From positions 60,585,947 to 60,649,946 of the forward strand of contig CM060191.1 of the NCBI GenBank assembly GCA_030549335.1: a stretch of DNA of 64,000 bases, in the 5' to 3' direction. Made by a program: the position numbers and the translations under genes. The notes under the pieces are model-generated. The model did not search any database. It was given only the letters and a program-made list of their open reading frames with translations, and had not been told where the DNA came from. How positions within the stretch are numbered: the first letter of the stretch is position 1; each line of letters opens with the position of its first letter. Below are positions 1 to 64,000 of the stretch, piece after piece. This stretch comes from Pontederia crassipes (taxonomy: Eukaryota > Streptophyta > Magnoliopsida > Commelinales > Pontederiaceae).

Positions 1-167
1 TCTATGAAGAATCATTTTGACTTAATAACATCTTTACGCCTTAAAATTTGGAAAAAGAATGTGGTACAATTATTATAGATCAAGAGATTTTGAACTCAAA
101 TCTCATTAAAGAGTAGTAATATGTTCCTATTTCATAGTTATCTTTTGGTATTGGATTTTTGTAGGGC

Positions 168-392
168 ACCCTTCAATTCATCCGAATACTTGCCTCCCAT
201 GTCCCCCCATTTGATTTGATCGCTTCCTTCTCTAACGTCATCCAAACCAAATCGATTTGCATAGTTAGGGCATCACTAATCACACTCGTCGCCCTCTCTT
301 TGACCTCATTAGCATTAATAGCTCTAGAGTGGTTCGTCCTGGGCTACGCTGCCGGTGCAAAAGCCATTATGCTGCAATGCTGCTATTCTTGA
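168..392 (+). pseudogene. Exon-like hydrophobic fragment in copy A
   Basis: Copy B at ~25378 lacks 168 to ~1265, so this stretch is an insertion in A or a loss in B. It is more GC-rich than its surroundings. It begins just after TTTTTGTAG, which resembles a 3' splice site, and then stays open in one frame for about 75 codons to a TGA near 390. The frame includes a strongly hydrophobic Leu/Ala/Ile-rich run around 250-345, suggestive of a membrane helix. I do not recognise the family. It may be an exon captured by or next to the hAT-like element at 577, or chance. Confidence 0.25.
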
Positions 393-576
393 CACTGTCG
401 GAGCTAGGCTTGCGCAACGTCGCCGACCCGGTTTCCCAAGTGTGATCAAGACCCAGTACCAGTCGGCACCAGGATGATTACGGGGTCCAAAAAAATTACC
501 CCGTAAAATTTTGGCTGGCTTTGGGTCAAGGTAGACTCGGATCCGAATCCGAGTTTGCTCAGCTCTAATTTTTTTT

Positions 577-1264
577 CAATGTTATCAAAATCGGATCGGA
601 CCGGCCGGTTCAACCAGTTCAATTGCGAACCGGCCGAAAATTCGGTTCGGTTTGATGTTAAAATCGTTTTTACTATTGAACCGGCCGGTTGAACCGGGCT
701 CGTTGAACTGCAGATTTTGAAGAATAAAATTAAAAAAAATATAAAAAAAGAAAGTTAAAAAAGGAATAAGGAAAGAAATATAACAAAGGTAAGAAAAGGA
801 GGGAATATGACATGTCTAAAATTAAATAGAAATTGAAATAAAAAAGGTAAGTATTTAAAATTGAATAACATTAAAATGGAAAATTATAAAAGGCATAAAT
901 AAAGGAAATAAAAAAAAGTGTTAAAGAAAAAGATAAATAACAATAATTTAAGATGAAATTTATTAATATAACATCTATCATCAATAAATAATAAATATTA
1001 AATTAATAATGATCTATTTATATTTATATGTTAATCATTATTAAAAAATTAATAAATAAAAAATATGTTATATTAATTTTTAGCATTATTAATAGGTTAT
1101 TAGTATAATATTCATATACTATATCATATAATTTATATTATATATTTATAAATAATATTATTTTAATAAAATCCGGTTCAATCCGATCGAACCCGATCGG
1201 ACCGGTCCAACCGCGACCCAATAGAAAGTCCGGTCAGTTCGTCGGTCTGGTTATGAAAATATAT
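577..1264. mobile_element. Non-autonomous hAT-like (MITE) element, copy A
   Basis: About 690 bp, closely similar along its whole length to 31858-32587. It starts CAATGTTATCAAAATCGG and ends in a CCGGTC-rich arm running into GAAAATAT. The interior is very AT-rich and has no ORF. The 31858 copy has a clean 8-bp TSD, which assigns the family. Here both flanks are T-runs, so the TSD and exact right end are ambiguous. Confidence 0.75.
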
Positions 1265-2870
1265 TTTTTTATCTTCCTTTATAATAGAATCAAAATAAAA
1301 AATTAAAATGTATCTTTGATCTAACTATATAAAATAGCAAAATCTATCGTACAATCCAAAATATTCTAATTAATTTCATATTCAACCTAAAAAAGTCTAC
1401 TTAATAACATTTATTTCAACTAACTAAAATAATTTAAGTTAATAATACTGTTCTTTAATTATGATTAGGGATGTAAGAAAAACCTAATCATTCGAAAAAT
1501 CGAAAAATTTGATTCAAAAAATCTAATCAAATCTAATCTAATCAAACCTAATCATTCGATTTTTCAGAATAAATAAAATCACTCCTTATAAAAAAAATTG
1601 TCGGAGTCCGGCCCGAACCAAATATATTTTTAAAATTAATATAACTAAACTATTACTTCATTTTGAAAATAATAGTTTATAATTGGATTTAATAGGGGTG
1701 TCCCCTACTTAAGTAGGGGACACCCTGTCCCTTAATTTATTAACCATTGGATTTTAGATCTATGGTGTATAGTTGAACCGGTGGTTTATTTTAATCTAAT
1801 CTTTTTTTACCGGTGGTTTAATATTTAATTCTTTTTATCACCGGTTCACTAAAAGCAAAACCTAAAAAGTTTTCTATACCTCTACCCCTCCAGCACCGAC
1901 GTTGATAGCACTCTCCCTCGCCGTCGCATGCTACAGTGCCTCAACACGATGTGTTCTCCACCACTCTAGGCACAAGCTAATGGCACGTACCCACGCCGAT
2001 CGCACGCATCATTGTCATTGCATGCTCCCAATCTCCGGTGTCGCCCAACAACCTGCACGCCCTCTGGCCTGAACCCTGCGGCGTCTCCAAAGTTTTGCGC
2101 CACCAGAACTTCTACAAAGTGCCCCTTTAATTCCAGCAAAAAATACATGGTTCTCTTCTTTACTGCTTGGACTATTTTGACTATTTTTATAGCGTCCCGT
2201 TGTGCTTTATTGATGATTTTTTACCAATATGTCTTTCAATGTCCATGAATGGTGCTATTATTATATTGCATTGTAAAGAAAGTAAAAGCACCACTTTGAT
2301 ATGCATGTTATGAAATTATCAGGATAATTATCTAATAATTTTAATTTAATTTTAATTATTCGTTAGGTTTTTGACTCCTTTGTAAGGTTGGATAAAATTT
2401 TCTTGATATTTACTTCAAAGTGTCATCAAGAGCTTTAGCAACATATCCTTACGTGATGTATGCCAAGTTGTCAATAGCAACATATGCACTTGTCAGCCTG
2501 TTTATCAATAGTTGATCCACATGTTGTGTACGTGAGATCTCATACAACTCTATTAGGCAGTGCATTTTCATATTTAATATTAAGTTCCATATTTTGTTTC
2601 TTGTCATTGTTTAATTGTCTTGTGATATGCAGGTTTCATCAATAAGACAAATGACTTTTTTGGCTTAGAGCACCAAGTTGCAGCATCTTTATTATTATTT
2701 AAATATAGCACAAAAAGTGTCACAGGTAATCAATAATGTTGCTACATTTGCCAGCAGCATGAGAAATTTCACATGATTATCATTTCATACATCCATGTTC
2801 TAAGACTGATATTTTTTTTCAATCACTATGCCTTTAATTCTTAAATAATTTCTATTTTTTTATAAATCCA
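1265..2870. other. Non-coding stretch before the FAR1 relic
   Basis: 1270-1460 matches 25380-25600 of copy B. 1475-1565 is a low-complexity run of AATCTAATC/AATCATTCG-type words. 1696-1725 is a perfect palindrome, listed separately. 1875-2150 is a GC-richer island with short overlapping ORFs on both strands that match nothing I recognise; it could be 5' leader of the FAR1-like relic downstream. No gene is supported here. Confidence 0.5.
1696..1725. repeat. Perfect 30-bp palindrome
   Basis: Two 15-base arms with no spacer: GGGTGTCCCCTACTT followed by its exact reverse complement. It sits in AT-rich DNA upstream of the FAR1 relic and could be the collapsed end of a fold-back element. Confidence 0.8.
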
Positions 2871-2982
2871 TATTGCTGAAATTTTTTTATGAAGGTGAAT
2901 CCATTTTTACACTGATTTTATATTCTTTTAAAATCTTGTGCTTACTAACAATATTGACTATTGTTTTGTTTAAAGGTACTTT

Positions 2983-4345
2983 TCTCCACATGGATCCAGT
3001 TACAAATATTGAAGAAGAAATTAAGGATGATAATACCGAAGAAGGTGAAGAAGGGATCAATATGAATTCTTATCAATTGTCTAAACCTTATATTGGCATG
3101 ATTTTCGATAGCGAGGATGAAGCATATCAGTATTATAATATGTATGCTAGTACAGTTGGTTTTTCTATTCGAAAGTCTAAAGCACATAACTCAAGAGTTA
3201 CAGGCAATATCATAAATAGAAGAATTGTTTGCTCCAAAGAAGGACACAAGGATTCAAAGAGAAGTAATGAAAAGGTGATTAAGCATAGAAGAGATACTAG
3301 GGAGGATTGTTTGGCCACTTGTACATTGGTCTTAGACAAGACAATAAATGAGAGGTGAGAAAATTTTATGATGAACACAGTCACCCTTTGACAACACCAT
3401 CAAAAATACGAAAATTACGTTCACACAAGCTGCCAATGTTAGAAGCTTCTAAAGAAGATATTGAGAGACTTCGCACTAGTGGCATGGGTCCATCAAACAT
3501 TGCTCGAGCACTTAAATTGGGAGGTGAATTGGACATCACTGCTCAAGATTGTATTGACTATTTGAGATCAAAGAAGAGAAGCACTATAGGTAAAGAATGT
3601 TTGACTATCATAAATTATTTTCAAAATAAGAGGCGCAATGATCCAGGCTTCTATCATAAATGGGAGATAGATGAAAATGGTACTGTAATAAATTTTTTCT
3701 GGGCTGATGGCAGAGCACGGGATAGTTATATCACTTTTGGTGATGTTGTTGTATTTGATACAACATACAGAACCAATAATTTAAAAATGCCATTCGCCCC
3801 ATTTACTGGTATTAATCATCATTGGAAATCATGTTTATTTGGGTGTGCACTACTTGCAGATGAGACCGAGGAGACATTTATTTGGTTATTTGAAAATTGT
3901 TGGACTGCATGAATGGAAAATATCCTATTTGCATTATTACGGATCAAGATATTGCAATGAGTAATACTATATGCAAAGTTTTTCCACATATTAAGCACAT
4001 ATTTTGCACTTGGCATATTGGGAGGAATGCGATGATCCATCTTCAGGATTTATATGCATATGGTACTTTCAAGTAAGAATACAATAAATGGTTATATGAA
4101 TCAACTAGTGTGGATGAATTCGAGGAGTGTTGACTTTCTTTAAAGCAGAAGCATAATATTCCAACTAATCATTGGCTACAAAATATGTACAACAAGCGTA
4201 AACAATGGGTACCTCTTTATTTTAAAGATCTTTTTACCGCAGGTATGCATACTACTCAGAGGTCAGAAAATATTAATACTTTTTTTGATGGATTTGTTAA
4301 TTCAAATACATCGTTAACTGATTTTATACAACAACATGATTTTGT
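2983..4345 (+). pseudogene. FAR1/FRS-type MULE transposase relic, C-terminally truncated
   Basis: Reading across several frames gives a FAR1-related, Mutator-derived transposase. An acidic N-terminus comes first, then a FAR1-type DNA-binding region with FDSEDEAYQYYNMYASTVGF and a degenerate zinc-finger region (about 3085-3355). The MULE transposase core follows from ~3600, with WADGRARDSY, VVVFDTTYRTN carrying the first catalytic Asp (~3745), TDQDIAMSN (~3945) and a CTWHI motif (~4010). The tail has TTQRSENINTFFDGF (~4255). It is broken by TGA at ~3356, TGA at ~3910 and TAA at ~4072. It stops at FIQQHD, well short of a full-length family member, where it abuts the SRLK pseudogene on the opposite strand. 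It could be a MULE remnant or a domesticated FRS gene; the decay favours a dead element. Confidence 0.85.
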
Positions 4346-4361
4346 ACTACTCATTATGGTA

Positions 4362-5735
4362 CATTAGTTTCCCTTTGTCGCTTTTGGCGGGTGGTGGAAA
4401 CTCGGAAGCAGCTAGGCGGAGGTACTGAGTTGCTGCATCTGACCCAGTATATTTCTCCTGAACATTAAGCAACTCCCCGTACCAGACGAAGCAACCTGTA
4501 GAATTATACGCATATGCTGTACAATTGCAGTTGCCCAAGCAAGTCGCCTCACAATCTCCATTACTCCCAGCAGCAATGTTCTGGGAGTTAACAGGTAACC
4601 TCGTGTTGGGCATCTGGAAAAACTGATCCTTTTTTACTTTGTTGGCGCTGCTGCTTTGACATTGCAACGCGGCATTCCTCTTGCAGCCTCCAGTTTGATC
4701 GCCCAAATCCCACTCAGTCGAGTTGTTCTTATCGAATCCCTCCAGACAGTTGCACTGTGGAAGGACATCCTCGTTGCAGCTACCGAACGGTCCGCAAATA
4801 TAAACAACATCGCACTGCTTCCCTGGCTTCATCCAGAAGATTGATCACACAATTGAATCCAGCCATGCAATTTCCATGATCCGTCCCGTGGAGTTCATCA
4901 CGAACCTGGAGAGGTTGAATGAACTATTCCTGGCCGAATACGTCAGATAGCTCTCCTTCTCATTGTTAACAAATTCAACATTATAAATACTATTCCCAGT
5001 TAAGTCAGGAACGTTAGTAAAGATCTTGCTCTCTTCCACCCATGTCCCGGTGGTCCAATATATGGTAGATTGGTTCCATAACAAATAGAATTGGGTGGTT
5101 CCGTTGGGGTCTAACTCAAGGTTGAAGATTCCAGGCGACGGATCTGCGGAGTTCTTCCATGATGTGAGGCGTTGGGACCTGTTGGTCCGTTTGTTGAACC
5201 CGAGCTTGGCCCCTGGAAGCCATGTATCGCCGGGATGATCAAAACTTTGCCAGAAGAAGTTTGACGAGTTGGATTCATCTCTCAGCTGAAGGTTCCCATC
5301 GTCAAGCAGGACAGCAACAGAGGATGTGGAGGATACATTGGCATCAGTGGACCACACAGTGGACCTGGAACTATCGAGCAGAACCAGGTTCCCATCCTCT
5401 GAGATCTTTAGCTCCGATGTAGTCGGATCCGTGACGGGGTTTTCCCTGTTGGCCAGCCAGACGGTGGTGGACGTCGAGAAACTGTACCAGATGGCTACGT
5501 AGTACTTGGAGGAGCTTCCTGGTCGGAAGAATCCCAGCACAAAGTTGCCGCTCGAGGAGGTGATCGTCTGGTTCCCGGAGAGAGACTGGTTGACGGAGAT
5601 GGTGTCAGCTGCCAAGCACAGCGTGGTGTGGTGGAGTTCGACGAAGACTAGGAAGAGCAGGAGAGGAAAGACGGCATGAACAGAGCGGCATGAGTCGGAA
5701 GTTGAGCTCTTCGGTCGAGACATGGCCGCAGACAC
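4362..5735 (-). pseudogene. G-type lectin SRLK ectodomain, copy A (kinase missing)
   Basis: The ATG at 5733-5735 opens a 296-codon frame. It has an N-terminal hydrophobic signal peptide (about residues 22-43), a bulb-lectin domain (about 44-160, with FVLGFFRPG, TVWLANRENPVTD and WQSFDHPGDTWLPG) and an S-locus glycoprotein domain (about 190-296). A TGA at 4845-4847 stands where copy B has Trp. The frame then continues downstream to 4362 through an EGF-like segment (CGPFGSC, CNCLEGFD) and a PAN-type Cys-rich segment (CNCTAYAYNSTGCFVW). Transmembrane and kinase parts are absent; homology ends where copy B carries the solo LTR. The family resembles the Arabidopsis At2g19130-like group of plasma-membrane receptor kinases. 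The nonsense codon and lost kinase make this a pseudogene, although a secreted lectin/S-domain fragment could in principle be made. Confidence 0.9.
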
Positions 5736-5828
5736 CCCGGCAATAAAACAAAAGACTTAAAAAAAAACCTCTGATTGCTATTTGTGAAGTTAACGCAACC
5801 AGTAACGAAGAAAAATGCGATACGCGTT

Positions 5829-5836
5829 CCTTTATC
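5829..5836 (-). promoter_or_regulatory. Degenerate TATA box of SRLK copy A
   Basis: The minus strand reads GATAAAGG, about 95 bases upstream of the ATG. The aligned position in copy B (31264-31271) reads TATAAAGG. If this is the TATA element, copy A has lost its first T. The position fits a plant core promoter, but function is inferred. Confidence 0.4.
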
Positions 5837-7043
5837 TCACCTTTTGATTAATTTAATTAAGAACCATAATGAGCCATTAGTTCATGTATGTATACGTAAT
5901 TATCTAATGTATCTACCCGCCCAACCTAAATAACGACATTGATGTACTGTACTACGAGAAAAAGAGACGGCTCTGGTTGTGGTCTAAGAGCTGCCAAGTG
6001 ACAACTGCTGTATGATGAGACCGTGCAAAAAAAATCAACAAGGGCATGGTCAATTTAGTATTAAGATATTTTATTTTGTCAAGTGTGCTTTGGAAAATTC
6101 AAGCATGCTTTGTTTTCAAAATTGGACTGCTGATGTTTATGAGGCGAGAATTTCGCCGTCCAATAATGGAGGGGGATGTATCATGTGTTGGCCGATGAGT
6201 GGAGACGGCCCTGAAGGCAAGTTTAAAATTTTTTTTATATAAATTTAAAATATTTTTATTAAAAGTTTTATTTATTTTCGGGAGGTATAGGACGTGAAGC
6301 AATTTTATTGAACTAGTTAAGTTTGATAGTGAGTCGATTTTTAATTTGTAGACAATAATTATTAGCATCTCACGGATCATCCGCATTATTTTCTATATGC
6401 ACGTGTTGGGAAAAAAATTGCAAACTTAATTATCTATTATATTTTTGAGTGATATTTAAAATACTATACAATAAAGGTAATTAAACTTCATGGAGTAAAA
6501 AAATTTGACACATAATTCTCACATGAGAACAGAACCCAAGAGCAATTGAATGTATGGAGAGGTTTAACTTTGCACACTTCTATATCTCATAGGATGTTGA
6601 CACCACTTTGGTTTCATTTGACCAATGGAGATAAGTAATTTCGCATTATAAGTTGATTTTTTCTAGAAGTTTGCCTCTTATTTTAAAATACTGAAAAAAA
6701 TGATGCATCAGAATTAGTTAATGCAAAGGTTAATCCTAGAAAGGGTGGAAAAAATTTGCATACAAAAAAATTTAAGAGATTTAGAGAATAATTTTCAATT
6801 TGACAATCACTCAGATGATAATTTTTTATTTAATTTGCATAAAATAAATATTCATATAAAACACCGAATAATTTAAACCTTAGACACTTTATATAAGGAT
6901 TCCTAATATAAAATTAAAAATAAAAAATTTCTGAAGTTATCTAAATTTCAGAGACTTTGCTATCGAGCATCATAATCAATCTCTTTTAAACTCATTCACA
7001 GGTTCGTTGACCCAATTATTTGATGGCATATATCACATAAAGG
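5837..7043. other. Duplicated intergenic DNA upstream of SRLK A
   Basis: Colinear with copy B 31272-33340 apart from B's insertions (possible solo LTR 31319-31639, hAT-like 31858-32587). Around 6150-6215 it gives the region where B later gained the hAT-like element. Small ORFs here are not conserved between the copies. No gene seen. Confidence 0.6.
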
Positions 7044-8031
7044 TAGGGCTCTTCACGGACCCGATCCAAAACCCGACCCAACCCGTTCTAAAGCAATTTG
7101 GTTGGGTTGGGCCGGGTTGTGCGAAATCTGACCCACAAACCCGAACCAACCCGACCCGGCCCAGTTCGGGTCGGATTGGGTCGGGTACTCGGTTCACCCT
7201 CGCTACCGGCTCTTTCTCATTCGCGAAGACCTCTCATCCGGCCACTCCTCTCTTGGCCATGGACTATGAACCGCCGCTCCCCCCTCTCCCTCATACCCCT
7301 CTCGTTTGACCTATCCTCCCCTTTCACCGTGGCCGCTGCGCCTCCTCCCTCGACGACATCCGATCATCGCTTTGAGGTACTCGCTCGGAGAACCGGCGCT
7401 GCTCCTCCCTCGACAAGATTCGGCCGTTTTGGTTCCTTCCTCGACGAGATCTGGCCACCACACTTCCTCCCTTGATGAGATCCGTCGACGCTTCCTCCCT
7501 CGATGAGATCTGGCTGCCACACCTTGACAAGATCCGGGCCATCCGGCCATGCCTCCTCCCTCAACAAGATCTAATCGCCGCACTTCCTCCCTCGACAAAA
7601 TCTGGCCATGCCTCCTCCCTCAACAAGATCCAACCACTGCACTTCCTCCCTCGACGAGATCTGGTCGTCGCGCTTCCTCCTTTTCTCGGAGATCCGGTCG
7701 CGCCTCCTCCTTCGACGAGATCCAGCCGCCGCGCCTCCTCCCTAAACATCATGTCTTCGAGTCTTCAACTCTTCCGCTCTTCGTGACTTCGACGATGGAT
7801 GTAGGGCAGGTGGTGACTTCGATGGGCCAGCCCGGCCCGAGTCATCGGGTCAGCGGATCGGGTCGGTTCATCTCGGGTTGGGAAAACATGAACCCGTACC
7901 CGACCCGTATATGCTCGGGTTTGACTCGGTTCGGGTCCGACCCGAACATGGACCCAACCCGACCCAAAAGTGTTTGGGTCGGGTCGGGTCGTTGGGCTCA
8001 CCGGGTTGACCCGACCCGGTGAACAGCCCTA
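7044..8031. mobile_element. Non-autonomous hAT-type element carrying a minisatellite
   Basis: 988 bp flanked by the perfect 8-bp TSD CATAAAGG (7036-7043 and 8032-8039). Copy B has the empty site ATAAAGGTC near 33335. Ends are imperfect inverted repeats: TAGGGCTCTTCAC on the left, and TAGGGCTGTTCACC as the reverse complement of the right. Subterminal regions are rich in GGGTCGGGT/ACCCGACCC words. An 8-bp TSD with short TIRs is the hAT signature. No transposase is present. The middle (7335-7750) is a GC-rich minisatellite that generates many spurious ORFs on both strands. Confidence 0.9.
7335..7750. repeat. CTCCCTCGACGAGATC minisatellite
   Basis: Roughly a dozen degenerate units of about 25-40 bp built on CCTCCCTCGACGAGATCTGG lie inside the hAT-type element. 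Units vary in length and share the CTTCCTCC...GAGATC core. The Ser/Arg/Pro-rich ORFs here are products of the repeat. Confidence 0.8.
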
Positions 8032-8330
8032 CATAAAGGTCAAAATGATTTACATGTTAGTTAAGGTTTCCAATAAGTTATAAAAAAATTCACAATGACT
8101 TGAATCATCTCTGAGTCATTGTCAATTGTTCGTGTTCAACAAACTTAAACAATATTGGAACTTGTCATGATGAAAATTAATCTATCAACTGCACTTGCAT
8201 ATGGTATCCGAGACATGCATTTCCTTTTCTACATCGGATTGAAAGATAGTGGAAAGATGTAGACATGAAGTTGATGGATTATTCAAAGGTTTTGCTTTAT
8301 AGACATGTCAAACATGGATATACAAATCTT

Positions 8331-8937
8331 GATCGTAAGATCGCATGATCGATCTTACCTGGGGTACACGATCTCGATCTCATGTTTGAGATCATTTTTG
8401 TAGGATCGGTAGGATCATAAAATCTAGATCGTAGGATCGTAAGATCCTACCGATCCTACTAATATTGTTCCATTTTTTTTGTAATATTTTTTAAATTTTG
8501 ACTAAGTGAAACATGATTTTTGGAGAAATAAAATTAAGAATAAGTTGATGATCGGTTATAACTAAAATTTTAAAGTTAGTTTTTAACAAAATAAATGTAA
8601 TTTCAATATATATTAAAATCTATTTTATATAATTTTACTTCATATTAATCATATTGTTATCATTTTTTTGTCAGTTCATATTAAATTATTATTAGATAAG
8701 TAATAAATGTATACATGTGTAGGGAAATCTTAATGGGATAATAGTTAATTTAATATTATCTATAATCTAAATAATTATAGATTTATTAAAAGCTATTTTA
8801 ATATAACCTTATATATTAAATTAATATTTTAATATATAGGTAAGATCTTACGATCCTCGATTCTCGATTCGATCTCACGATCTTCGATCTTACGGACCCC
8901 TTTCAATCTTATATAAGATCCCGATCTTGACTACCTT
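8331..8937. mobile_element. GATC-rich insertion in copy A (MITE-like)
   Basis: Copy B reads straight through at ~33785, while A carries about 600 extra bases. Both ends are dense in GATC words that form local inverted repeats (ATCGTAAGATCG and CGATCTTACG types); the centre is AT-rich and has no ORF. Boundaries come from the A/B comparison. I cannot define a clean TSD or TIR, so the class is open. Confidence 0.55.
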
Positions 8938-11900
8938 GTTTGTAATAGTGAATTTTCAAGTCAAGAAGAGTGTACCCTATGCCTTAAAATTTTTTATATT
9001 GCACTAAGATCCTTCAAGTCAAATTTTGAATGAAGGAGTTTCTTAAAATTATGAATTCTGACATGTTTCTAACATAATAAGCATATCAGCAACAAATAAA
9101 ACCAGACGAATGATGTTGTGCTTGTGATATATGGCAATGCATGTTCTTCAAATACATGAACTTCTTTAAGATAGAAATTTGGTCTTCTTTGCTTGGAATG
9201 AACAACCCTCCTAATTGACTTATCAAAATATTTTCTTGAAGTTCTCCATGTCGGAAGCTCTAAGTTGAAATGGCACACAATCGCAAGTAGCACTAAATTG
9301 AGATGTGTCTGACATCAAAGAGTAATATCTCAATATAGTTCATTCCCTCTTCGATGATCTTTAGCAACTAGACGTGCATATATCTCATGTCATTAACTCT
9401 TGGTACTGCGAGATTCTTTCTAAAAATTCACTTACAACTAATGATCTTTTTGTTTTTCAATAATTTGACCATCTACCATATTTGATTTTTGTAGATAGAT
9501 TTCGTCTCTCAAAATACTATGAGATTCTTCTTCTTCGGTCACTTACAATGCATCAGTAATCATGTCATTGAAGTCATATTATTTTGGAGGACCCAATTGT
9601 CTATGGGGAGGTCCGCTCGCATTTGACTACTCTTTTACTTGCTATTCATATTATTTATGTTCGGAATGTTCAACTTGATGTGGTCCTTTTGCATAATCCT
9701 CAATTAGAGTTACTTCAATTTTAACATGTTTGTTGATACTTTCATCTACTACTTTAACTCCATTCACCTTTGATTGATGCCTCATCAAATGTCATTCTCA
9801 CGGGTGTTACTCAGAATCATTTTTAAACTCAAATTCATAATTCGTATAATGCATGTGAAATACAACATGTTTTACAATATGACTTTAATTAATTTTTTTG
9901 TAATTTGATCGTGGCATGCATCATTTTAGGTCTCTTTTAGTTATATATTTAGATTTTGAATACTAATTTTCTGAATATTATAATAGGTGGTGGATTAACT
10001 TTATTGTTTTAATTAATTTGCAAGAAAAAGAACAATTGGAGCATATGTGTGAAATTGTTGATGCAATTCTCATTCACATGCAATTTGGATCCAATTTCGA
10101 CCATCAAGTTGAAATGAATTACAATATAAGTGAGTTACAAGTTCATCAGATGAATTATAAGGCACAAACGAATTACGTACACTTCCAAGCTTGGAGCATA
10201 AGGCACAAATCATTAAAGTAGAATTGACACCTATGCATCATTATCAACACAAGGATTGAAATCAGAGATATGCATCCTTTATCATCAAACCGGTCACCAT
10301 AACAAGAATTATCATTACACCTAAGGCGTCAATTTGTTATTGAATTATCCATCAAGGCGCCATAGGAAAGGGATAATAAGAAGTGAATGGTTGATTTGAT
10401 TTATCATAATCCAAGATTGAAGGCGCAAACTAGGATAATTATAGTAACAGTCGTGAAGTTGAATTAGTTGATGTCGAAGCAAAGACATGTCATAAGTCAA
10501 TTGGCTGAGAAAGAAGGCACAACGTCGAAGAACCCATAAACAAACTTTTACTCAACGTCGAAAAACCCATAAACAAACTTGAAATCTTATCAAAGTCGAG
10601 ATTTATCACAACTGGAATTTAAAGTTGACCATTGATTATTACAAACGTGATGATCATAATCAGGCTTTCGCACCTATAAATAACATGCATGTTAATTGTT
10701 TAGAACATGCATGTTAATTGATTCTTTTATTTATTAGAACATGCATATTAATTGATTAAAAGAAACAAAAATCAAGTTATAAATTAAATAACATGTTTGA
10801 AACAACTCCTGAATAGGTGTTACATGGCTACACCTGTTAGCATACCCTATGGAATTAATAATGATGACTTTTCTTTTGTTTATGAAATCAAATCATCCTT
10901 ATAGAGATTACATTTTTAGGCACTAGTTGTCACGTCAAAAAAAGTAGCTTATTCAAGTAGCAAATAGAGTTTTGATCAAGTCAAAACATTAGTTCAATTG
11001 TTTAATAAATATTTTTTAAGAGGGGTTTAGAGATTTGAGCACAAAACTCTCTAAATTGGAGTAGCTTATAGAGTATAGGGTACAATAATTTTATATTTTC
11101 TTCCTACTATAACCTTATTTTTTAATAAAAACTTTTTATTTACTTTTCAAACATTATATATAATTTTTTATTTTAATTTTACTTAGAACAAATATAAATT
11201 TTATTTTAACCTAATCAACATTTTTATTTGTGCCAACAAAAAGATGTCAAAGTTTGAGGAGGCCCATGTGAAAATAGTTCTATCTGTGTTCCCGTACTAA
11301 GTTAATTCTTCATAGTGGTTGGATTGTTTTATTAATCATTTAACTATGTGTGGAGTTTAAGTCTAATATATATGTAAGAAATTCATATTTTATATATGTA
11401 AAAAAACATTTTGCCAAGAGCTTAAGTACGTCTCAAGTGGTTGTTAGCGACTCGGACCTTTGCTTCAAGTCGAACCAATCGAGTCAGTCGGTCGACCTAA
11501 TAGTAATAAAATATTATATTTTAATATAATATGTTAAATCACTTTATCATATTTCCATCATGCACATACACATCAAGCTCAAAATTCAATTATACGAAAA
11601 CTAGCATAATATTTATAAGACTAAATCTTAGATTACATCTAACATTATATTAAAAAATATGTAATTTTAGTAATGTATATATATTAGGTTCACAATTATC
11701 ACAATAATAATTACATAACTGTTGACAAATTGAAATCTCAACTAAAAGTATTTATATAATTTATAATTTTATTTTCTTAATTTGTATAGTAAATTTCTTG
11801 TTAGAAATAATAAATAAATAAAATTATCCAATGTCAAAACATTAAGACAAGAGTATAAATTTTATTCTACAAATAAATATATAATAAATTTTGTGGTAAA

Positions 11901-11998
11901 ATATCTAATTCAAATTTATTACATATAAAATTAAATAAAATAAAAAATTATGTATATATAGTATTTGCATAATGCTATACTGACCATATTAATGTATT
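8938..11998. other. Duplicated intergenic DNA with an A-only middle
   Basis: 8938 to ~9625 matches 33795-34535, and ~11190-11998 matches 36205-37935 (interrupted in B by the element at 36471). The middle, ~9630-11185, has no counterpart in B, where a copia fragment stands instead. It holds a 10500-10580 direct repeat (two copies of a ~29-bp unit containing AACCCATAAACAAACTT) and three near-copies of AACATGCATGTTAATTG at 10684-10760. No coding region is supported. Confidence 0.55.
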
Positions 11999-13016
11999 GG
12001 GTGCCCTTAATGCCACTCTTCTAATCCTTAACGCCACTCCACATTTCTAATTTTATCCTCTTACTTTCATTAATATTCTCTCCCTTCACTTCTCCCATAG
12101 TGCTTTTTCATCTTTCACTTTTCACCAAACCTATTTAAATTAATTAATATTCTAATTATCTTTTCTTTTTCCACTTCCTCTCTTTTCTTATTACTACTTT
12201 TGTTTTTTTATGATAAAAATATAATACTTATATAATATGAGATATGATACACACATAAATTTAATTAATATGTAAAACTAAAATTGCATCAAATATGTAA
12301 AGTATTAGAAAAGATATATGAAATAAAATGAAAATAAAAAATAGTGTAAGTGAAAATAGTACTACAGAAAAAATTAAGGGGAAGAATATCGTATAATATA
12401 AAGGGAACACATATTAATTTAATTTAATATGTAATATACATATAAATTAGTTTTGGAAAAATATATGATAAATGAGTTCTAAAAAATTGGAAAAATGACA
12501 CAGACTTATTAAATAATCAGAATATACAATTATTTGTATAAAATTATCATATATTTTTCCAAAACTAATTTATATGTATATTACATATTAAATTAAATTA
12601 ATATGTGTTCCCTTTATATTATACGATATTCTTTCCCTTAATTTTTTTGTAGTACTTTATTTTCACTTACACTATTTTTTATTTCCATTTTATTTCATAT
12701 ATCTTTTCTAATACTTTACATATTTGATGCAATTTTAGTTTTACATATTAATTAAATTTATATTGTGTATCATATCTCATATTATATAAGTATCATATTT
12801 TATCATAAAAAATAAAAGCACTAATTAGAAAAGAGAGAAAGTGGAGAAAGGAAAGATAATTAGAATATTAATTAATTTAAACAAGTTTGGTGAAAAGTGG
12901 AAGATGAAAAGGCACTATAGGAGAAATGAAGGGAGAGAATATTAATAAAAGTAAGAGGATAAAATGGGAAATATGGAGTGACATTAAGGGTTAGAGGAGT
13001 GACATTAAGGGCACCC
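11999..13016. mobile_element. Giant-hairpin MULE-type element (long-TIR MITE)
   Basis: 1018 bp with the perfect 9-bp TSD TAATGTATT (11990-11998 and 13017-13025); copy B has the empty site near 37930. It is almost entirely two inverted arms of about 474 bp (11999-12472 and 12543-13016) around a ~70-bp spacer. Ends are GGGTGCCCTTAATG. Arms differ mainly by scattered C/T-type substitutions. A 9-bp TSD and very long TIRs fit Mutator-like non-autonomous elements. There is no ORF. Transcription would give a long hairpin RNA. Confidence 0.9.
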
Positions 13017-13458
13017 TAATGTATTATTATCTCATTGTTTTCCTCTTCATCAATAACCAAAATTTTCTCATTACATAATAAACATATAAATTAATCTATT
13101 TTTTGTGTTATAAATACATGCTATAAAAAAATGAACAAAATCATAATTCATAAGATAAAATTTAAAGTTTAACAAGTTCTAATGTAAAAGAAAAAAGAGG
13201 AAGAATAAATGGACAAATAGCTCTACATTGATAATATCAAAAAAGAGGAAGAATAAATGGACAAATAGTCCTACATTGGTAATATCAAGAGTCATTTCTT
13301 TAAATCACTCCTAAACTATCATGATGTTTCATTTCTAATCCTAAATATGAACTTACCTTACAATATCCCTAAACTTTGTCACATTTTTTTACTTTAGTCC
13401 TTATGTTAAATTCTGTTAATTTACTTTTTTCCATTTGTGACAATAAATAAAGTGCCCT
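13017..13458. other. Duplicated intergenic DNA
   Basis: Matches 37936-38320 of copy B. 13196-13245 contains a short direct duplication of a segment with GAAGAATAAATGGACAAATAG. No gene seen. Confidence 0.6.
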
Positions 13459-15456
13459 TGTAACGCCCCCAAATCAACCGTCGCCACATGGAGAAGACTA
13501 ACCGGAGACGTTACGGTATGCTATGACTTTGACCATAATGTTAACCATATCTTAGTCAAGAACCGAGATACGTCAACAGAAGAATAATAAAATAAAAGAA
13601 AAGAATAACTTTAATTGTGGAAGTCTGAAAAGTGGCTACATCATCTCTAAGGAATAAAATAAAGTTTTACATCATGAATCAATAAATGCTGAAGGAAAAT
13701 AAATCTAATAAGCCCTGTGGTTCATGTGCTTTCTTGCCGCCAGAGCTTCGTCACCACACACCCACTCCACCTCGTCATTGATCTAGCCCTGTGAAAATCA
13801 GACATAGGGGAGGAGGTCCTCCCGTAAGCTTTACAGTCTAGTGGGGAACCACATGATATACAATGCATAACATGAATAACATAATCAGAAGTAAAATGGC
13901 ATACTTAGCTTGACATGAAATGTGAAACATGAGAGCATCATATATAATCATAAGAGATGTATGTCGATAACATAAAGCAATAGAATCAAATTATGCTAGA
14001 AATCTTGTAATCATGACATGAGAATATCGATAACTTGACTTGACGTTCATGCTTGCTTGTCTTGTTCATACTTATTAATCTTGATTCATGTTTAGAAATC
14101 AGGGTGACTTTAGGTGTCTTTAATTCTTGGGATATGCCGAGCAAACGATATAGCCTTATGTCGATCAATGGGTGATCAAACCATGACCAAGGGAGCGACC
14201 CTTATCTTGAGACACTTGGCTTGAACTGGCAACCTATGATTAATCTTCTATCTGAACTTATTAATGACTTTGAAATCTTGTTATTCGTTGTTTAATCATG
14301 ACACACTAATCAAAAGGAATTTGTGATAGCATTATTCATCATTTGAATTCATAACTTGAATTATGGATGAATCATGAATAGATCATATTGTATTAATTTA
14401 ATCGTTATCTTAATAATTCAGACAAGAATATGCAAGACTCAAATCAGGATCAAGGATGATTGAAAAAGGTGATATAAAGGGGTCATGGAAAATCGGTCGA
14501 CTGGTTCTGGGGAACGGCCGACCGGTAGGCTTTGAGTTGGTCGACCGGTCTGCTCGGATCGGTCAACCCGTGGGTTTAGCAAATCTAACTCTAGGACGGG
14601 CGGATCGATTGATTCGTTCTATTGAACGGTCGACCAATCGGCTGGTGCGGCTCAGGATCGGTCGACTGGTCAGGTCATAACGTCGAAGGATCGGTCGATC
14701 GATCGATGTATACTGAAATAGATTGTGGGATCAGTAAATCGGTCGACCGATGGCTAACAAAGAATAAGGGTCGGTCGAACGGTCGGCGTTCAGATTGATT
14801 TCAAATACAAAAATTCCTTTAAAACTCAAGCATGATAACATCCTAAACTAGTTTCTATTGCAAGCAATCAAACAACAACATAACAACATGAAATAAATCA
14901 TGTATGCAATTAATCAAACAATCAAAGAATTTCAAGAAATCAAACAATCAACAAGAACTTCTTCTTCCTATCTTTTTCTTTACAGAATCAACTAGGGCAG
15001 AATCAAATCTATTCAAGGGTCATGCAAGGTGATTTTAATTCACCCACCTCTGTTCGCGATTAGTCCTTTCTTCGGTTCGTCGGAAAACTATAAAAAACGC
15101 CCCTGTTTTCCTCCCTGTTCTCCTCTAATATCCACCTACTGCTGGAACGACCGAGAGAATCTCCCCTCTGCTTGCGTATGAGATGAGAAGTGAAAGAAAC
15201 AGAGGCAAGGGGTCATGTGGTTGGGGGTATTTATCTCCTAGACTCCTCTCCTAATTAATATAACTTAATCTTGATTAAAATTTATCCCTCTCAGATTTGG
15301 TCTTTAACTCCTAATAGGATAAATCCTTTTTATATCTAACCAGCCTTTATTTCAATTGGATTTGGATTTAATTCCTTTTTTTTGTTTTTGTTTCATAACT
15401 CTGCAGGCTATTACGGTTTTTATCTCTTTTTCTTTTTTTTTTTGTTGGTTGTTACA
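13459..15456 (-). repeat. 3' LTR of the gypsy element
   Basis: 1998 bp. In sense orientation it runs from 15456 to 13459, TGTAAC...GTTACA. Positions 14480-14790 hold a cluster of about ten GGTCGACC-like palindromes. Compared with the 5' LTR it has an extra ~270 bp (14055-14320) and an uninterrupted 14860-15170 segment. Confidence 0.9.
14480..14790. repeat. GGTCGACC palindrome cluster in gypsy LTR
   Basis: Repeated near-palindromes of the type CGGTCGACCG, with variants GGTCGACTGG and GGTCGATCGATC, occur about every 25-40 bp. The same cluster is at 19862-20155 in the partner LTR. It produces an Arg/Gly-rich ORF on each strand that I regard as spurious. Confidence 0.8.
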
Positions 15457-16075
15457 TTCTTACCACCTTAAAAGAAAATTCGTCCTCGAATTTTGCACCA
15501 AAGTCAAGTTAAGATCTTGCTCATGTATCCTTAGAACATATGCATCATCATGCTTGTACTTCTTGAGCATAGATACATGAAACACATTATGCACTCTCCC
15601 ATAAGATGGGAGAAGAGCCGGTCTCGAGTATCTCGAAGGGGCCTGCATAGCGAGGACTGAGCTTTCCTCGCTTGTTGAATCTCATAACCCCTTTCATAGG
15701 GGATATTTTCAGAAGAACTTGGACACCAGCTTGGAAGATCTGCTCTCGTCCGCCCTTGTCAGTATAACTCTTTTGTCTTCCCTGAGTAGTCTTCATTCTT
15801 TGTTTGATCAATTCAATCTTTTCAGCATATTCCACTGCATCATTCACTTCTTCCTTACTCATAATCTTTTCCTTGCCTACCTCACCCTAGTGGGCAGGTG
15901 AACGACAAGATCGGCCATACAATGCCTCAAAGGGTGCCATACCAATACTAGAATGGTAGCTATTATTATAAACAAATTCAATCAGATGAATATGCTCATC
16001 CCAGCTACCATGTCAACCAAGTGTGCATGCTCTCAGTATGTGTTCTAAAGTATGGATAGTTCTCTTGTCTATCCA
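15457..16075 (-). pseudogene. Ty3/gypsy integrase C-terminal fragment
   Basis: Minus-strand translation gives the integrase core tail (RTIHTLEHILRACTLG, then [19 protein letters not shown] and [16 protein letters not shown]), followed by the C-terminal domain (LKISPMKGVMRFNKRGKLSP, then YAGPFEILE and VFHVSMLKKYKHD). This order is characteristic of plant Ty3/gypsy pol. In-frame stops fall after ACTLG and after the CRSP motif, and there is a frame change near 15610-15640. The pol frame ends at a TAA immediately before the 3' LTR. No catalytic core is left upstream. Confidence 0.9.
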
Positions 16076-19000
16076 AAATTTCAACTTATATTATTATAAT
16101 TGTTTGGGTCAATAACCTCCTTAAAAGGAGTGTTAGTGAACATGCTTATCATCATTTTCAATCACATCAATATATGTGAACTTACGGATCAAACTCTTAT
16201 ATTTACTCTTCTAAAATTACATTATAATTTTCAACATCTTCAGTACTTATTATCTTTGTATTTAATATATCCCCAACCTATGATAATTATAGTTAGATAC
16301 AAATAATTGATCACACTCCGAAATTGTCTTGGGTCTTTATACTTACCATTAGTTAAGCTTTTTAACTTGTCATTTCTTCTTATAGCATCTTTATATTTCT
16401 TAATCATTGACCATTGGAAATCGAAGAAAAAATTATCACTACTTCATATCTTTATAAGTTCTAGGGATAGTATATGTGAGTTAAATTATTTTGTATCCTT
16501 TGATCCCTTATACCTCGGACATCCATAGCTATTGATCTGACATCCATAAGGGTCCAGTACTCAATGTTAGTAATTTATTTGGATTCAATGAAAATCCACG
16601 CTTAGTATCATCTAATATCGATGTTCTAGTGATATAGTGTAATGATAGTCGTTTGGAGATATAATCACTTGGCCTTCGTCTTAGATCAAATATCTTGAAA
16701 GATTGGACAAAGTACAAAGATATGTAATTGCCAACTGAGACAATTATATTTGGAATAAATCAAGAGTTTTACAAATCATTTGAGGGTGAATTGTTCGTGA
16801 CAATTTATGTCATTGGAATAGGGTGGTTTCTTAATCAATGTCATTCATTATCCTTTTTATGTCTCAACTCCTTGTACCAATGCCTTATTCGATATGCTTA
16901 ACATGAGAGTTGCCTTCAATCTTAATTTCTTGATTTACATTGATATGTTTCTTGCAATGTCATATCATATAATTTCATAGGAGGCCAGTGATTATATGTT
17001 ACCACAACAAGTTCTTTCCTTGAGTTTCTTGAAACACTCTGAATCAATGTTAATGTCAAACAATATCTACGATGGGAGTCGATCACATAGTACAATCTAA
17101 TTCTTAATGAACAAAACAAGTTATGCACACTATCTAACATAAGTCCTTAGTAAAACATCATGAATGCGAACAAACACATGAAATGAATTCAAACAGTAAG
17201 ACAAGAAACAAAGCAACCAGCAAAATAGAAGACAAACAATCATCTTTCTTCTTGTGTGTTATTTCATTATCATTTACATTAACGATATCTTGTAGCACAT
17301 AGAATAGGTTCGGGATGATCTTAAAATTGGAAAAGAGAACCTATCCAAATATAAGACTTATGATCAAATCACGAGTGGTCCACTTGATCAAGATAAAATC
17401 CTGAACATTTTTCATCATATTGACGTTAAGGCATCTTAGAGAACGTTCTACACCTTATATCTTACATCTTAACGGACATTCCATGTATTGTCTGATAGCT
17501 TGTTTAACCCTTTATCTAAACATATATAGGTTTTTATTTTCCCTCTTGAACTATCAATCATGATTATATGACTAATTACCTTATACGATTTGGACATTAT
17601 TATGAAAACTAATAAATATATCCATAGTCAAGATAATTCAATTAAAAATTTATAGTTTACTTCATAATCATCCTTCTCAGGTGCATAACTTGCTTGTACC
17701 TTAGCCCCTCGTACTTTCTAAAATTTGCTCACTTGATTTTTTTTATATCTTTTAATACTTAATGGTTGGGGCTCCTATCTTCCTTAAGCATATCTCGGTT
17801 AAGAGACTTTAAATCTTTTCAAAATTTCTCCCATTCATTATACCCCTTTCATGCATTGCATGTTCTTATATAATTCTTTTATTTTTCTTGTATCAACCAT
17901 ATTAGTCTATCTTGAAAATATATTTACACTACAATGATAGATAACTCATTTTATTAATAATATATATATATATATACTTCATATTGTGGTCATTTCAAGT
18001 CTACTATATACTAAACTAACTTAATTAAATCTATTTATGTGTTTTATATATACATATATACATATATATATATATATTAAGGATACTATTTTATATGTAC
18101 ATATGTGTATGAGTATGCTAGATCTAAATGTTTGATTAAGTGAGATAGTCACTTACTTACTGATAATTTATTCTAACGTCTATTCAAATCAATGTGACTT
18201 CTGAACTTTTTAAACTTCTATATTTGCCCATCCCCGTATGATTCTTGGACAGCTCACAAATACTTAGATTCTTGTCTAACCAATATTATATAACTTGAAC
18301 ATGATCAATAATTCCAATTCCTATTCCCAATATAAGAAAATCTAACTAGAATTTCGTATAACTAATTTGGGTTTGCTTAGGACTTTTATCAACATAATAT
18401 AGGGGTCATATGAAGTCTAAGGCGCAAAAAGCGTATGGGTCCCTACTTATCAATATAAACATATAAGCTAATTCATTAAACCCCTATCTTAGTAAATCGA
18501 TAGAATCACATGAGTCATACCAATAAATCATAACTTATGCATGCTTGGTTTCATATCATCTCACACCTACTTATTGTATGAGGCGAATCTTTTGTTTACT
18601 CCTGAAATTTCCTTGTTTCTTTCTTAAATATATATCTCTTTACAAATATTATACCTAATCATTTTTCTCTTCATACAGCTGCAGTCAGCAGAAGAAGTCC
18701 ATGAGTAGGACGGTCATAAAAGAGTTGGAAAACATGAATTATAAGAAACAATTTTGTTTCTTATATTTTCATTCTTTAGATATCTGTAGGACCGATTCTT
18801 CATGTAGATAATAATCATCCACATGTTTATTACTTATTCTTTTCCCAATTCTTTATAATCTTTATAACTTTTTGTATAATTATAACACAATTTAGGTTGA
18901 TTCCTATTATGCAAAATAACCTCCTTATGAATCAACCACTCATATGAAATATGTATCAATACATCAATAAAGAATGACACAAAGCAACAAAGGTCTTACT

Positions 19001-19100
19001 TGTACTTTACGGTGGAGGGTGTGACGACTGCTCGACGAAAGCACATGAACCTTTACTATACTATCTTATACAATAGGACGTTAAGAGAGTTCTTACTTTA
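16076..19100. other. Non-coding interior of the gypsy element
   Basis: About 3 kb that should hold gag and most of pol shows no family motif in any frame. 17950-18080 is a TA-rich microsatellite. 16400-16740 has a different composition and might be an older nested insertion, which I cannot name. Homology to pol stops sharply at ~16075, so replacement or deletion is more likely than point decay alone. Confidence 0.5.
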
Positions 19101-19113
19101 GGCTCTGATATCA
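19101..19113 (-). other. Primer-binding site of the gypsy element
   Basis: The minus strand reads TGATATCAGAGCC, four bases from the end of the 5' LTR. It matches the initiator-tRNA-Met PBS (TGGTATCAGAGC) with one change, and fixes the element's orientation. Confidence 0.8.
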
Positions 19114-19117
19114 TAAA

Positions 19118-20646
19118 TGTAACGTCTCCAAATCGACCGCCGCCATGTAGCGAAGACCAACTTGAAAACGCTACGGCATGCTATGACTTTGACCATAATG
19201 TTGACCATATCTCAGTCAAGAATCGAGACACGTCAGCGGAAGAATAATAAAAGAAAAGAAAAGAATAACTTTAATTGTGAAAGTCTGAAAAGTGGCTACA
19301 TCATCTCTAAGGAATAAAATAAAATTCTACATCATGAATCTATAAATGCGGAAGGAAAATAAATCTAATAAGACATGTGGTTCATGTGCTTTTTTGCCGC
19401 CAGAGCTTTGTCACCACACACCTTGGTCCTGTGAAAATCAAACATAGGGAGGAGGTCCTCCCGTAAGCTTTACAGTCTAGTGAGGAACCACATGATATAC
19501 AATGCATAACATGAATAGCATAATCAGAAGTAAAATGACATACTTAGCTTGACATGAAATGTGAAACATGAGAGCATCATATATAATCATAAGAGATGTA
19601 CGTCAATAACATAAAGCAATATAATCAAATGATGCTAGAAATCTTGTAATCATGACATGAGAATATCGATAACTTGACTTAACGTTCATGCTTGTTGATA
19701 GCATTATTCATCATTTGAATTCATAACTTGAATTATGGATGAATCATGAATAGATCATATTGTATTAATTTAATCGTTATCTTAATAATTCAGACACGAA
19801 TATGCAAGACTCCAATCAGGATCAAGGATGATTGAAAAAGGTGATATAAAGGGGTCATGGAAAATCGGTCGACTGGTTCTGGGGAACGGCCGACCGGTAG
19901 GCTTTGAGTCGGTCGATCGGTCTGCTCGGATCGGTCGACCCGTGGGTTTAGCAAATCTAACTCTAGGACGGGCAGATCGATCGATTCGTTCTATTGAACG
20001 GTCGACTAGTCGGCTGGTGCGGCTCATGATCGGTCGACTAGTCAGGTCATAACATCAAAAAATCGGTCGACCGATCGATGTATACTGCAATCAGTTGTGG
20101 GATCAGTAAATTGGTCGACCGATGGCTAACAAGGAATAAGGGTCGGTCGAACGGTCGGCATTCAGATTGATTTCAAATACGAAAATTCCTTTAAAACTCT
20201 AGCATGATAACATCCTAAACTAGTTTCTATTTCCTAGCAAGCAAGCTTGCGTATGAGATGAGAAGTGAAAGAAACAGAGGCAAGGGGGCGCCCCTGTTTT
20301 CCACCCTGTTATCCCTCTAAATATCCACCTACTGCTGGAACGATCGAGAGAATCTCCCCTCTGCTTGCGTATGAGATGAGAAGTGAAAGAAACAAAGGCA
20401 AGGGGTCATGTGGTTGGGGGTATTTATCTCCTAGACTCCTCTCCTAATTAATATAACTTAATCTTGATTAAAATTTATCCCTCTCAAATTTGGTCTTTAA
20501 CTCCTAATAGGATAAATCCTTTTTATATCTGACTAGCCTTTATTTCAATTGGGATTTGGATTTAATTCCTTTTTTTTTGTTTTGTTTCTTATCTCTGCAG
20601 GCTGTTACGGTTTTATCTCTATTTCTTTTTTTTGTTGGTTGTTACG
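19118..20646 (-). repeat. 5' LTR of the gypsy element
   Basis: 1529 bp, shorter than its partner through internal deletions near 19695 and 20240. A ~40-bp piece starting CTTGCGTATGAGATGAG occurs twice (20247 and 20364), apparently from a local duplication at the second deletion. Confidence 0.88.
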
Positions 20647-21345
20647 GCCCTCCCCACATAATAATTGAAATACCTATATTATCTTTTAGTCTTTAAAGAA
20701 GAATAAAATAATATAAAAATATATAATAGATTACTTTTTTATTTTATTTTATTAAACACAAAAATATAGCATATATATATTTCAATTATTATGTGGGAAG
20801 AGGACTTTAGTCTTTTCACTAATGGAAAAAAGAAAAAAATATAAAACTTAATGTGACAGAAGGACTAAAGTGGAAAATGCAACAAAGTTTAGAAAAATCA
20901 TAAGGTAAGTTCATACTTTAGAGTTAGATGCGAAAAATCTTGATAGTTTAAAGGAAATTTAAGAAAATAACCCTAATACCAAAAGTATGAGCATATATGA
21001 ACAAGTATTAATCCAAGAGAGAATTAGTGAGATGAAGTATTAAACAATTTTAAAGGGAGGGATGAGATCTTCTCCATTTATTTATAAAAAAAATGATCGA
21101 TACAATAAAAATTGATTTTCATATATCGAGTTTTTGCTGATTTTATTCACTTTTAACTATTTTTTACACTAGTCTTAATCGGTTCAATGTGGTTCAATTT
21201 GACATTTGATTTTGGGTCTCTTTTGGACCATAATAATTATCGATTGTGATCGAACTAGTCGGACCATCCAATCCGGCCTGCTAACAACACTAGGTAGAAC
21301 CATTCGGTCCGGCCCTAACAACACTAGGTGGAACCATCTAGTACC
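20647..21345. other. Right tail of copy A
   Basis: Matches 38325-39010. From ~21180 it has GGTTC/GGACC-rich words and a repeated CTAACAACACTAGGTGGAACC unit, resembling the end of a decayed hAT-like element. Homology to B ends at ~21345, where a copia gag relic begins. No gene. Confidence 0.55.
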
Positions 21346-22240
21346 ATGAGAACATCTCTTGCAACATCCATCCGACATATCTAAATTCAGATCCCAACTC
21401 TCCTCTAAACATCTCTGATCAAACACCATGAGAGCTAAATTGGTATCATCAGATTCATTATTCTAGTGTGCTACTAGAGCAACCGTGTCCTTCTTCTTAT
21501 TCGGACAATCCTTCTTCAAGTGATCTGGTTCTTTGCAATAGTTGCATATGTTCTTTGAATTGACATTCTTCTTCTTCTTTGACTTACCCTTTTTAGGATT
21601 TATTTTCTCTGCAGTTGTTACCAACCCTACGGCCTGAGTCTCGACAGAAGAAGAATGTAGACTCGATCTTATTTCTTCCAGAGTAATTGTGTCTCTTTTG
21701 ATGATAATAAATTGAACAAAATTTTCATACGAGGAATGAAGAGACCTTAACAAAAGTAGGATAATATCTTCATCCTCAATCTTCACATCTATATTTCGTA
21801 ATTCCATCAACAGAGTATTCATCTGATCAAGATGGTCTTTCAGAGGAGTACATTCTTGCATGCGGCAGGCAAATAGACGTTGCTTCAACAGTAACTTTTT
21901 GGTCAGCATGTAGAGGCTCTCAAGTTTCGATCACATTATAAAGTGTACCTTCTCCTCCCATGCCATTAAATTTATGAGGTCGGACTCTTTTTCTTTACCC
22001 TTTGAGTCTTCCTCCTTTGATTTGTTGTTGACACGTTCGCGAACAGCGCCCAAACTCCTTATTATTTTAGAAGTGCTCACATCTTGATCTGCCAGAGACT
22101 GAAACTATTTCTCCCTGTGAATTTCTTGACATTCGTGTTATGCAATGTCATCTCTACGCTTGATGAAGAATTGACGATGAAATCTCGCTTTGATACTCGT
22201 TTGTTAGGATTTCTGCAAAAAAAAAATTATACACAAAAGA
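21346..22240 (-). pseudogene. Ty1/copia gag fragment
   Basis: A 148-codon open frame at 21463-21909 encodes a UBN2-type copia gag (LFACRMQECTPLKDHLDQMN, then LLRSLHSSYENFV, then TLEEIRSSLHSSS). It ends in a zinc knuckle, CNYCKEPDHLKKDC (CX2CX4HX4C), at ~21505-21546. The family continues on both sides in other frames: upstream to ~22240 (AWEEKVHFIM then a stop) and downstream to ~21346 (DDTNLALMVFDQ). No protease, integrase, RT or LTR is found beside it. It is cut by the end of duplication copy A. Confidence 0.85.
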
Positions 22241-25218
22241 AATTATGCACTGTAAGAAAACTCAAAAAATTTAAGGCGACGCAAAGTTTATTAGATGGAA
22301 GAAACATAAGAGGATTACAAGATCATATTACAAGACAAAAAAGAGATTGTAGACCTTAATGACTTTTGTTATTATGCACAAGGTTATCAAAATCTAGTTT
22401 TAATAACTTATGATTTCAAGTTTCCAGGGTCCAAAAATGAGTTGAGTCAGATTAATATCATAATCAGGAGTAAAATTGGATTTTAGTCCATTTTAATTCA
22501 ATGAAAATGTGTCAAGACATTTAATCGGACATATAAGTAGTGAGTTTTTTGGTAGGTGGAGCCGATGTCTTTCATTAGGTTGCAGGTTCAAGCCTTATTG
22601 CCAAGTGTCAACACCTTTTGTTTTTCATTTTTTTTCAACCAATTCATGTATAAAAATTCTATTAAACCTATTTTGTTTCTTTCTCCATTATTATCTTTTA
22701 ATCGTACTATTTTTCTAAAAATATTATAATAAATTAAAATTAAGATAAGAAATGAGAAAATATATAATTGATTGTAAATGATTGCTAATAAATTTTATTA
22801 TTTGGATTATAATATTTAAATTAAATTTATTTCCAACACCTTTTGTTTTTCATTTCCTTTCAACCAATTCATGTATATATAATATATATATCCACAAAAT
22901 TCTATTTTGTTTCTTTCTACACTATTTAATCATACTAATTTAAAAAATATTATAATAATTTATAATTAAGATAAGAAAGGACAAAATATATAATTTATTT
23001 TAAATGATTGCTAATAAATTTATTTATTCTTTTATTCTTTGGATCATAATATTTAAATAAAACTTAAATCATATGATGAAAATATGGTATAGTTGTTATG
23101 GTAACAATGAGAACAAGTAAATACTACTTTAGAAAAAGTATCTTATAAATACATCGATCTATTTATATCTAAATTTATTAATTTGTTGTATTATTAATAT
23201 GTAAATATTAATAAATATGATGAAATAAAGCTTAAATCATATTATGAAAATATTTGTGAATTTTTATTCACTAATTATTAATGGTATTTTAATTTTATAT
23301 ATTTATTAATATATTTGATGTGGTTTAAATATAATTATTATTAAATTAATATTATATTTAAACTATACATATTTACGTTAGTTTACAATACAAGTTCAAC
23401 CCCCGTAAAATGAATTTAGATAGAAACTCGAACTTGACAACCTTGATTATGCATGGATAAACTTCTCTTTTTAGAGTTTTAATGATCATTAGAGAATATT
23501 TTTATCTAATATGATGTGATCTATGTCTTTCTTGTACTTGATGAAATGCTTGTATTAGATTGACCAACTAATTTTGCGACTTAGGTTCTTTTTATTATGA
23601 AAAGAGTTCATTAAGATTAGTTAAAATGAATAGCAAGAAATGTCATGTTGCTTAGAAATATGTGCATTCATTTTAGTCAAGGAATCTTAATTTATAATGC
23701 AATTAAAATAATTTTAATAAACAAGAAAATATGTATTTATTATTTTAATTAGAAGTGTATTCACATGAAAAGGAAATGCATGGATTTTAAGATCAAGTAG
23801 AATATTTAGAATCAAGACATTATGAAATCCCTATTATTCTAATCCTTTGTGGATTTGAAGTCCTAGAACTCATCTTCTGATAGCAACATCTAAACAATTC
23901 TTTTTTGTCTGATTTTGCGAAATCATATATTTTTAATACTTGAGCTCTTCTCTGTTGGACAATATTTATATAGTACGGTATCGACTTCATAACTTGCAAA
24001 ATACTTGTTAATCGTTCCACCTATTGGTTGACCGCTCCTCATAACCATTGAACAATATCACCATTGGGAGCTCGATCCATTAGTCGTTTGATCGGGACAC
24101 TGATGATATTGATTGATCCACTGGTTGATCACTTGTTATCTCAACTTAATCAACCACTTGCACCAACGAATTGATTAGTCCTCCGGACCAATTGAACCTG
24201 CCAATTATCTATTGATTGTTCTGCACTATTTCACACATATCTTTTTACATGATTATCGAAATTATGTAATTTTTTATTTTTTTAAACTTAACAAGATTAT
24301 ATATAACTTTTATATTCATATATTATTCTAAACATAAATGAATTATATTCAAATTTTGACTTCAAGTTTAGTCATAACATTACTCATTGTTATTTAATTT
24401 TTTTTTACATCTTAAGTTGGTAGCATAGGAATTAAATCCTAAAATTTATCCCGTAAAATTTTCAAACAAAAAAAAATAACCTAGGAGTTTTAGATTTTTC
24501 GAATCATGTCTAAAAAAAATTTAGTCATAAAATTAGGCTTTGTTTGCCATAGTGGTGACTAAGGATAAGGAATCAGATTTCAACAGAAAGCAATCGATGT
24601 GATGCGACTAAATTTATTATTAAAAATAAAATGACTAAAATATATGATTAGTATTTTAAATAGTATTCTAAATGGAATTATTTTATATCATTAAATATTT
24701 AATTACCTTAAGAATAATAAATACAGTCTACTAATATTTTGTTGTTCAAAATATCTTTAAAAACAAACAGTTATTAATATTTAAAATAATAATAAATAAT
24801 AAAATGTGACATCAATTACAAATAATAATAATTTCTTCATACAAAAAGTAATTATTCTTATTTATGTATTCGAAAATAATTTTTTAAATACTTATCGCTA
24901 CCTCGTTCAAGTATCCCAAAGAATTGAGAGTAATGCAGTTATCAGTATTATTATTTATATTTATAAAATATGAGTTCATTTTTTGTGTGAACCCACTATT
25001 TATTTTTTCTCTTGGTCTAATTTTAACCACTGAATTTTAGATGTACTATTATGATTCATGATTAGAACTATTTATGTCTAAAAGATTTATATGTAAATGG
25101 TGCAACTTCTTACTTGGATTGTTCTAATACAATTTCACATCTAGTATTCCAAGGCTAGAATAAGACTTTATACAATATAAATAGATAATTGGTTCATGCA
25201 TAATTTTAATCAATCAAA
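22241..25218. other. AT-rich spacer between the duplication copies
   Basis: Very AT-rich, with no ORF that looks coding. It contains the 22609-23061 tandem duplication. 23990-24200 is rich in GGTTGATC, TCGATCC and GGTTGACCG words that look like a decayed version of the GGTCGACC clusters seen in LTRs. 24400-25218 has nothing recognisable. Confidence 0.5.
22609..23061. repeat. Two-copy ~225-bp tandem repeat
   Basis: Unit 1 (22609-22833) and unit 2 (22834 to ~23061) both begin CAACACCTTTTGTTTTTCAT and run through GATTGCTAATAAATTT. They differ by small indels, including a TATATA expansion in unit 2. Confidence 0.8.
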
Positions 25219-25600
25219 TCTATGAAGAATCATTTTGACTTAATTACATTTTTACGCCTAGAAATTTGGAAAAATGTTGTGGTACAATAATTAGTGGATC
25301 AAGAAATTTTGAACTCAAATCTCATTAAAGAGTAGTTATATGTTCCTCTTTTATAGTTATCTTTTCGTATTGGATTTTTGGATCTTCCTTTATAATAGAA
25401 TAAAAATAAATTCTAAAATTTATCTTTTATCTAACTATATAAAAATACCAAAATCTATCGTCACAATTCAAAATATTCCAGTTGATTTCATCTTCAACCT
25501 AAAAAAAGTCTAATTAATAACGTTTATTTCAACTAAATAAAATAATAAGTTAATAATATTACTACTCTCTAGTTATTGTGTAAGGGAAAGTGTAAAACAA

Positions 25601-26355
25601 TGAACTATTATTTAAAAAATGTTAGTAATATTTGAATTATAGTAAATAATTCTAAAAAAATAATCCGGGGCTTTTTCAATTTATATTCTATTTTTTTTTA
25701 AAACTAATGTAGATTTTTTTTATCAAAGTTCCTTTAAATGTTTTGGATCCATTTTGATTTAATAGATTTTTTTGTGCACTTACTTTTAATCATAGAGGCA
25801 CGTGTTAATTTTCCTGCCTTTTAATTCATGAGCAATGAGTCCATGTATCTTAAGTGTGGTTCTATCTCTCGGCAGGATCGTGGTCAATTTAGTTGTTATT
25901 CAATGCGTTATTTCATGTGCGTTTATCAAAATTCGATCACGAGTTGTGCGTTTGTCAAAATTCGATCTCGTGTTTTCTTTTCAAATAATGACTGATGATG
26001 CACCAGATATTAATCTACGGTCAACGGTGGAAATTTTATTGTTTTTCGGTAACATGGAAAGTTATTAGTCTAATAAAAATAGAAAAATATTACGGACGCT
26101 AACCAATTGGACAAAAATATATATTTAATTAATCTGAACCGAATGCGGAAAAAAAAATCATGACAGATCCTTTTTTATCACAAAGAGAAAGAGCCATTAA
26201 TCGCACATACATACGAACACATAAATTGTGGATGAATGGCACTTTTTTTTATGGAAAAGAAAGCACCAATGTGCATCGTGAAGCTACCAAGTACCAACAC
26301 AGCCTGTTTTTTTTTTTTTTTTACAGAATAAAAAATTAATATGGTGTATGCAAGA
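25601..26355. other. 3' flank of SRLK copy B
   Basis: AT-rich. The ORFs at 25835 and 26178 are short and unlike any family I know. It contains a T-run near 26308 and should hold the SRLK 3' UTR/polyadenylation region; no specific signal can be assigned. Copy A has no counterpart. Confidence 0.5.
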
Positions 26356-27552
26356 TTACTGGGAATTCTGATCAGAGGAGAAGTCGGAGAAGAAGTTAAT
26401 CTTCTCCGAGTCTTGAGCGAACACTTGAAGGGACCTTGGAACAGGAGGCATGTTGACTTCCAGCAACCCTTCGAGAACTTGAACGACCTGAACCATCGTA
26501 GGGCGCAGTTCCTCGTCGTCCTGAATGCACCAGCAAGCAACTCGGCATGCCTTCTCGAGCTCCATAAAGTTTGCATCGCCGTTCAACCTGGAATCCAACA
26601 AGCTCAACACCTCTCCTTCGACGAGTTTGCGTGCAGCCATGCTGGGAAAGAACTCAGCTCCATCGTCCTCCCCTCGCTCAGCGTTCCTCCTTCCGGATAT
26701 AATTTCCAGAAGCATCATTCCGTAACTGTAAACATCAGCTTTCGCAGAGATCGGGGTGCCGGTTATCCATTCGGGCGCGAGGTACCCTCTGGTTCCTCTC
26801 ATTGTTGTCAGAGCACGACTGAAGTCGCGGCCTAAAAGCTTTGCCAGACCAAAATCTCCAACTTTTGGAGTGAAGGATGCATCCAAGAGAATGTTCTCCG
26901 GCTTAATGTCGCAATGTATGATTCGGTCCCTGCACTCCTCATGGAGGTAAGCTAATCCTCTGGCAGTGCCTATGACAATCTGGTAGCGAGTGTTCCAATC
27001 TAAAGCTGTGTCACTCCCTTCGAAGAGCTCGCTGTCCAGAGAGCCCTTCGGCATGTACTCGTACACCAGCAACCTTTTTGTTCCTTCGGAGCAGAAACCG
27101 AGCAGGCGAACAAGGTTAACATGCCGGATCGTCCCAATGGTGCTCACCTCCGTTCGGAACTGCTTCTCTCCCTGATGAACACCTTGGAGCCTCTTCACAG
27201 CTATGTCCGTCGAGTCCGGTAAGGTCCCTTTGAATACTGAGCCGAAACCACCTCCTCGAAGTTTATCTGAGAAATTCTTAGTGGCCAGCTGCAACTCGAA
27301 GTACCTGAATCCTGTCACCGTGCCTTGAGCGATCTTTGCTGTGCTTCTCCTCAGCCTGTTTATGCGCCTCCGAAGCAGGAACCAAAACAAAGCCGAACAA
27401 ACTACGACGGCAACCGCCACTGCGACAATAATCGCGATTAGTTTTGTAATGACCAGCCAAAAAAAAAAAAAAAAAAAGAAACCGTGAGGGGCGGCTGGGC
27501 TAATCACGAAAGGAATAAAACATAAACAAAGTCCAATTAGGATTGGACTCAA
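26356..27552 (-). CDS. SRLK transmembrane-kinase part with LTR-derived start
   Basis: A 398-codon frame. Residues 1-36 are encoded by the inserted LTR (27445-27552) and 37-398 by the SRLK gene, joined in frame through the TSD. Residues 38-60 form a transmembrane helix, followed by the stop-transfer run RRRINRLRR. The kinase domain spans ~93-365: glycine loop KLRGGGFGSVFKG with Arg99 in place of the first Gly, catalytic Lys120 (IAVK), HCDIKPEN 213-220, DFG 233-235 and APE 259-261. HCD instead of HRD makes it a non-RD kinase, as usual in this SD-type family. The LTR-coded leader is hydrophobic (ILIGLCLCFIPFVI), then Phe-rich from an A-run. The kinase frame is undamaged apart from Arg99. The true ancestral gene is 26356-31162; expression of this chimera is unknown. 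Confidence 0.75.
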   Translation of the reverse strand: MSPILIGLCLCFIPFVISPAAPHGFFFFFFFWLVITKLIAIIVAVAVAVVVCSALFWFLLRRRINRLRRSTAKIAQGTVTGFRYFELQLATKNFSDKLRGGGFGSVFKGTLPDSTDIAVKRLQGVHQGEKQFRTEVSTIGTIRHVNLVRLLGFCSEGTKRLLVYEYMPKGSLDSELFEGSDTALDWNTRYQIVIGTARGLAYLHEECRDRIIHCDIKPENILLDASFTPKVGDFGLAKLLGRDFSRALTTMRGTRGYLAPEWITGTPISAKADVYSYGMMLLEIISGRRNAERGEDDGAEFFPSMAARKLVEGEVLSLLDSRLNGDANFMELEKACRVACWCIQDDEELRPTMVQVVQVLEGLLEVNMPPVPRSLQVFAQDSEKINFFSDFSSDQNSQ

Positions 27553-28169
27553 GGAAGGGTTTAACTATGTGATGAGATAAAAATCTGATCTCATTAATTA
27601 AATTAGAGTGAGATTAGGAGAGGAAGATGAGATAAAAATTTAAAACCCTTTATAAAATCATGTACGGCTGACCTCACGAAAGGAGGACCCCCTTTTTGAC
27701 ATCCTGCAGGCATCTTGCTTTCGTCCAAGAAGCAAGCCGCCGGGGATCAAGCACGTCTTCCTTTCCCCTACTACAATTACCTGCACCACACGCCCCGTCC
27801 TTCAGCCCTCTTCGTTGAATTGCAAGCGCTGATTGGCCGAGAGGAACCGGGGGAAGAACAGGGGCGCCAGGATCGATTTTTCGACGAACGGAAAGAAGGA
27901 TTGATCGCGAATCAAGGTGGGTGAATCGAAATCACCTTGCATGGCCTCTGAATTATTTCAATTCATGCCCGAATCGTTATGAAAAGAATATGAATATGAT
28001 TCAAGTTATTGTTTTTAATTGTTTGATTTCTTGAATTCTTTGATTGGTTGATTGTTGCATGCATAGTTATTTTCTGTTTGTTATATTTCTGTATTATTGA
28101 TGGTTAAGGTGTAAGATTTAGAGGGGATTTCATTTTCGGTCTTATAACGCAATTTAATTTTTAAAAGTA

Positions 28170-28810
28170 GAAGTATTACGGCCGTAAAAATTGTTTGGCC
28201 GTAATTTTCTTACGGTCGAGAAAAGGGATAGAGAGGTAGAGAATTTCGGCCGTAAAGGAATAGAGAGAATAGAATTTCGGCCGTAAAGGAATAGAGAGAA
28301 TAGAGTTTCGGCCGTAAAAGAATAGAGAGAATAGAATTTCGGCCGTAAAAGAATAAAGAGAAAAGAAGAGAGAGAAAAGGGAAATAGATTGTTACGGCCG
28401 AAGAGTTAGGTTTTCGGCCGTAATAAAATAGAAAAGATAGAGAGAGGGAAGATGTCGGCCGTAAAAGATGTCGGCCGTAATAGATGTCGACCGTAACAGA
28501 TGATTTTTACGGTCGTAAAAATCCGAGAAGTTGGGAGAGAGAGAAACGAAGAGAGAGAGAAAAGGGGGGATAGATTGTTACGGCCGAAGAGTAGAGTTTT
28601 ACGGCCATAACGGGATAGGCCGTAACGGATGGGAGTAACAGATGATGGCCGTAACGAAATAAGAGTTGAATTATTACGGCCGAAATAGAATGGAGAGTAG
28701 GGTTTTACGGCCGTAACGTAATAAAGGTTAATTTTTACGGCCGTAAAATGAAAGAATTCCTCGGGCGTAAAATCCAAAGAATTAGGGTTTTACGGCCGTA
28801 AGGTGGAGGA
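28170..28810. repeat. GGCCGTAA palindromic repeat cluster in solo LTR
   Basis: About 20-25 occurrences of TTACGGCCGTAA or its halves (TTTCGGCCGTAAA, ACGGCCGAAGAG) are spaced ~15-45 bp apart, with GAATAGAGAGAATAG spacers. It occupies the place where the other family members have the GGTCGACC cluster. Confidence 0.85.
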
Positions 28811-29186
28811 GATTCTTTGGGCATAAAATCCAGCAAAATTCACCTATTAATCTCTCTTTATTTTTATATATATGAATATTATTGATTTCTTTATAATTCC
28901 AACATGAACTCTTTGTCTTGATTTACCTCATACCGATCATATCTCCTTCATCACATGATACAAAGAATGAAAAGATAATAAAAGTGATTAATAAGTTCAG
29001 ATGAAAGATTAATGATGGGTTGCCAGTCCAAGCCAAGTGCATCAAGATAAGGGTCGCTCCCTTGGTCATGGTTTGATCACCCATTGACCCGCACAAGGCC
29101 GTATCGTTTGCTGGGCATACCCCAAGAATTAAAGGCACCTCAAAGTCACCCTGATTGTTAATTAATAACCAAGATCGACAAGCATG

Positions 29187-29238
29187 TTCAAGTTCAAGTT
29201 CAAGTTCAAGTTCAAGTTCAAGTTCAAGTCAAGTCAAG
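29187..29238. repeat. (AAGTTC)n microsatellite
   Basis: About seven or eight perfect AAGTTC units followed by AAGTC units, inside the solo LTR. Confidence 0.9.
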
Positions 29239-29788
29239 TATGTCATGATTCCAAGTTTACTATGTACTATTGATCCTCATGATTCATGATATCGCTGATC
29301 TTATCCTTATTATGATCCATGATACTATATGCTATCTTTCATGTTCAAGTTAAGCCTGATTAATTATCGCTGATTATTATATTCATGTTATGCATTGTAT
29401 ATCATGTGGTTCCCCACTAGGCTGTAAAGCTTACGGGAGGACCTCCTCCCCTGTGTCTGATTTCCACAGGACCAGGTCAGTAACGTGGTGGAGTAGGCGT
29501 GTGGTGATGAGGCTCTGGCGATAGGACAGCACATGAACCATAGGGCTTTTAGAGTGTTATTTAGTTTTCATTTACCTTCCGCATTTTAGATTTATGATGT
29601 AGAACTTATTTTATTTCTTTTAGACTTCCGCAATTAAAGTTATAATTTATCTTCATTTCTTTTCTTCCGCTGACGTGTCTCGGTTCTTGACTGAGATATG
29701 GTCAATATGATGGTCAAAATCATAGCATGCCGTAGCGTCTCCAGGTTGGTCTTCGCCACGTGGCGGGGGTCGATTTGGGGGCGTTACA

Positions 29789-31162
29789 AGTTTCCCTTTG
29801 TCGCTTTTGGCGGTTGGAACTGGAAACTCGGAAGCAGTTAGGCGGAGGTACATAGTTGCTGCATCTGACCCAGTATATTTCTCCTGAACATTAAGCAACT
29901 CCCCGTACCAGACGAAGCAACCTGTAGAATTATACGCATATGCTGTACAATTGCAGTTGTCCAAGCAAGTCGCCTCACAATCTCCATTACTCCCAGCAGC
30001 AATGTTCTGGGAGTTAACAGGTAACCTCGTGTTGGGCATCTGGAGAAACTGATCCTTTTTTACTTTGTGAGCGCTGCTGCTTTGACATTGCAATGCGGCA
30101 TTCCTCTTGCAGCCTCCAGTTTGATCGCCCCAAATCCCACTCAGTCGAGTTGTTCTTATCGAATCCCTCCAGACAGTTGCACTGTGGAAGGACATCCTCG
30201 TTGCAGCTACCGAACGGTCCGCAAATATAAACAACATCGCACTGCTTCCCTGGCTTCATCCAGAAGATTGACCACACATTTGAATCCAGCCATGCAATTT
30301 CCATGATCCGTCCCGTGGAGTTCATCACGAACCTGGAGAGGTTGAATGAACTATTCCTGGCCGAATACGTCAGATAGCTCTCCTTCTCATTGTTAACAAA
30401 TTCGACATTATAAATACGATTCCCAGTTAACTCAGGAACGTTAGTAAAGATCTTGCTCTCTTCCTCCCATGTCCCGCTGGTCCAATATATGGTAGATTGG
30501 TTCCATAACAAATAGAATTGGGCGGTTCCGTTGGGGTCTAACTCAAGGTTGAAGATTCCAGGCGACGGATCTGCGGAGTTCTTCCATGATGTGAGGCGTT
30601 GGGACCTTTTGGTCACTTTGTTGAACCCGAGCTTGGCCCCTGGAAGCCATGTATCGCCGGGATGATCAAAACTTTGCCAGAACATGTTTGACGAGTTGGA
30701 TTCATCTCTCAGCTGAAGGTTCCCATCGTCAAGCAGGACAACAACAGAGGAGGTGGAGGATACATTGGCATCAGTGGACCATACGGTGGACCTGGAACTA
30801 TCGAGCAGAACCAGGTTCCCATCCTCTGAGATCTTTAGCTCCGATGTAGTCGGATCCGTGACGGGGTTCTCCCTGTTGGCCAGCCAGACGGTGGTGGACG
30901 TCGAGAAGCTGTACCAGATGGCTATGTAGTAGTTGGAGGAGCTTCCTGGTCGGAAGAATCCCAGCACAAAGTTGCCGCTCGAGGAGGTGATCGTCTGGTT
31001 CCCGGAGAGAGACTGGTTGACGGAGATGGTGTCAGCTGCGAAGCACAGCGTGGTGTGGTGGAGTTCGACGAAGACTAGGAAGAGCAGGAGAGGAAAGACG
31101 GCATGAACAGAGCAGCATGAGTCGGAAGTTGAGCTCTTCGGTCGAGACATGGCCGCAGACAC
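29789..31162 (-). pseudogene. G-type lectin SRLK ectodomain, copy B (frameshifted)
   Basis: The ATG at 31160-31162 opens a signal peptide, bulb-lectin domain (FVLGFFRPG, WLANRENPVTD), S-locus glycoprotein domain and the EGF-like start (CGPFGSCNEDVLPQCNCLEG). This copy keeps the Trp codon that is TGA in copy A. A C-run at 30128-30131 is one base longer than in A (4702-4704), shifting the frame after STEWDLG and ending it at 30014. The original frame resumes from ~30125 through the PAN-like segment (CNCTAYAYNSTGCFVW) to SDKGK, where the solo LTR interrupts it at 29788. With the kinase part 26356-27444 this was one intron-less gene of about 800 codons, a typical SRLK length. Amino-acid differences from A are few and scattered. 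Confidence 0.9.
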
Positions 31163-31263
31163 CCCGGCAATACAAAACGGAAGACTTAAAAAAACCTCTG
31201 ATTACTATTTCTGAAGTCTAAAAGTTAACGCAACCAGTAACTAAGAAAAATGCGATACGCGTT

Positions 31264-31271
31264 CCTTTATA
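31264..31271 (-). promoter_or_regulatory. Candidate TATA box of SRLK copy B
   Basis: The minus strand reads TATAAAGG about 100 bases upstream of the ATG, in sequence conserved with copy A, where the same site is GATAAAGG. The distance leaves a 5' leader of roughly 70 bases. Confidence 0.5.
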
Positions 31272-31318
31272 TCACCTTTTGATTAATTAAGAACCATAAC
31301 GAGCCATGTATTGTATAC

Positions 31319-31639
31319 TGTTGATAATATATCGAATCTGACCCAGTTGTAATTTCATGTGGTCTCTCTGTCTAATGAGGCGCTTCACAAGAATTTTTCT
31401 ACGAGGGTCTTGCTTATCACGAGATAAGTGTCTTATTTTTGAAAATTAATTTAGAGTCTCAATCGGACTGTAATTTCTATCATCTGTTAAAGAAAGTGCT
31501 TATATAAATTTTCTAAGAGTTCAGATAAAAACTCATTCTTGTAATCATCGTTATTCCATAATAAAAAGAGTCGATGCCCTTTTTTTTCCTTCACGTTCTT
31601 CTATGTTTTTGTTATCCCTCTCTCCCTCTTTTCTTAACA
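31319..31639. mobile_element. Possible small solo LTR in copy B
   Basis: 321 bp present in B but not at the matching place in A (~5890). It starts TGTTGATAAT and ends TTTTCTTAACA, the TG...CA form of an LTR, and has an A-rich stretch with AATAAAAAGA near 31560. The flanks TATAC and TAGAT are at best a mutated 5-bp TSD. There is no coding content. Confidence 0.5.
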
Positions 31640-31857
31640 TAGATATGTATCTGTGGTCTAAGAGCTGACAAGTGACAACTCCTGTATGATGATGGTCAAT
31701 TTAGTATAGAGATATTTTAGTTTGTCAAGTGTGCTTTGGAAAATTCAAGCATGCTTTGTTTTCAAAATTGGACTGCTGATGGTCGTAGTTTAGTCTTATG
31801 TTATGTTGGAAATTTATGAGGCGAGAATCTCGCCGTCGAATAATGGAGGGGGATGAG

Positions 31858-32587
31858 CAATGTTATCAAAATCGGATCGGACCGGCCGGTTCAACGGGTT
31901 CAATCGCGAATCGGCCGGAAATCCGATTCGGTTTGATGTTAAAACCCTTTTTAGCATTGAACCGGGAAAAATCGGTTGAACCGACCGGTTGAACCGGGCT
32001 AGTAGTTGAACCGGTTCAACCCGGTTCAGTGCAGAGTTTGAAGAATAAAATTATAAAAATGATAAAAAAGGAAAGTTAATAAAAGAATAAGGAAAGAAAT
32101 ATAACAAAGGTAAAAAAAGGAGAGAATATGACATGTCTAAAATTAAATAGAAATTGAAATAAAAAAGGTAAGTATTTAAAATTGAATAACATTAAAATGG
32201 AAAATTATAAAGGGAATAAATAAAGGAAATAAAAAAGGAAAGTGTTAAAAAAAAGAAATAATAATAATTTAAGATGAAATTTATTAATATAGCATCTATC
32301 ATCAATAAAATTAAATTAATAATGATCTATTTATATTTATATGTTAATCATTATTAAAAATTTTAATAAACAAAATATATGTTATATTAATTTTTAACAT
32401 TATTAATAGGTTATTAGTACAATATTCATATACTATATCATATAATTTATATTATATCTTTATAATTATTATAAATAATATTATTTTCATAAAATTCGGT
32501 TCAATCAAGTCGAACCTGATCGGATCGGTCCAACCGCGACTCAGTAAGGAGCCCGATTCGATCCCCGATCCGGTTCTGAAAATATTG
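31858..32587. mobile_element. Non-autonomous hAT-type element, copy B
   Basis: 730 bp with the perfect 8-bp TSD GGGATGAG (31850-31857 and 32588-32595). TIRs are imperfect: CAATGTTATCAAAATCGG at the left, and CAATATTTTCAGAACCGG as the reverse complement of the right end. Copy A at 6170-6215 lacks the element. It is the same family as 577-1264. AT-rich interior, no ORF. Confidence 0.92.
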
Positions 32588-32595
32588 GGGATGAG

Positions 32596-34535
32596 TGGAG
32601 ATGGCCCTGAGCGATTTCAGACATCCAATTCTTCTTCCATAGGGACCAATCAGAGTCGGGCTTAATTACGTGTAAGCTTGGGCTAGGCTGACCTTTTTTT
32701 CTCTCTCTCTCCTGGCAAATAAAATGTAAAGATGCGAATTTAACCAACGGGGTGGAGCGATAAAAAATTACTCTTTTATTTGATTTTTTTGAATTTAAAA
32801 TATTTTTATTGAGAATTTTATTTATTATACATGGGGTAATTTTATCCAACTAGTCAAGTTTGACGGTGAATCCATTAACTTGTGAACAGGCATCATGTTG
32901 ACATCAATTTGGTTTCATTTGACCAATGGAGATAAGTAATTTCGCGTTATAAGTTGATTTTTTTAGAAGTTTGCCTCTTATGTTGAAATATTGAAAAAAA
33001 ACCATGATATCAGAATTAATGAATGCAAATGTTAACCCTAGAAAGGGTGGAAAAAAATTGCATAAAAAAAAGACATTTACGAAGTTCATTTTCAATTAGA
33101 CAATCACTCGAATGATCATTTTTATTTAGTTGAAATAAAATAAATTAATATTCTTATGAGATACCGAATAATCTAAACCTTAGACACTTTATATAAGGAT
33201 TCCTAATAGAAAATTAAAAATAGAAAATTTATGAAGTTATCTAGATTTTGAAGACTTCTCTATCGAGCATCATAATCAATCTCTTTTAAACTCCTTCGCG
33301 GGTTCGTTGTTATTTGATGGCATGTATCATATAAAGGTCAAAATAATTTACAAGTTAGTTAAGATTTCCAATGAGTTATAAAAAAAATATTCACAATGAC
33401 TCGAATCATCTATAAAATCTATCATGCTTTGACACCATCAACCCCATCTCTGAGTTATTGTCAACTGTTCGTGTTCAACAAACTCAATCAATATTGGAAC
33501 TTGATATGATGAATATTAATCTATCAACTGCACTTGCATAAGGTTTCCGAGACATGCATTTCTTTTTCTAAATCAGATTGAAAGATAGTGGAAAGATGTA
33601 GAGATGAAGTTGATGGATTATTCAAATCATTTTTAAATAAAAATCCTTTTTGCCTTTGATAATATTCATTTTTAAAGTATTGAGCAGTGGTGTAGTATCA
33701 TATCCCAAAGATAGTGAGGGGCTATTTTATTCTGAGTAATGAAGAACTTGCTCTATAGACATTTCAAACATGGATATACAAAATCTTTCTAATATAATTT
33801 TTGAGTCAAGAAGAGTGTACCCTATGTCATAAATTTTGTGTTGCACTAAGATCCTTCATGATAAATTTTGAATCAAGGAATTTCTTAAAATTATGAATTC
33901 TCACATGTTTCTAACATAATAAGTATATCAGCAAGAAATAAAAGCTGACAAATGATGTTGTGCTTCACGTTCTTGTGATATATGGAATAATCATAGGCAT
34001 GTTCTCAAAATATAATAACTTTTTTTAAGATACAAATTTCATCTTCTTTGCCTAGAATGAGCAACCCTCCTATTTGACTTGTCAAAATATCTTCTTGAAG
34101 ATCTCCATGTAGGTAGCTCTAAGTTGTGATGCCACACAATCACGAGCAACACTATATTGAGATGTGTCTGACATCAAATAGTAGTATCTCAATATAGTTC
34201 ATTCCCTCTTCTATGATTTTTAGCAACTAGACGTACATTATATCTCATGCCATTAACTCTCGAAAGTGCCATAATCTTTCTAAAAATTCACTTATAACCA
34301 ATGATGTTTTTTTGTTTTTCAATAATTTGACCACCAACCATATTTGAGTTTTGTGGATAGATTTCATCTCTCCATGTATCAAAATAATCCATTACTTAAA
34401 TTTAGCAATGTAATCATATACCTATAGCAAAATTAGTATGAGATTCTTCTTCTTCAGTCACTTACAACGCATCAATAATCATGTCCTTAAAGTCATATTA
34501 TTTTAGAGGACCCAATTGTCTATGGGGAAGTCACT
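32596..34535. other. Duplicated intergenic DNA in copy B
   Basis: Matches 6200-7043, 8040-8330 and 8938-9625 of copy A, without A's two insertions. Short ORFs are not conserved between the copies. No gene seen. Confidence 0.6.
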
Positions 34536-36205
34536 TGTTGGAAATTTAATCCCTCTTCTTTGTGTGAATTAAATAATATAAGCCAAGCACGACGCACAAA
34601 AAAATAATAATAGGTAAAAGAAACATCAAATTTATATGAAAAGATCCTCCAATGAGAAGGAAAAAAATCACAGGGCAATCACATAGCAATATCACTAATC
34701 CAAGAATAGAATACAATATCTTTTGAATTTTGCCTAAACCCGAATAATAATTCACTTGGATAAATAATTCTTCTCTCAAAAATACTAAAATAACAGTATG
34801 AATAATATCACCTGATTACTACAATTCTCAGTGATTGTAGTATCAATAAAACCTCAGAGATCCTCCCAATCTGGCTCTATTCTTGATTTTTTGCTCTTCA
34901 AGAAGAAATCATCTATCTTCTTTTTCAGCCATCTTCTCTTCTCTCGCTCTTCTTTTCTTTATCCGTTGATCAAAGAAAAAACCTCTTTTTCTTTTTCAAC
35001 CAACTCTAGACATTAAACCTCTTGGCGACTGTTGAAGCAGAGGAAAAAAAACTTTTTCTTCACGTGGCCGCCAATTCAAAAGAGAGAAAAAAAACTATAT
35101 TAAGTAAATTATGTTTAATTAACTTAAATATGTTTATCTTAATGGGCTAGATTAACTCCAAAAAGCTCAACAATCTCCCCCTTCAGCCCATGAGAAGGAG
35201 ATCATTCATCAAGAATCATCGCTTGACTTTCATGCCGGTCAATCTGGCACATCGTTCTAACTTTCTTCTTGAATTTGTCTTTGGCTCTCCCTCTTCAATA
35301 ATCACTGAATACTTAAAACTTGAATATTTAGTGGAAGCACGACGCTCTCTTGTAGATCTGCGAGATAGAGTAGCATCTTGCTTACCCTATACAAAATTCT
35401 CTACATCTGCATCATATGTATCCACATCTGGCTCATTGTTTCTAAGTTTATCTTGTACATAGTCACTACTTTGCTTCTTTGATTTCCTGAAGTTTGCCAA
35501 AGTTTCTAATTCATGAAAAATCACATCTTTGCTTCTGATGATTTTCTTGTTCTTTAGATCCCACAGCTTATATTCAGAATCTACATCTCCATAATCCAGA
35601 AATATGCACTCTTGAGCCCTTTCATTAGATTTCTATCCTTGTTCCTTTGCCACCTGTACATAACCTTTACAAAAAAAAACTTTCAAGTGAGAGTAAGACA
35701 CATTCTTACTAGTCCACACTTTCTCAAGAGCATCTGAATCCAAATGAACTGATGGAGATCTGTTAATCAGGTACCATGCAGTATTCGTAGCTTCACTCCA
35801 AAAGATCTTCGGTAGATTAGCCGTTCTTAGTATACACCTAACTCTATTCAGAATGGTTATGTTCATTCTTTTAGCAACACCATTATGTTGTGGAGTCTTA
35901 GGTACTGACTTTTCATGTCTAATATCATGCTTTGCGCAATAATTTTTGAATTTCTGAAACGTATATTCAACACAATTATATGTGCGAAGACATTTCAGAT
36001 GATTACTTGTCTCATTTTCCACCATAATATGAAACTTCTGAAAAATCTGAAATACTTGATCTTTTGTCTTCATAAAATAAATCCATAATTTTCGTGAAGC
36101 ATCATCAATAAAAGTAACAAAATATCTATTGCCACCTAAAGAATTTATCTCAATGGGACCACACACATCTGAATGCACCAAATCCAACTTATTTTCCTTT
36201 TTCTT
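34536..36205 (-). mobile_element. Truncated Ty1/copia element (3' LTR plus part of pol)
   Basis: The sense strand is minus. The 3' LTR is 34536-35172 (637 bp; sense TGTTGAGCTT...TTTCCAACA), immediately preceded in sense by a polypurine tract, GAAGGGGGAGAT. Inside lie integrase (35633-36187) and the post-integrase linker (FLDYGDVDSEYKLWDLKN, ~35610), followed by the RRSTRERR motif. RT and RNase H are deleted between that linker and the PPT. The 5' LTR and gag are missing; homology to copy A resumes at ~36205. No TSD is expected from a truncated copy. Confidence 0.85.
35633..36187 (-). pseudogene. Copia integrase core, catalytically dead
   Basis: A 184-codon frame with the copia integrase order: DLVHSDVCGPI, FVTFIDDASRKLWIYFMKTK, then a motif reading TYNCVEY where the family has a (S)DNGGEY-like motif, then PQHNGVAKRMN where the family has PQ(Q/H)NGVAER. 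The second acidic residue and the catalytic Glu of the DDE triad are therefore replaced. The downstream linker continues after frame breaks. Confidence 0.9.
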
Positions 36206-36470
36206 ACAAAAAATATAAATTTTATTTTAACATAATCAACATTTTTATTTATGCCAACAAAGATGTCCACTGCAAAGTTTGAGGAGACCCATGTGAAAAT
36301 AGGTCTAGATGTATTCCAAATATTAAGTTAGTTTTTCACAGTGGTTGGATTATTTTATTAATCATTTAGCTAGCTATGTGTGGAGTTTAATTCTTATACA
36401 TGTAAGAAATTCATATTTTATATATGTAAAAAAATATTTTGTCAAGAGCTTAAGTACGTCTCTAGCATGA

Positions 36471-37364
36471 GGGTAAATTACACCAAATGCCCTCCAACTT
36501 TAAGGTTTGCTCAGCAATACCCTCCAATTTCACTTTGTAACACAAATGCTCTTCATCTTTTAACGCGTTTCACCCGATGCCCTCTTTACCTGGGATAGCC
36601 AGTTTTCCAATTTTTTGTCGACGTCCACGTGGCCATATCCTCTCTCATCTACGCAAATAGTCATCCGACGTGGCATATAAAATTATACTAATGCCCTCAA
36701 ACTTTAAGGTTGGCTCAGCGATACTCTTCCACTTTACTTTGTAACACAAATGCCCTTCATCTTTTAATACATTTCACCCGTTGCCCTCTTTACCTGGGAC
36801 AGACGGTTTCTCAATTTTTCATCGACGTGGTATCCACTTGGCCATCTCATTTCTCCTCCACGCAAATAGACGTCCGACGTGGCATGCTCCTACATGGCAC
36901 ATAAAATTACATCAAATGTCCTCCAACTTTAAAGTTTGCTCACCAAATGCACATAAAATTACACCAATTTGGGCAAAGATGGCGGCCGATGAACGCGAAA
37001 GGTGAATGATGGAGGCAAACGACGAAGGAGTGCGAACAACGAAGGAGGTTTCACGCGAACGATGACAAAGAGGAAAATAAGAAAATAATTTAATAGTGAG
37101 TGTGTCAACTTACGGTAAGTAAGTTGGTTTAATATGTGGTGCCACGTCGAAGCATGTCACGTTGGACGACTATTTGTATGAAGGAGAGAGGAGATGGCTA
37201 CGTGGACACCACGTCGATGAAAAATTGGAAAACTGACTGTGTCAGATAAAGAGGGCATCGGGTGAAACACGTTAAAAGATGAAGGGCATTTGTGTTATAA
37301 AGTGAAGTTGGAAGGTATCGCTGAGCAAACCTTAAAGTTGGAGGGCATTTGATGTAATTTACCC
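36471..37364. mobile_element. Long-TIR MULE-type element in copy B
   Basis: 894 bp. Ends are GGGTAAATTACACCAAATG on the left and its near-perfect inverse on the right; the inverted arms stay similar for at least ~130 bp (through CACCCGATGCCCTCTTT). The left arm is followed by a second tandem version (~36680-36830) and a partial third (~36905-36945). The flanking 9-mers CTAGCATGA (36462-36470) and CAAGCATGG (37365-37373) match at 7 of 9, as expected for an old 9-bp TSD. Copy A at ~11437 lacks it. ORFs here reflect the repeats. No transposase. Confidence 0.85.
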
Positions 37365-39189
37365 CAAGCATGGTTGTTAGCCACTCAAACAACTCCCCGG
37401 TTCAAGTAGAACCAATCAAATCAGTCCATCGAAACAAATAGTAATAAAATGTTATATTTAAATGTAATATGTTAAATCACTTTATCATATTTCCATCATG
37501 CAAATATACATCAAGCTCAAAGTTCAATTATACAAAAACTAGCATAATATTGATAACACTAAAACTTAGATTACATCTAATGTTATATTAAAAAAATATA
37601 ATTTTAGTAATGTAAATATATTAGGTTCACAATTATCACAATAAAAATTATATAACTGTTGACAAATTGAAATCCCAATTAAAACTATTTATATAATTTA
37701 TAATTTTATTTTCTTAATTTGTATAGTAAATCTCATGTCATAAATAATAAATAAATAAAATTATCCCATGTTGAAACATTAGGACAAGACTATAAATTTT
37801 ATTCTGCAATAAATATATAATAAAATTTTGTGGTTAAATATCTACTTCGAACTTATTACATACTAAATTAAATAAAATTAAAATTACGTATATATATTAT
37901 TTGCATAATGCTATAGTAACCATATTATTGTATTATTATCTCATTATTTTCCTCTCCATCAATAACCAAAATTTTATTATTATTTAATAAATATATAATT
38001 ATTTTTTTGTATTATAAATACATGTTATAAAAAAGTTAACAAAATCATAATTCATAAGATAAAATTTAAAATTTAACAAGTTCTAATGTAGAAGAAAAAA
38101 AAAAGGAAGAATGAACGGACAACCAGTCCCCACATTCATAATATCAAGAGTTATTTTCTTAAATTTCTCTTAAAATATCACAATCTTTTACTTCTAATCC
38201 TAAAGTAAAAACTTACCTTACAATATTCCTAAATTTTGTCACACTTTTCACTTAGTCCTTATGTCATATTCTATTAATTTTTTGTTATTTTTACTCTTTT
38301 TCATATATGACAATAAATAAAGCATCCTCCCCACATAATAACTGAAATATCTATAATTAAAAATATAAAAATTAAAAAAATTCTCTTGATCATCATCATT
38401 TTTTAGATTATTTATTATTTTATTAAACACAACAATATAGCACATATATTCCAATTATTATGTGGGAAGAGCACTTTAGTCTTTTCACTAATGAAGAAAA
38501 GAAAAAATAATATAAAAGTTAAACAGAAGGGCTAAAGTGAAAAATATGATAAAATTAGGAAAATCATAAAGTAAGTTCATACTTGGAAGTTAGATGCGAA
38601 AAATTGTAATAGTTTAAAAGAGGTTTAAGAAAATAACCATAATGCCAAAAAGTATGAGCATATAGGAGCATATTAATCCAAGAGAAAATTAGTGGAATAA
38701 AGTATTAAACAATTTTAGAGGGAACGACGAGATTTCTCCATTTATTTATAAAAAATTTATCAATTAATAAAAAATAATTTTCATAAGTTTTATCCAGTTT
38801 TGCTTATTTTATTCACTTTTAACATTTTTTTACCTGTCTTAATCAGTTCAATGTGGTTCAATTGGACATTCGATTTTGGGTTTCTTTTGGACCACAATAA
38901 TTATCGATTGCCGATGGAACTAGTCGGACCATCCAATCCGATCTGCTAACAACACTAGGTGGAACCATCCAGTCCGACCCTAACAACACTAGGTGGAACC
39001 ATTTGGTCCGGTTCTAATAGCACTCGTCATGAGTGTGTTCTTGTGTATGTAATAAATTTTGGGATTAGAAATATACACCAAGCTAGTAAGACTAAACGAA
39101 GAGTTTTTCAATCTGAACATCAAATTAATTGAGTTGGATGATGAGTCTTCATTCTAGTCTTTGTCTTATGCATAATCTAAATAATTATT
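37365..39189. other. Right part of copy B and junction to the LINE
   Basis: 37365-39010 matches copy A (11437-11998, 13017-13458, 20652-21340) without A's MULE-type and gypsy insertions. At 38320 it preserves the gypsy element's empty site. 38840-39010 has GGACC/GGTTC-rich repeats like the end of a hAT-like element. 39011-39189 is featureless DNA before the LINE. Confidence 0.6.
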
Positions 39190-40468
39190 AACGGAGATGA
39201 ACGTGGAAAAGGAGAAAAAATGCTGCCAAAACCTCCGGGCCTCCTTTCCAATGTCGACTTCCCTCACCTCCCCCCACCTCTATCTCTCTCAAATCAAACA
39301 AAGCAGCAGTCTGGCTGACACCCTACACTACTTTCCTTTTCTCGTGCTCATCTGGCTCATAAATCTCATGATCCCATCTCTAAACCCCAATGCTCGACCT
39401 CCTGGGCTGAAAGGGTGTTACAACACATCGACCAACAAAAGCATTGAGACCAAGAGGTTCGACAACACAGCTAAAAATGCTCCAAGAGGCAACCTCAAAG
39501 GAGATCCAGATCCCTAGGAAGATGTAGATCAATGCTCAGAAGACCTCTAAGTGCTCTCTCATGGGAAGATTCTAAGGCGATGCTACATCTATAAAAAAGA
39601 TGGGAATAGATCTCCCAACTTTATGGGGCTTGAAGCACATTCTAAGGATTATCAAGTTAGGCAGCTACTACCTTCTCTCCTTGTTTGGCGACCTAGATGA
39701 GAAGCTACGTGTTTTGACAAATGGTCCGTGGTCATTGAACGGAGGCTTCCTAAATGTCATACAACCTAGAGCTTTCTTCAAGCTAATGGAGGAAACAATC
39801 ACCTTCCCCCAATTTGGATTCATCTATCAAACTTCTCTTATGGACTACGAAACCTCAAATCTCTCCTCATAATTGCATCCTACTTTGGGATGCCCCTCAA
39901 GGTGGATGAGCACACCATGCAGAGCGACCGCTGTCGCTTCATGCACATATGTGTGGAAATGAATCTTGCTTCTCCGATCAAGCCAAGAGTATGGGTTCTC
40001 TGTAGAGAATTTAACTAACCAAAATCATCTACTAATAAGATGATATTATATTAATACAAGAGAGAGTACAATATGATGGACACATTACACTCCACACACG
40101 TACACTTCCTGTTGTACACCTATCTCTCTCTTACCTCAGCCTAAATACTAATACACCTGATGCCCAAGGCAACACCTATGCACCTATTCCCTCAACTTAC
40201 TACACTACTCTTTCACACATCAAGACCCCCTCATACATGGAGGATTGTTGCTGCCGAGGGATAGCCAGAAGAGATGCACATCATGCCTATTTATAAGCAC
40301 TAAGGCACCATGTTTTGCATCTAAACCATCAACTAACCAATAGTTTTTATTTCTGTGGGATCCACAGTTTCAAACCAGCTAGTAGCTTCTAGGAAGTTCC
40401 ATGTCAGTGCTGCTATTTCTAACACTCCCCCTCAGCACCGACTTGCATTGCTTCCTCCTTTGTTTTTA

Positions 40469-41854
40469 TTAAGTGATCCTGCTTGCCGGACAAAATATTC
40501 TTCTTGGATTTGTATTCATTTGCTTGATGCACCTTCTTACTAGTGAAGATTCTCCTCTTAATCCTTTGAGTTGATTTTCTTTTAGCACACTTTCATATAA
40601 TTCCGAACTATGTTTTTCATCAACTAAGCATTCTTCGATTTGTTGCTTTTCTCCCTCGTTCTCTTCTTTGAGCTCTTCTATTGAAATGACTTTTGTGTCT
40701 TGAAGGTTATCTTGATCAGCTCCATATGTGAAGTGAAACTCTTCTTCAAAACTTTCTTCAACAGGCAAAAGTGATTGCCATTCTTCTTCACTGTCGTACC
40801 CAACTTTCTCGATGTTGCACATTGCAAATTCTATCGATTCTTCTAAATCTCGTTCTTGTCTAATGATGATATCTTCTTCAACAGCCAAGGATGCTTCGAA
40901 ATCCCACTCTTCCTCGCTTTCATTTGCAGCATTTCCTTCTTCATGCTTATGTTGACAATCACGAGCAAAGTGACCCTTCTTACCGCAATTGTAGCAACGA
41001 CCTTCTTGTCGTCGAGATCTCTTCTCTTGTTCTTCCTTCTTATCACAATTGTACCAACGACCTTGTTGTCGGCAAATTTTCTTCTCCTCTTGATCTTCCT
41101 CCGACTCTTGGTCAGCTCCCCCTTGTTGTGGACTTCTCTCTCGTCCATGCTTCTGCCAACTTTGTTGACGTCCCTGTGCTCGCCCTTTTCTTCTGGAGCA
41201 GAAGAGTGCTTCCTATTCATTCTTAATTGATACTCCAGCCATTTGCTTAGCCAACGCTTCCTGATTAGCCAATAAATTTTCTAATTCTAACAAGGTTGGT
41301 TGAGTAGGCCAACCTTGAATAGCAGCTATAAACCCGCTATATTCGAGTCTCAAGCCGTGAATAATTATACGTCTCATTCTAGCATCACTAACTTTAGAAT
41401 CATGATCTAATTGAGATATTTCACGGCAGAGAGACTTTACCTTCATGAAATATTGGCTAATCATCATATCACCTTGCGATACCGTCATAAGTTGATTCTC
41501 CAACAACTGAAGTCGAGCATCATTCTTCTTGGAGAATAGTGCAGCAAGCGCATCCCATGCAGCCTTAGGTGTCTCAGCGTCCTTAACGTGCTCCAGCAAC
41601 TCCTCCTCTATCGTCGTCTTCAAAATGAACATAGCTTTGCCTACTTTGATACGCCACTTCCTTCGTGCTTCAGCATCCGTAGGCGTTATTGTATCGGTCC
41701 CACCAACAATATCCCATAAATCTTGCCCTTGCAAGTAAGACTCTATGCACGTCTTCCAATAACTATAATTTTGATTATTTAATTTTCTGACTCCACCTGC
41801 TATACCGAAAATATCCACCATGATGACTTTGTTGAATGCCCCGCAATCAACCAA
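40469..41854 (-). pseudogene. Copia-type gag with one in-frame TAG
   Basis: 462 codons in one frame, interrupted once by TAG at 41213-41215 after residue 213. Residues ~10-210 form a copia gag UBN2-type region (KLNNQNYSYWKTCIESYLQG, WDALAALFSKKNDARLQLLE, MMISQYFMKVKSLCREI). After the TAG come a Gln/Arg/Glu-rich linker, a degenerate knuckle (WYNCDKK) and a complete zinc knuckle, CYNCGKKGHFARDC, at about residues 287-300. A long acidic C-terminus follows (DSEEEWQSLLPVEESFEEE). The frame ends at 40469 almost on the PPT. The rest is open, so this may be a recent single-base lesion or a codon read through at low rate; the former is simpler. Assigned start is the ATG at 41852-41854; the ATG at 41821 is an alternative. 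Confidence 0.85.
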
Positions 41855-42108
41855 GTAAGTGCAGTCCTCGACTCGAACACTTCACAATCCCAGATTGTGC
41901 ACTGGCAGAATCTCCTCGTGCCTTGAGTTTACACGACCTCGAACTGGCAGAGTCTCCACGTACCTTAATCTTGCAAGACTTCTCACAATCCCAGATTGTT
42001 CACCTGCGCCCAGAACCTCCTCGTGCGTGTTGTCGAACCGACAGAATCTCCACGTAACTTGATCTTCCAAAACCGTGAACTGATAGAGTCTCCCCACGGG
42101 CCCACCTA

Positions 42109-42119
42109 CTCTGATACCA
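42109..42119 (-). other. Primer-binding site of the gag-only copia element
   Basis: The minus strand reads TGGTATCAGAG, two bases from the LTR end. It is complementary to the initiator tRNA-Met 3' end and sets the element's orientation. Confidence 0.85.
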
Positions 42120-44458
42120 CTTGTAGAGAATTTAACTAACCAAAATCATCTACTAATAAGATGATATTATATTAATACAAGAGAGAGTACAATATGATGG
42201 ACACATTACACTCCACACACATACACTTCCTGTTGTACACCTATCTCTCTCTTACCTCAGCCTAAATACTAATACACCTGATGCCCAAGGCAACACCTAT
42301 GCACATATTCTCTCAACTTACTACACTACTCTTTCACACATCAAGACCCCCTCATACATGGAGGATTGTTGCTGCCGAGGGATAGCCAAAAGAGATGCAC
42401 ACCATGCCTATTTATAAGCACTAAGGCACCATGTTTTGCATCTAAATCATCAACTAACCAATAGTTTTTATTTCTGTGGGATCCACAATTTCAAACCAGC
42501 TAGTAGCTTCTAAGAAGTTCCATGTCAGTGCTGCTATTTCTAACATTCTCATGCCGGACGGAAGCAGATACTTTCAGCGCATCACCAATGACAACTTGCC
42601 CACTTTCTACTTCTCTTGCAGAAATATTGGTCATATAATGAATTCTTGTACTAATTGACATGCTAATATGCATAATCATGATGCAAATACTTTTGAGAAA
42701 CCACCCTACGGCAGCTAGATGTGGTCGTATCCGCCGTGAAGATGCTCCACCGGAAACATCGAATGGAGCCAACAAAAACACTTTAAATGCCCAAGCTGCG
42801 TTGGACAAAGAACTGTCGCTTGATCGTGATTCCAAAGTTCCTATGGAATTTAGTGATAAGGATCTAGCTATTGGGGATCGAGATCCTTTCACACCCTCGT
42901 CACACTCACTGCTTGACGCCAACCTATCACCCATTCAATCGTACTCAACTGCTACGAAATCTCCTCATCGATCTTCTCCAAGCTCCTGTCCAGGTTTGTT
43001 GGGTGGTACACGTGACGTGGCACGTGCTTTGGCTCGGAAAAATGCGTCTTCAACAACACCACTAGAAAAATCTCTTTCCTCGAATGCTCCATTTCTTTCC
43101 CTCGTTCCTACTAATGCCAACTCTCCCAATACCTTGTGCAGATCAGCCCAGGGAAGATGGAGCTGCACGAGCGGATGATCTTCCAAGCTACACAGGCGAT
43201 CTCTTCTTCAAATGCAAATGAGGACACACAACCTGACACATCCGCTGAAGAGGAAATCGACATGGATGTTTCTCACCTAAGCCACCAACCACACAAATAG
43301 GAAAAAGATAGGGAAACAGAAGGCAAGTAAACACGACACTTACTTTATTACAAGAAAATAATGACAACCATTTCTTGAATCCTCCTACTAGTGAGGAATC
43401 AAATCGTCGTCTAGGTGATCACTTGCTCATCACTATATGATTTTAACTCATTTTAGATGCAATTCATACATATCGAGTCCCACTTTTACCTATTTTTGGG
43501 CCAATTATACTTGGAATGCAAACATTGTGATAACTAGTTGATATTCCTCATTTCATACTTAATTCCATGTGCATAGAGGTTCTGAAATGCCAAAATCTAT
43601 TAATATTTAAATTCTATGCCAAGTTATCATTTTGAGGATAAGTTATCATTCCTAAGTGTCAAGTTATCATTATTTTGAATGAACTTATTTTCAATGGTTT
43701 TCTTGCCCTAAATCCATCATTATTATGTATAAATCATATTTGGATAGTCACATCTCAACTTGTGCAAAGTTTTAAGTCCATTTGAACAAGTTATCATTTT
43801 TCAAGTGCCAAGTTATCGTTAAAGGGCAATTCTGTCATTTCGACATGCAAAACCATTAATTCTGCACAAGGACCTTAAGCAATCATCTTATTATTGTTCT
43901 AACTCATTGCTGGTCAAATTTCATCACATTTGGATAATCAAAACTCAAGTTATGATAAGTTATCGTTTTTAAGTCATATAAGTTATCGTTTTTGGGGCAC
44001 TCAAGTTATCACTTTTAGGAATCTCATTCATATTTGATTTTTGACCTCACTCACTTGTCACTCTAATCAATTTGATGCATGAAATGCTTTGAACCACCCA
44101 TATTAGGACATTTCCCAAGATTTCCATAAAGTTATCATTCCGGGCCCTTGAATTAATTCATATCGATATCGGTTTTCATTCTTGCAACACACCAATTCCC
44201 TTTTTGCTATAGATCTGATTTTAACTACTGTCCTAATCCTTAGTTGTTTAAATATTATTAGAAGACTTTCATGCTTGATGTTTTGGCCCTTGTAGCAAGT
44301 GGAAAAGGTGGCCAAAAGGAAGAAAAAAGGAGGGGGGACCACTAGCTTTTTGGCTGTCCAAAAAGCTGTCACTGCTGGAATTTCAGAGGGGTGGACAGGT
44401 GGCTGCAATCAGGAGGATTAGAACATTTAGATGCTGATCAAAGGGTGGAAAGGAGTGA

Positions 44459-44465
44459 TATATAA
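44459..44465 (+). promoter_or_regulatory. Candidate TATA box of the gypsy-type LTR
   Basis: TATATAAG in AGTGATATATAAGCTGG, about 165 bases upstream of the ATGAGGAGCTAAACTCC leader motif. It lies in the single-copy part, so the amplified units lack it. Confidence 0.45.
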
Positions 44466-44997
44466 GCTGGATTTTTCTGGAGGAGAGGGGGGAGGTCATT
44501 CAAGGGTTTGGAGGAAGGCAAGGCTGCAAAGGATTCTGGTGGAGGAGCTGCTGGCCAGGAAGCTTCAAAGGATCCATGAATTGTATCTGTTTCTTACCCC
44601 ATTTGATGTCAAAACTTGTAAATATGAGGAGCTAAACTCCATTTCTTCTAGGATAGGGTAGTAGTTTAGATTAGTTTTGGATGGATATGGACTGTTTTAT
44701 AATTCCTGCACTGAATCATTTCTGATTTTCAGATTTGAGAAACTTCTTTACTGATTTATGCTATGCTACTATTAGATCTAATTGTAACCAATGAATGAGA
44801 AGTATTACTTGATCTAATCATTCTACAGAAGTGAATTAAGAGTTAATGTCAGTTTTCTGATTTCATTCAATTGCAATTCTGATTTCTGATTTGGTTTCTG
44901 ATTTCTGAATTTGATTCCTATAAATATCAGAATCTGTTCTTCATTTCTAACTTGGTTAATTGAGTCCTTGGGATGTTGGTATTGTCCCTATCTTATT

Positions 44998-46085
44998 CAG
45001 AAATGAATCAAGATTGTTTGGGCAATCATTTGACTCAAATCAGATTTTTCATTAATTCCTGAACAGAAATCAGAAATCTGATTTTTCTGGTTTTACATTT
45101 CTGAAATCTGATTTGTTATAAATCTGATCTTGCCATTTGAAGACCCCATTTGTATTTATAACTGAGAAGTTATCATTTGGTCTAACCCTTGTTCAGAAAT
45201 GAATCAAGAATCAATGGCAAGTTCTAGATACAAACCCAATTAGAATTCTGATTTCTATTTTCTGAAATCTGATTTTTTGAAATCTGAATTCTGATTTTCT
45301 TGGGCTGTTTGAATCTGATTGTCATTGGGGATTGAACTAATTGAACAACTGAGAGATTGACATCTATCCCAATCTTGTTCAGAAATGAATTGAGAAGCTT
45401 TAACATTCCTATGATTCAAAACTGATTTGGTTTTCCCTGATTTGAATGAATTGAATGAGTTGCTGATTTTTTGGTTTCCTAAATTCCAAAATCTGATTTC
45501 TTGGGCTTTTGAATCTGATTGTCATCTAGGATTAGATAATTGAATAGTTGAGATGCTAATATATGCCATGATCTTATTCAGAAATGAATCAAGATCATTG
45601 ACAATTCAGAATTCAAATCTGATTTTTTTTCCAAAATCTGATTTCTTAGTTTGATTCTAAATTCTATTTTCTGATTGTTTGGAATCTGATTTGCCAATTG
45701 TTAATCCCTATTTTATTCAAATCACTGAGAGGTGTACTCTAGGAATCCCTTGCAGTCCAGAGATGGGTCAAGGGGCATTTGACAAACTTGAATTCCATCA
45801 ATCCACATTGCTGATTTTTTCAGAAATGCTGATTTCTGTTTTCTCATTTTTCTAACTTCTGATTTCCATTGTCAACCCTCATATTAATCCACTACTGAGA
45901 GGTAGTCTTAAGGGCTTCTTTGAGATCCAGAGATGGGCCAAGGAGCAATGGAAATTATGAACTCATGTGGCCATATGGTTTGCATTTCCAATTGAGTGTG
46001 TTTGTGTGGATTCCAATTTATTTTGCAACCGAGAGGTTGATTTTGAATCTCCCTTGAATTCAGAGATGAATCATGGAACACAAGC
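44998..46085. repeat. Degenerate ~130-200 bp sub-repeats within the unit
   Basis: The motif CAGAAATGAATCAAG or a variant (CAGAGATGGGTCAAGG) occurs at 44998, 45194, 45380, 45579, 45758, 45928 and 46061, spaced 196, 186, 199, 179, 170 and 133 bases apart. In most intervals it is preceded by AACTGAGAGGTTG-like words. Between them TCTGATTT words recur every few tens of bases. This ancient substructure is copied in every 1764-bp unit. Confidence 0.8.
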
Positions 46086-49000
46086 ACCATTATTGAGTAT
46101 ATTTTATCCTGGTTTGGTTGATTGGAATGATTCCATCTTTTTATGATTGTAAATGCAAGTTATCATTCCAAACTTCCTTGAATTGCAAAAAATCAGCATT
46201 GAATCTTTCTTTTGAGCCCAATGATAACTTGATTTTCAGTGAGGACCCTCTTTTGATTCAACCTAGCTAACAATTATATAATCATATATTGCTTAGTTAG
46301 AAGCCAATTGAGCTGTGTGAACACCCATATTCAAGTTGAATCAAAAGTTGGACATTTAGTGATAACTTGTTCCATTCCATCCTTAATTAATTTAGATGAA
46401 TCCCAAATCCTAGAAGAACCTTCCTCATAGATAGTTAAACATTTTTAGACTTCATTCTAGCATTTATAATTCAGTTTTGATAAATTTCCAAAACCCAAAA
46501 ATCTGTTATCATTTCAATTTCCATAAAAAAATATGTTTTCACTTCCCTTTGAAAATCTGTTTTTAGCCATTAAAGTAGAACTAATTTAGATTGTTTTAGG
46601 GTGTCTTAGACTTCAAATTCTTGTGGATACGACAACCTGAGTCTACTACAACTTACCTGTGCACTTGCAGCTAGTGAGTTGGGAGACCAAAAAAATGAAA
46701 AATTGACATTTTCTTTAATTTCAGCAAGTTATCACTAGAAAACCCAAATATCACTATCAAGTTTTTGTGAATCAAGATTGTTTGGGCAATCATTTGACTC
46801 AAATCAGATTTTTCATTAATTCCTGAACAGAAATCAGAAATCTGATTTTTCTGGTTTTACATTTCTGAAATCTGATTTGTTATAAATCTGATCTTGCCAT
46901 TTGAAGACCCCATTTGTATTTATAACTGAGAAGTTATCATTTGGTCTAACCCTTGTTCAGAAATGAATCAAGAATCAATGGCAAGTTCTAGATACAAACC
47001 CAATTAGAATTCTGATTTCTATTTTCTGAAATCTGATTTTTTGAAATCTGAATTCTGATTTTCTTGGGCTGTTTGAATCTGATTGTCATTGGGGATTGAA
47101 CTAATTGAACAACTGAGAGGTTGACATCTATCCCAATCTTGTTCAGAAATGAATTGAGAAGCTTTGACATTCCTATGATTCAAAACTGATTTGGTTTTCC
47201 CTGATTTGAATGAATTGAATGAGTTGCTGATTTTTTGGTTTCCTGAATTCCAAAATCTGATTTCTTGGGCTTTTGAATCTGATTGTCATCTAGGATTAGA
47301 TAATTGAATAGTTGAGATGCTAATATATGCCATGATCTTATTCAGAAATGAATCAAGATCATTGACAATTCAGAATTCAAATCTGATTTTTTTTCCAAAA
47401 TCTGATTTCTTAGTTTGATTCTAAATTCTATTTTCTGATTGTTTGGAATCTGATTTGCCAATTGTTAATCCCTATTTTATTCAAATCACTGAGAGGTGTA
47501 CTCTAGGAATCCCTTGCAGTCCAGAGATGGGTCAAGGGGCATTTGACAAACTTGAATTCCATCAATCCACATTGCTGATTTTTTCAGAAATGCTGATTTC
47601 TGTTTTCTCATTTTTCTAACTTCTGATTTCCATTGTCAACCCTCATATTAATCCACTACTGAGAGGTAGTCTTAAGGGCTTCTTTGAGATCCAGAGATGG
47701 GCCAAGGAGCAATGGAAATTATGAACTCATGTGGCCATATGGTTTGCATTTCCAATTGAGTGTGTTTGTGTGGATTCCAATTTATTTTACAACCGAGAGG
47801 TTGATTTTGAATCTCCCTTGAATTCAGAGATGAATCATGGAACACAAGCACCATTATTGAGTATATTTTATCCTGGTTTGGTTGATTGGAATGATTCCAT
47901 CTTTTTATGATTGTAAATGCAAGTTATCATTCCAAACTTCCTTGAATTGCAAAAAATCAGCATTGAATCTTTCTTTTGAGCCCAATGATAACTTGATTTT
48001 CAGTGAGGACCCTCTTTTGATTCAACCTAGCTAACAATTATATAATCATATATTGCTTAGTTAGAAGCCAATTGAGCTGTGTGAACACCCATATTCAAGT
48101 TGAATCAAAAGTTGGACATTTAGTGATAACTTGTTCCATTCCATCCTTAATTAATTTAGATGAACCCCAAATCCTAGAAGAACCTTCCTCATAGATAGTT
48201 AAACATTTTTAGACTTCATTCTAGCATTTATAATTCAGTTTTGATAAATTTCCAAAACCCAAAAATCTGTTATCATTTCAATTTCCATAAAAAAATATGT
48301 TTTCACTTCCCTTTGAAAATCTATTTTTAGCCATTAAAGTAGAACTAATTTAGATTGTTTTAGGGTGTCTTAGACTTCAAATTCTTGTGGATACGACAAC
48401 CTGAGTCTACTACAACTTACCTGTGCACTTGCAGCTAGTGAGTTGGGAGACCAAAAAAATGAAAAATTGACATTTTCTTTAATTTCAGCAAGTTATCACT
48501 AGAAAACCCAAATATCACTATCAAGTTTTTGTGAATCAAGATTGTTTGGGCAATCATTTGACTCAAATCAGATTTTTCATTAATTCCTGAACAGAAATCA
48601 GAAATCTGATTTTTCTGGTTTTACATTTCTGAAATCTGATTTGTTATAAATCTGATCTTGCCATTTGAAGACCCCATTTGTATTTATAACTGAGAAGTTA
48701 TCATTTGGTCTAACCCTTGTTCAGAAATGAATCAAGAATCAATGGCAAGTTCTAGATACAAACCCAATTAGAATTCTGATTTCTATTTTCTGAAATCTGA
48801 TTTTTTGAAATCTGAATTCTGATTTTCTTGGGCTGTTTGAATCTGATTGTCATTGGGGATTGAACTAATTGAACAACTGAGAGGTTGACATCTATCCCAA
48901 TCTTGTTCAGAAATGAATTGAGAAGCTTTGACATTCCTATGATTCAAAACTGATTTGGTTTTCCCTGATTTGAATGAATTGAATGAGTTGCTGATTTTTT

Positions 49001-52000
49001 GGTTTCCTGAATTCCAAAATCTGATTTCTTGGGCTTTTGAATCTGATTGTCATCTAGGATTAGATAATTGAATAGTTGAGATGCTAATATATGCCATGAT
49101 CTTATTCAGAAATGAATCAAGATCATTGACAATTCAGAATTCAAATCTGATTTTTTTTCCAAAATCTGATTTCTTAGTTTGATTCTAAATTCTATTTTCT
49201 GATTGTTTGGAATCTGATTTGCCAATTGTTAATCCCTATTTTATTCAAATCACTGAGAGGTGTACTCTAGGAATCCCTTGCAGTCCAGAGATGGGTCAAG
49301 GGGCATTTGACAAACTTGAATTCCATCAATCCACATTGCTGATTTTTTCAGAAATGCTGATTTCTGTTTTCTCATTTTTCTAACTTCTGATTTCCATTGT
49401 CAACCCTCATATTAATCCACTACTGAGAGGTAGTCTTAAGGGCTTCTTTGAGATCCAGAGATGGGCCAAGGAGCAATGAAAATTATGAACTCATGTGGCC
49501 ATATGGTTTGCATTTCCAATTGAGTGTGTTTGTGTGGATTCCAATTTATTTTGCAACCGAGAGGTTGATTTTGAATCTCCCTTGAATTCAGAGATGAATC
49601 ATGGAACACAAGCACCATTATTGAGTATATTTTATCCTGGTTTGGTTGATTGGAATGATTCCATCTTTTTATGATTGTAAATGCAAGTTATCATTCCAAA
49701 CTTCCTTGAATTGCAAAAAATCAGCATTGAATCTTTCTTTTGAGCCCAATGATAACTTGATTTTCAGTGAGGACCCTCTTTTGATTCAACCTAGCTAACA
49801 ATTATATAATCATATATTGCTTAGTTAGAAGCCAATTGAGCTGTGTGAACACCCATATTCAAGTTGAATCAAAAGTTGGACATTTAGTGATAACTTGTTC
49901 CATTCCATCCTTAATTAATTTAGATGAACCCCAAATCCTAGAAGAACCTTCCTCATAGATAGTTAAACATTTTTAGACTTCATTCTAGCATTTATAATTC
50001 AGTTTTGATAAATTTCCAAAACCCAAAAATCTGTTATCATTTCAATTTCCATAAAAAAATATGTTTTCACTTCCCTTTGAAAATCTGTTTTTAGCCATTA
50101 AAGTAGAACTAATTTAGATTGTTTTAGGGTGTCTTAGACTTCAAATTCTTGTGGATACGACAACCTGAGTCTACTACAACTTACCTGTGCACTTGCAGCT
50201 AGTGAGTTGGGAGACCAAAAAAATGAAAAATTGACATTTTCTTTAATTTCAGCAAGTTATCACTAGAAAACCCAAATATCACTATCAAGTTTTTGTGAAT
50301 CAAGATTGTTTGGGCAATCATTTGACTCAAATCAGATTTTTCATTAATTCCTGAACAGAAATCAGAAATCTGATTTTTCTGGTTTTACATTTCTGAAATC
50401 TGATTTGTTATAAATCTGATCTTGCCATTTGAAGACCCCATTTGTATTTATAACTGAGAAGTTATCATTTGGTCTAACCCTTGTTCAGAAATGAATCAAG
50501 AATCAATGGCAAGTTCTAGATACAAACCCAATTAGAATTCTGATTTCTATTTTCTGAAATCTGATTTTTTGAAATCTGAATTCTGATTTTCTTGGGCTGT
50601 TTGAATCTGATTGTCATTGGGGATTGAACTAATTGAACAACTGAGAGGTTGACATCTATCCCAATCTTGTTCAGAAATGAATTGAGAAGCTTTGACATTC
50701 CTATGATTCAAAACTGATTTGGTTTTCCCTGATTTGAATGAATTGAATGAGTTGCTGATTTTTTGGTTTCCTGAATTCCAAAATCTGATTTCTTGGGCTT
50801 TTGAATCTGATTGTCATCTAGGATTAGATAATTGAATAGTTGAGATGCTAATATATGCCATGATCTTATTCAGAAATGAATCAAGATCATTGACAATTCA
50901 GAATTCAAATCTGATTTTTTTTCCAAAATCTGATTTCTTAGTTTGATTCTAAATTCTATTTTCTGATTGTTTGGAATCTGATTTGCCAATTGTTAATCCC
51001 TATTTTATTCAAATCACTGAGAGGTGTACTCTAGGAATCCCTTGCAGTCCAGAGATGGGTCAAGGGGCATTTGACAAACTTGAATTCCATCAATCCACAT
51101 TGCTGATTTTTTCAGAAATGCTGATTTCTGTTTTCTCATTTTTCTAACTTCTGATTTCCATTGTCAACCCTCATATTAATCCACTACTGAGAGGTAGTCT
51201 TAAGGGCTTCTTTGAGATCCAGAGATGGGCCAAGGAGCAATGGAAATTATGAACTCATGTGGCCATATGGTTTGCATTTCCAATTGAGTGTGTTTGTGTG
51301 GATTCCAATTTATTTTGCAACCGAGAGGTTGATTTTGAATCTCCCTTGAATTCAGAGATGAATCATGGAACACAAGCACCATTATTGAGTATATTTTATC
51401 CTGGTTTGGTTGATTGGAATGATTCCATCTTTTTATGATTGTAAATGCAAGTTATCATTCCAAACTTCCTTGAATTGCAAAAAATCAGCATTGAATCTTT
51501 CTTTTGAGCCCAATGATAACTTGATTTTCAGTGAGGACCCTCTTTTGATTCAACCTAGCTAACAATTATATAATCATATATTGCTTAGTTAGAAGCCAAT
51601 TGAGCTGTGTGAACACCCATATTCAAGTTGAATCAAAAGTTGGACATTTAGTGATAACTTGTTCCATTCCATCCTTAATTAATTTAGATGAACCCCAAAT
51701 CCTAGAAGAACCTTCCTCATAGATAGTTAAACATTTTTAGACTTCATTCTAGCATTTATAATTCAGTTTTGATAAATTTCCAAAACCCAAAAATCTGTTA
51801 TCATTTCAATTTCCATAAAAAAATATGTTTTCACTTCCCTTTGAAAATCTATTTTTAGCCATTAAAGTAGAACTAATTTAGATTGTTTTAGGGTGTCTTA
51901 GACTTCAAATTCTTGTGGATACGACAACCTGAGTCTACTACAACTTACCTGTGCACTTGCAGCTAGTGAGTTGGGAGACCAAAAAAATGAAAAATTGACA

Positions 52001-53815
52001 TTTTCTTTAATTTCAGCAAGTTATCACTAGAAAACCCAAATATCACTATCAAGTTTTTGTGAATCAAGATTGTTTGGGCAATCATTTGACTCAAATCAGA
52101 TTTTTCATTAATTCCTGAACAGAAATCAGAAATCTGATTTTTCTGGTTTTACATTTCTGAAATCTGATTTGTTATAAATCTGATCTTGCCATTTGAAGAC
52201 CCCATTTGTATTTATAACTGAGAAGTTATCATTTGGTCTAACCCTTGTTCAGAAATGAATCAAGAATCAATGGCAAGTTCTAGATACAAACCCAATTAGA
52301 ATTCTGATTTCTATTTTCTGAAATCTGATTTTTTGAAATCTGAATTCTGATTTTCTTGGGCTGTTTGAATCTGATTGTCATTGGGGATTGAACTAATTGA
52401 ACAACTGAGAGGTTGACATCTATCCCAATCTTGTTCAGAAATGAATTGAGAAGCTTTGACATTCCTATGATTCAAAACTGATTTGGTTTTCCCTGATTTG
52501 AATGAATTGAATGAGTTGCTGATTTTTTGGTTTCCTGAATTCCAAAATCTGATTTCTTGGGCTTTTGAATCTGATTGTCATCTAGGATTAGATAATTGAA
52601 TAGTTGAGATGCTAATATATGCCATGATCTTATTCAGAAATGAATCAAGATCATTGACAATTCAGAATTCAAATCTGATTTTTTTTCCAAAATCTGATTT
52701 CTTAGTTTGATTCTAAATTCTATTTTCTGATTGTTTGGAATCTGATTTGCCAATTGTTAATCCCTATTTTATTCAAATCACTGAGAGGTGTACTCTAGGA
52801 ATCCCTTGCAGTCCAGAGATGGGTCAAGGGGCATTTGACAAACTTGAATTCCATCAATCCACATTGCTGATTTTTTCAGAAATGCTGATTTCTGTTTTCT
52901 CATTTTTCTAACTTCTGATTTCCATTGTCAACCCTCATATTAATCCACTACTGAGAGGTAGTCTTAAGGGCTTCTTTGAGATCCAGAGATGGGCCAAGGA
53001 GCAATGGAAATTATGAACTCATGTGGCCATATGGTTTGCATTTCCAATTGAGTGTGTTTGTGTGGATTCCAATTTATTTTGCAACCGAGAGGTTGATTTT
53101 GAATCTCCCTTGAATTCAGAGATGAATCATGGAACACAAGCACCATTATTGAGTATATTTTATCCTGGTTTGGTTGATTGGAATGATTCCATCTTTTTAT
53201 GATTGTAAATGCAAGTTATCATTCCAAACTTCCTTGAATTGCAAAAAATCAGCATTGAATCTTTCTTTTGAGCCCAATGATAACTTGATTTTCAGTGAGG
53301 ACCCTCTTTTGATTCAACCTAGCTAACAATTATATAATCATATATTGCTTAGTTAGAAGCCAATTGAGCTGTGGGAACACCCATATTCAAGTTGAATCAA
53401 AAGTTGGAGATTTAGTGATAACTTGTTCCATTCCATCCTTAATTAATTTAGATGAACCCCAAATCCTAGAAGAACCTTCCTCATAGATAGTTAAACCTTT
53501 TTAGACTTCATTCTAGCATTTATAATTCAGTTTTGATAAATTTCCAAAACCCAAAAATCTGTTATCATTTCAATTTCCATAAAAAAATATGTTTTCACTT
53601 CCCTTTGAAAATCTGTTTTTAGCCATTAAAGTAGAACTAATTTAGATTGTTTTAGGGTGTCTTAGACTTCAAATTCTTGTGGATACGACAACCTGAGTCT
53701 ACTACAACTTACCTGTGCACTTGCAGCTAGTGAGTTGGGAGACCAAAAAAATGAAAAATTGACATTTTCTTTAATTTCAGCAAGTTATCACTAGAAAACC
53801 CAAATATCACTATCA
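45004..53815. repeat. Tandem array of five 1764-bp units
   Basis: Units are 45004-46767, 46768-48531, 48532-50295, 50296-52059 and 52060-53815; the last is 8 bases short. They are nearly identical, with only a handful of substitutions each. Unit 1 has the most private differences, such as GAGAGATTGACA where the others read GAGAGGTTGACA. Each unit ends with the LTR terminus CTATCA plus AGTTTTTG, then restarts at TGAATCAAGATTG; the final unit ends at CTATCA and passes straight into LINE sequence. The pairs of ~60-codon minus-strand ORFs in each unit recur only because the DNA repeats. Confidence 0.97.
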
Positions 53816-53821
53816 CTAGGT

Positions 53822-54055
53822 TCAGGTGTTCGTATCACCTCCTAAGCAAATCCTAACATGGAACTGTAGAGGAGCTCTCAGAAGTAAGGTTCATGATAAG
53901 CTCACGGACCTCATTAAAATATATCACCCATATATTATTGCATTAGTAGAAACTCATGCTCCTGAGGAAAGATCTGAGAGGGTAGTAAAAAAGCTTAGCT
54001 ATCAGGGGCATCACTTGTTATTTTTCCCTTCATTTAGTTTACAATATACTAATAT
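53822..54055 (+). pseudogene. LINE ORF2 endonuclease N-terminus
   Basis: Translation QILTWNCRGALRSKVHDKL, then YIIALVETHAPEERSE and QGHHLLFF, is the start of an APE-type endonuclease of plant L1-like LINEs: the WNCRG opening and the VETH catalytic-Glu motif are present. Similarity fades at ~54020, where AT-rich foreign sequence begins; the frame stops at 54059. The His and later Asp motifs are absent. Confidence 0.85.
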
Positions 54056-54708
54056 TTGAACTTTAACTTATGAATTATTATTTTATCCAAAATTTTAATA
54101 ACATAAATGTATATTATAATGTAAGTTAATTATATACTAATAATATTATATATATAATATTTGTTATATTAGATAAATTAGTTAGAGATGAATGGTACAA
54201 ACTTCTTTGTTATATGTATAATATACAATAAAACTATAACATACTTAATATAGTATAGTATTACATATAATATATATATATATACAAATTTAAAATTTCT
54301 TTAATTTAATATTTAATAAGTTCAAATTATACTATATATTCATTTATAAAATATATAATCTTTTCATAATATTTGGGAAAAAATATTTATAAAAATTTTA
54401 AAGAAAAGAAAATTTATATATAATAATGAGATTTAGTAAGATTTTCATTTATTAAGTGTGTAATAATTTTAACATCAAATTTTATATTTAAATTTTATGA
54501 TTTATGATTATAAATTTTTATAATTATATTTTGACGTAGGTATAAATATTCAAAATATAATAACTTAATTTAATATACCATATTAAATATAATATTTTAT
54601 TACTATCCGGTCCGACCGACCGGTCCAGCCGGTTCGACCGGTCCAACCTGAAACGGACACTTGTCCGGATCGTTGTCCGGTCCGATCCTAACAACATTGC
54701 CTAGAACC
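54056..54708. other. AT-rich insertion with a hAT-like right end
   Basis: Very AT-rich with no ORF, ending in a CCGGTCC/GGTTCGACC-rich arm at ~54607-54695. The reverse complement of that arm begins CAATGTTGTTAGGATCGG, close to the end of the hAT-like elements at 577 and 31858. The left end is not clear and no TSD is seen. Probably a decayed relative that replaced or deleted LINE sequence. Confidence 0.45.
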
Positions 54709-56452
54709 TGTTGGAGCAAAGTTGTTAATACATATATAATTATATTTTGATGATACAAACTTCAAAAGATTAAGAGCTATATTTAAAATGTCAAAAAAGT
54801 TTAAATAGAAATGAGTGACTTCATGCACTAAACTTTTAATTAATATTTGTCTATGTTTGCATAAAATTTATATTAAGAGGTGAATATAAAAGTTATAGAT
54901 AACTTTATTATCTTTCTAAAAAATTAAGAATCACCTCATTGGGACAATCACATAAAACGCTATGTTTAAATGAAGCTTGAAAAGTTGAAATTGCATTTGA
55001 TATTTTTATGTACTAAACTTGTACTTAATATTTGAGTATTCCATCATGAGATTTGGATAAAAAGATTAATATAAAAGTTATATATAATCCTCTTATATTT
55101 TCATAGAATTAAGAATTATCTCATTTGGACAATCGTATCAAAAGTTATGTCAAAAATAGTGAAGATCGACAAGTTCTATTCGAAGTTGATAATTTTATGT
55201 GCTGAACTTTCATTAAATATTTGATTACTTTATCAACTGATTTGGGATAAGAGGTGATCATGAAAATTGTAAATAAAAGTGTTAGCTTTTCATAGAATCA
55301 AATATCATCTCATTTGGATACTGGTATGAAAAGTTATGTATAAAAGAGTAAATATATAAAATGTTTCATTTGAAATGGACAACTTTATGCACTGAACTTT
55401 CATTGAATATTTGACTATGATCTCATTGGATTTTGAATGAATGATGAATACAAAAATTGTAGAGCATTTTGTTATCTTTCCATAGAATTAAATATTTACT
55501 CATTTGGATAACTGTGCAAAATGTTATGTATAAAAGAGTGCAGGTCTATCAGGCTGTCAATGACAAAACGATCGACCGATACATTAACGGTCGACCGTTA
55601 TGGGTAAAAAAGGATGTACGAATTAAAACGGACGACCGAAGGTGTTTTCGGAATGATCGCTAATCACAGAGACCAAAGACATTTCTAAAACGGACGACTG
55701 AAATATTAACGGTCGACCGTTATGGGAGCAAAAGCAATAACAACGGCTAAAATCCTTCTACGAACTACCATCAACGGAGAACTGCGCAGAAAAGACAAGC
55801 GCAACGGCTAGTTACTATTCATAATGGTCGACCGTTATCTAAAACGGTCGACTGTTATAGAGCTGATAGCACAATCTTTTTGAATTACTTTACAACGGCC
55901 AAATTTTCAAGAGAAGCCTATAAAAGGGATTTAAAAGATTGAAGGAAGACCAACTAAGCAAGGCAAATCATTCTAGAGATCCCTTCAAATTCAAAGCATT
56001 TTTCTTGCGCCAAAGTTGCAAATCATCCCTTTCCTCTTCTAGTTTCTTAGTGAAAACATTATTTGTAAGAAGAGAGCATTGGGGGGAATTCTTGTTTAGA
56101 TAGTTTTTTAGAGCTCCTTATAAGAAGATGTGTGCCTTACCTCTTGAGCAAAGAAGAAGATGTTATGGTGTAAAAAGGTTTATTCTCTCCCTACAAGAAA
56201 AGAGAAAGATAGTGAATCTCCGGCGGTCTCGAGGTCGAGAAGTCGGAGCGGGGATGTAGGTCAAGGTGTGACTGAACCTTGTCAACAAATCACCGTGCAT
56301 CTCGAGTTTATCTTTCTCTCTCTCATTTCTACTCTATTATTCATGTGATTTGATTGCTATTGTGTTGGTTTAAATAGCGATGATTTTCGTAAAATCGATA
56401 TTTTCGATTTAAACACCAATTCACCACCCTCTTGGTGCCTTGTGATCCTACA
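54709..56452 (+). repeat. 5' LTR of the copia-type element
   Basis: Promoter-proximal DNA at 55560-55860 carries several AACGGTCGACCGTT palindromes or halves. A TATA box, TATAAAAG, lies at 55919-55926 (62910 in the partner LTR). The outermost ~850 bp hold a degenerate repeat with CATTTGGA(C/T)A, ACTTTCATTAAATATTTGA and AAAAGTTATGT at ~190-230 bp intervals. Confidence 0.9.
55919..55926 (+). promoter_or_regulatory. LTR TATA box
   Basis: TATAAAAG, just downstream of the GGTCGACC palindrome cluster and conserved in the 3' LTR (~62910). It should drive element transcription from about 55950. Confidence 0.6.
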
Positions 56453-56454
56453 AT

Positions 56455-56466
56455 TGGTATCAGAGC
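56455..56466 (+). other. Primer-binding site of the copia-type element
   Basis: TGGTATCAGAGC, complementary to the initiator tRNA-Met 3' end, two bases after the 5' LTR. Confidence 0.9.
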
Positions 56467-56507
56467 AAGGTTGCTCTTATTTTAAAGATTTAATCATCTT
56501 TTAGAGC

Positions 56508-57754
56508 ATGTCACTATTTTTAGAAGAAGGTCATTCTATTTTTGACCCACCGAGTTTTAAAGATCATTCTTTTTCTTCTTGGAAAATTAGAATGAAAGCT
56601 TATATTTGTTCTATTGATTTTGATATATGGGAAATTTTGGAAAATGGTTTTTAAAAGCCAAAGAAAATTATAAATGGTGTTTCTATTGATCTTCCATTTT
56701 TTTTAATATGACGATTTTCAAATGTCGATTGAAAAACTTGACTACAATGCCAAAAATGTCTTTTATTCCTCTTTAGATTCTTATAGTATGAATCTTATTT
56801 CTAAATGCTCAACTTCTCATGAGATTTGGCAAGTTTTGTTAAATAGTTATGAAAGGAGTGACTTTGACAAAAATGACACATCGTATGTGGACAATGAAGA
56901 AAATAATAGTTTTACATCCACGACATTCAAAGATGAAGTGTTATGCTTAATGGACAAAAGTGAGGATAATAAGGTAACGTCAACTTCATCTTCTTCTTCT
57001 AGTGATAGTGATGATGATATTGATATTGCTCTTGATGTTCATAAAGAATTTTTATCTCTTATTCAAAAGCATCTTTCTCAACAAAAAGAAAAATGAAACA
57101 TTAATGAATGAGTATATTGCTTTGAAAAATGATTTTGAAAATTTTAAAAATGAAAAGGATGCATGCTTAATTAAAAATGAAACTTTGATAAAGAAAATTG
57201 ATTCACTCTTATTGGAAATTAAAAATTATGAAGTTTTGAAGGTAGAAAACTCAAAGTTGATTGTATTATAAAATGAATCACAAAAGAAAATAACTTATTT
57301 ACAAAATACTTCACATAATAAAAGTGCTATGCCTTTGAAAAATATTAGGAATGTTCAAAATCCTATTAAAATGTTTGCAAACTCTAATGATTATAGAAAG
57401 GAAATGAACTTGAAGAAAAATGTCAAAAATACAAAAGGATATTATTTGAAATATTCTTATTCTTCAAAATCAAAGCATGCCAATGATTATTATTTGAATA
57501 ATAAACATTATTATGATCGCTCTTTTAATGTTAAACATTTTCATGCTTCTAATTTTGATTATTCAAAGTTGAAATTTGATCAAAATAATTGTGTTATACC
57601 ATATACTATTTGTCATTGTTGTAATGCTCATGGTCATTATTCATTTAAATGTCAAATTAAAAAATCTACTAATATGGGCATGAAATTGATGTGGATTCCT
57701 AAAGGAACCAAAATTAATCATTGGACCCAAACAAGTTTGGGTACCAAAATGTAA
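56508..57754 (+). pseudogene. Copia gag, decayed
   Basis: Starts at ATG 56508 (DPPSFKDHSFSSWKIRMKAY, then SIDFDIWEILENG) with a stop at ~56651. It continues at 56722-57096 (LDYNAKNVFYSSLDSYSMNL, SKCSTSHEIWQVLLNSYE) with an apparent internal deletion after that. A Ser/Asp-rich tract and a coiled-coil-like Lys/Glu/Asn-rich segment (~57000-57270, frameshifted) follow, then 57329-57754 with the zinc knuckle CHCCNAHGHYSFKC and a closing MWIPKGTK motif typical of copia gag just before protease. Three frame breaks. No protease follows. Confidence 0.88.
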
Positions 57755-60700
57755 ATAATTTTTGTTTGTAGGTGTGCTTCACAAGGAATAAGAAGAATGA
57801 TTCAAGCAAAGTGAAGGCACACAACTTTTGGTAAAGTATCATTGAAGTAAAATTTTTTCTTCACGTATTGTGACATATCATATCTAAAAAATGAACATTT
57901 AATGTGTTCATTCTTAATCATGATTATACACAAGCTCAAATGCATAAAAGTCTTAAAATCTTCATGTTAACAAAAAATTATGATACTTTCTATGATTAAG
58001 TGTGAATGTGCATTTTGATTTGATATACAAAATTTTTGATGATTTTGTGACTTGAACTAAATATCTATTTTATGTAAGTTGTATTTTTATTTTGATGATA
58101 AATACTTGTATATAAAATTAAAATGATCTTACTTTTACTCATAAATATCTAAGATATTTGGGTTTATCTTGATATTTTTAAATATTTGTGAGGAGTACAT
58201 AATGATGATATTTTGAATTTAATTTTGTGCAATAATTATTTGAGATTTAAATTTATTTACTAGTTATCATAATTTTTACATAAGACTATGATTATTTTTT
58301 TAAAAAAAAGGTAAATTCTTGTGCATAATTGGACCATTCTATTTTGAAAATTATTATGTCTACATATGCTTAACCCTTAAAAATGTGAGCAAGTATAATT
58401 GATTATGCTATTATTAGCTTTTATTTAGACATTTGATGCATTATAATTTTGAAATTAAAAAGGACTTATAAATTTGGAATTTAAACATAAGAACAACTTT
58501 TTTAAAACAAAGTTAGAGAGAGTTTTAAATTTTGATATCATAATTTCTTTTGACTTGTGATAATGTACTTGAAAAATACCCTTCCTCACATGTTAAATAA
58601 AGTAAACTATATGCATATATTAATCCATTGCCACATCTATTGTAATTGTCATTATGATTTGGCAAAAGAAAATGATATATGTGATCATCTTTGATAGATA
58701 TTTTATCTATTAATATTTGAGAATCATTTATGCAAAATTAAGTTGAATACAAATTTAAGAAATATTTTGGACATCATTATGTTTACTTTTATGAATCTAT
58801 ACATGTTCATGATAATGCTTGAAATATAATTTCTATTTGTTATGCATATAAATTTCATGATCACCATTTTCTTTTATGCGTAATTGAACAAACTAATCAT
58901 GGTGAAATGAAATTATTTATAAAAAGATATGTGACTAACAACCTTGTATCCAGATTTGGTACCAAAATTGATCTTTTACTTGTAGGTTTGCATCACATGA
59001 AAAGAAAAATGAAAATAAAGTTAAAATGAGATGGACACATAAAGTTTTCGATAAAAGTATTTTGTGTACGAAAATGAAAATTTGAATTCATTTTAATGTG
59101 ATGCATATTTATGCTTTGGATTTGTTTATTTATTATCATAAAGATAAACATTGACAAAATATTATGATTTTTATGCATACTAAAATTATCTTGCTTATCT
59201 AATCTTATAAATCCCTGTATTACTCATTTTGATTAAATATGCTTAAAAATTATGATCATTGCTAAGTTGATATTTTTGGACTATCATGCTAATTTAATGT
59301 GAAAAAATCATATTTGATGAAATAAGAGCATTTATATCAATATTAAAATTTTCATGCATGATTCTTCACACTCAAAATATGTTGATTATGGTATTAAGCA
59401 TGTATAATTGATTTATATGAACCTTGTGTACTATTTTGCATCTTGATATTTGTGATCCTACAATGATTCAATATAGTTAAAAGATGCCTATAATTTTGAA
59501 GAATAAAAGAATTATATTTTTATGAGTAAAAATTATTAAATGGTTGTGTTGGATTGAAATTTGATTATCACATGTTTTTTATGACACTTGATGTTTTAAT
59601 ATATTGAATTAAGAATCGAATATCTTTTGAATATTTAGAAATGCAAACTTATGAAAAATTTATAAATTAATATATAATATCTTCTTATTGACTTGTGATA
59701 ATATATGCTTGCAAAATTTATGTTGTTCACATGTCAAAGGAAAGATGATTATATGCATATTTCTCCTCTCGCCATATTTATTATCATGACTATTTTTTTT
59801 GGCAAAAGGAAAAGACATATAAAAATATGAATGCTAAGTCTTCTAAACTTGAATAACTTTTTGTTTATCTATAAAGAAGACTTCATATTTATAATAAACA
59901 TGTTTGACACTATATTTATATGACTCTTATGTTATGAGCTTTATGTGCATGAACATATTATGAATTTTGACTTATCATTTATACATGTATATTATGATGT
60001 GGAATAAGATGATTGATCATATTGGTGTTCCATTTGAAAATTATTGCATAATACATGTAATTGTTAAACTCTATGCTTATGCACATATTTGAAATGAATC
60101 ATATCACTAAAGAAATCATATACATCTTCTATTAAAGTTAATTTGTATGTTCATTTTTGTGAAATACTTTGACATGTATTTTATTTTTTCATATTTGAAA
60201 TTATCATGTCATGAAATGAAAGTTATTTCTCTCATTCATAATTTGAAATAACTAAAGAAAGAAGGAGCATATAAAAGACTAAATTTTGAATACCTTTTAG
60301 TTTCATTTCTTGTCACCAATTTTGATAAATATCTTGTGACAAAGAAAGAAAAAGAAAAATGGATTTGAGTGAGTGCAAACACAAATTTTATGGTAAAGGT
60401 ATTGATTTAAACTTGGATATATTTTTGTGTCACAATTATTTGTGCTTGTCTATTAGTAATCATAATTTGTGCACAAACCTATGCTTATTGGAAAAATAAT
60501 TTTTAGGTGTATGTTTGACTTTGAAAATGCTTATACTATTTATCATGCTTAGTCGTTAAAATTTGTGAGTATATATATTTATTTAGTCATCTACTAATTT
60601 TTTATGCTTTGTAAAATTGAAATTGAAAGAAGTTTTAGTTAAAATTTGGGAAACTTTTAAAATATCATATACCTCACTTGTATTTTTCTTGATAAATAAA

Positions 60701-61360
60701 CTCTTGTTCTATAAGATTAATGTGCATTAATTTATATTATCATGATTTGTTATCATTTGAGTAGCCATATATTATATGATACATGATTATCTATAAAATT
60801 TGAAATGATATGGTATCATATTATAAGGCGTTTTGACTTGTATACTAATGTATTTACATTTGAGATATTTATGTTATATCATGAAAAATATCAACTATAT
60901 GAGTTATATGAGCATGGATTTACATTTTCATGATTTGAAAAATTATTTTATTATCATATCTTAGTACAAATCCTTTAATTTTCAAATCTTTATGTTATGA
61001 AAATTAAATTTTAACTCATTATTCACAATGTTATATTGTTATTGATTCTTTCAAAAAAAAAGATAAACATATAAATGATTAAAGTAACATAAAAAAAGAG
61101 AGAAATTTGATCATGATAGGGGGATCTTGTTCAAAAGTTTAAAAGATTATTTTCTCCCTTCACTTTGAATATTATTTTGTTACCATCTATCTTTATTGTC
61201 AAATCCTTGATTATTTGATATAATTCAGTTTAGATTTGACATATCATTATTGTCTCAAAGTTTTATACAATATTTTAATTCCTTATATGATATTTTGAGA
61301 CATATTATTCATAACTCCTAATTAAATTTGATTTCATTTTTACCTCTATGAACCGGTCAT
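57755..61360. repeat. Diverged long repeats filling the pol position
   Basis: 57720-57840, 58945-59065 and ~60300-60420 share a pattern: a GGTACCAAAAT-like start, a TTGTAGGT(G/T)TGC(T/A)TCACA block, then TTTTGGTAAAGTAT or a variant. Later landmarks recur too, such as TTGACTTGTGATAAT at 58553 and 59690 and GGCAAAAGRAAA at ~58665 and ~59800. Period is about 1.15-1.3 kb, two to three copies, much diverged. Very AT-rich; no pol motif in any frame. Confidence 0.55.
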
Positions 61361-61738
61361 AAACTTAGGGGGAGCTATTTTTGCCTATTGCATATATTGT
61401 TACTTGTATGACAAAAGGGGGAGAAATATATTGTAAGGAGGATGACATTGTTATGGGAAATTTATATATTGTTTCTTATATACTTCGTGTGCAAATTATT
61501 TTTTGATGAAACAAAAGGGGGAGAAATATAGGAGAAATATGATAAAAATATAAGAGAAATTTATATAGATGTGAACCTCCTGAATATAACTCTATATGAA
61601 AAGTACCTTACAATTAAGACTTATGTGCATATCTACTATTGTAAGAAAAACTTAGTTTTAGGGGGAGTGAAATTTCGACTTTGATATATTTTCCTTCCCA
61701 ATTTATATACTTTTCATATTTTTCAGCTTGTCTTCATC

Positions 61739-61752
61739 AAAAAGGGGAAGAT
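61739..61752 (+). other. Polypurine tract of the copia-type element
   Basis: AAAAAGGGGAAGAT, directly before the 3' LTR. Several further GGGGGAG-type tracts lie upstream (61370, 61430, 61520, 61660). Confidence 0.8.
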
Positions 61753-63467
61753 TGTTGGAGCAAAGTTGTTAATACATATATAATTATATTTTGATGATAC
61801 AAACCTCAAATGATTAAGAGTTATATTTAAAATGTTGAAAAAGTTTAAATAGAAATGAGTGACTTCATACACTAAACTTTCAATTAATATTTGTCTATGT
61901 TTGCATGAAATTTATATTAAGAGGTGAATATAAAGTTATAGATAACTTTCTTATCTTTCTAGAAAATTAAGAATCACCTCATTGGGACAATCACATAAAA
62001 CGCTATGTTTAAATGAAGCTTGAAAAGTTGAAATTGCATTTGATATTTTTATGTACTAAACTTGTACTTAATATTTGAGTATTCCATCATGAGATTTAGA
62101 TAAAAAGATTAATATAAAATTATATATAATTCTCTTATATTTTCATAGAATTAAGAATCACCTCATTTGGACAATCATATCAAAAGTTATGCCAAAAATA
62201 GTGAAGATCGACAAGTTCTATTCGAAGTTGATAATTTTATGTGCTGAACTTTCATTAAATATTTGATTACTTTAAAAATTGTAAATAAAAGTGTTAGCTT
62301 TTCATATAATCAAATATCATCTCATTTGGATACTGGTATGAAAAGTTATGTATAAAAGAGTAAATATATAAAATGTTTCATTTGAAATGGACAATTTTAT
62401 GCACTGAACTTTGATTGAATATTTGACTATGATCTCATTGGATTTTGAATGAATGATGAATACAAAAGTTGTAGAGCATTTTGTTATCTTTTCATAGAAT
62501 TAACTATCAACTCATTTGGATATTTGTGCAAAAAGTTATGTATAAAAGAGTGCAGGTCTATCAGGCTGTCAATGACAAAACGGTCGACCGTTATGGGTAA
62601 AAAGGATGCACGATTTAAAACGGACGATCGAAGGTGTTATCGGAATGATCGCTAATCACAGAGACCAAAGACATTTCTAAAACGGACGACCGAAACATTA
62701 ACGGTCGACCATTATGGGAGCAAAAGCAACAATAACGGCTGAAATCCTTCTACAAACTACCATCAATGGAGAACTTCGTAGAAAAGACAAGCGCAACGGC
62801 TAGTTACTATTCATAATGGTCGACCGTTATCTAAAATGGTCGACCGTTATAGAGCTGACAGCACAATCTTTTTGAATTACTTTACAACGACCAAATTTTT
62901 AAGAGAAGCCTATAAAAGGAATTTAAAAAATTGAAGGAAGACCAACTAAGCAAGGCAAATCATTCTAGAGATCCCTTCAAATTCAAAGCATTTTTCTTGC
63001 GCCAAAGTTGCAAATCATCCATTTTCTCTTCTAGTTTCTTAGTGAAAACATTATTTGTAAGAAGAGAGCATCGGGGAGAATTCTTGTTTAGATAGTTTTT
63101 TAGAGCTCCTTGTAAGAAGATGTGTGCCTTACCTCTTGAGCAAAGAAGAAGATGTTATGGTGTAAAAAGGTTTATTCTCTCCCTACAAGAAAAGAGAAAG
63201 CTAGTGAAGCTCCGACGGTCTCAAGATCGAGAAGTCGGAGCGGGAACGTAGGCCAAGGTGTGGCTGAACCTCGGCAATAAATCACTGTGCATCTCGAGTT
63301 TATCTTTCTCTCTCCTTTCTACTCTATTATGCATGTGATTTGATTGCTATTGTGTTGGTTTAAATATTAACGAATCAATTTTAAGCTTCCGTGATGATTT
63401 TCGTAAAATCGATATTTTCGATTTAAACACCAATTCACCCCTCCTCTTGGTGCCTTGTGATCCTACA
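61753..63467 (+). repeat. 3' LTR of the copia-type element
   Basis: 1715 bp. It lacks ~30 bases near 62273 and one palindromic segment near 62585 relative to the 5' LTR. Same TATA box and palindromes. Confidence 0.9.
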
Positions 63468-64000
63468 GAACCTTCAAGTATGAACACTTTTGGATGGAAT
63501 ACATTGAACAAAGGGCAATAGTGCAAAGGAAATGGAATCATTTAACAGACATAAAAAAACAAAAAACACTAAAATGGAATAAGACATATTTAGGAAAACT
63601 TGAAAAACAAGTTAAACAACATATCCACGATTTAGGACGGAGGGACACAACTACTTTTTATATTTGACCATGAGTTGGGTAAACTCAAATCATTTTATAA
63701 CCTTCATGTTTCCTTATTAAGACAAATAAGTTTGAAATGATGGGGCAATGCTAGAAGTAATTGGCTAAAAGATGGGAACAATAATACAAATTTTTTTTAT
63801 CTAACAACTCTAATTAGGCAAAAGAAAAATCTCATCACATTTATAAAAGACCAAGATGGTAACACTATCACGAATGGACTTGAAATCAAGGACCTATTTG
63901 TTGAACACTATAAGACATTTTGGCAATGCTAACAAAATTTTATAGCAAACACTGAATGGACAACCCTACCTTCTCTTACATCTAGTTGGCATCAACGCAT
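63468..64000 (+). pseudogene. LINE ORF2 fragment before the RT domain, runs off the window
   Basis: Joined to 54696-54708 it reads RTFKYEHFWMEYIEQRAIVQ, then KWNKTYLGKLEKQVKQHI. This is the region between endonuclease and reverse transcriptase in plant L1-like ORF2 (F(R/K)YE.W, WNK..FG). After a stop at ~63664 and frame changes it continues with DGNNNTNFFYLTTLIRQKKN, equivalent to the family's GD.NT.FFH.....RR.N segment, and YKTFW. RT proper would lie beyond the window end. Confidence 0.8.

Follow-up and report, generated by a model that had tools for sequence, protein, structure and literature searches.

Five tandem copies of the back half of a retrotransposon LTR occupy positions 45004–53815 of the window, the 64,000-nucleotide stretch of Pontederia crassipes DNA analyzed here. 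The array has a period of 1764 bp, and the fifth unit is without the final 8 bp. The unit consists of the 3′ 1756 bp of the LTR followed by AGTTTTTG, the sequence found after the 5′ LTRs of this family. The best-fitting model is local growth from the two LTRs of one element, through an LTR-to-LTR deletion followed by unequal exchange, and we consider this model probable. The locus illustrates clearly, on a small scale, a known route by which satellite DNA may arise, with one retrotransposon insertion leading to a five-copy repeat of its own LTR back half. The features are given below in window coordinates.

43411–43415, no strand: left target-site duplication CTAGG, read directly from the sequence; the same 5 bp follow the right end
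43416–45003, + strand: single-copy 5′ part of the LTR, beginning with TGATCACTTGC, the family start motif
44459–44465, + strand: TATA-like motif in the single-copy part of the LTR, a putative promoter from the motif scan
45004–46767, + strand: unit 1, LTR 3′ part at 45004–46759, then AGTTTTTG at 46760–46767
46760–46772, + strand: junction of the past-5′-LTR sequence AGTTTTTG with mid-LTR TGAAT; repeats at 48524, 50288 and 52052
46768–48531, + strand: unit 2, from the self-comparison and unit alignment
48532–50295, + strand: unit 3, from the self-comparison and unit alignment
50296–52059, + strand: unit 4, from the self-comparison and unit alignment
52060–53815, + strand: unit 5, LTR 3′ part up to the LTR terminus CTATCA, without AGTTTTTG
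53816–53820, no strand: right target-site duplication CTAGG, read directly from the sequence
53820–54059, + strand: LINE fragment, start of the endonuclease frame (Pfam Exo_endo_phos, E 1.8e-5)

The self-comparison aligned 45004–52051 with 46768–53815 at 99.79% identity over 7048 positions, which bears out the exact 1764-base period and the five units described in an earlier note on this DNA. In 500-bp steps from 45000 to 51500, the fraction of matching positions was 0.986–1.000 at a shift of 1764, compared to just 0.308–0.356 at the control shifts of 1763 and 1765. The earlier description of the unit as the LTR 3′ part plus the first bases past a 5′ LTR also holds, because AGTTTTTG follows the 5′ LTRs of the family. 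The LTR part of unit 1 and the single-copy segment 43416–45003 together form a complete LTR (43416–46759). This 5′ segment is 92–98% identical to other family LTRs and has five private substitutions in 1588 compared bp.

The LTR start lies at 43416, 22 bp before the position first proposed (43438). It was placed by comparison of family LTRs, because TGATCACT[T/C]GCTG[A/G]TCACTATA stands directly upstream of TGATTTTAAC in 11 of the 12 compared; the exception, L018, is without the 5′ part. The LTR has the TG...CA ends of Ty3/gypsy LTRs (TGATCAC...CTATCA) with CTAGG on either side. The sequence AGTTTTTGGCGCCGTTGCCGGGG follows the 5′ LTRs of the two-LTR relatives L009 and L012 as a primer-binding site, and one-base variants of it follow L013 and L018. 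One relative, L075, carries gag, PR, RT, RH and INT in the Ty3/gypsy order in its internal region, defined as the sequence between LTRs whose starts stand 10.5 kb apart. This is a Ty3/gypsy family, some members of which have two LTRs. The domains and primer site uphold the Ty3/gypsy part of the original Athila/Tat-type label. In the two L075 frames scanned, a second RNase H was not listed (E up to 0.01), which may favor Athila over Tat if, as we assume, the lack of this domain marks Athila. The Athila lineage has a primer site for tRNA-Asp.

A perfect 5-bp CTAGG duplication bounds the whole structure, which therefore represents one insertion; a given 5-bp sequence matches by chance about 1 time in 1000. 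Exact 5-bp duplications were also read by eye around the single family LTRs L015, L016, L017 and L020. The element inserted just upstream of a LINE endonuclease frame. The outer edges had been described as LTR ends in a LINE; the right flank is a LINE fragment, and the outer edges are LTR ends, with the left end moved from 43438 to 43416. The left-flank frame at 42642–43178 gave no Pfam match. We did not detect an empty site with the joined flanks (252 nt), which gave both flanks at this locus and 13 weak matches to LINE endonuclease starts elsewhere in the genome, all aligning only from ~27 bp or more to the right of the insertion.

The junction pattern CACTATCAAGTTTTTGTGAATCAAG has four matches in the 1.13-Gb assembly at up to three mismatches, and 4/4 are the joints of this array; under these settings the junction was not found outside this locus. 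The reversed control pattern gave 0 matches in the 1.13-Gb assembly. The overlap of the two parent sequences is 0 bp, which removes the 'shared TG' microhomology once proposed at the junction. The pattern CACTATCAAGTTTTTGH matches 132 places in the genome, and among the 100 matches listed of these 132 it is followed by T only at the four joints of the array.

The five units have 10 variable columns and differ pairwise at 1–7 positions. Variants were polarized with a panel of 27 family LTR reads, which represent 26 LTRs because L063 is the same LTR as L030; the 351 panel pairs include this one self-comparison, and in seven reads roughly the final 257 bp of the LTR are missing. The panel left out L040 (92%) and L042 (77%) as divergent, the window's own loci, L006, L007 and L008 as repeats of L013, L015 and L009, and further loci under the length cut. 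Against the 27 reads, unit 1 has private derived bases at 45356, 45402, 45481 and 46401. Units 2, 3 and 5 have one private change each, in the columns of 46025, 45951 and 46353, respectively, and unit 4 has none. Units 2 and 4 share an A in the column of 46559, which is polymorphic in the family (14 G and 6 A in 20 reads with letters), and their single difference is the lowest of all unit pairs. In the column of 46318, units 1–4 have a derived T and unit 5 has the family G (27/27 panel reads). In the column of 46441, units 1–4 have a derived A and unit 5 has the family C (24/27 panel reads), with A in 3/27 reads from two LTRs. Units 1–4 carry AGTTTTTG at their right ends, and unit 5 abuts the target duplication there. 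Derived bases in units 1–4 and ancestral bases in unit 5 are expected if the end of the 5′ LTR gave rise to units 1–4 and the end of the 3′ LTR to unit 5. On this pattern, we interpret unit 5 as the end of the original 3′ LTR.

Units 1 and 5 differ at 7 of 1756 positions (0.40%), and five LTR pairs taken as single-element differ at 2 of 1498 to 7 of 1756 positions in the same stretch. The nearest other panel LTR to unit 5 is 1.33% away, and the median difference of the panel pairs is 1.42%. These values are consistent with one parental element for all units, but the closeness of units 1 and 5 is no proof of it because some LTRs of different elements are as close as single-element pairs (L010 and L069, 6 of 1755, ~0.34%).

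The model of local growth begins with the insertion of one gypsy-type element beside the LINE endonuclease frame, an event recorded by the CTAGG duplication. The sequence 8 bp past the 5′ LTR was joined to the middle of the 3′ LTR at the position of 45004. The junction itself is present in the array; an end-joining deletion, presumably at this point in the order of events, would have taken out the internal region together with the front part of the 3′ LTR to leave LTR-AGTTTTTG~LTR′. The two homologous 1756-bp stretches of this product could then mispair between sister chromatids or homologues. A first unequal exchange would turn the dimer into a trimer, and a second one, with an offset of two units, would bring the number to five, with a few private substitutions afterwards. 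Enumeration of exchange histories, given a single G-to-A change in the column of 46559, yielded a single two-exchange history and no history of one or of three exchanges, and units 2 and 4 are the copies that the two-exchange history predicts. Passage from dimer to trimer to pentamer by two unequal exchanges would therefore be the simplest history, and it rests on one family-polymorphic site. The deletion and unequal-exchange scheme of the earlier note is retained as the best fit, in agreement with the variant polarity and stripped of its microhomology.

Several observations stand against this explanation. The shared A in the column of 46559 may be recurrent, and several histories fit without it. 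Gene conversion, which lay outside the modeling, would give like products. Nothing of the internal region is left, so the deletion itself is not visible, and the joined flanks gave no empty site. The break falls at the tRNA primer site, no more than 8 bp from the end of the LTR, a place that a random deletion over a multi-kb internal region would rarely hit, which suggests an origin in reverse transcription or at cDNA ends. The junction would in that case have been made by minus- or plus-strand synthesis switching between mid-LTR and the edge of the primer site, an origin we regard as unlikely. The integrating cDNA would already have carried the LTR 3′ part in duplicate and later chromosomal exchange would only have altered the unit number, a course of events to which we give the same low probability. 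Synthesis of cDNA starts at the primer-binding site, which begins with TGG; if the site here starts at TGGCGCC, as we assume from this rule, the unit ends with the spacer and roughly the first two bases of the tRNA-pairing site. The outer LTR ends are processed in the normal way and flanked by a target duplication, L013 has a ~181-bp duplication across the LTR end and primer site, and L019 consists of an LTR, then a partial primer site, then different sequence. If this origin were true, retrotransposition could deliver ready-made two-unit satellite seeds with normal ends and target duplications. However, no other copy in the assembly has this junction. Recurrent primer-site breaks were not found among 30 of the 132 loci at which a non-G base follows AGTTTTTG; all 30 continue as family sequence and carry point changes (one also has a missing base), and are not breakpoints. 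Units copied from one template would be identical at birth, yet units 1–4 differ from unit 5 at two polarized sites, so an origin in reverse transcription needs later exchange or two packaged RNAs.

Amplification of a 1764-bp circular DNA (or multimer) from an LTR, with insertion by homologous recombination into a solo LTR, would be expected to give the same unit order and end-specific variant segregation, but we judge it highly improbable. A circle from another family member should be ~1.4% (~25 sites) away from the host LTR, whereas units 1 and 5 differ at 7 sites. Direct LTR–LTR joints, one mark of joined cDNA ends, were sought in the genome with the exact pattern of the commoner LTR start and spacers of at most 30 bp; there is one, and its spacer is 21 bp. 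A circle derived from the locus itself would be compatible with the data. It is equally hard to believe that the assembler repeated a smaller number of real units. The unit number rests on one assembly, but the units are not exact copies, their 10 variable columns follow an exchange history, and the 8.8-kb array lies inside a 74.75-Mb contig. Long reads normally span 8.8 kb.

Local growth by deletion and exchange belongs to a mechanism class that is already known, in the account of PMC3648361, from maize CRM1TR/CRM4TR. These are tandem repeats of an LTR and the adjacent UTR, proposed to start from an internally deleted LTR-UTR~LTR, and the same account states that short repeats of the kind that a single event would require were not detected at the joint. 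Growth is attributed there mainly to gene conversion, and a role of unequal exchange or of rolling circles is also allowed (PMC3648361). The junction AGTTTTTG/TGAATC likewise joins past-LTR sequence to the LTR interior. CRM1TR/CRM4TR are described as centromeric or pericentromeric and as drawn from several hundred bases to each side of the border between LTR and UTR (PMC3648361), whereas the unit here stops 8 bp past the LTR and forms five copies at one locus with the outer target duplication intact. The array agrees with the maize centromeric-repeat model; its element family is a different one, and its position (~60.63 Mb of the 74.75-Mb contig) is not known to be a centromere. The Sobo satellite of Solanum bulbocastanum (Sore1 LTR), as these citing papers describe it, has a 4.7-kb monomer with similarity to gypsy LTRs as well as to a satellite repeat and to further genomic DNA, amplified in one pericentromeric array of ~360 kb (PMC3648361, PMC9659126); set against that description, the present array is 8.8 kb and entirely LTR plus 8 bp. 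The Ogre-derived satellites of Lathyrus sativus also grow from sequence inside LTR retrotransposons, but as outlined in PMC7004042 they expand existing short tandem arrays downstream of gag-pol, whereas the unit here is about half an LTR. LTR–LTR recombination is proposed in PMC7215508 as the source of Cassandra tandem arrays, which are presented there as repeats of LTR plus internal domain. Apparent multi-LTR arrays in this genome also repeat LTR plus internal domain, whereas no internal domain is left in this array.

Large homogenized satellite arrays hide their first steps, and their starts are thus mostly inferred. The target duplication, the one-copy LTR front and the end-specific variants are kept at this locus, which makes the order of steps readable and testable in populations. 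Long arrays of many copies, as in satellite DNA, were not found, and the assembly holds five units at one locus with the junction nowhere else. The array is at most an embryonic array, and the 'satellite birth' proposed earlier is unproven. It may represent a repeat still early in its growth, whose unit number the same exchange could raise or lower. Between 3 certain and 7 possible substitutions followed array growth in 8812 bp. At rates of 1.3e-8, 7e-9 and 2.5e-9 per site and year, which may not be those of this species, they correspond to orders of magnitude of ~26–61, 49–113 and 136–318 thousand years, respectively, and gene conversion may have erased changes. The TATA-like motif scan gave further matches at 43977 and, within the unit, at 46275.

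The window spans C9:60585947-60649946 on the 74.75 Mb contig C9. Self-comparison of the window confirmed the five-unit tandem array proposed in the earlier note: an exact 1764-bp period runs head to tail over 45004-53815, and only the last unit is short, by 8 bp. The five units vary at 10 alignment columns, and any two differ at 1 to 7 sites. The left breakpoint of the array falls in the first of the GAAATGAAT subrepeats, an older and degenerate set inside the LTR itself (45000-45632) with GAAATGAAT at 45000, 45196, 45382, and 45581 and a spacing of 186-199 bp.

Features of the structure, forward strand
43416-46759, complete LTR
45004-46767, unit 1
46768-48531, unit 2
48532-50295, unit 3
50296-52059, unit 4
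52060-53815, unit 5

The unit was used as a query against its own genome (1.13 Gb, 43 contigs). It drew at least 49 matches, of which at least 44 cover no less than 1,660 bp of the unit; these counts are lower bounds because 40 of the 4848 first-look candidates were scored. Among the long matches are the five array units themselves; identity is 96-98% in the remaining 39. The matches are LTRs of a high-copy family. The complete LTRs of this family are 3.3 kb, and 43416-46759 is one of them. The LTR start had been placed at 43438, but 11 of the 12 compared loci put it 22 bp earlier, at 43416; the exception is L018, in which the 5' part is missing. CTAGG is read directly before 43416 and again directly after 53815. 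These borders identify the whole 10.4-kb structure as a single insertion with normal ends. In the relative L075, whose LTR starts are separated by 10.5 kb, the encoded domains follow the gypsy order: gag, protease, reverse transcriptase, RNase H, and integrase. A shorter relative, L009/L010, has LTRs 6.8 kb apart and may be non-autonomous; two long frames between these LTRs gave no Pfam match.

The LTRs of loci L009 and L012 are followed by AGTTTTTGGCGCCGTTGCCGGGG, and after those of L013 and L018 stands a sequence that differs from it by one base; thus, AGTTTTTG in the array joints marks a 5' LTR end. The joint fuses CACTATCAAGTTTTTG to TGAATCAAG. A TG shared at the junction had been claimed, but GCGCC comes next in the left parent and GAAA comes just before in the right parent, and neither overlaps the joint. 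Allowing up to three mismatches, the joint occurs four times in the whole assembly, each time inside the array, and was probably made once. Two family LTRs abutting head to tail with 30 bp or less between them were found by exact pattern at a single genome site, C21:3366093-3366137.

If the primer site begins at TGG, as is the rule for such sites, the break at the joint, which is 8 bp beyond the LTR end, lies roughly two bases inside that site. Random deletion would seldom fall there, so the joint may, less probably, have originated at reverse transcription. Two other family loci bear on this origin. At L013 (C38:414500-420500), a segment of some 181 bp that spans the LTR end and the primer site is duplicated in tandem, with copies 96% identical. 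At L019 (C6:67880000-67886000), the LTR is followed by AGTTTTTGGCG, made up of the spacer and a portion of the primer site, and then by sequence starting with CAGT; the left flank also ends in CAGT, and L019 may be an insertion whose cDNA end was left untrimmed. In contrast, all 30 primer-site variants fetched, from a total of 132, run on as normal family sequence. Chromosomal deletion is the default origin of the joint and agrees with the model for the maize tandem repeats CRM1TR and CRM4TR (PMC3648361). There too, the authors detected none of the short repeats that could account for the joint in a single event (PMC3648361).

The polarity of the variable columns was read in 27 family LTR reads from 26 LTRs. 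The column of 46318 (named, like the others, by its unit 1 position) has T in units 1-4 and G in unit 5; the panel has G in 27/27. At the column of 46441, units 1-4 have A and unit 5 has C, the base in 24/27 panel reads (A in 3/27). AGTTTTTG stands at the right end of units 1-4, whereas unit 5 runs into the target duplication. The derived state of units 1-4 thus follows the division between a 5' LTR end and a 3' LTR end. Private changes number one each in units 2, 3, and 5 and none in unit 4. Unit 1 has private A at 45356, 45402, and 45481 in its left part and T at 46401. This T, absent from units 2-4, lies between the two shared derived sites and therefore most simply arose after array growth.

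Over 1756 sites, units 1 and 5 show 7 differences. For comparison, LTR pairs presumed to belong to single elements were scored over the same stretch.

Differences within presumed single-element LTR pairs
L026/L027, 2/1498, paired by spacing alone
L030/L031, 3/1499, paired by spacing alone
L009/L010, 5/1755, one LTR followed by a primer site, the other preceded by a purine tract, flanks not matching
L011/L012, 5/1756, matching flanks CATAT
L013/L014, 7/1756, matching flanks GTACG

The closest other LTR to unit 5 in the panel is 1.33% distant, and the median difference over the 351 panel LTR pairs is 1.42%. These comparisons argue strongly that units 1 and 5 probably come from one element rather than two. 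The argument is not absolute because the distance between LTRs of different elements is in some cases as low as 0.34% (L010/L069).

Growth from a dimer was enumerated over unequal exchanges, with gains and losses, of up to three steps. The model included a single change from G to A, placed at the column of 46559, where only units 2 and 4 have A. There is one solution at two exchanges and none at one or three. A first unequal exchange would have turned the dimer into a trimer, the G-to-A change would then have arisen in its middle unit, and a second exchange, of unit 3 with unit 1, would have given five units. Units 2 and 4, which are copies under this history, differ at one site, the fewest of any pair. 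The weak point is that, of the 20 panel reads that have a letter at this column, 6 show A, so two separate changes could be involved. Gene conversion from the sister chromatid, as proposed for maize, would give a like pattern.

The array belongs to a known kind, tandem arrays founded by an LTR-UTR~LTR structure. In size, at five units, it does not yet amount to a satellite, and the suggested satellite birth from a retrotransposon would be at most embryonic here. The array is valuable because the insertion is young and its borders are intact, making the steps testable in populations.

Family LTRs in one orientation and at near-constant spacing lie at C11:41248983-41282128 (four, about 10.45 kb), C6:41349073-41364357 (three, about 6.86 kb), and C2:21389351-21407739 (three, about 7.5 kb), and are perhaps multi-LTR tandem elements from LTR recombination. 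Within the window, several stretches of 1-13452 recur about 25 kb away in 25219-38322 at 72-96% identity, among them 4366-5877 and 29789-31307 at 96%; they are either a large old duplication or related nested elements. The direct repeats at 54709-56452 and 61753-63467, each about 1.75 kb long, are 92% identical and 7 kb apart and contain 190-bp subrepeats; they are perhaps a second LTR-type element near the array. Direct repeats of 427 bp at 40001-40427 and 42122-42548 are 98% identical and 2.1 kb apart; with the minus-strand frame between them, which has a zinc-knuckle-like CCHC motif, they perhaps form a small LTR-type element.
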